From IMG/VR virus record IMGVR_UViG_3300009506_002768, positions 1 through 22,922 of that record: 22,922 nt of DNA; one strand, given 5' to 3'. Both the position numbers and the translations under genes were made by a program. The DNA comes from a virus. The first letter of the stretch is position 1. Each line of letters begins with the position of its first letter. The notes beneath the pieces are model-generated. The model had not been told where the DNA came from. It did not search any database and saw nothing but the letters and a program-made list of their open reading frames with translations. Shown piece after piece: positions 1-22,922 of this stretch.

Positions 1-123
1 GTGATCACGGCGAATGCCGAGGGCCAGCGGCTCATCGGTTATGCCATGGCGTCCGGCGTCCTTGGCGACATCCACGGCGTTCTGATCGATCGCGGCATTC
101 TGGCCGTGGCCGGCGTCGCCTAA
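1..123 (+). CDS. Capsid decoration/cement-type protein, C-terminal fragment
   Basis: An open frame enters from the left edge and ends at TAA 121-123, so only the last 40 residues are visible. They read as an alternating hydrophobic pattern (GQRLIGYAMASG, then GVLIDRGILAVAG). This resembles the end of small capsid cement/decoration proteins of the DUF2190 kind, which sit on the outside of the capsid shell. The position directly upstream of the major capsid gene is where such proteins lie in Mu/B3-like and lambda-like head operons. The start lies outside the window; the GTG at base 1 is only the edge codon. The family call is an inference from the short tail and gene order. Confidence 0.55.
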   Translation: MITANAEGQRLIGYAMASGVLGDIHGVLIDRGILAVAGVA

Positions 124-174
124 TCGTTCGGGTTTTGTTACCTGAATTCTCAGCAATAGTTTAGGAGCAAGGTT

Positions 175-1116
175 ATGTCCTCGGCACGTCCCTTTGTAAA
201 AAACCCGGCGCTGACCGCCATCGCCATGGGCTATAAAAACGGCGCCCATATCGCGGACCTGGTGCTGCCTCGCGTTCCCGTCCCGGGGGAGCAATTCAAA
301 TACACCGTCCACGGGAAGGAACACTTCATCATCGAAGACGACCTGGTGGGTCGGACCGGGCGGGTCAACCGCATCGAGTTCTCGGCCGGCCAGCAGGACG
401 GCTCGGTGGTGGATCGTGGCCTTGAGACGCCGATCCCGAAGTCCGACATCGACGCGGCGGCCCGGATGGCCAACTTCGACCCGAAGAACAACGCCTCGCT
501 GAAGCTGACCAAGAAGATCGATCTGGGTCGAGAGCTGCGGGTGGCGAACGCGGTGTTCAACCCCGCCGTCTATCCCATCGCGAACAAGACCACCCTGTCG
601 GGCACGGCCCAGTGGTCGGACTACGCCACCAACGCCAGCCGCCCGATCGATGACATCTACGATGCCCGGGAAGGCATGCTGATCAAGCCCAACACCCTGG
701 TGCTCGGTAGTACCGTGTTCAGCAAGCTGGTGCGCCACCCCCATATCATCCAGGCGATCCACGGGACCACGGGAGATAAGGGCGTGGCGACTCTGGAGCA
801 ACTGCGCAACCTGCTCAACTTCGAGCGTCTCCTGGTGGGCGAGGCCTGGCTGAACACCGCTAACAAGGGCCAGGCCGAGACGATGGCCCGCGCGTGGGGC
901 AATCACGCGGCGATGCTCTACATCGATCAGAACCTGGTAGACCCCGACGAAATCACCTTCGGCTTCAGTGCCACCTACGACACCCGGCTGGCCTGGGAGA
1001 AGGAGGACGAGAACATCGGCCTGCGCGGTGGCGTGGTGGTGCGGGTCGGCGAATCGATCAAGGAGATGATCACCGCCCCCGATGTTGGGTTTTTCTTTCA
1101 GGACGCTGTCGTCTGA
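175..1116 (+). CDS. Phage major capsid protein
   Basis: A 313-residue protein whose N-terminal half carries a pattern I recognise from phage major capsid proteins: an early 'A..Y.N...IAD.VLPRVPV' block (residues about 16-37), then a long acidic loop region and a 'GL..PIP..D' block around residues 83-92. The C-terminal third has the short beta-strand, charged-loop texture of an HK97-type shell protein. It would build the icosahedral head. A strong ribosome binding site (TTTAGGAG, 160-167) precedes the ATG, as expected for the most abundant virion protein. It follows the decoration-type gene and precedes head-completion genes. The length fits families of about 300-350 residues. The HK97 fold is inferred, not seen. 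Confidence 0.8.
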   Translation: MSSARPFVKNPALTAIAMGYKNGAHIADLVLPRVPVPGEQFKYTVHGKEHFIIEDDLVGRTGRVNRIEFSAGQQDGSVVDRGLETPIPKSDIDAAARMANFDPKNNASLKLTKKIDLGRELRVANAVFNPAVYPIANKTTLSGTAQWSDYATNASRPIDDIYDAREGMLIKPNTLVLGSTVFSKLVRHPHIIQAIHGTTGDKGVATLEQLRNLLNFERLLVGEAWLNTANKGQAETMARAWGNHAAMLYIDQNLVDPDEITFGFSATYDTRLAWEKEDENIGLRGGVVVRVGESIKEMITAPDVGFFFQDAVV

Positions 1117-1167
1117 TCGTCGGCGGATAGAGTCGCGGTTTTTTAATCTGAACTTGGAGCTTAAGAC

Positions 1168-1374
1168 ATGGCAAAACGCGAATTTTACGCCAACTGGAAG
1201 GTCGAGCACGGCGAAGGCCAGGGTAGGACCATCATCCTCCCGGGCAAAACGGGTGTGTTGGACGATACCGATCCGGCGGTGAAACGCTTGGTTGAGCGTG
1301 GAGCACTGACTCCCGTCCCGGAGAAGGCGCAGAACTCGGGGCAGGGCGCCGGTACCGGAAAGGACGGCAAGTAA
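1168..1374 (+). CDS. Small phage head-region protein, function unknown
   Basis: A 68-residue basic protein whose C-terminus is rich in Gly, Lys and Gln (after residue 50) and looks disordered. The ordered part holds 'PGKTGVLDDTDPAVKRLVERGAL', which reads as a short beta-turn-helix unit (shown by 'DPAVKRLVERG'). Small proteins with this kind of helix and a lysine-rich tail often lie between the capsid gene and the DUF1320/gp36 gene of Mu-like phages. Its stop overlaps the next start by one base (TAATG at 1372-1376), so translation is probably coupled. A role in head completion is a guess from position only. Confidence 0.65.
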   Translation: MAKREFYANWKVEHGEGQGRTIILPGKTGVLDDTDPAVKRLVERGALTPVPEKAQNSGQGAGTGKDGK

Positions 1375-1784
1375 TGCCCTACACCACGCAAGCCATCCTG
1401 ATCGAGGCCTTCGGCGAGGAGGAGCTCGTCGAGCTGCTCGATCGTGACCAGGACGAAGCCTCCGACGGCGGCGTTCTCGATCGCGCGATCGCCTATGCCG
1501 ACAGCGTCATCGATGGCTATCTGCGTGGCCGTTACACCCTGCCCATGACGGCGGCCCCGGCGCTCATCGTCGGGATCGCCAACGACCTCGTGCGTTATCG
1601 CCTCTACGACGCCAAGGCTCCGGAAGAGGTCGCCTCGCGCAACAAGCAAGCGATCGAGGACCTCAAGCGCATCGCCGCCGGCGTCATCGTTCTCGACGCG
1701 GCGGAGGCCTCGCGGTCTTCGTCGCTGACTGCCTTTGAGGCCTCCGAGCGAATTTTCACGGCGCAGACCCTGGAGGCGTTCTGA
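1374..1784 (+). CDS. DUF1320 / Mu gp36-like head-completion protein
   Basis: A 136-residue, mostly helical protein. Residues 38-55 hold the 'AIAYADSVIDGYLRGRYTLP' signature typical of the DUF1320 (Mu gp36) family, followed by a helix with 'NDLVRYRLYD' near residue 70. Family members act at the head-tail junction of Mu-like phages, like the small helical adaptor proteins of other siphophages. It starts on a TAATG overlap with the upstream gene and ends on a TGATG overlap with the gpG-like gene, so the three are one translational unit. The family call is from the recognised motif; the adaptor role is inferred from the family and position. Confidence 0.8.
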   Translation: MPYTTQAILIEAFGEEELVELLDRDQDEASDGGVLDRAIAYADSVIDGYLRGRYTLPMTAAPALIVGIANDLVRYRLYDAKAPEEVASRNKQAIEDLKRIAAGVIVLDAAEASRSSSLTAFEASERIFTAQTLEAF

Positions 1785-2272
1785 TGACCGACGGCATCGA
1801 GATCAACATCGACGACGCGGCGGTCCTGCTGAAGTTCGAGCGCATCAACCAGCAAGCCAGCCACTTGTTGCCCCTGCATCGGGCCATCGGCTCGTCTTTC
1901 CTGTCGCGCATCAATCTGGGATTCCGGCGAGGCGTGGACCCCTACGGCCAGTCCTGGGCGCCGGTCGCCCGGGCCGGGCAGCCGTTGCGGGATACCGGAC
2001 GCCTGCAGAGAAGCCTCACCACCCAGGCCAGCAACAGCCAGGCGGCGGTGGGCACCAACGTGATCTATGCGCCGGTGCATCAGTTCGGAGCGACGATCCG
2101 ACCCAGGGTCGCGCCGTGGCTGGTGTTCAAGGTGGGAGGCAAGTGGGTGAAGACCAAGAAGGTCAATATAAAACCTCGTCCCTTCATGCCCATCGTCCGA
2201 GGCAACATCCTGCTGCCCCAGGCGTGGAAGGACAGTGCGCTCAACGCGGTGAAGAACCATCTGGGGGTATGA
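1784..2272 (+). CDS. Phage virion morphogenesis protein, Mu gpG-like
   Basis: A 162-residue protein with the features of the phage virion morphogenesis family (Mu gpG, P2 gpS): a helical N-terminus, then 'RGVDPYGQSWAPV' (about residues 47-59), then 'LRDTGRLQRSLT' (about 67-78) and a later 'YAPVHQFGATI' (about 92-102). Members are involved in tail completion or joining tails to heads. The basic stretch 'KVGGKWVKTKKVNIKPRPF' near residue 115-133 is also usual, as is the PF..P tail motif that follows. It starts within the stop of the gp36-like gene and is followed after 3 bases by the gp37-like gene. The order capsid, gp36, gpG, gp37 is close to Mu/B3-type operons. Confidence 0.85.
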   Translation: MTDGIEINIDDAAVLLKFERINQQASHLLPLHRAIGSSFLSRINLGFRRGVDPYGQSWAPVARAGQPLRDTGRLQRSLTTQASNSQAAVGTNVIYAPVHQFGATIRPRVAPWLVFKVGGKWVKTKKVNIKPRPFMPIVRGNILLPQAWKDSALNAVKNHLGV

Positions 2273-2275
2273 ATC

Positions 2276-2704
2276 GTGAGTTTCCTGGACGCCGAAGACG
2301 CCCTCATCGAGCGCTACCAGCAGCGGGTCAGCGCGCGGATCTACAGTTCCGACGAACTCGCGCAGATCGAGGAAAAGGCCCAGGTGGCGCCCTCGGTCCA
2401 TGTCATTTACGACGGCTGGGCACCCACCAATGAGGTCGGTCAAGGGTCCGTGCAGGAGATCGAGCACCGCTGGCTCGCGGTGGTTTGCGTCCGAAGTTCG
2501 AGTCAACGCAATCAGTCGGCGGGCAAGCGCCAGAAGGCCTCGGAGATCATCGACGAGGTGATCCGGGCGAGCATCGGTTGGCGACCGGGCCAAGGCTATA
2601 AGCCGTTGCGGTTCGCGGACTCGCCGAAGCCGGCCTACAGCGACGCGGGGTTTGCCTATTTCCCGTTGGCGTTCGCCACCCGGACACAGCATCGGGCCTA
2701 TTAG
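2276..2704 (+). CDS. Mu gp37-like (DUF1834-type) tail-terminator candidate
   Basis: A 142-residue protein starting with GTG three bases after the upstream stop; a G-rich ribosome binding site lies at 2263-2267 inside the upstream gene and no ATG is available nearby in this frame. It has an N-terminal helix, a central strand pair ('PSVHVIYDGWAP', 'HRWLAVVCVRSS'), then a helix ('ASEIIDEVIRASIGW') and ends in short strands. This alpha/beta layout matches gp37/DUF1834-type and lambda gpU-like tail terminators, which cap the tail tube and join it to the head. The position between gpG-like and tail tube genes agrees. Sequence motifs alone would not settle the family, so the call rests partly on order and length. 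Confidence 0.65.
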   Translation: MSFLDAEDALIERYQQRVSARIYSSDELAQIEEKAQVAPSVHVIYDGWAPTNEVGQGSVQEIEHRWLAVVCVRSSSQRNQSAGKRQKASEIIDEVIRASIGWRPGQGYKPLRFADSPKPAYSDAGFAYFPLAFATRTQHRAY

Positions 2705-2729
2705 GCGCGTATCCATCCACCAGCAAGTG

Positions 2730-2740
2730 TAGGAGAAACC
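2730..2740 (+). promoter_or_regulatory. Strong ribosome binding site of the tail tube gene
   Basis: TAGGAGAAACC lies 4 bases before the ATG at 2745, in a 40-base gap between genes. The identical 11-base string precedes the ATG at 5863. Most other genes in this operon have weak sites inside the upstream gene, so these two are probably among the most highly translated. Confidence 0.7.
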
Positions 2741-2744
2741 GCAC

Positions 2745-3479
2745 ATGCAAGACTTCAGCTACAGCGGCTCGGGCAAGATCTACATGCGGGAGGTCGGCGC
2801 GAGCACCGGCCTGATCCAGGTGGGCAACGCCTCGGAGTGCAAGCTGGCGATCAGCGAGGACACCAAGGAGTTGCCGGACTATACCAAGCCGGGAGGAGGT
2901 ACCTACAACGAGATGCGCCGCATCAAGGCCGCGGAGTTCAACGCGACGCTTCATGATCTCGATGCGACCAATCTGGCCCGGGTGCAGTTCGGAGATGTGA
3001 GCAGCGTGACCGGGGCCACGCTCTCGACTCCCGAGAGTGTCACCGCGAAGCTTGGTGCGCTGGTGGAGTTCGTGCATCCCAGTGCGACGGCGGTGGTCGT
3101 TAAGGATCAAACGGATGCGACCACCTACGTCGAGGGGACCGATTATGAACTCTCGGCGGCGGGTATCACCTGCCTGACCGGCGGCGGCATTACCCAGGAC
3201 CAGGTGCTGCACGTGACGTACACCTACCCGGACTACGACATTGTCGAGGCTCTGAGAAATTCTTCCAAGGAATATGAGGTTCTGTTCGAGGGCCTGAACG
3301 AGGCCCGCTCCGGTAAGGCGGTGTTGGTCAAGCTGCACCGGGTCAAGATCGGCGCGGCCGACAGCCTGGACCTGATCGGAGACAACTACGCCGGCCTGAA
3401 GGTCAGCGGCAAGCTGCTCAAGGACACGACGAAGACCGGGAACTTCTCGCAGTATTTCCGCGAAATGGTCGTGATCTAA
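2745..3479 (+). CDS. Phage tail tube protein
   Basis: A 244-residue, beta-rich protein. The C-terminal half has the pattern I associate with phage tail tube proteins: 'EVLFEGLNEARSGKAVLVKLHRV' region (about residues 178-200), then 'LIGDNYAGLKVSGKLLKDTT' and a short 'SQYFREMVV' end. The centre (about residues 105-165) has an inserted beta-domain with 'YVEGTDYELSAAG', as in tube proteins with surface decorations. It polymerises into the tail tube. It has one of the two strongest ribosome binding sites in the operon and lies after the terminator-type gene and before the tape measure. No sheath gene is seen beside it, so a non-contractile tail is favoured. Confidence 0.8.
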   Translation: MQDFSYSGSGKIYMREVGASTGLIQVGNASECKLAISEDTKELPDYTKPGGGTYNEMRRIKAAEFNATLHDLDATNLARVQFGDVSSVTGATLSTPESVTAKLGALVEFVHPSATAVVVKDQTDATTYVEGTDYELSAAGITCLTGGGITQDQVLHVTYTYPDYDIVEALRNSSKEYEVLFEGLNEARSGKAVLVKLHRVKIGAADSLDLIGDNYAGLKVSGKLLKDTTKTGNFSQYFREMVVI

Positions 3480-3480
3480 G

Positions 3481-3786
3481 ATGACCGAAATCACCGCTGA
3501 GAGAACGATGATCCAGACGCGTCTCGCCAACATCGAGAAGAAGCTTGATGAGCTGCAGGATGTGATGGTGGCTCTGGCCCGGGTCGAGGAGCGTCTGAGC
3601 AACCATCTGAACGGCGTCGAGCGACTCGGACACAAGGTGGACGATCATGAAGACCGCATCGTCGCGCTGGAAAAGGAGGTTGCCGGCAATAGCCGGATTT
3701 CGCGGGCCGTGGAACGCATTGGGTGGATGGTCGTCAGCCTGCTCTTTTCGGTGTTGGGGTATCTGGCCAAGGTATTGTGGGATTGA
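3481..3786 (+). CDS. Coiled-coil protein with one C-terminal membrane helix
   Basis: A 101-residue protein starting one base after the tail tube stop. Residues about 5-70 are a heptad-rich coiled coil (repeats such as 'LANIEKKLDEL', 'RVEERLSNHLNGVERLGHKVDDHEDRI' region). Residues about 77-98 are a single hydrophobic segment ('GWMVVSLLFSVLGYLAKVLW') ending in D. This layout, coiled coil then one membrane helix, recalls XhlA-like holin/haemolysin-associated proteins and some tail-region proteins. Its place between tail tube and tape measure, where tail assembly chaperones usually lie, is odd for a lysis protein. I do not assign a function. Its TGA at 3784-3786 overlaps the GAGGAA ribosome site of the next gene. 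Confidence 0.7.
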   Translation: MTEITAERTMIQTRLANIEKKLDELQDVMVALARVEERLSNHLNGVERLGHKVDDHEDRIVALEKEVAGNSRISRAVERIGWMVVSLLFSVLGYLAKVLWD

Positions 3787-3795
3787 GGAAGCTTG

Positions 3796-5397
3796 ATGTT
3801 CGGCGATATCGTCCAGCAAGCCGTCAACAATCAATACAACGGCACTTTTCGGCTGATCCTCGATGTGACCCTGGCGAATCCGGTAACGCCGGGGAATCTG
3901 ATCCTTTGTGCACTGGCCTGGCAGGAATCCAATACACCATCCGGTTTCCAGGGAGCGGCCGCCCTGGCCGAGGTGACGAGTCGTTCAGCCGCTCATGACG
4001 GGCAATATCAAACGCTCTTTTATCGCGTTGTTCAAAGCGCCTCCGACAGCCAGAACATCGGCGTGGACTTCGGTACTGACAATGCGCGCTACTGCGGCAT
4101 CTGGGTGGCGGAGATTGAAGGTCCTTTCGACGCAAATCCCTTCGACAGCCACGCCTACAACCCCCAGGCCAATCCCGGAACGGCCACCGACGCGATTCAA
4201 TCGGGAACGATCACGCCCTCGGTGGACGGGTGTTTCCTCGCTGCGTTCACGCAAAACACCAGCAACCTGCCGACCACGGTGCTCTCCGGCGGTACCGGCT
4301 GGACGATGGGTGCACAGGCGAGCAACGGCTCCTTTGGTGGAGAGGTGAAGGTTCAGACCACCGCCGCGGCGATCCTGGCGACCTTCAGTCAGACGGTTTC
4401 GAACAGCAACAAGACTACGGGGATTTTCGCGTTCAAGCCCGGTGCCACAGCCAACGTAGACGTGGCGGCGGATCCCATCGGTGCGGTCGGTTCGATGTCA
4501 GGCAGTGGGCAGATGGCGGTTTCTCCGCCCGTCGCTCCCATTGCCTGCTCGGTGTCGCTGTTCGGTCAAAAGATCCTATCGGTGCAGCGCTTGGCATCGG
4601 CCATCGCGGCCACCGGCAGCCTGTCGGGGCTTGCCGCGATCACCGAGGTGGTGCTGATCAACGCCGATCCCATCGCGGCCTCCAGTCAACTCGCTGCAGG
4701 AAACCATCTATCCGTAAACCGAGCTGTGGATCCCATAGCTGCGGCCGGCGATCTGTTGGCCCAGGTGTCCCTTTCCGTGAATCGTCTGACGACTGCCATC
4801 ACCGCAGGGGGAAGTTTGGACGCCACGGTGGTCACCAGCAACGGCGTCGTGCTTACAGCCGATCCCATCGCGACTACGGGTTCGATCGAGGGACAAGCGT
4901 CAATTGCTGTGGATATCGCCGCGCAGTTGATCGGCGCTAACGGCCAACTGTTGGGAACGGTCATTGTGACCTCTCCCGGAAATGTGCTGATCAACGCCGG
5001 CCCCATCCAGGTCGTCGGCGAGCTCCAGGGAGCTCCCGTGATCGATGTACAGCAGAACGGAATGATCGGCGCCAACGGATTGGTCGACGGCGTCGCATTC
5101 ACCGGCCTGGTGGTTCAAGCCACGCCCATCGCCGGCGCGGGCACCCTGGCTGGCGGTTACGAGATTTCCGTGGATCTTCCGGCCAACGTGATCAGCAGCT
5201 TCGGCGAGCTCACCGGTGAGGTGATCCAGAATGTGCTCCAGGCCGCCGCGGCCATCGTGGCCCAGGGGGAGCTGGTGGGTACCGCACAGATCATCGGTCC
5301 CGGGCAGCTGGGGGTGATCACCCGGCCCGGGATCATCAGCAACACGCCGCGCTACGCGGTGATCTCCATCACGCCCCGCCGCGGCGTGCTCCATTAA
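3796..5397 (+). CDS. Large repeat-containing virion protein (fibre or decoration candidate)
   Basis: A 533-residue protein. TTG at 3793 and ATG at 3796 are adjacent; I chose ATG because GAGGAA (3785-3790) is then better spaced. Residues about 1-220 form a beta-rich globular domain (opening 'DVTLANPVTPGNLIL', closing 'TTGIFAFKPG') that resembles lectin-like domains of phage and secreted proteins. Residues about 222-501 are about 13 degenerate repeats of 20-26 residues with the pattern A-[DT]-P-I-x-A-x-G-x-L-x-G-x-x-x-I-x-V. The last 30 residues are a short Pro/Arg-rich end. Regular strand-turn repeats suggest a solenoid or shaft, such as a tail fibre or tail decoration. It lies between tail tube and tape measure. 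The exact family is unknown to me. Confidence 0.7.
   Translation: MFGDIVQQAVNNQYNGTFRLILDVTLANPVTPGNLILCALAWQESNTPSGFQGAAALAEVTSRSAAHDGQYQTLFYRVVQSASDSQNIGVDFGTDNARYCGIWVAEIEGPFDANPFDSHAYNPQANPGTATDAIQSGTITPSVDGCFLAAFTQNTSNLPTTVLSGGTGWTMGAQASNGSFGGEVKVQTTAAAILATFSQTVSNSNKTTGIFAFKPGATANVDVAADPIGAVGSMSGSGQMAVSPPVAPIACSVSLFGQKILSVQRLASAIAATGSLSGLAAITEVVLINADPIAASSQLAAGNHLSVNRAVDPIAAAGDLLAQVSLSVNRLTTAITAGGSLDATVVTSNGVVLTADPIATTGSIEGQASIAVDIAAQLIGANGQLLGTVIVTSPGNVLINAGPIQVVGELQGAPVIDVQQNGMIGANGLVDGVAFTGLVVQATPIAGAGTLAGGYEISVDLPANVISSFGELTGEVIQNVLQAAAAIVAQGELVGTAQIIGPGQLGVITRPGIISNTPRYAVISITPRRGVLH
4462..5298 (+). repeat. About 13 degenerate 20-26 residue protein repeats
   Basis: Within the large virion protein, units of the type ADPIAxxGxLxGxxxIxV recur about every 60-80 bases, for example near 4468 (ADPIGAVGSMSG), 4660 (ADPIAASSQLAA), 4858 (ADPIATTGSIEG) and 5125 (ATPIAGAGTLAG). 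The unit length varies and the DNA has diverged, so this is an old protein-level repeat. It is not a recent tandem DNA repeat. Confidence 0.75.
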
Positions 5398-5409
5398 GAG
5401 GATTTCGAC

Positions 5410-5844
5410 ATGGCCGAGACAGCGAAGCCCAAACTGCCCTCCTGGGCCACCTGGGACAGGGAGCAGGTGATCGTGGACATGGATGCGGTCTATCCCCGGT
5501 ATCTCGGGCAGCTGGAGCTCGAGGCCAGCCAGTACGCCACCGGCGTGGTGAAGCTCTGCATCACCCGGGACCTGGCAGAGATGCTGGGTATCGAGGGCGT
5601 CATGGTTCGTTTCAAGGGTTCCTCCGCCTGGAAGCTGGCCAGCCTTCCCCACGGCCTGCCGCAGCGTCACCGGATCGCCTACCAGGACAAATGCCAAACG
5701 GTCCCCGCTGAGGAGCGTCAGTCCCTGGATGAGGCTTGGCGGCAGCTGCAGGCGCACAGCCACGACGAAGGCATCAAGGACGGTGGCAAGTTCCGGGATC
5801 GGCTGATCCAGAAGCGTGCCGCCCAGGCCCTGGCCGGCGAATAA
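5410..5844 (+). CDS. Tail-region protein of unknown function
   Basis: A 144-residue protein with a GAGGA ribosome site 8 bases before the ATG. The middle (about residues 45-80) has 'CITRDLAEMLGIEGVMVRFKGSSAW', a small alpha/beta unit. The C-terminal 45 residues are a charged helix ('SLDEAWRQLQAHSHDE', 'FRDRLIQKRAAQALAGE'). I do not recognise the family. Its position upstream of the tape measure is where tail assembly chaperones lie, and the helical charged end would fit, but there is no slippery site or overlapping extension frame of the lambda G/GT kind. It is followed by the second strong ribosome binding site of the operon. Confidence 0.6.
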   Translation: MAETAKPKLPSWATWDREQVIVDMDAVYPRYLGQLELEASQYATGVVKLCITRDLAEMLGIEGVMVRFKGSSAWKLASLPHGLPQRHRIAYQDKCQTVPAEERQSLDEAWRQLQAHSHDEGIKDGGKFRDRLIQKRAAQALAGE

Positions 5845-5848
5845 GATT

Positions 5849-5859
5849 TAGGAGAAACC
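5849..5859 (+). promoter_or_regulatory. Strong ribosome binding site shared in sequence with the tail tube gene
   Basis: TAGGAGAAACC, identical over 11 bases to the site before the tail tube gene at 2730-2740, lies 3 bases before the ATG at 5863. It predicts high translation of the small protein that follows. Confidence 0.65.
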
Positions 5860-5862
5860 ACC

Positions 5863-6282
5863 ATGGCAATGAGCAATCTTTTTAAGGGCCGGCTGCTGGG
5901 AGCGATGCTGGACGGGGCCACCGTCAAAGGTATCCTGATGGCGTCCGGTTTCGTCTTCAACATCGACACCCACGACGGCTATTCCAACGTCTCCGCCAAC
6001 GAATTGGCCAACGGCAACGGTTACACCACCGGCGGGGCCACCCTGGCCGGTTACGCCCTGGCGGTGGACGACGTGAACGACCGGGCGGATGCCACCTGGT
6101 CCAACATCGTCTGGACCGCGGCGGGAGGCTCCATCGGTCCCAGCCCGGCCCTGGTGCTCTTTATCGACTCCGACACGGTAACTCCCGATGTAAACATCGG
6201 CGATGTCCCCTTCGGCAGCGACCAGACGGCCACCGACGGCGGCACCTTCACCGTTTCCAACCCCACCGTGCGGATTGTCTAA
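5863..6282 (+). CDS. Small phage structural protein, probably abundant in virion
   Basis: A 139-residue protein with 'DTHDGYSNVSANELANGNGYTTGGATLAGYAL' at about residues 32-62, a motif I have met in hypothetical virion proteins of many siphophages. It is followed by 'VWTAAGGSIGPSPALVLFIDSD', which looks like a beta-sandwich. It is small, lacks Cys and is rich in Gly, Asn and Thr, as expected for a particle surface protein. The strong ribosome site identical to that of the tail tube gene supports high expression. It may be a decoration or tail-tip component; the family's function is not known to me. Confidence 0.65.
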   Translation: MAMSNLFKGRLLGAMLDGATVKGILMASGFVFNIDTHDGYSNVSANELANGNGYTTGGATLAGYALAVDDVNDRADATWSNIVWTAAGGSIGPSPALVLFIDSDTVTPDVNIGDVPFGSDQTATDGGTFTVSNPTVRIV

Positions 6283-6294
6283 AGGCCTCTCGTC

Positions 6295-6630
6295 GTGATC
6301 CGGGAGCCCATCTACCTCAGCCACGACAACGCCAACCACCTGTTTCTCACCGAGGACCGGCGGGTGGTCGGCTTGTCGTCGGTGACCCGGGTGATCCTCA
6401 CCATCAACGGAACGGATTATGACTCCGACGATCTGGGTCCCAGCCGTATCTGGTGGAGCGACCAGGAGCTCTGCGAGCAGGACGGCCAGCTCCATGACGC
6501 ACTGAAGTTCAAGCTGGGGGATCAAGCCATCCCCAAGGGGAGGCACCTCAACTGCCGGTTAACTCTGTTCGATGTGAGCAACCCAAACGGCCTCGTATGG
6601 CATGACGGGCTCACCTTCGTCGTCAAGTAG
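6295..6630 (+). CDS. Small phage structural protein paired with the upstream gene
   Basis: A 111-residue protein starting with GTG 12 bases after the upstream stop; only a weak AAAGG site precedes it and there is no nearby in-frame ATG. It begins 'REPIYLSHDNANHLFLT', has a strand 'SSVTRVILTINGT' and ends with 'RLTLFDVSNPNGLVWHDGLTF'. This matches a beta-sandwich type of small phage protein that I recall lying next to the 'SANELANGNGYT' protein in other phages. Its role is unknown. It lies 5 bases before the tape measure. Confidence 0.65.
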   Translation: MIREPIYLSHDNANHLFLTEDRRVVGLSSVTRVILTINGTDYDSDDLGPSRIWWSDQELCEQDGQLHDALKFKLGDQAIPKGRHLNCRLTLFDVSNPNGLVWHDGLTFVVK

Positions 6631-6635
6631 GTTGC

Positions 6636-8426
6636 ATGAGCCTGGATCTCAAAATCATCGTCCGAGCCGTGACCAACGGCGTCAAAGCGGGAATCGATTC
6701 CGCGGCGTCGGCCGTGCGCAAATTGGGCCGGGAATCGGCCAACGCGAATAAAGAAGGCCGGAATGCCTTCCGTGGCACGATCAGCACCGTCGATAGATTG
6801 CGCGACTCCGTCAGGAAGACCACGGATAGAGTAAAGAGCCTGAACGCCCGGATGAAGGAAGCGGCCGCTTCCGGCGGCATGCTCGGGCGGGCTATTCGGA
6901 TCCTATCGCTGGCCGCGGCCCTCAAGTGGTTCAAGGACGCTTCCGTGGAAACCCAGCAGCTCAGCCGGGGTTTTACGGCGGTGACCGGTTCCGCGGAGCA
7001 ATCCGCCAAAGAGCTGGATTATCTCCGGGTGACCGCCAGCAGGCTCGGCGTGCCGCTCAAAGAGGCGGGCAATGCCTACCTGAGCCTGATCGCCGCCGCC
7101 AAGGGAACGGCCCTTGAGGGGCAGGCGAGCCGGGATATTTTTGAGGCCGTGGCACTGGCCATGGGCAAGCTGGGCAAGTCCAGCGCCGACACCGAGGGTG
7201 CACTGCTGGCCATCCAGCAGATGATCTCCAAGGGCAAGGTCTCCGCCGAGGAGTTGCGCGGGCAGCTGGGCGAGCGTCTCCCGGGAGCGTTCCAGGCGGC
7301 GGCGAGGGCGATGGGGGTCACCACGGCGGAACTCGACAAGATGCTGGCCGACGGCGATCTCGTCGCCGAGGATCTGCTGCCCAGGCTGGCGGACGAACTC
7401 AACCGGCTCTACGACGATGGCAAGCGGGTGGAGGGGTTTGAAGCGAGCTGGTCTCGACTGAAAAACTCGATCTCCGGGGCCTTCTCGGCCATCGGCGAAT
7501 CCTCCGCGGTGATGATGCATCTCGGTAACGTCATGGGGTGGCTGGGCTCGCTCATTGCGGTGGTCTCCGTCGGATACGTGAGTCTGGCGGAATACGTCCG
7601 GGCAACGGCCATTTCGGTGGCTGAATTTTGGGACGCCATCAAAAACCCTGGTGAAGCCCATACGATCGATGCGGCGCTCAAGCGCTCCGCCGAGGCCTTC
7701 GCCGAAGCACGAAAAGAGATCGGTAAGGCGGCGAAAACCGCTTTTGATGCGGATCAGAACCTGTCGATGCTTGAGCAGACCGCCAAGAAAACAGGACTGG
7801 CCATACGCAACAGCTTTCAGGGCACCGGCGATGCCATCGAGAAGGAGCTCGGCAAGTCCCTCAAGGAGGCGGAAAAGGATCTGAAGAGCCTCGACCGGTC
7901 GATGGATGCGATGGAGAAGAAGCGGGAATACTTCAAGAATCTGACCAAAGAGATGCAGGGGGTCGGGGACTCCGCGAAAAACATCAGGCTCATCGATGTG
8001 GTCAATCAGATGTCGACCATCCGGCAGTCGCTCAAGGCAGAAGACTTTGACGGCGCGATCAGCGGAGCGGAGAAAGCGGCCGACATGCTGCGAAAGCTTA
8101 AGGAGAACGGAACACAAGGCACGGCGACGCTGACCACGCTCTCGAAAAAGCTGGAGGCCCTGGTCGAACAGGCGACCGGCGCGAAGGAAGAGCAGAGCCT
8201 GATCCAGGCCGAGCAGTCCATGGCCGAGGTTGAGAAGCTCAGGGCCGAACTCGATCGCATGAAAGACCAGAAGATCGACGTCACCCTCAGCGTGGACAAG
8301 AGTGCTTTGGACAAGCTCCAAGCCGACATCAAGCCGATCGTTATCCCGGTGCAGCTGAAGAAGGCGGAGGGGTACGAGGATCTGGTGAAGCTGGTGTCCG
8401 AGTCGGCCACGAAGGCGGGTAACTGA
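6636..8426 (+). CDS. Tail tape measure protein
   Basis: A 596-residue, mostly helical protein. Residues about 1-95 are basic and coiled. Residues about 105-245 contain the tape-measure N-terminal domain, with 'LSRGFTAVTGSAEQSAKEL', 'LGVPLKEAGNAYLSL' and 'GKVSAEELRGQLGERLPGAF', closely like the TIGR02675-type signature. A hydrophobic stretch (about 288-325) follows, typical of segments that enter the host membrane. The rest is charged coiled coil. It sets tail length and is ejected ahead of the DNA. At the usual scaling of about 0.15 nm per residue it predicts a short tail of near 90 nm. It overlaps the next gene start by one base (TGATG). Confidence 0.9.
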   Translation: MSLDLKIIVRAVTNGVKAGIDSAASAVRKLGRESANANKEGRNAFRGTISTVDRLRDSVRKTTDRVKSLNARMKEAAASGGMLGRAIRILSLAAALKWFKDASVETQQLSRGFTAVTGSAEQSAKELDYLRVTASRLGVPLKEAGNAYLSLIAAAKGTALEGQASRDIFEAVALAMGKLGKSSADTEGALLAIQQMISKGKVSAEELRGQLGERLPGAFQAAARAMGVTTAELDKMLADGDLVAEDLLPRLADELNRLYDDGKRVEGFEASWSRLKNSISGAFSAIGESSAVMMHLGNVMGWLGSLIAVVSVGYVSLAEYVRATAISVAEFWDAIKNPGEAHTIDAALKRSAEAFAEARKEIGKAAKTAFDADQNLSMLEQTAKKTGLAIRNSFQGTGDAIEKELGKSLKEAEKDLKSLDRSMDAMEKKREYFKNLTKEMQGVGDSAKNIRLIDVVNQMSTIRQSLKAEDFDGAISGAEKAADMLRKLKENGTQGTATLTTLSKKLEALVEQATGAKEEQSLIQAEQSMAEVEKLRAELDRMKDQKIDVTLSVDKSALDKLQADIKPIVIPVQLKKAEGYEDLVKLVSESATKAGN

Positions 8427-8935
8427 TGGACATCAAGATCGGCGGCATCCCGATTCCCCCGGTGGCGGGCCACTCGTTCAGCCACACCTATACCTGGCTC
8501 CTGCGCAAGAAGCGCTACCGGATGATGGACATGTCCCTGAAATCCCAGGTGCTTCAAGGGCGCAAGCTGAAAGTCACGATCAGTGCGAACGGCTGGATGC
8601 CCGAAGGTCTCGCGGGCCTCGACGTGAGCCAGCCGATGACCATCGAATGCGCAGCGCCGATGAGCGTTTCCGGTACCCACATCATCACGTTGCCGACGGA
8701 CTACAGAACCGACATCGGAATCACGGGCTACGCCGTCATCGAGGGCGAGTTGGTTGAAGTCAATGTCGATACCGTGGTGGGTAGGGTTGTGACGCTGGCC
8801 GTCAATGCGAGCGCCGAATACTACACGGTCAGCTACGTCCCGGTCTTCACCGCCGATGTCACCGAACCGGAACATTCGTCAAACATCGATGGCCTGGCCA
8901 ACTACAGCTGGACCATCACGGCCGAGGAGATCTGA
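8426..8935 (+). CDS. Tail-tip region protein of unknown family
   Basis: A 169-residue protein that starts on the stop of the tape measure gene. It opens 'DIKIGGIPIPPVAGHSFSHTYTW', has a basic segment 'LLRKKRYRMMDMSLKSQVLQGRKLKVTISANGW' and then mostly beta-strand sequence to the end. The location directly after the tape measure is where distal tail proteins lie in siphophages, and the beta-rich make-up agrees, but I do not recognise a Dit signature. It overlaps the next start by one base (TGATG at 8933-8937), so it is coupled to its neighbours. Confidence 0.65.
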   Translation: MDIKIGGIPIPPVAGHSFSHTYTWLLRKKRYRMMDMSLKSQVLQGRKLKVTISANGWMPEGLAGLDVSQPMTIECAAPMSVSGTHIITLPTDYRTDIGITGYAVIEGELVEVNVDTVVGRVVTLAVNASAEYYTVSYVPVFTADVTEPEHSSNIDGLANYSWTITAEEI

Positions 8936-9606
8936 TGTTTCATTACCTCTATGTCGACAACTGGGAGTCGACGCTCACCGACACGCCGCAATACTACGGC
9001 ATTCAACTCTACCTGCCGCCGGCGGACATCGCGCTGCTGCCCGATATCGCCGCCGATGGCGGTGCCGGGATACCCCTGGTGCTCGAAGACGGCAACGGCA
9101 ATTACGAACGGGTGGTGGCCTACAACAAAACCAGCACCTACCTCAGCGTCGCGCGGGACTACTGGCATCACGGCTATAAACCGGTTTGGCCCATCGGCAC
9201 CAAGATCTCCTGCCGACCCTTCGCCGAGATCATGAACACGATGCAGAACTCGTTTCACGTGGCCCACAAATGGACGCCGGCGAATGCGAGTTTTTCATTC
9301 AGTCCCTGGCGGCCCGAGTACCGCTCGGAGCAGGTCACCCTTACCCAAGACACCACGATCAGCTTTGACGCCGTGACGATCTCGGCCTGGCTGCTCGAAA
9401 GGATAGGACGCTTTACCGCGATTATTAAGCAGGACGCGACCGGAGGCCATCTGGTGACCTGGAGTGCCTCGGGTGCGACTATCCTGTGGGATGGCGGCGT
9501 GGCCCCCACCCTGGACACCACGGCAAACTCTTATTCGATCCTGGAGTTTTACGGGGTGGATGCCAACACCTGGATCGGTAGGCTGATCGCGACGGGTGCC
9601 GTCTAG
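8935..9606 (+). CDS. Tail protein with fibre-type C-terminal beta domain
   Basis: A 223-residue protein coupled to the upstream gene, with GAGGAG at 8925-8930 as ribosome site. Residues about 1-110 are a globular part with several Trp and Tyr. Residues about 120-223 are beta-rich and end with 'ATILWDGGVAPTLDTTANSYSILEFYGVDANTWIGRL'. That pattern (W..G..PTL.TTA....L.F.....TW.G) is common at the ends of phage tail fibre and tip proteins, where it forms a beta-sandwich. A role in the tail tip or host contact is inferred from this and from position. Confidence 0.7.
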   Translation: MFHYLYVDNWESTLTDTPQYYGIQLYLPPADIALLPDIAADGGAGIPLVLEDGNGNYERVVAYNKTSTYLSVARDYWHHGYKPVWPIGTKISCRPFAEIMNTMQNSFHVAHKWTPANASFSFSPWRPEYRSEQVTLTQDTTISFDAVTISAWLLERIGRFTAIIKQDATGGHLVTWSASGATILWDGGVAPTLDTTANSYSILEFYGVDANTWIGRLIATGAV

Positions 9607-9608
9607 GC

Positions 9609-11654
9609 ATGTTCAACACCGGCCTGTTCAACACGACGCCGTTCAACGCCGAGCCGAACCTCGGCGATATCGGTCAGGTTGAGCTATGGCTGGAGCAGGT
9701 CTCCGAGGCCGGTACGGGACAAGCGGCGATCCGGATCAGACAGGCAAGCGCGGACTACGGCCAGGGCACATTACTCCTGACCCAGGAGAGCGAGCCCGCC
9801 AACCACACCGTCTCCTTGCTTTTCATTCAGGAGAGTTCCCTGGCCAGGGCCGCCGAGGTCTACCTGCACCAGGCCAGCGAGCCGCTGTCCGCCGGCTACA
9901 ACGCCAGGCGCTCCTGGGAAATCAAGGTCTACATCGACGGTGTGGACTACTCGTCCTACCTGACCGGCCAATGGAGCATCGATGCGGAAGAGGGGATGTC
10001 GCGCATCGCCACGATAAAACTCATGCCCTGGGCGTCGGGCATCGATGTGCTGGAGTTCGTGCGCAAGCCGATCACCATCACCGGCGGCTACTTCTATTCG
10101 GCCACGGCCTCGACGCGCTACCCGCTGTTCAGTGGTCGCATCCTGGAACCGATCTACAGCCTGACGGACCGGCTGATCACCTTCAAGTGTTCCGACCTGC
10201 TCCAAGAGCGGCTTGGGTCAATGACGTTTGCAGGAATCCAGACGGAGGTCGGGGGATTATTCTCGGCCAACGTCTACGGCGAGGAGCTGACCGGTATCGA
10301 GCTCGCTGAACTGCTCTCACTGTCGCAACACGGGAGCTATGACATCGACGTCGACGGGGCAGGGCACTTTGCCGACTGGATCGCCTCATCGGCGCCGGAT
10401 CATCGCTTCGGCAACGCCGACGTGATCGAGGACTCCACGAGCCTGGAGCTGGCAAACGCCCGGGGCATGCACACGGTGACCGAGATCGCCTTCGACTATC
10501 GTTTTACCCGCAAGCGCTATCGGTCATACACCTACGCCTGGGAGATGGAACCCAAGGTCGGGTGCGAATTCTTGCACAATCCGTTTCAACTGCCCCAGAG
10601 AGGCATGATCGAGAGCGCCTGTAACAACACCGCGTGGAGGCTGGAGGCGCTGAGCTTTGAGCCGCTGCCGGAGCCGCAAGTCTTCCACTGCATGCAAAAC
10701 GGCAAGCTCTACCCGATGCCCTGGGGCTACGAGATCCGCAACGCGTCGCTGGTGCCGGACCCGGACATCGAGCTGCTGTGCCAGGGGTTCAGTGCCCGGT
10801 TCTCCAAGCGTTGGGCACAGACCGTCACGGAGCAATACCGGATCACCATCAACGCGAGCAACGCCGGCGCCCTCGGGCGCATCGTGCGTAACCTCGAGAC
10901 CGGGATGGAGACCGAGTTCGACTACGAGGCCTGGGAGGCGGAGCTGGAGCAGGAGGACCGCCACTACCAGAGCGCGGGGGCCTCGATCACCGGGGATCGG
11001 ATCCGCGACGTCGATGACGAGACGCAGATCGACAGAGCCGCGGCGAATGGGGCCATGGAGGCGATTAAGGCCATCGAGACCGGGAGAATGCTGCAGGTGT
11101 TTCGGAAAAACTACGTGACCTTCCGCACGCTGCTCTATCCCGCCATCGAGCGCCATCACCGCGGCGAGGTGACCCTGGACAACCTGGAGGCGGCGGGCAA
11201 GGTCTATCAGGTGCTCCACGCCGGCGACATCGAGACCGGCGACGCCACCACGAGCATCACCCTGGCCCTGTTCCGTCCCGGGGCGGCGGCGATCGAGCGG
11301 GCGGGGGAGGTCATTAACGTCGGCTCACTGAACAAGCCGGACTCCGATGTCGGTACGCCGGATGAAGGACGAAACATGCGGTTCAGCGCCGGGGCGACCC
11401 ACACCCACATCGGCGGCTCCATCGCGAGCCCGACCCTCGATGAGGAGTGGACCGGGTTCTTTACCAATTACGGCTACGACAACTACAACACCCAACCTTT
11501 CAACGTCTACGCGCCGACCGCCGAGATGTATCCGGTGCAATTCATTCTCCCGACACCGGCCATCGAGTCGGAACTGCGCCAGGCGGTGGAGGTGGAGGCA
11601 GACCCGGTATCGGTGGAGGTCACCCTACCGGTCGATAAATTGATCTACTCATAG
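9609..11654 (+). CDS. Baseplate hub / tail-tip protein
   Basis: A 681-residue protein starting 2 bases after the upstream stop. The N-terminus has a 'FNTGLFNTTPFN' motif seen in tail proteins of B3-type phages, then five 14-15 residue repeats with Q-x-S at residues 30, 45, 59, 74 and 88. Residues about 100-200 look like the first domain of gp27/gpD-type hub proteins ('VYIDGVDYSSYLTGQWSIDAEEG', 'YPLFSGRILEP', 'RLITFKCSDLLQERLG'). A long mixed domain follows to about residue 560, and the end has 'YDNYNTQPFNVYAP', again with a PFN motif. Hubs close the tube at the tip and hold the fibres. The hub call is from motif texture and place, not from a match I can verify. Confidence 0.65.
   Translation: MFNTGLFNTTPFNAEPNLGDIGQVELWLEQVSEAGTGQAAIRIRQASADYGQGTLLLTQESEPANHTVSLLFIQESSLARAAEVYLHQASEPLSAGYNARRSWEIKVYIDGVDYSSYLTGQWSIDAEEGMSRIATIKLMPWASGIDVLEFVRKPITITGGYFYSATASTRYPLFSGRILEPIYSLTDRLITFKCSDLLQERLGSMTFAGIQTEVGGLFSANVYGEELTGIELAELLSLSQHGSYDIDVDGAGHFADWIASSAPDHRFGNADVIEDSTSLELANARGMHTVTEIAFDYRFTRKRYRSYTYAWEMEPKVGCEFLHNPFQLPQRGMIESACNNTAWRLEALSFEPLPEPQVFHCMQNGKLYPMPWGYEIRNASLVPDPDIELLCQGFSARFSKRWAQTVTEQYRITINASNAGALGRIVRNLETGMETEFDYEAWEAELEQEDRHYQSAGASITGDRIRDVDDETQIDRAAANGAMEAIKAIETGRMLQVFRKNYVTFRTLLYPAIERHHRGEVTLDNLEAAGKVYQVLHAGDIETGDATTSITLALFRPGAAAIERAGEVINVGSLNKPDSDVGTPDEGRNMRFSAGATHTHIGGSIASPTLDEEWTGFFTNYGYDNYNTQPFNVYAPTAEMYPVQFILPTPAIESELRQAVEVEADPVSVEVTLPVDKLIYS
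9678..9884 (+). repeat. Five 14-15 residue Q-x-S repeats in the hub-like protein
   Basis: Units such as 'LWLEQVSEAG', 'IRIRQASADY', 'LLLTQESEPA', 'LLFIQESSLA' and 'VYLHQASEPL' occur back to back, each a strand ending in Q-x-S. The Gln residues fall at 30, 45, 59, 74 and 88, a spacing of 14-15. This is a protein-level repeat; the DNA copies have diverged. Confidence 0.75.
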
Positions 11655-11668
11655 AGAGGCAATCAGAC

Positions 11669-12256
11669 ATGGCCATCGAAACTGGATTTTTTCTGGACTC
11701 CGGGCTCTCGCAAGCCGCGGTGAGCCGGACGTTTACCCAAAAGGAGGATGGGTCGAGCAACCCCGTGGACGCCCTGCTGTACTTCGGCTGCCCCAACGCG
11801 GCGAAGAAGGCCCAGGCGGAGTCGAATCCGGGCACGGATCCGATCACCCTCAGCCTGGTGACGGCGATCAACCCGTGGGCGGCCTCCACGGCCTACAACG
11901 TCGGCGACATCGTGCAACCGACAGTGGCCAACGGCTACAAATACAAATGTGTTGCTGCCGGAACCAGCGGCGTGAGCGAGCCTACCTGGCCAACGACCCT
12001 CGGGTCTCAATTGATCGATAACGGCGTCACCTGGCTGTGTCTGGACACGATCCATGTGGCAAGCGAGTTTAAGCTGTCCACCTCCCAGGCCGGTCTCGAC
12101 ACCGCGGTGGCCGGCGCGCCCCTCGAGGTGGGCGCGACGCTCAATGGCGGCACGCCGATCTCGATCCACCTCCGCGGTGACCAGGGGATCCATCCGTTCG
12201 GGACCTACAGCGACGTGAAGCTGCAGAGCAACTCGATCCTGGAGACCGCCCTCTGA
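11669..12256 (+). CDS. Tail protein with a carbohydrate-binding-like module
   Basis: A 195-residue protein with a GAGAGG ribosome site before the ATG. The centre (about residues 70-130) holds 'NPWAASTAYNVGDIVQPTVANGYKYKC', then 'GTSGVSEPTWPT' and 'DNGVTWLC'. This is the chitin-binding-like beta module repeated in many phage tail and fibre proteins, in which exposed Trp and Tyr residues can contact sugars. The flanking regions are structural in make-up. It probably belongs to the host-contact apparatus. The gene overlaps the next start by one base (TGATG at 12254-12258). Confidence 0.7.
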   Translation: MAIETGFFLDSGLSQAAVSRTFTQKEDGSSNPVDALLYFGCPNAAKKAQAESNPGTDPITLSLVTAINPWAASTAYNVGDIVQPTVANGYKYKCVAAGTSGVSEPTWPTTLGSQLIDNGVTWLCLDTIHVASEFKLSTSQAGLDTAVAGAPLEVGATLNGGTPISIHLRGDQGIHPFGTYSDVKLQSNSILETAL

Positions 12257-12591
12257 TGGCCATGAGCAAGACCCAACGTCTCGTCGAGGACCTCAAGGCG
12301 CTCATCCGGCGCGAGGCACGCTTGAAGGCCGGGCTGCCGCCCCCCAAGCCCAGGGATGAGATCAAGGCGTCCCGGGGGAAGGGCCAGGCGGCGGTCGTCA
12401 AAGCCAGCGCCCAGGGTGGCCTGGCGTTCCCGCTCACGGAAGATAAAACCAAACGTGTCCTGTATGCCTCGAGGTATCTGTATGACACCAGCGGGCTCTT
12501 CGCCTTTGCCTGGGCGCCGTACAACAAGACCTATTACACGGATGCCGCGGGAAACTCCGGGTACGTGATCCATGCCGATCCCGAAGCCTAA
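12256..12591 (+). CDS. Small basic tail-operon protein
   Basis: A 111-residue protein. The first 60 residues are basic and helical ('RLVEDLKALIRREARLKAGLPPPKP'); the end is aromatic and strand-like ('VLYASRYLYDTSGLFAFAWAPYNKTYYTDAAG'). I do not recognise it. It starts on the upstream stop and its last 20 bases overlap the start of the next gene, so it is part of the same translational chain. A small linker or assembly protein for the large protein that follows is a guess from position. Confidence 0.6.
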   Translation: MAMSKTQRLVEDLKALIRREARLKAGLPPPKPRDEIKASRGKGQAAVVKASAQGGLAFPLTEDKTKRVLYASRYLYDTSGLFAFAWAPYNKTYYTDAAGNSGYVIHADPEA

Positions 12592-14263
12592 AGGCCTGCC
12601 GATCCCCCAGGGGGCGGTGAGATACTGGGGCTTGCCTTACCACGGTCTGGTGCGCAACGGCACCCTGACGCTGCCCAACAATGCGACGATGACCTATCTG
12701 CAGCCGGACAATGGCTCGACCGTCGTCATTAGAAACAAGAAAAAGTCCGGCCTGCCCCTCACGATGCCGATGGCGGCCTACGACGCGGCGCAAGGATTCT
12801 CGTGGCTGACGTTCGCCATCCTGGCCGGCCGAACAAAACAGATCGCCGGGCAAAACCTCGGCGGCAACCGATTCATCTACATCGACCACCGGGATCGGCC
12901 CTGGCTGATGAAGATCTATCCTACGGGGGATCAGTGGACGATCGATGTCGAACGGCGCTTCGGCCTGTTCGGTCAGGACTCTGTCAGTTGGATCAAGAAT
13001 CGGCAGATTTACCTCGGCAACTTCGGTGAGGTGTTTTCCGAGAACCTCGACTATGACGACCTTTGCCAGAACTGGGATGGCTCCTCGGTCCTGCTCAATC
13101 TGCGCAGCCTGCCCGCACGTCCGGGTTACCTGGCCACACTGACGAGAATCGTCGATCTCGCGATCACAACCCGGGATGCCATCCCGGGTAATGATACCGA
13201 TGTTGCATTCAGCGTGGCCCATGGATACTTGATCGACACCGCCGACCTGTACGTCCATGAGTATGCTTCTTGGGGCTCTCAGCCCAGCGGAGGCTATGCC
13301 TGCGGCATGATGAGCGTTGCCAGCGTCCAGTACACCCCGTCAAACCCTCCCGGGTCCTACTGTGGCGAGGGCGCCTACGATGTCGGGTCGTACTCCAGCA
13401 ACGGGTCGATCTCGGGGGTATCGCTTTGGCAGGACTCCTCCTTCGATAGCGGCCTGGATGAGTTCGACCAGCAGGTGATCAAGGCCTACTGGGGGCATGA
13501 CGGAGAGCTCAATATTCTGGACCTGCGGGTGTACCACTCAAAAACGAGTTCAGAAAACGACAGCTGCTCGGCGACCTACGCCGGCAATACCAGCGTCAAC
13601 TTCACCGCGCCGCCGAATGGCAACACTCTGAATGGTAACGCCTGCTCGGGCTACGCCACCTTCAATTGGCAGGTGGCGTTGATCTCGGAGATGGCCTCGA
13701 ACTCCACCATCAACCGGGCCGAGGAGTGGCACGGAGGGCTGTACCTGAACGGCATCCCGGTGATCCGATGGGATTGTGCCGGGACCTGGTACTATCACGG
13801 CTGGAGCACGGTGAGCGGAGGAGGGAATGAATCCGGGTCCTTTGTCGAGAATGAGCCTTCGAATTACAGCACGCTGTTCACAACGGTGAACGGCCAGTGC
13901 CAAAACCTGCAGATCGGCGATCTCCTGACGGTCTCGGGCGTGTCGGATACAGGGTCCAACAACGGCGAGAGTTCCTACTCGACAACGGTGGACGGGAATG
14001 TCTACACCGACCCCGGGGGCGGGCCGATCGCCTGGACCCTACCGCTCATGTTCGTAAAAGCGTATGCCAATAACATCTTCACGCTTCATCTCGGCGATCC
14101 TTCCGACCTCACCCCGCCGGAGTACAACGGCCACTTTGGGATCGTCGCCGAGGGGGCGAAGGTGCAGTCCGGGAAGTTGGCGGAACCCAATATGAATGCA
14201 TCGGTCAACCCGGTGGGCGGCACTTGCACGATCGACACGACAAACAACGTTTGCTATGTCTGA
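12572..14263 (+). CDS. Large distal tail / receptor-binding candidate
   Basis: A 563-residue protein starting at an ATG inside the end of the upstream gene; no strong ribosome site is seen, so translational coupling is likely. It is beta-rich with many Gly, Ser, Asn, Trp and Tyr residues and has no helix-rich part. About ten Cys residues are clustered in the C-terminal two thirds (for example 'GGYACGMM', 'DSCSATY', 'NACSGY', 'WDCAGTW', 'GTCTIDTTNNVCYV'). It is the last large gene of the virion operon, where receptor-binding proteins lie. I recognise no named family; the role is inferred. Confidence 0.65.
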   Translation: MPIPKPKGLPIPQGAVRYWGLPYHGLVRNGTLTLPNNATMTYLQPDNGSTVVIRNKKKSGLPLTMPMAAYDAAQGFSWLTFAILAGRTKQIAGQNLGGNRFIYIDHRDRPWLMKIYPTGDQWTIDVERRFGLFGQDSVSWIKNRQIYLGNFGEVFSENLDYDDLCQNWDGSSVLLNLRSLPARPGYLATLTRIVDLAITTRDAIPGNDTDVAFSVAHGYLIDTADLYVHEYASWGSQPSGGYACGMMSVASVQYTPSNPPGSYCGEGAYDVGSYSSNGSISGVSLWQDSSFDSGLDEFDQQVIKAYWGHDGELNILDLRVYHSKTSSENDSCSATYAGNTSVNFTAPPNGNTLNGNACSGYATFNWQVALISEMASNSTINRAEEWHGGLYLNGIPVIRWDCAGTWYYHGWSTVSGGGNESGSFVENEPSNYSTLFTTVNGQCQNLQIGDLLTVSGVSDTGSNNGESSYSTTVDGNVYTDPGGGPIAWTLPLMFVKAYANNIFTLHLGDPSDLTPPEYNGHFGIVAEGAKVQSGKLAEPNMNASVNPVGGTCTIDTTNNVCYV

Positions 14264-14423
14264 TCAGTTGCAACAGCTAAATCATAGGTCCCACAGCGCG
14301 GACCCGATCAACGAAGGCACCTTCGGCGTGATGGTAGCCGCACTGGGTGACCTGGCGGTGCCGGTACCGCTGGTGGGTGTGGCGGGCTATAAGAAGCTGG
14401 TGCCGCCAGACCTCCCTGTTTGA
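14256..14423 (+). CDS. Short hypothetical protein at the end of the virion operon
   Basis: A 55-residue frame starting at ATG 14256, which overlaps the last 8 bases of the upstream gene. It begins 'MSDQLQQLNHRSHSADPINEG' region and ends with 'VPLVGVAGYKKLVPPDLPV'. A longer frame from ATG 14196 would overlap the upstream gene much more, so the 14256 start is preferred. The tight overlap, as at other junctions here, and the same GC-rich composition support it as a real gene. No family is recognised and no terminator is seen after it. Confidence 0.45.
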   Translation: MSDQLQQLNHRSHSADPINEGTFGVMVAALGDLAVPVPLVGVAGYKKLVPPDLPV

Positions 14424-14449
14424 CAGTCGCCCCATGTCATGATTATCAT
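14420..14449 (+). promoter_or_regulatory. Possible sigma70-type promoter after the virion operon
   Basis: TTGACA at 14420-14425 matches the -35 consensus exactly. TTATCA (14443-14448, 17-base spacing) or TATCAT (14444-14449, 18-base spacing) could be the -10. It overlaps the stop of the last virion gene and points at the Rhs genes with a leader of about 300 bases. Direct but unproven. Confidence 0.4.
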
Positions 14450-14757
14450 AACCGACGTAAAGCCGCTTGTGGCATGTTTATCTGCGATCTACCTAAGGAA
14501 AGTGTTTGATATGGAATGTCGTGTCATTTCTGTTTCGTCACACCCCGCCTTGAAGTTAAAGCCGTTTCCGTTTGGAAGCGTGGTTGCTTTTTGGTACAAC
14601 GTTGCCCCATTAATAACCTGTCGTAAGGTTAGGCTAGATCCCAGGGATTCTTTAAACACTAAATGACAAGGTTTCAAGGAGGAAGTGAGCATTCCTACCG
14701 GAGATCTCTCCTCTCGGTAAACCACACTCTGTTCAAATCCATTTAGGCATCTTTCGC
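14424..14757 (+). other. AT-richer leader between virion operon and Rhs locus
   Basis: This stretch of about 330 bases is clearly more AT-rich than the virion genes before it. It holds the possible promoter above, no gene I can support, and near its end AAGGAGG (14676-14682), followed by a hairpin (TACCG at 14696-14700 pairing with CGGTA at 14715-14719). An outer pairing is also possible (GGTTT at 14670-14674 with AAACC at 14718-14722). The AAGGAGG has no well-spaced ATG after it. The first clear start is the Rhs ATG at 14758, which itself has only a weak ribosome site. Confidence 0.5.
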
Positions 14758-16488
14758 ATGAAGAGACGGACATTCATTTCAGGTTTTCTGTTTTCTATTT
14801 TCTTACTCAACAGTGTCACCGCTGTGGCGGATATGGTCTGTAGCGGTGTGCTGCACCAGTACCTGGATGGAATCTGCGTGACAGGCCCTGATAATGCAGG
14901 CGTATCTGAACACGCCGAAATGGCGCAGCAGGTTGCTGGGGAGATAGCGGAAGTATATGGAGGAGGCTGCAAGACAGTCAGCGGTAGAGGCTTTAGAATA
15001 TACGTTCGCAATTGTACGAAAAAAAAGAGATGCGAGGGATGTACGTCAACATTTTACGTAATCAATTATCCGACTAAGATATACCAAAATCCAGTCTACT
15101 TCGTAACAGCGCATCCCCAGGGGAAACCCGGTATGTGTGAGGGGGATCCCTGTGATCCGGCGACCGGAAAAGTATTTCTCAGGGAGACGGACATAGAGGA
15201 CGTGGGGCATGGCCTGTCATTCGCACGGTACTACCAGTCGAATGCGATGAATGAGGCCAAAGGAAGGATTGGATTCAACTGGAGGCATAGCTATTCCAGT
15301 CAAATCGATGCGCCGCCGGACCCGGAGCATCTGCACCGGCTTCCCATCATACACTCCGGCTATTATGCAACTCGGGAAGAGGCCTGTCTGCAGGGCGGAG
15401 AAAGCATAAAGGCATCGCTCTATGCCGGTAAGGTGGCGGATGCGGTTTTCAGCTATGCGAATAACACCTGCGCACTCTCCGCCGGTGGCCAGGTAGTGGC
15501 GCAACTTGTCATACAGGTTGCCAATACCGAAGCCGGGCCCTCGTTGACAGCCATCACCCACGATATCATCCGTGCTAATGGGGACACCTACCACTTCAGA
15601 TACGAAAATGGAGCCTGGATCAATGAGGGGAGCCCCTCGATCCAGTTGGTAGAGGAGGGTGAGGACTGGGTCTTGACGCTTGCGGATAGATCGACGGAGG
15701 TCTATGGTCCGGACGGACATCTCAAGTATTCGAGCGCGTCGGACGGTAAGAAAACACATTACCAGTATGTGGATGGCCTGCTGCAGACGGTCACCGGTCC
15801 ATTCGGGCACACACTGAATTTTAGCTACACGCAGGGCCGTATCGTGAGTGTCACCGGTCCCGATGGGACGGTCACCTATGACTATGACACCTATGGAAAC
15901 CTCATTCAGGTGACCTATCCCGACAACAGTGTGCGCAAGTACCTCTATGACGATTTCTATCACGTCAACTCACTGACCGGCATTGTTGATGAAAACGATC
16001 ATCGCATTGCCACTTGGACGTATGATCCGCAGGGCCGCGTCGTCATGAACGAACGAGCGGAGGGTGCGGAGCATTACGAATTCACCTACAACGAGGATGG
16101 CACCACGACCGTGAGCGATGGGCAGGGAGGGACGCGTACCTATCGGTTTGATCTCGTGAAGGATGCCTTGAAGTTCGTACAGGTGACAGGAGACCGCTGC
16201 GATACCTGCGGGCATGCGGACGATCAGCTGAGAAGCTACGATGCTCATGGACATATCGCCAGCCGCACCGACTGGAATGGTGTGACGACGAGTTACACAC
16301 GTGATGCAACCGGTCATGAACTGAGCCGCACCGAAGCCTCCGGAACCGAGAAGTCCCGTACCATCACCACCGAGTGGCATGGGGGTTTCAACAAGCCCGT
16401 TCGTATCACGGAACCCGGAAGGATAACGGAATTCCGCTACGACGATGCCGGCCACCTGCTCAGCAAAAGCGAAATACCGGTTCCCTGA
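14758..16488 (+). CDS. Secreted Rhs/YD-repeat protein, N-terminal half
   Basis: A 576-residue protein with a signal peptide at residues 1-25 (KRR, hydrophobic core 'FISGFLFSIFLLNSVTAVA'). A Cys-rich segment follows to about residue 100. Residues about 120-170 hold 'GDPCDPATGKVFLRETDIE', the DUF6531-type entry of Rhs proteins. From about residue 310 there are YD/Rhs repeats ('YDYDTYGNLIQVTYPD', 'WTYDPQGRV', 'FRYDDAGHLLS'). Rhs repeats build a hollow shell that encloses a toxic tip. This half has no core end or tip and stops abruptly at TGA 16486-16488 after 'KSEIPVP'. Its composition is less GC-rich than the half that follows, and the next gene continues the same frame. Exported, probably to the cell surface or periplasm. 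Confidence 0.8.
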   Translation: MKRRTFISGFLFSIFLLNSVTAVADMVCSGVLHQYLDGICVTGPDNAGVSEHAEMAQQVAGEIAEVYGGGCKTVSGRGFRIYVRNCTKKKRCEGCTSTFYVINYPTKIYQNPVYFVTAHPQGKPGMCEGDPCDPATGKVFLRETDIEDVGHGLSFARYYQSNAMNEAKGRIGFNWRHSYSSQIDAPPDPEHLHRLPIIHSGYYATREEACLQGGESIKASLYAGKVADAVFSYANNTCALSAGGQVVAQLVIQVANTEAGPSLTAITHDIIRANGDTYHFRYENGAWINEGSPSIQLVEEGEDWVLTLADRSTEVYGPDGHLKYSSASDGKKTHYQYVDGLLQTVTGPFGHTLNFSYTQGRIVSVTGPDGTVTYDYDTYGNLIQVTYPDNSVRKYLYDDFYHVNSLTGIVDENDHRIATWTYDPQGRVVMNERAEGAEHYEFTYNEDGTTTVSDGQGGTRTYRFDLVKDALKFVQVTGDRCDTCGHADDQLRSYDAHGHIASRTDWNGVTTSYTRDATGHELSRTEASGTEKSRTITTEWHGGFNKPVRITEPGRITEFRYDDAGHLLSKSEIPVP

Positions 16489-16515
16489 ACAAGACCCATA
16501 CTCAAGGATTGTGAC

Positions 16516-17715
16516 ATGTCTCTCCTTCGTCCGTTAAAAACCCCAGGGATACTCCTGCCTGTCGTTTTCGCCCTGGGCTTGAGCGCCGCCCCGGTCCAGG
16601 CCGAGCGCACTACGAGCTATACCTATACCACGCAGGGTCTGGTCACCACGGTGGACGGCCCCCGTACCGATGTGGCGGATATCACCACCTACGACTATGA
16701 CACCCGGGGCAACCGTATTCTGGTGCGCAACGCCCTGGGCCATGAAACCCGCGTCACCGCCCATGACGCCGCCGGCCGTCCCCTGACCGTTGTCGATCCC
16801 AACGGCCTGACCACCCGGCTCAGCTACGACCGGCGGGGCCGCCTGCTGACACAGAGATTCTCCGACGGCATCTCCGCCCGCACCACCGCTTATGCCTACG
16901 ACCCGGCGGGCAATCTCATCCGGGTCAGCGCCCCCGGCGGCGGCGTCCTGAACTATGAATACGACGCCGCCAACCGCCTCATCGGTCTGGAGGACGGCGA
17001 GGGCAACCGCATCGACTACACCCTGGACTCGATGGGTCACCGCCTGGAGAGCCGCATCACCGATGCGGGCGGCGTGCTGCGCAATCGCCAGCGCCAGGCC
17101 TTCAACCAGCTCGGTCGCCTGATCCAAAGCCTCGACGCCCAGGACCAGAGCACCGCCTATGCCTACGACGCCAACGGCAACCTGATCGAGACCACCGACC
17201 CCCGGCAAAACCCCACCCGCCAGGTCTACGACGCCCTGGAGCGGCTACAACAGAGCACCGACGCCCTCGACGGCATCACCCGCTACACCTACGACGCCCA
17301 GGACAACCTCGCCAGCGTCACCGACCCCAACGGCCTGACCACCCGCTACGACTACGATGGCCTGGGCAACCTCCTCAGCCAAACCAGCCCCGACACCGGC
17401 ACCACCACCTACACCTACGACGAGGCGGGCAACCGGCTCAGCCAGACCGACGCCCGGGGCGTCACCGTTACCTACGAGTACGACGCCCTCAACCGCCTCA
17501 CCGCCGTCCACTACCCCGACAGCGCCCTGGACGTGAGCTACGGCTACGACCAGGGCGCCAACGGCCTCGGCCGGCTCACGAGCATGACCGACGCCGGCGG
17601 AACCACCGCCTATGGCTACAACGCCTTCGGCCAGCTCACCGGAAAGACCCGCACCGCGGCCCCATCACCGCCTTCGGCTACGGTTACGACGCCGCCGGGC
17701 GCCTGTCCCGGCTGA
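16516..17715 (+). CDS. Secreted Rhs/YD-repeat protein, middle part, frameshifted at its end
   Basis: It begins with its own signal peptide ('LKTPGILLPVVFALGLSAAPVQA', cleavage expected near residue 29) behind a good ribosome site (AAGGA, 16504-16508). Then come about ten YD repeats ('TYDYDTRGNRILV', 'AYDPAGNLIRV', 'YTYDEAGNRLSQTD'). After 'YGYNAFGQLTGKT' (about 17653) the frame turns into out-of-frame sequence and stops at 17715. The YD pattern goes on in another frame from about 17661, so a base is missing near 17655-17663. The gene should run to 19136. It lies 27 bases after the upstream half, in the same frame, and is markedly more GC-rich. Confidence 0.75.
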   Translation: MSLLRPLKTPGILLPVVFALGLSAAPVQAERTTSYTYTTQGLVTTVDGPRTDVADITTYDYDTRGNRILVRNALGHETRVTAHDAAGRPLTVVDPNGLTTRLSYDRRGRLLTQRFSDGISARTTAYAYDPAGNLIRVSAPGGGVLNYEYDAANRLIGLEDGEGNRIDYTLDSMGHRLESRITDAGGVLRNRQRQAFNQLGRLIQSLDAQDQSTAYAYDANGNLIETTDPRQNPTRQVYDALERLQQSTDALDGITRYTYDAQDNLASVTDPNGLTTRYDYDGLGNLLSQTSPDTGTTTYTYDEAGNRLSQTDARGVTVTYEYDALNRLTAVHYPDSALDVSYGYDQGANGLGRLTSMTDAGGTTAYGYNAFGQLTGKTRTAAPSPPSATVTTPPGACPG

Positions 17716-17735
17716 GCTACCCCTCGGGCCGGGCG

Positions 17736-19136
17736 GTGCTCTACGGCTACGACTCCCAGGGCCGGCTCAACAGCCTGACGCTGGCCAAGCCCGACGGAAC
17801 CCGCCAGCCTCTGGCGCAAAACCTCCAATACCTACCCTTCGGCCCCCTCCAGTCCTTCGACTACGGCAATGGCCTCCATCTCGGCCGCAGCTTTGACCAG
17901 GACTACCGGCTCACAGGACAGACCATCCCCGGCCTCCTGCAGAGCGGCTATCAGTACGACCCGACGGGAAATATCACCCAGTGGCAGGACCTGCTGAACA
18001 CTGGCCGAGACCAACTTTTCGGCTATGACGAACTCGACCGCCTGATCAGTGCCGAAGGGGCCTACGGGGATCTGGGCTACGCCTACGACGCCACCGGCAA
18101 CCGCCTGAGTCTCACCAAGGGGAGCGAGACCCGGAGTTACCACTACGTCCCCGGCAGCCACCGCCTGCAGGAGATCCTAGGCGCTACCACCGACAGTCGC
18201 GGCTACGACGAAGCGGGCAACACGATCGCGAGCCTGATCGGTAGCTACCGCTACGACGCCAGCAATCGGATGACCGGTTTTACGAAGACGGGGACGCAGG
18301 CGGAGTACCTCTACAACGGAAGGGGCGAGCGGATCCAAAAGAATGTCAACGGGACGATTACCCGTTATCGCTACGGAGAGAATGGCGAACTTCTGGGTGA
18401 GTACGACGCCCAGGGAGAGGTGATCCGGGAATATGTCTATCTCGAAGGGCAGCCGTTAGCGCTGGTGACGCCAGCCCTGGCGGGGGTTTATTATCTGCAT
18501 ACGGACCACCTGGGCGCGGTGGTGAAGGCGACGGACAGTAGCCAGGCCTTGGTGTGGGATGCCATTCGCAGGCCTTTTGGGCAGAAGAGCGTAACCACGG
18601 CGCGGATTGAGATGCCGTTGGGGTTCCCGGGACAATACTTCGACGAAGAAACCGGCAACTTCTACAACTACTTCAGAACCTATGACCCCAGCACCGGGCG
18701 TTACTTGGAGAGTGATCCCATCGGTCTTGACGGTGGGTTCAATACCTATGCGTATGTCGGTAACAATCCACTCAGCTATATCGACCCACTGGGGTATGCC
18801 AGACATGGTGGACAAACTGGCCAATGGTGGGAGTATACAGATAGAAATTTCCAGCGTTGGTTTCATCAATGCGTAAAACAACGCGGTGATCCAGATGCTT
18901 CTAGAGAAGATTTAGCTGAGGCTTACGCAGAGTGGGTGCAACTCGGCAAACCAAACGGAAAGAACGGGTGTGGCGGACCACCACCAACGCCTGAACCTGA
19001 ACCTGAGCCTGAACCAAGCCCGTCGCCTGGATGTGGTGAAAATTGTCAACAGGTAGTGAAGGCTGTGAGAAATGCTGCTGGAGTAATTATATTTATACTA
19101 ATAACCGTGTGTACTGGTGGTGCAGCTACTACGTAA
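17736..19136 (+). CDS. Rhs core and variable tip, downstream of the frameshift
   Basis: This is the continuation of the preceding Rhs frame; homology starts at about 17661 ('ITAFGYGYDAAGRLSRLSY'), and the GTG at 17736 has no ribosome site, so it is not a true start. YD repeats continue to about 18600. The Rhs-associated core lies at about 18615-18800, with 'GFPGQYFDEETGNFYNYFRT', 'YDPSTGRYLESDPIGL' and 'NNPLSYIDPLGYA'. The 111-residue tip after it (18801-19133) is AT-richer. It holds 'FQRWFHQCVKQRGDPDASRE', a Pro-Glu run ('PEPEPEPEPSPSP') and a C-terminal hydrophobic segment ('AAGVIIFILITVCTGG'). No named toxin domain is recognised. Type VI or cell-surface Rhs proteins use such tips as effectors; that role is inferred here. 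Confidence 0.75.
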   Translation: MLYGYDSQGRLNSLTLAKPDGTRQPLAQNLQYLPFGPLQSFDYGNGLHLGRSFDQDYRLTGQTIPGLLQSGYQYDPTGNITQWQDLLNTGRDQLFGYDELDRLISAEGAYGDLGYAYDATGNRLSLTKGSETRSYHYVPGSHRLQEILGATTDSRGYDEAGNTIASLIGSYRYDASNRMTGFTKTGTQAEYLYNGRGERIQKNVNGTITRYRYGENGELLGEYDAQGEVIREYVYLEGQPLALVTPALAGVYYLHTDHLGAVVKATDSSQALVWDAIRRPFGQKSVTTARIEMPLGFPGQYFDEETGNFYNYFRTYDPSTGRYLESDPIGLDGGFNTYAYVGNNPLSYIDPLGYARHGGQTGQWWEYTDRNFQRWFHQCVKQRGDPDASREDLAEAYAEWVQLGKPNGKNGCGGPPPTPEPEPEPEPSPSPGCGENCQQVVKAVRNAAGVIIFILITVCTGGAATT

Positions 19137-19148
19137 TGGTGGATATTT

Positions 19149-19556
19149 ATGCATAAGTATACCGTTCAATTTAGGATCGAAGGTCACTCATTAGTACCCT
19201 CTGACGTTACAAAAAATCTTGGGTTAATTCCTTGTCAGGTTCGGCTTGGAAATGAACAGGGAAAAAGGCATAGAAAAGCGCTATGGGCATATGATGGTTC
19301 TACAGTAGACTCGACTCAATGTAACGAATGGGATTCTTTGGAAGATGGACTATTAACTGTACTTGGCGATCTGTCATTATTGAAAGATCGAATTGTTTCA
19401 TGCTATAGCCAGTTTGATATGTATTGGTGGTGTGCCCATTTTCAGAATAGTTTTGATGGAGGTCCTACATTTTCTGTTGAACTGCTTGAAGAGCTTGCGA
19501 AATTTGGAGTGCCTTTATATCTCGATAATTATTTTTTCGACGACGAACAGGAATAA
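19149..19556 (+). CDS. DUF4279-type protein, candidate immunity protein
   Basis: A 135-residue AT-rich gene starting 12 bases after the Rhs stop. The layout fits the DUF4279 family: an opening strand 'KYTVQFRIEGHSL' with 'VPSDVTKNLGL', a basic segment with 'KRHRKALWAYDG', a mid helix and an end 'ELLEELAKFGVPLYLDNYFFD'. The function of the family is not established; it occurs in small proteins near toxin and Rhs loci. The lack of a signal peptide indicates a cytoplasmic protein. Directly following a Rhs tip, in the same direction and with the same AT-rich make-up, is the usual place for a cognate immunity gene. The ribosome site is weak (GGTGG, 19138-19142), so coupling to the Rhs gene is possible. 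Confidence 0.65.
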   Translation: MHKYTVQFRIEGHSLVPSDVTKNLGLIPCQVRLGNEQGKRHRKALWAYDGSTVDSTQCNEWDSLEDGLLTVLGDLSLLKDRIVSCYSQFDMYWWCAHFQNSFDGGPTFSVELLEELAKFGVPLYLDNYFFDDEQE

Positions 19557-19582
19557 ATGTACACGATGCACAAAGAATGGAT

Positions 19583-19679
19583 TAAAGGGGGCAGAGTGAA
19601 ACGGGGTCAGAGTCAATGCCATTCAGTTAAAGGGGTCAGAGCCCTTTATGGATAATGATTAAAGGGGTCGAAGCCCTTT
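19583..19679 (+). repeat. Cluster of REP-like hairpin repeats
   Basis: Two perfect 19-base hairpins with AAAGGG/CCCTTT stems lie at 19629-19647 and 19661-19679; the loops differ by a base swap (GTCAGAG and GTCGAAG). Two degenerate or partial copies precede them (TTAAAGGGGGCAGAG from about 19582 and ACGGGGTCAGAG at 19601). Similar AAAGGGGTC..AGCCCTTT elements are found near REP-associated tyrosine transposases in proteobacteria, as I recall; no such transposase is in the window. Confidence 0.65.
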
Positions 19680-19718
19680 ACTGACTGAACAGAAGAAAAG
19701 GAAGAGGATATAGATCAT

Positions 19719-19750
19719 AAAAGCCCCGCCCAGCAAAGAGCGGGGCTTTT
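19719..19750. terminator. Bidirectional rho-independent terminator
   Basis: AAAAGCCCCG (19719-19728) pairs with CGGGGCTTTT (19741-19750) around a 12-base loop; the stem has a U-run on either strand. It separates the + strand Rhs/DUF4279 genes from the - strand SymE-like gene, whose stop lies 4 bases further on. Confidence 0.8.
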
Positions 19751-19754
19751 GCGT

Positions 19755-20009
19755 TCAATCCTCCTCGACGGTCAAGACCAGACAGCCGTGCATGACGCGG
19801 ATGCGCACCGGCATCCGGATATCGAACCCGGCCTGGGCCAGCCATCGGCCTTTCATCTGCAGCCAGGGCACCGGTACCGAGCGGCCCGATGACCGGAACG
19901 GTTCATCCTGGCGAGGCGGATAGTCGTAGAAGGTCTTGCCGACGGTGATGCGTCGTTGGTTGGGGATTTTAACCGGGCGCTCCTTGCCCGTAGAATGGTC
20001 ATCAGCCAT
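19755..20009 (-). CDS. SymE-like protein (type I toxin family fold)
   Basis: An 84-residue protein whose C-terminal half (about residues 45-82) has the SymE pattern: 'VPVPWLQMKGRWLAQAGF', then 'MPVRIRVMHGCLVLTVE'. E. coli SymE has an AbrB-like fold, is SOS-induced and is controlled by the antisense RNA SymR; it acts on nucleic acids. The first 40 residues are basic and look disordered. The start has a good ribosome site (AGGAG 7 bases before ATG on the - strand). It is the downstream gene of an XRE-family regulator 70 bases away, with a hairpin between. The activity of this copy is unknown. Whether an antisense RNA is encoded opposite its 5' end cannot be seen. Confidence 0.75.
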   Translation of the reverse strand: MADDHSTGKERPVKIPNQRRITVGKTFYDYPPRQDEPFRSSGRSVPVPWLQMKGRWLAQAGFDIRMPVRIRVMHGCLVLTVEED

Positions 20010-20041
20010 TGCTCAACTCCTGGTTAGTTGGGTGGTGGTCA

Positions 20042-20076
20042 GCTGAGCCTTGGTGTTCGCAGCACCTTGGCTCAGC
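20042..20076 (-). terminator. Long hairpin between the XRE-family and SymE-like genes
   Basis: GCTGAGCC-tt-GGTG (20042-20055) pairs with CACC-tt-GGCTCAGC (20063-20076) around a 7-base loop, giving two arms of 14 bases with an internal two-base mismatch. It starts 3 bases after the XRE stop on the - strand. No U-run follows, so this may be a partial attenuator, RNA-processing site or binding site instead of a true terminator. Confidence 0.5.
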
Positions 20077-20079
20077 GCT

Positions 20080-20439
20080 TTATGACGCCTGTTGCTGTAT
20101 TACCGCATCAAGCATCTCCATCACGAACTTCTGTTTAGCGCGGGGTAGCTGACCGATCAGCTCGACCTGCCGCTGCAAGCGGGGTGTAGGCCCCCGCTTT
20201 CCTTTAGCTGCTCTGGCTGGTTCGCCGACAATCTCCTCGATGGACACGGCCAGCAGCGTTGCCATCTTAGGCAGCAACGCTACCGGCATCCGCAACCGAC
20301 CCCCTTCATAGTGCGCCATCGTCTGCTGTGCGATACCCAAGGCATCGGCCAACTGGGTCTGGGTCATGCTCTGGGCCTTGCGGAACTGTGCGATCCGCTT
20401 GCCCATTGCCTGGTAGAAGGAGTTGTCTTGAACGGTCAT
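20080..20439 (-). CDS. XRE-family transcriptional regulator (phage repressor type)
   Basis: A 119-residue protein with an N-terminal helix-turn-helix: 'MGKRIAQFRKAQSMTQTQLADALGIAQQTMAHYEGGRLRMPVALLPKMATLLAVSIEEI' region, residues about 12-70, the classic XRE/HTH_3 pattern with 'TQTQLADALGIAQQTMAHYE' as the recognition part. The C-terminal part is basic, then helical ('FVMEMLDAVIQQ'), and may dimerise. The frame is open to 20523, but a start there would lie inside the divergent promoter and operator, so I prefer ATG 20437-20439. It lies upstream of a SymE-like gene and is divergent from the primase gene. It probably represses its own and the primase promoter. Confidence 0.8.
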   Translation of the reverse strand: MTVQDNSFYQAMGKRIAQFRKAQSMTQTQLADALGIAQQTMAHYEGGRLRMPVALLPKMATLLAVSIEEIVGEPARAAKGKRGPTPRLQRQVELIGQLPRAKQKFVMEMLDAVIQQQAS

Positions 20440-20508
20440 GGCGTAAGTCCATTGAGATAACGACGCCATTAGCATATCCCCACTTTTTGCCTCATCGGTT
20501 CGTGATCG

Positions 20509-20540
20509 TTGACAATACTCCATATGAGAGTACTATGCAA
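20509..20540. promoter_or_regulatory. Divergent promoter with inverted-repeat operator
   Basis: For the + strand, TTGACA (20509-20514) and TACTAT (20531-20536) lie 16 bases apart and point at the primase gene. For the - strand, TTGCAT (20535-20540 on the complement) and TATTGT (20512-20517) lie 17 bases apart and point at the XRE gene. Between the boxes lies the inverted repeat TACTC-N7-GAGTA (20516-20532). A further TACTC half-site lies at 20554-20558. A repressor bound here would cover both promoters. Confidence 0.55.
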
Positions 20541-20604
20541 CGGAGTTATTTTATACTCTGAACTATTGACAGGGTTTTGGCGATAATCCCGAAAAGGAGA
20601 CGAT

Positions 20605-22922
20605 ATGGCCCGCATCCCGGAAGAGCAGATCGAACGGCTAAAACAGGAAGTCTCCCTCCATCGTCTGGTCGAGGGGATGGGCATCAGCCTCAAGCGCCAC
20701 GGATCAGACCTGATCGGGCTGTGCCCCTTCCACGACGACCATGAACCGAGCCTGGTGATCAGTCCGCAGAAGAATCTCTGGCACTGCCTCGGGGCCTGCC
20801 AAACCGGAGGATCGGTCATCGACTGGGTGATGAAGGCCGAAGGGGTCAGCTTCCGCCACGCGGTGGAGCTGCTGCTGGCGGATTACAGTCCCTCTTTAGT
20901 CGCGGAGAGTGGCCCGGTGAAACACGCCACCATACGGAAATTGCCCACGGCGCTGGAGGCGAGCGCCGAGGATGCGCGGCTGCTGAATCAGGTGATCGAC
21001 TACTACCACGAGACCCTGAAGCAGAGTCCGGAGGCGCTGGCCTACCTGGAGAAGCGCGGCATCGCCGACGCCGAGGCCATCGATCGCTTCAAGCTGGGCT
21101 TTGCCAACCGCGGCCTGGGCTACCGGCTGCCGGCGAAGAACCGCAAGGAGGGTGCGGCGATCCGGGGCCAGCTGCAGCGCATCGGCCTGTTGCGCGGCAG
21201 TGGTCACGAACACTTTAGCGGCTCGCTGGTGATCCCGGTGCTCGACCCCCAGGGACAGGTCGCCGAGGTCTATGGCCGCAAGCTCAACGACCACCTGCGC
21301 AAAGGCACGCCGATGCACCTCTACCTGCCGGGACCCCATCAAGGGGTCTGGAATGAGGCCGCCCTGCAGGCCTCGAAGGAGATCATCCTCTGCGAATCAC
21401 TGATCGACGCCCTGAGCTTCTGGTGCGCCGGTTTTAAAAACGTCACCGCCAGCTACGGCATCGAAGGTTTTACGCCGGATCATCTGAAGGCCTTTAAAGA
21501 ACACAACACCGAGCGGGTGCTGATCGCCTACGACCGGGATGCCGCCGGCGAGGCGGCAGCCGAGAAGCTGGCCAAGCAACTGATGGTCGAAGGGATCGAT
21601 TGCTACCGCATCCACTTCCCCAAGGGGATGGACGCCAACGAGTACGCCTGCCAGGTCAAACCGACGGGCAAGAGCCTGGGGGTGGTGATCCGCAGTGCGC
21701 TCTGGCTGGGCAAGGGGAAGGCCAAGCCCGTGACCACCGAAGCGGTGGACGTGTCGTCGATACCGCCATCGATCGCTGAACCCGCACCGGTTAGCGCAGA
21801 CGAACCCATCACCCCTTTAGTCGCCAATCTCGAACTTGTATCGGAACCCGACCCTTTACCCGCCGCCGTCATCCCAGAAGCCTCCCAGCCCGAGATCCCC
21901 GCCGAGGTGAGCGATCGCGAGGTGACCCTCACCCTGGGCGACCGTCGCTACCGCATCCGGGGCCTGGAGAAGAACCTGGCCTATGACGCACTGAAGATCA
22001 ACCTGCTGGCCTCGCGCCCCGCTCTGGACGGCATAGGCGAAGTGGTGCATGTGGACAGCTTCGATCTCTACCAGCAGCGCCCGCGCAGCGTCTTTATCAA
22101 ACAGGCCGCGATCGAGCTGGGTGTAAAAGAGAGCGTCATCAAGGCCGACCTGGGCAAGCTGCTGCTGAAGCTGGAGGCGCTGCAGGCGCAACGGATCGAA
22201 GCGGCCCAGGCCCCGAAGGAGCCGAGCGTTACCCTCGACGACGCCGCGACCCAAGCCGCCCTGGCGCTGCTGCGATCCCCCGACCTGCTGGAACGCATCG
22301 AGCAGGACCTGACCCGCTGCGGTGTGGTGGGCGAAGCGACCAACAAACAGGTGGCCTACCTGGCCGCGCTCTCGCGCAAACTCGACCGGCCGCTGGCGGT
22401 GACCATCCAGTCTACCTCGGCCGCCGGCAAGTCCTCGCTCATGGATGCGGTACTGGCTCTGGTGCCGGAAGAGGATCGCATCAAATACAGCGCCATGACC
22501 GGCCAGAGTCTGTTTTACATGGGCGAGACCGACCTGCAGCACAAGATCCTGGCCATCGCCGAGGAAGAGGGTGCGAGCAATGCTGCCTATGCGCTAAAGC
22601 TGCTGCAATCCGAGGGCGAGCTGACCATCGCCAGCACCGGCAAAGATCCCACAACCGGAGAACTGAAGACCCAGGCCTACCAGGTAAAAGGCCCGGTGAT
22701 GATCCTGCTGACCACCACTGCTATCGACGTGGATGAAGAGCTGCTCAACCGCTGCCTGGTGCTGACGGTGGACGAGGGCCGAGCCCAGACCCAGGCGATC
22801 CACGCCGCGCAGCGGGACCGGCGCACCCTGCAAGGCCTGCTGGCCAAGGCCGACAAGCAGGCGATCCTGAACTTACACCAAAACGCCCAGCGACTGCTGC
22901 AACCGCTGGCGGTGGTCAATCC
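20605..22922 (+). CDS. Phage/island-type DNA primase with C-terminal P-loop domain, partial
   Basis: The frame is open from ATG 20605 to the right edge (at least 772 residues); AAGGAG at 20594-20599 is the ribosome site. Residues 36-69 form a CHC2 zinc finger with Cys40, His43, Cys61 and Cys65. A TOPRIM domain follows, with Glu264 in 'ILCESLIDAL' and Asp310/Asp312 in 'IAYDRDAAGEAA'; both are the expected metal-binding acidic residues. Residues about 375-430 are a Pro- and acid-rich linker. The C-terminal part has a Walker A motif 'TSAAGKSSLMD' (Lys609) and an acidic strand 'ILAIAEEEG', so an ATPase or helicase-like domain. DnaG-type primases end with a DnaB-binding domain instead. It would lay primers and perhaps unwind DNA for replication of the phage or island. 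Confidence 0.85.
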   Translation, partial: MARIPEEQIERLKQEVSLHRLVEGMGISLKRHGSDLIGLCPFHDDHEPSLVISPQKNLWHCLGACQTGGSVIDWVMKAEGVSFRHAVELLLADYSPSLVAESGPVKHATIRKLPTALEASAEDARLLNQVIDYYHETLKQSPEALAYLEKRGIADAEAIDRFKLGFANRGLGYRLPAKNRKEGAAIRGQLQRIGLLRGSGHEHFSGSLVIPVLDPQGQVAEVYGRKLNDHLRKGTPMHLYLPGPHQGVWNEAALQASKEIILCESLIDALSFWCAGFKNVTASYGIEGFTPDHLKAFKEHNTERVLIAYDRDAAGEAAAEKLAKQLMVEGIDCYRIHFPKGMDANEYACQVKPTGKSLGVVIRSALWLGKGKAKPVTTEAVDVSSIPPSIAEPAPVSADEPITPLVANLELVSEPDPLPAAVIPEASQPEIPAEVSDREVTLTLGDRRYRIRGLEKNLAYDALKINLLASRPALDGIGEVVHVDSFDLYQQRPRSVFIKQAAIELGVKESVIKADLGKLLLKLEALQAQRIEAAQAPKEPSVTLDDAATQAALALLRSPDLLERIEQDLTRCGVVGEATNKQVAYLAALSRKLDRPLAVTIQSTSAAGKSSLMDAVLALVPEEDRIKYSAMTGQSLFYMGETDLQHKILAIAEEEGASNAAYALKLLQSEGELTIASTGKDPTTGELKTQAYQVKGPVMILLTTTAIDVDEELLNRCLVLTVDEGRAQTQAIHAAQRDRRTLQGLLAKADKQAILNLHQNAQRLLQPLAVVN

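What the first reader, a model, noticed from the sequence alone, without database searches (positions are those of the whole stretch)
19755..20540. SymE-like gene as second gene of a repressor unit divergent from a primase
SymE genes are usually studied as stand-alone SOS-induced genes under an antisense RNA. Here a SymE-like gene is downstream of an XRE-family regulator whose promoter overlaps that of a primase, with an inverted-repeat operator (TACTC-N7-GAGTA) between the boxes. This suggests SymE-like function within an element's switch, perhaps tied to replication control or to host shut-down.
Basis: partly seen in the sequence, partly recalled or inferred. Interest (0 to 1): 0.5.

Follow-up and report, generated by a model that had tools for sequence, protein, structure and literature searches.

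The report
Antisense-guarded toxin in Rhs-tip mobile element
A small toxin-like gene, apparently silenced by its own antisense RNA, sits beside the repressor of a mobile element that seems to carry interchangeable toxin tips into bacterial weapon genes; the gene arrangement was noted in 2007, but its double control and its link to tip exchange look new.

Summary
In detail: a SymE-family gene (19755-20009, -) follows an XRE gene (20080-20469/20523, -) whose promoter overlaps that of a primase (20605 to record end, +) around TACTC-N7-GAGTA. In relatives the symmetry recurs there with different complementary arms, as expected of an operator. The arrangement itself is known: Kawano 2007 drew SymE with Cro/cI genes, a primase-helicase and RHS genes, but proposed repressor OR antisense control. 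Here both occur: a SymR-like antisense RNA lies at 20004-20083 (+), with strong covariation and a -10 box inside symE. Relatives add an XerC-like recombinase after the primase and often adjoin Rhs or other large toxin genes. Several join Rhs abruptly at core/tip codons (YNY or DPIGL), two are small circular plasmid records, and in E. coli an old tip lies 19 kb downstream of new ones. I infer an element that swaps Rhs tips, with SymE as an accessory DNA-binding brake or shut-down protein released when XRE repression fails; classical addiction is weakened because E. coli SymR is very stable. Operator, SymR and junctions rest on comparison; recombinase action, replication and SymE function are inferred. 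The window ends inside the primase, so its recombinase is unseen.

The parts
14758..19136 (+). RHS toxin region, in three open frames (14758-16488, 16516-17715, 17736-19136)
   Evidence: Pfam RHS_repeat in all three, DUF6531 in the first, RHS domain in the third
18663..18800 (+). RHS core/tip boundary YNYFRTYDPSTGRYLESDPIGLDGG...DPLGY; predicted left junction of the element
   Evidence: Same motif is the junction in L002, L004, L027, L017; window sequence. Predicted, not shown, for the window
19149..19556 (+). DUF4279 gene, candidate immunity gene of the RHS tip
   Evidence: PF14106 E 3e-6, 27.9 bits against 25; position after the tip; role inferred
19710..19759 (.). G+C-rich inverted repeat flanked by A and T tracts: likely two-way terminator between immunity gene and symE
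   Evidence: terminator-like site called on the - strand
19755..20009 (-). SymE-family gene, 84 aa
   Evidence: PF08845 E 1.5e-17; 51% identity to the L015 protein
19969..19996 (+). putative symR promoter TTAACC-N16-TAGAAT inside the symE frame
   Evidence: TA...T at the same offset in 13 of 13 symE starts tested
20004..20083 (+). SymR-like antisense RNA over the symE start codon and leader
   Evidence: RF01809 35.6 bits, E 9.1e-6, model 1-77 of 77, below the Rfam cut-off of 61; own model 76.2 bits, window in its training set; covariation; fold z -5.35
20080..20523 (-). XRE-family repressor gene; start probably at 20469
   Evidence: HTH_31 1.7e-9, HTH_3 4.8e-8
20509..20536 (+). primase promoter, back to back with the presumed XRE promoter
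   Evidence: similar sequence in L081/L087
20516..20532 (.). operator TACTC-N7-GAGTA
20566..20571 (+). TTGACA 39 nt upstream of the primase start, conserved, role unknown
   Evidence: TTGAC within 60 nt of the start in 55 of 62 distinct regions
20605..22922 (+). CHC2/Toprim primase, presumably primase-helicase, truncated by the record end
   Evidence: full relatives about 850-1350 aa

Best explanation
The region is one end of a mobile element that carries Rhs-type toxin tips. Its full form, seen in relatives, is: short Rhs core end, toxin tip, immunity gene, <-symE (with antisense symR), <-xre, divergent from primase->, XerC-like tyrosine recombinase->. The XRE protein binds the inverted repeat in the overlapping promoters and holds down both the primase and its own xre-symE message (operator supported by comparison, binding inferred). 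SymE translation is held down a second time by the SymR antisense RNA made from a promoter inside symE (structure and promoter supported by comparison, activity inferred). When XRE repression is lifted, the primase copies the excised circle and the recombinase joins the circle to the core/tip codons of an rhs gene; the new tip is fused in frame and the old tip pushed downstream (junctions and displacement seen in sequences, enzyme action inferred). SymR acts as a threshold: SymE appears only when xre-symE transcription outruns it. SymE then binds DNA and slows replication and transcription, as a brake on the element or a shut-down of the host (inferred from E. coli SymE; I give this role about 0.4, addiction about 0.3).
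For: XRE stands divergent from the primase in 50 of 51 primase starts with at least 450 nt upstream (window included); a tyrosine recombinase follows in 24 of 36 with at least 4300 nt downstream, and all 12 misses are loci with only a partial primase match. Operator axis in 11 aligned promoters: 3.91 of 5 pairs, next best axis 2.82, median 1.27. SymR on 15 sequences: 89.7% of 387 cells paired, 17 of 26 pairs with changes on both sides, covariation 0.593 against at most 0.190 when slid; antisense strand 89.7% paired, sense strand 71.6%. No SymR hit in 17 element loci without SymE, 264 kb. Order tip or Rhs fragment - downstream gene - SymE - XRE<>primase in L070, the L. populi circle, the S. flexneri circle and E. 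coli rhs arrays; L015 likewise with a DUF4291 gene behind SymE. Abrupt junctions at YNY codons in L002 twice, L004, L027, L017 and at GAYCCGATAGGG = DPIG in E. coli, Shigella and L. populi. L017 has identical 77-base ends that meet at the junction. E. coli A35 against SCU-113: old immunity gene and symE lie 19 kb further downstream. Element and SymE co-occur in 4 of 7 SymE genomes among 274.
Against: The window ends inside the primase: its recombinase and right junction are not seen. Only 2 of 44 primase starts with enough upstream sequence carry SymE, one of them the window. In a second sample 0 of 16 new symE loci (3 kb each) had the primase, 5 had Rhs. Rhs-like sequence in 22 of 43 primase loci with enough flank, by a crude motif. 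Of 17 loci tested for repeats around the element, 9 had toxin-core repeats; L012, L083, L084 none, L007 a weak one, L014 others, L021, L022, L026 too little sequence. In L037 and L043 the repeat begins upstream of YNY. The E. coli insertion's right edge is an ISEc1 copy. Rfam SymR is below cut-off in the window. E. coli SymR is very stable (passages; section 16), which speaks against a short-lived antidote. Small circles can be assembly products of tandem arrays. SymE model too poor to use, pLDDT 52.
Confidence: 0.62

Rival explanations
1. A prophage immunity switch: XRE is a CI-like repressor of a phage replication operon and SymE a phage-borne host shut-down gene.
For: The record is a virus record with head and tail genes in its first 14 kb; XRE weakly resembles the phage repressor RstR.
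Against: No relative of primase, XRE or SymE was confirmed in viral contigs (these scans reach close relatives only), and the phage collection gave only partial primase matches below 60% identity and 3 distant SymE hits. Relatives sit on plasmids and in rhs loci, with no head gene among the features listed.
Confidence: 0.12
2. SymE is a passenger of the Rhs cassette rather than of the XRE unit; XRE only provides read-through.
For: E. coli VCSW7 and A35 have rhs-immunity-symE without XRE or primase; the slot behind XRE holds VbhA, ORF6N, ParE, DUF genes or unknown genes in 10 other loci scanned.
Against: The XRE-symE order with SymR over the symE leader recurs in the window, L015, L057, L066, L070, L080 twice, L081, L087 twice and L088.
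Confidence: 0.3
3. SymE/SymR is a plain type I addiction module that keeps the element in the cell.
For: Kawano 2007 suggests that SymE systems are selfish and maintain themselves by toxin-dependent killing (section 17); elements carry other toxin-antitoxin pairs.
Against: E. coli SymR showed almost no decrease 60 min after transcription was stopped, unlike Sok (section 16).
Confidence: 0.3
4. Tips are displaced by RecA recombination alone and the recombinase only resolves multimers of the circle.
For: Tandem units identical over kilobases; Jackson 2009 proposed homologous recombination with circles (PMC2935791, passages); homologues are annotated XerC; repeats of L037 and L043 extend upstream of YNY.
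Against: Abrupt junctions at the same few codons in unrelated species with a similar element end; L. populi tips carry only about 25 codons of core.
Confidence: 0.3

Closest known systems
SymE gene neighbourhoods of Kawano 2007 (PMC1891008, Fig. 7A legend and text; passages)
   Same: SymE in predicted operons with a Cro/cI regulator; primase-helicase (DnaG-type plus MCM-like AAA+), RHS and haemagglutinin genes among the neighbours: the arrangement of the finding was already in print
   Different: There, genes with a regulator were taken to be under transcriptional control and those without one under sRNAs; here XRE-linked symE genes also have SymR. No recombinase, junction or tip exchange in the passages and sections read
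SymE/SymR of E. coli K-12 (type I system)
   Same: PF08845 protein; antisense RNA of two strong hairpins over the symE leader; antisense promoter inside symE (PMC1891008, passages and section 16)
   Different: Here second gene of an XRE unit; no LexA-like site found at the promoter; 84 aa against 113
rhs C-terminal displacement by episomal circles (Jackson 2009, PMC2935791)
   Same: New tip fused to the core, old tip pushed downstream, circular intermediate (passages)
   Different: [quoted passage not shown] here a tyrosine recombinase and a primase belong to the unit
Orphan CdiA-CT/CdiI and Rhs-CT modules (Poole 2011, PMC3150448)
   Same: Tips mostly without start signals, bounded by VENN or PxxxxDPxGL motifs (passages)
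   Different: No carrier named in the passages read; mechanism of exchange called unknown
rAID of Bacteroidales (PMC12247911)
   Same: Tyrosine recombinase beside orphan immunity genes (passages)
   Different: Immunity arrays; no XRE<>primase or toxin tips in the passages read
SymE beside T6SS/Rhs or CDI clusters (PMC7764402, PMC11278526)
   Same: symE next to polymorphic toxin genes (passages)
   Different: Treated as separate toxin systems in the passages read

Membership tests
SymE family (PF08845) | Score over Pfam cut-off | tested here: met
   63.8 bits against 29
SymE equivalog of E. coli (NF010128) | Score over NCBIfam cut-off | tested here: not met
   41.5 bits against 132: a SymE-family protein, not the E. 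coli equivalog
SymE/SymR type I system | Antisense RNA over the symE leader with the conserved fold | tested here: met
   Covariation and position; by sequence only, no transcript; Rfam score 35.6 is below the gathering score of 61
SymE/SymR type I system | LexA box at the promoter | tested here: not met
   CTGT-N8-ACAG with up to 1 mismatch: only at 19371, not at the promoters
SymE/SymR type I system | Growth inhibition relieved by SymR | not testable with these tools
   needs expression in a laboratory strain
XRE/Cro-CI repressors | HTH domain over cut-off | tested here: met
   HTH_31 38.2 against 27, HTH_3 33.4 against 23
RstR phage repressor (NF041951) | Score over cut-off | tested here: not met
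   59 bits against 80
DnaG primase (TIGR01391) | Score over cut-off | tested here: not met
   183.9 against 283.6; CHC2 and Toprim domains over cut-off
rhs tip-displacing circle | Recombinase and right junction in the same unit | tested here: inconclusive
   seen in relatives; the window is cut in the primase
rhs tip-displacing circle | Core/tip boundary motif upstream of tip and immunity gene | tested here: met
   18663-18800; DUF4279 gene behind the tip

The most novel reading that the evidence does not exclude
A widespread self-copying integrative element (XRE repressor, primase-helicase, XerC-like recombinase, optional SymE/SymR) is dedicated to moving toxin tips: it inserts site-specifically at the core/tip codons of rhs and other polymorphic toxin genes and so supplies the integrase and stable circle that the displacement model lacked. 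Each element has its own repressor-operator specificity, so that two can sit in one array without repressing each other, and SymE is gated by repressor and antisense RNA at once.
Probability: 0.5. Interest if true: 0.82.

Novelty: new variant of a known kind. Interest (0 to 1): 0.6.

Why it matters
How bacteria exchange the toxic ends of Rhs and CDI weapons has been open since C-terminal displacement was described. An element with its own replication gene and recombinase, joining at the codons that bound the tips, makes the question testable with a reporter in a laboratory strain. It also corrects an either/or view of 2007: SymE genes behind a Cro/cI regulator can keep the SymR antisense RNA as well, so two locks of different kinds guard one small protein.

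Tried and rejected
Viral-contig scans with SymE, primase and XRE gave no confirmed relative. Phage-collection searches gave only distant hits. LexA control: not supported. Window-only test of the inverted repeat: not above shuffles, so comparison was used; two of the 11 aligned rows, L004:3492 and L040, score only 2 and 1 of 5 at the common axis. Rfam RF00043 (plasmid R1162 antisense RNA) on the - strand of the same stretch, 34.7 bits: rejected because G-U pairs favour the + strand. RF01809 was listed for L015, L080 twice, L057, L066, L085, L055 and not for L081, L059, L070, L086, L089 searched in the same calls. Structure of SymE: pLDDT 52, no fold search made. Addiction by a short-lived SymR was my first choice for SymE; on checking, E. 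coli SymR proved to be reported as very stable, so I moved the weight to a threshold-gated brake or shut-down. The same check showed the 2007 gene map, so I lowered the claim of novelty and the interest. Rows dropped: 2 of 71 hits skipped for missing starts, 69 kept, 62 distinct of at least 100 nt; in the SymR alignment A3, 15 of the 24 symE genes printed were used (L070 re-placed; L087_2 left out because it repeats L081; L087_1, L088_2, L060, L063, L074, L076, L077, L078 left out because the start was misplaced or unclear or no SymR-like leader was seen, which favours the structure); the -10 box was read in 13 of those 15. In one search, 20 of 45 sources gave SymR hits; five sites were not used to build the model (L061, L072, L073 and two in the overlapping loci L091/L102); 25 sources gave none (L060, L062, L063, L067, L071, L074-L079, L090, L092-L099, L101, L103-L106), nor did the solitary symE genes of L087 (6861) and L088 (17766): SymR is not general to symE genes.

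Full report
What is there. The window is a 22,922-base virus record with phage head and tail genes in its first 14 kb, an RHS region at 14758-19136, a DUF4279 gene at 19149-19556, then on the - strand a SymE-family gene (19755-20009) behind an XRE gene (20080-20523), divergent from a CHC2/Toprim primase that runs off the end. From the sequence the XRE promoter would lie back to back with it, with TATTGT on the other strand over the primase -35 box; the promoter scan did not call it.

Is the inverted repeat an operator? In the window alone a repeat of this quality is not above shuffles (56 of 100), and over 62 distinct regions 13 pass at 5 of 100, where about 3 are expected. But 11 distinct XRE-primase intervals share a GTTATTTT anchor, and in them one symmetry axis gives 3.91 of 5 complementary arm pairs; the next best axis gives 2.82 and the median is 1.27. 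Two of the 11 rows score low at that axis. The arms differ from element to element (TACTC/GAGTA, GTACCACG/CGTGGTAC, TTACCCC/GGGGTAA, CTACGCCA/TGGCGTAG) and keep complementarity, as expected of repressor-operator pairs that diverge. Two neighbouring elements in one locus, L004, have different operator sequences.

The antisense RNA. By computation, Rfam's SymR model matches the + strand at 20004-20079 over its full length, 35.6 bits, E 9.1e-6 in a 111-base search, below its curated cut-off of 61. Higher scores, also below cut-off, lie at the same place in L015 and twice in the Lonsdalea circle and in L057, L066, L085 and L055. The two-hairpin structure was counted on 15 sequences: 89.7% of 387 cells paired, 17 of 26 pairs with changes on both sides, covariation 0.593 against 0.043-0.190 for slid structures, 0 of 500 shuffles as high on any measure. 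The structure came from the window's own fold adjusted by eye, and the 15 sequences were chosen from 24 (see Tried and rejected); both lean the counts. Pairing is better on the antisense than on the sense strand, 89.7% against 71.6%, with 74 G-U cells against 4 A-C cells. A TA...T -10 box lies at one fixed offset inside the symE frame in 13 of 13 genes tested, as in E. coli, where the symR promoter is embedded in symE (PMC1891008, passages). A model built from the alignment finds five SymR sites not used to build it (L061, L072, L073, two in L091/L102) and none in 17 element loci without SymE, 264 kb in all. 25 of the 45 sources searched gave none, so SymR is not general to symE genes.

The element. 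A pattern scan of one genome for each of 84,980 species with the primase gave 49 loci in Proteobacteria, Riflebacteria, Myxococcota, Acidobacteriota and others. XRE stands divergent in 50 of 51 primase starts with enough upstream sequence and a tyrosine recombinase follows in 24 of 36 with enough downstream sequence; the 12 misses have only partial primase matches (Phage_integrase over cut-off in the two recombinases scanned). Catalytic-type motifs (meaning recalled) are complete in 6 of 8 recombinases and two of three in the other two. Only 2 of 44 carry SymE: the window and L015. In 10 other loci scanned the slot behind XRE holds ORF6N (3), VbhA, ParE, DUF6717, DUF4258 or no known domain (3). 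A SymE-led search in the class of L015 found SymE, XRE and primase together at L057, L058 (= L015), L066, L070 and, with a SymE remnant, L072, of 23 loci. In that sample of 274 genomes SymE occurs in 7, the primase in 10 and both in 4 (hypergeometric 3e-5, 5e-4 without the sample's centre, 0.011 also without a primase fragment). In the order-level sample (SymE over cut-off in 11 of 195 genomes) none of 16 new 3-kb loci had the primase; 5, on four contigs, had Rhs and 3 an XRE gene. SymE is thus accessory to the element and also lives without it.

Cargo and junctions. Two small circular plasmid records hold the unit: Lonsdalea populi, 11,289 bp, with two tip-immunity-SymE-XRE<>primase copies (one primase shorter), one XerC and a RelE/DinJ pair, and Shigella flexneri, 8,758 bp. 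In E. coli the primase-XerC part occurs in 55 of 5,426 complete genomes, 199 places, all chromosomal; in the two loci I opened it lies in an rhs array between pptA and ansP. In five junctions from four genomes (L002 twice, L004, L027, L017) the end of the element meets Rhs sequence abruptly at the codons YNY of YNYxRxYDPxTGRYxxSDPIGL; in E. coli, Shigella and Lonsdalea at GAYCCGATAGGG, the codons of DPIG. In L037 and L043 the repeat begins further upstream, and one E. coli cassette carries a longer core piece of about 480 bases after an ISEc1 copy. The window's Rhs has the same boundary at 18663. Contig L017 (Paraglaciecola) has identical 77-base ends that coincide with the junction, as a circle or a tandem array would give. 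Of 17 loci tested for repeats around the element, 9 had them in toxin-core sequence (L002, L004, L009, L015, L017, L027, L037, L043, L082); L012, L083 and L084 had none, L007 a weak one, L014 repeats of another kind, and L021, L022, L026 had too little sequence. In L082 the neighbouring toxin is a two-partner secretion protein and in L015 another large protein: the cargo is not only Rhs.

Displacement seen. E. coli A35 has rhs-immunity-symE. SCU-113 has the same rhs core, then 19 kb with new tips, immunity genes, SymE-XRE<>primase-XerC twice (one primase with an internal stop) and ISEc1, then the A35 immunity and symE genes under identical protein accessions; alignment blocks 1-7234 to 9096-16334 and 7219-15107 to 35290-43178. 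The left edge lies at the core/tip boundary; the right edge is an ISEc1 copy. The rhs core of SCU-113 is annotated with an internal stop.

Mechanism and status. Supported by comparison: operator, SymR, unit structure, junction positions, displacement. Inferred: XRE binding, primase-driven copying, recombinase-driven joining, SymE action. For SymE I prefer a DNA-binding brake or shut-down protein released when xre-symE transcription outruns SymR. E. coli SymE is reported to bind DNA and condense the nucleoid with no RNase activity found (PMC11894785, passages; Thompson 2022 itself not read). E. coli SymR is in tenfold excess and very stable and was suggested to act as a titrator (PMC1891008, passages and section 16). 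That weakens classical addiction, although the same paper suggests that SymE systems are selfish and keep themselves by killing (section 17).

Known or new. The gene arrangement is in print: Kawano 2007 describes SymE operons with a Cro/cI regulator and shows a DnaG-type primase-helicase, RHS and haemagglutinin genes as neighbours (PMC1891008, passages; figures not held). It holds that symE genes with a regulator are most likely under transcriptional control and those without under sRNAs; SymR in XRE-linked genes is a refinement of that view. symE beside T6SS/Rhs or CDI genes was noted again later (PMC7764402, PMC11278526; passages). [quoted passage not shown] exchange of CDI tips was called mechanistically unknown in 2011 (PMC3150448, passages); integrases near orphan CDI modules and XerC/D near polyimmunity loci have been mentioned (PMC4927057, PMC3482391; passages). 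In ten searches of the open library I saw no paper that ties the XRE<>primase-XerC unit to tip exchange, nor SymR in XRE-linked symE genes; I read passages of 12 papers only, and subscription papers are mostly not held. I rate it a new variant of a known kind.

Noticed in passing
window 20566-20571 and the same place in relatives: A TTGAC, often (C/T)TTGACAG.TTTT, lies 24-40 nt before the primase start in 50 of 62 distinct regions across phyla (within 60 nt in 55, recount); too close to the start for an ordinary -35 box, possibly a replication or binding site.
   Followed up: partly
window 19627-19680: Two copies of a 22-base palindrome-like repeat (TTAAAGGGGTCAGAGCCCTTTA and a 91% copy) between the immunity gene and the terminator.
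   Followed up: no
L081 1651-2127, L089 8066-8584, L080 9376-9479: Rfam models Ssr1 and isrA match antisense to symE genes, below their cut-offs: these named sRNAs may be antisense transcripts of symE cassettes.
   Followed up: no
window 14758-19136: The RHS region is in three frames; the second (16516-17715) starts with a signal-peptide-like stretch of its own, so there may be more than one RHS gene or a decaying one.
   Followed up: no
L025 6005-6541, L021 368-910, L037 6923-7468, L082 10696-10938: The slot behind XRE holds an ORF6N-domain gene (three loci) or a VbhA-type antitoxin in place of SymE.
   Followed up: partly
plasmids search, Leptospira records: 13 Leptospira plasmid records hold a related primase, 42-48% identical, not all full length; not examined.
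   Followed up: no
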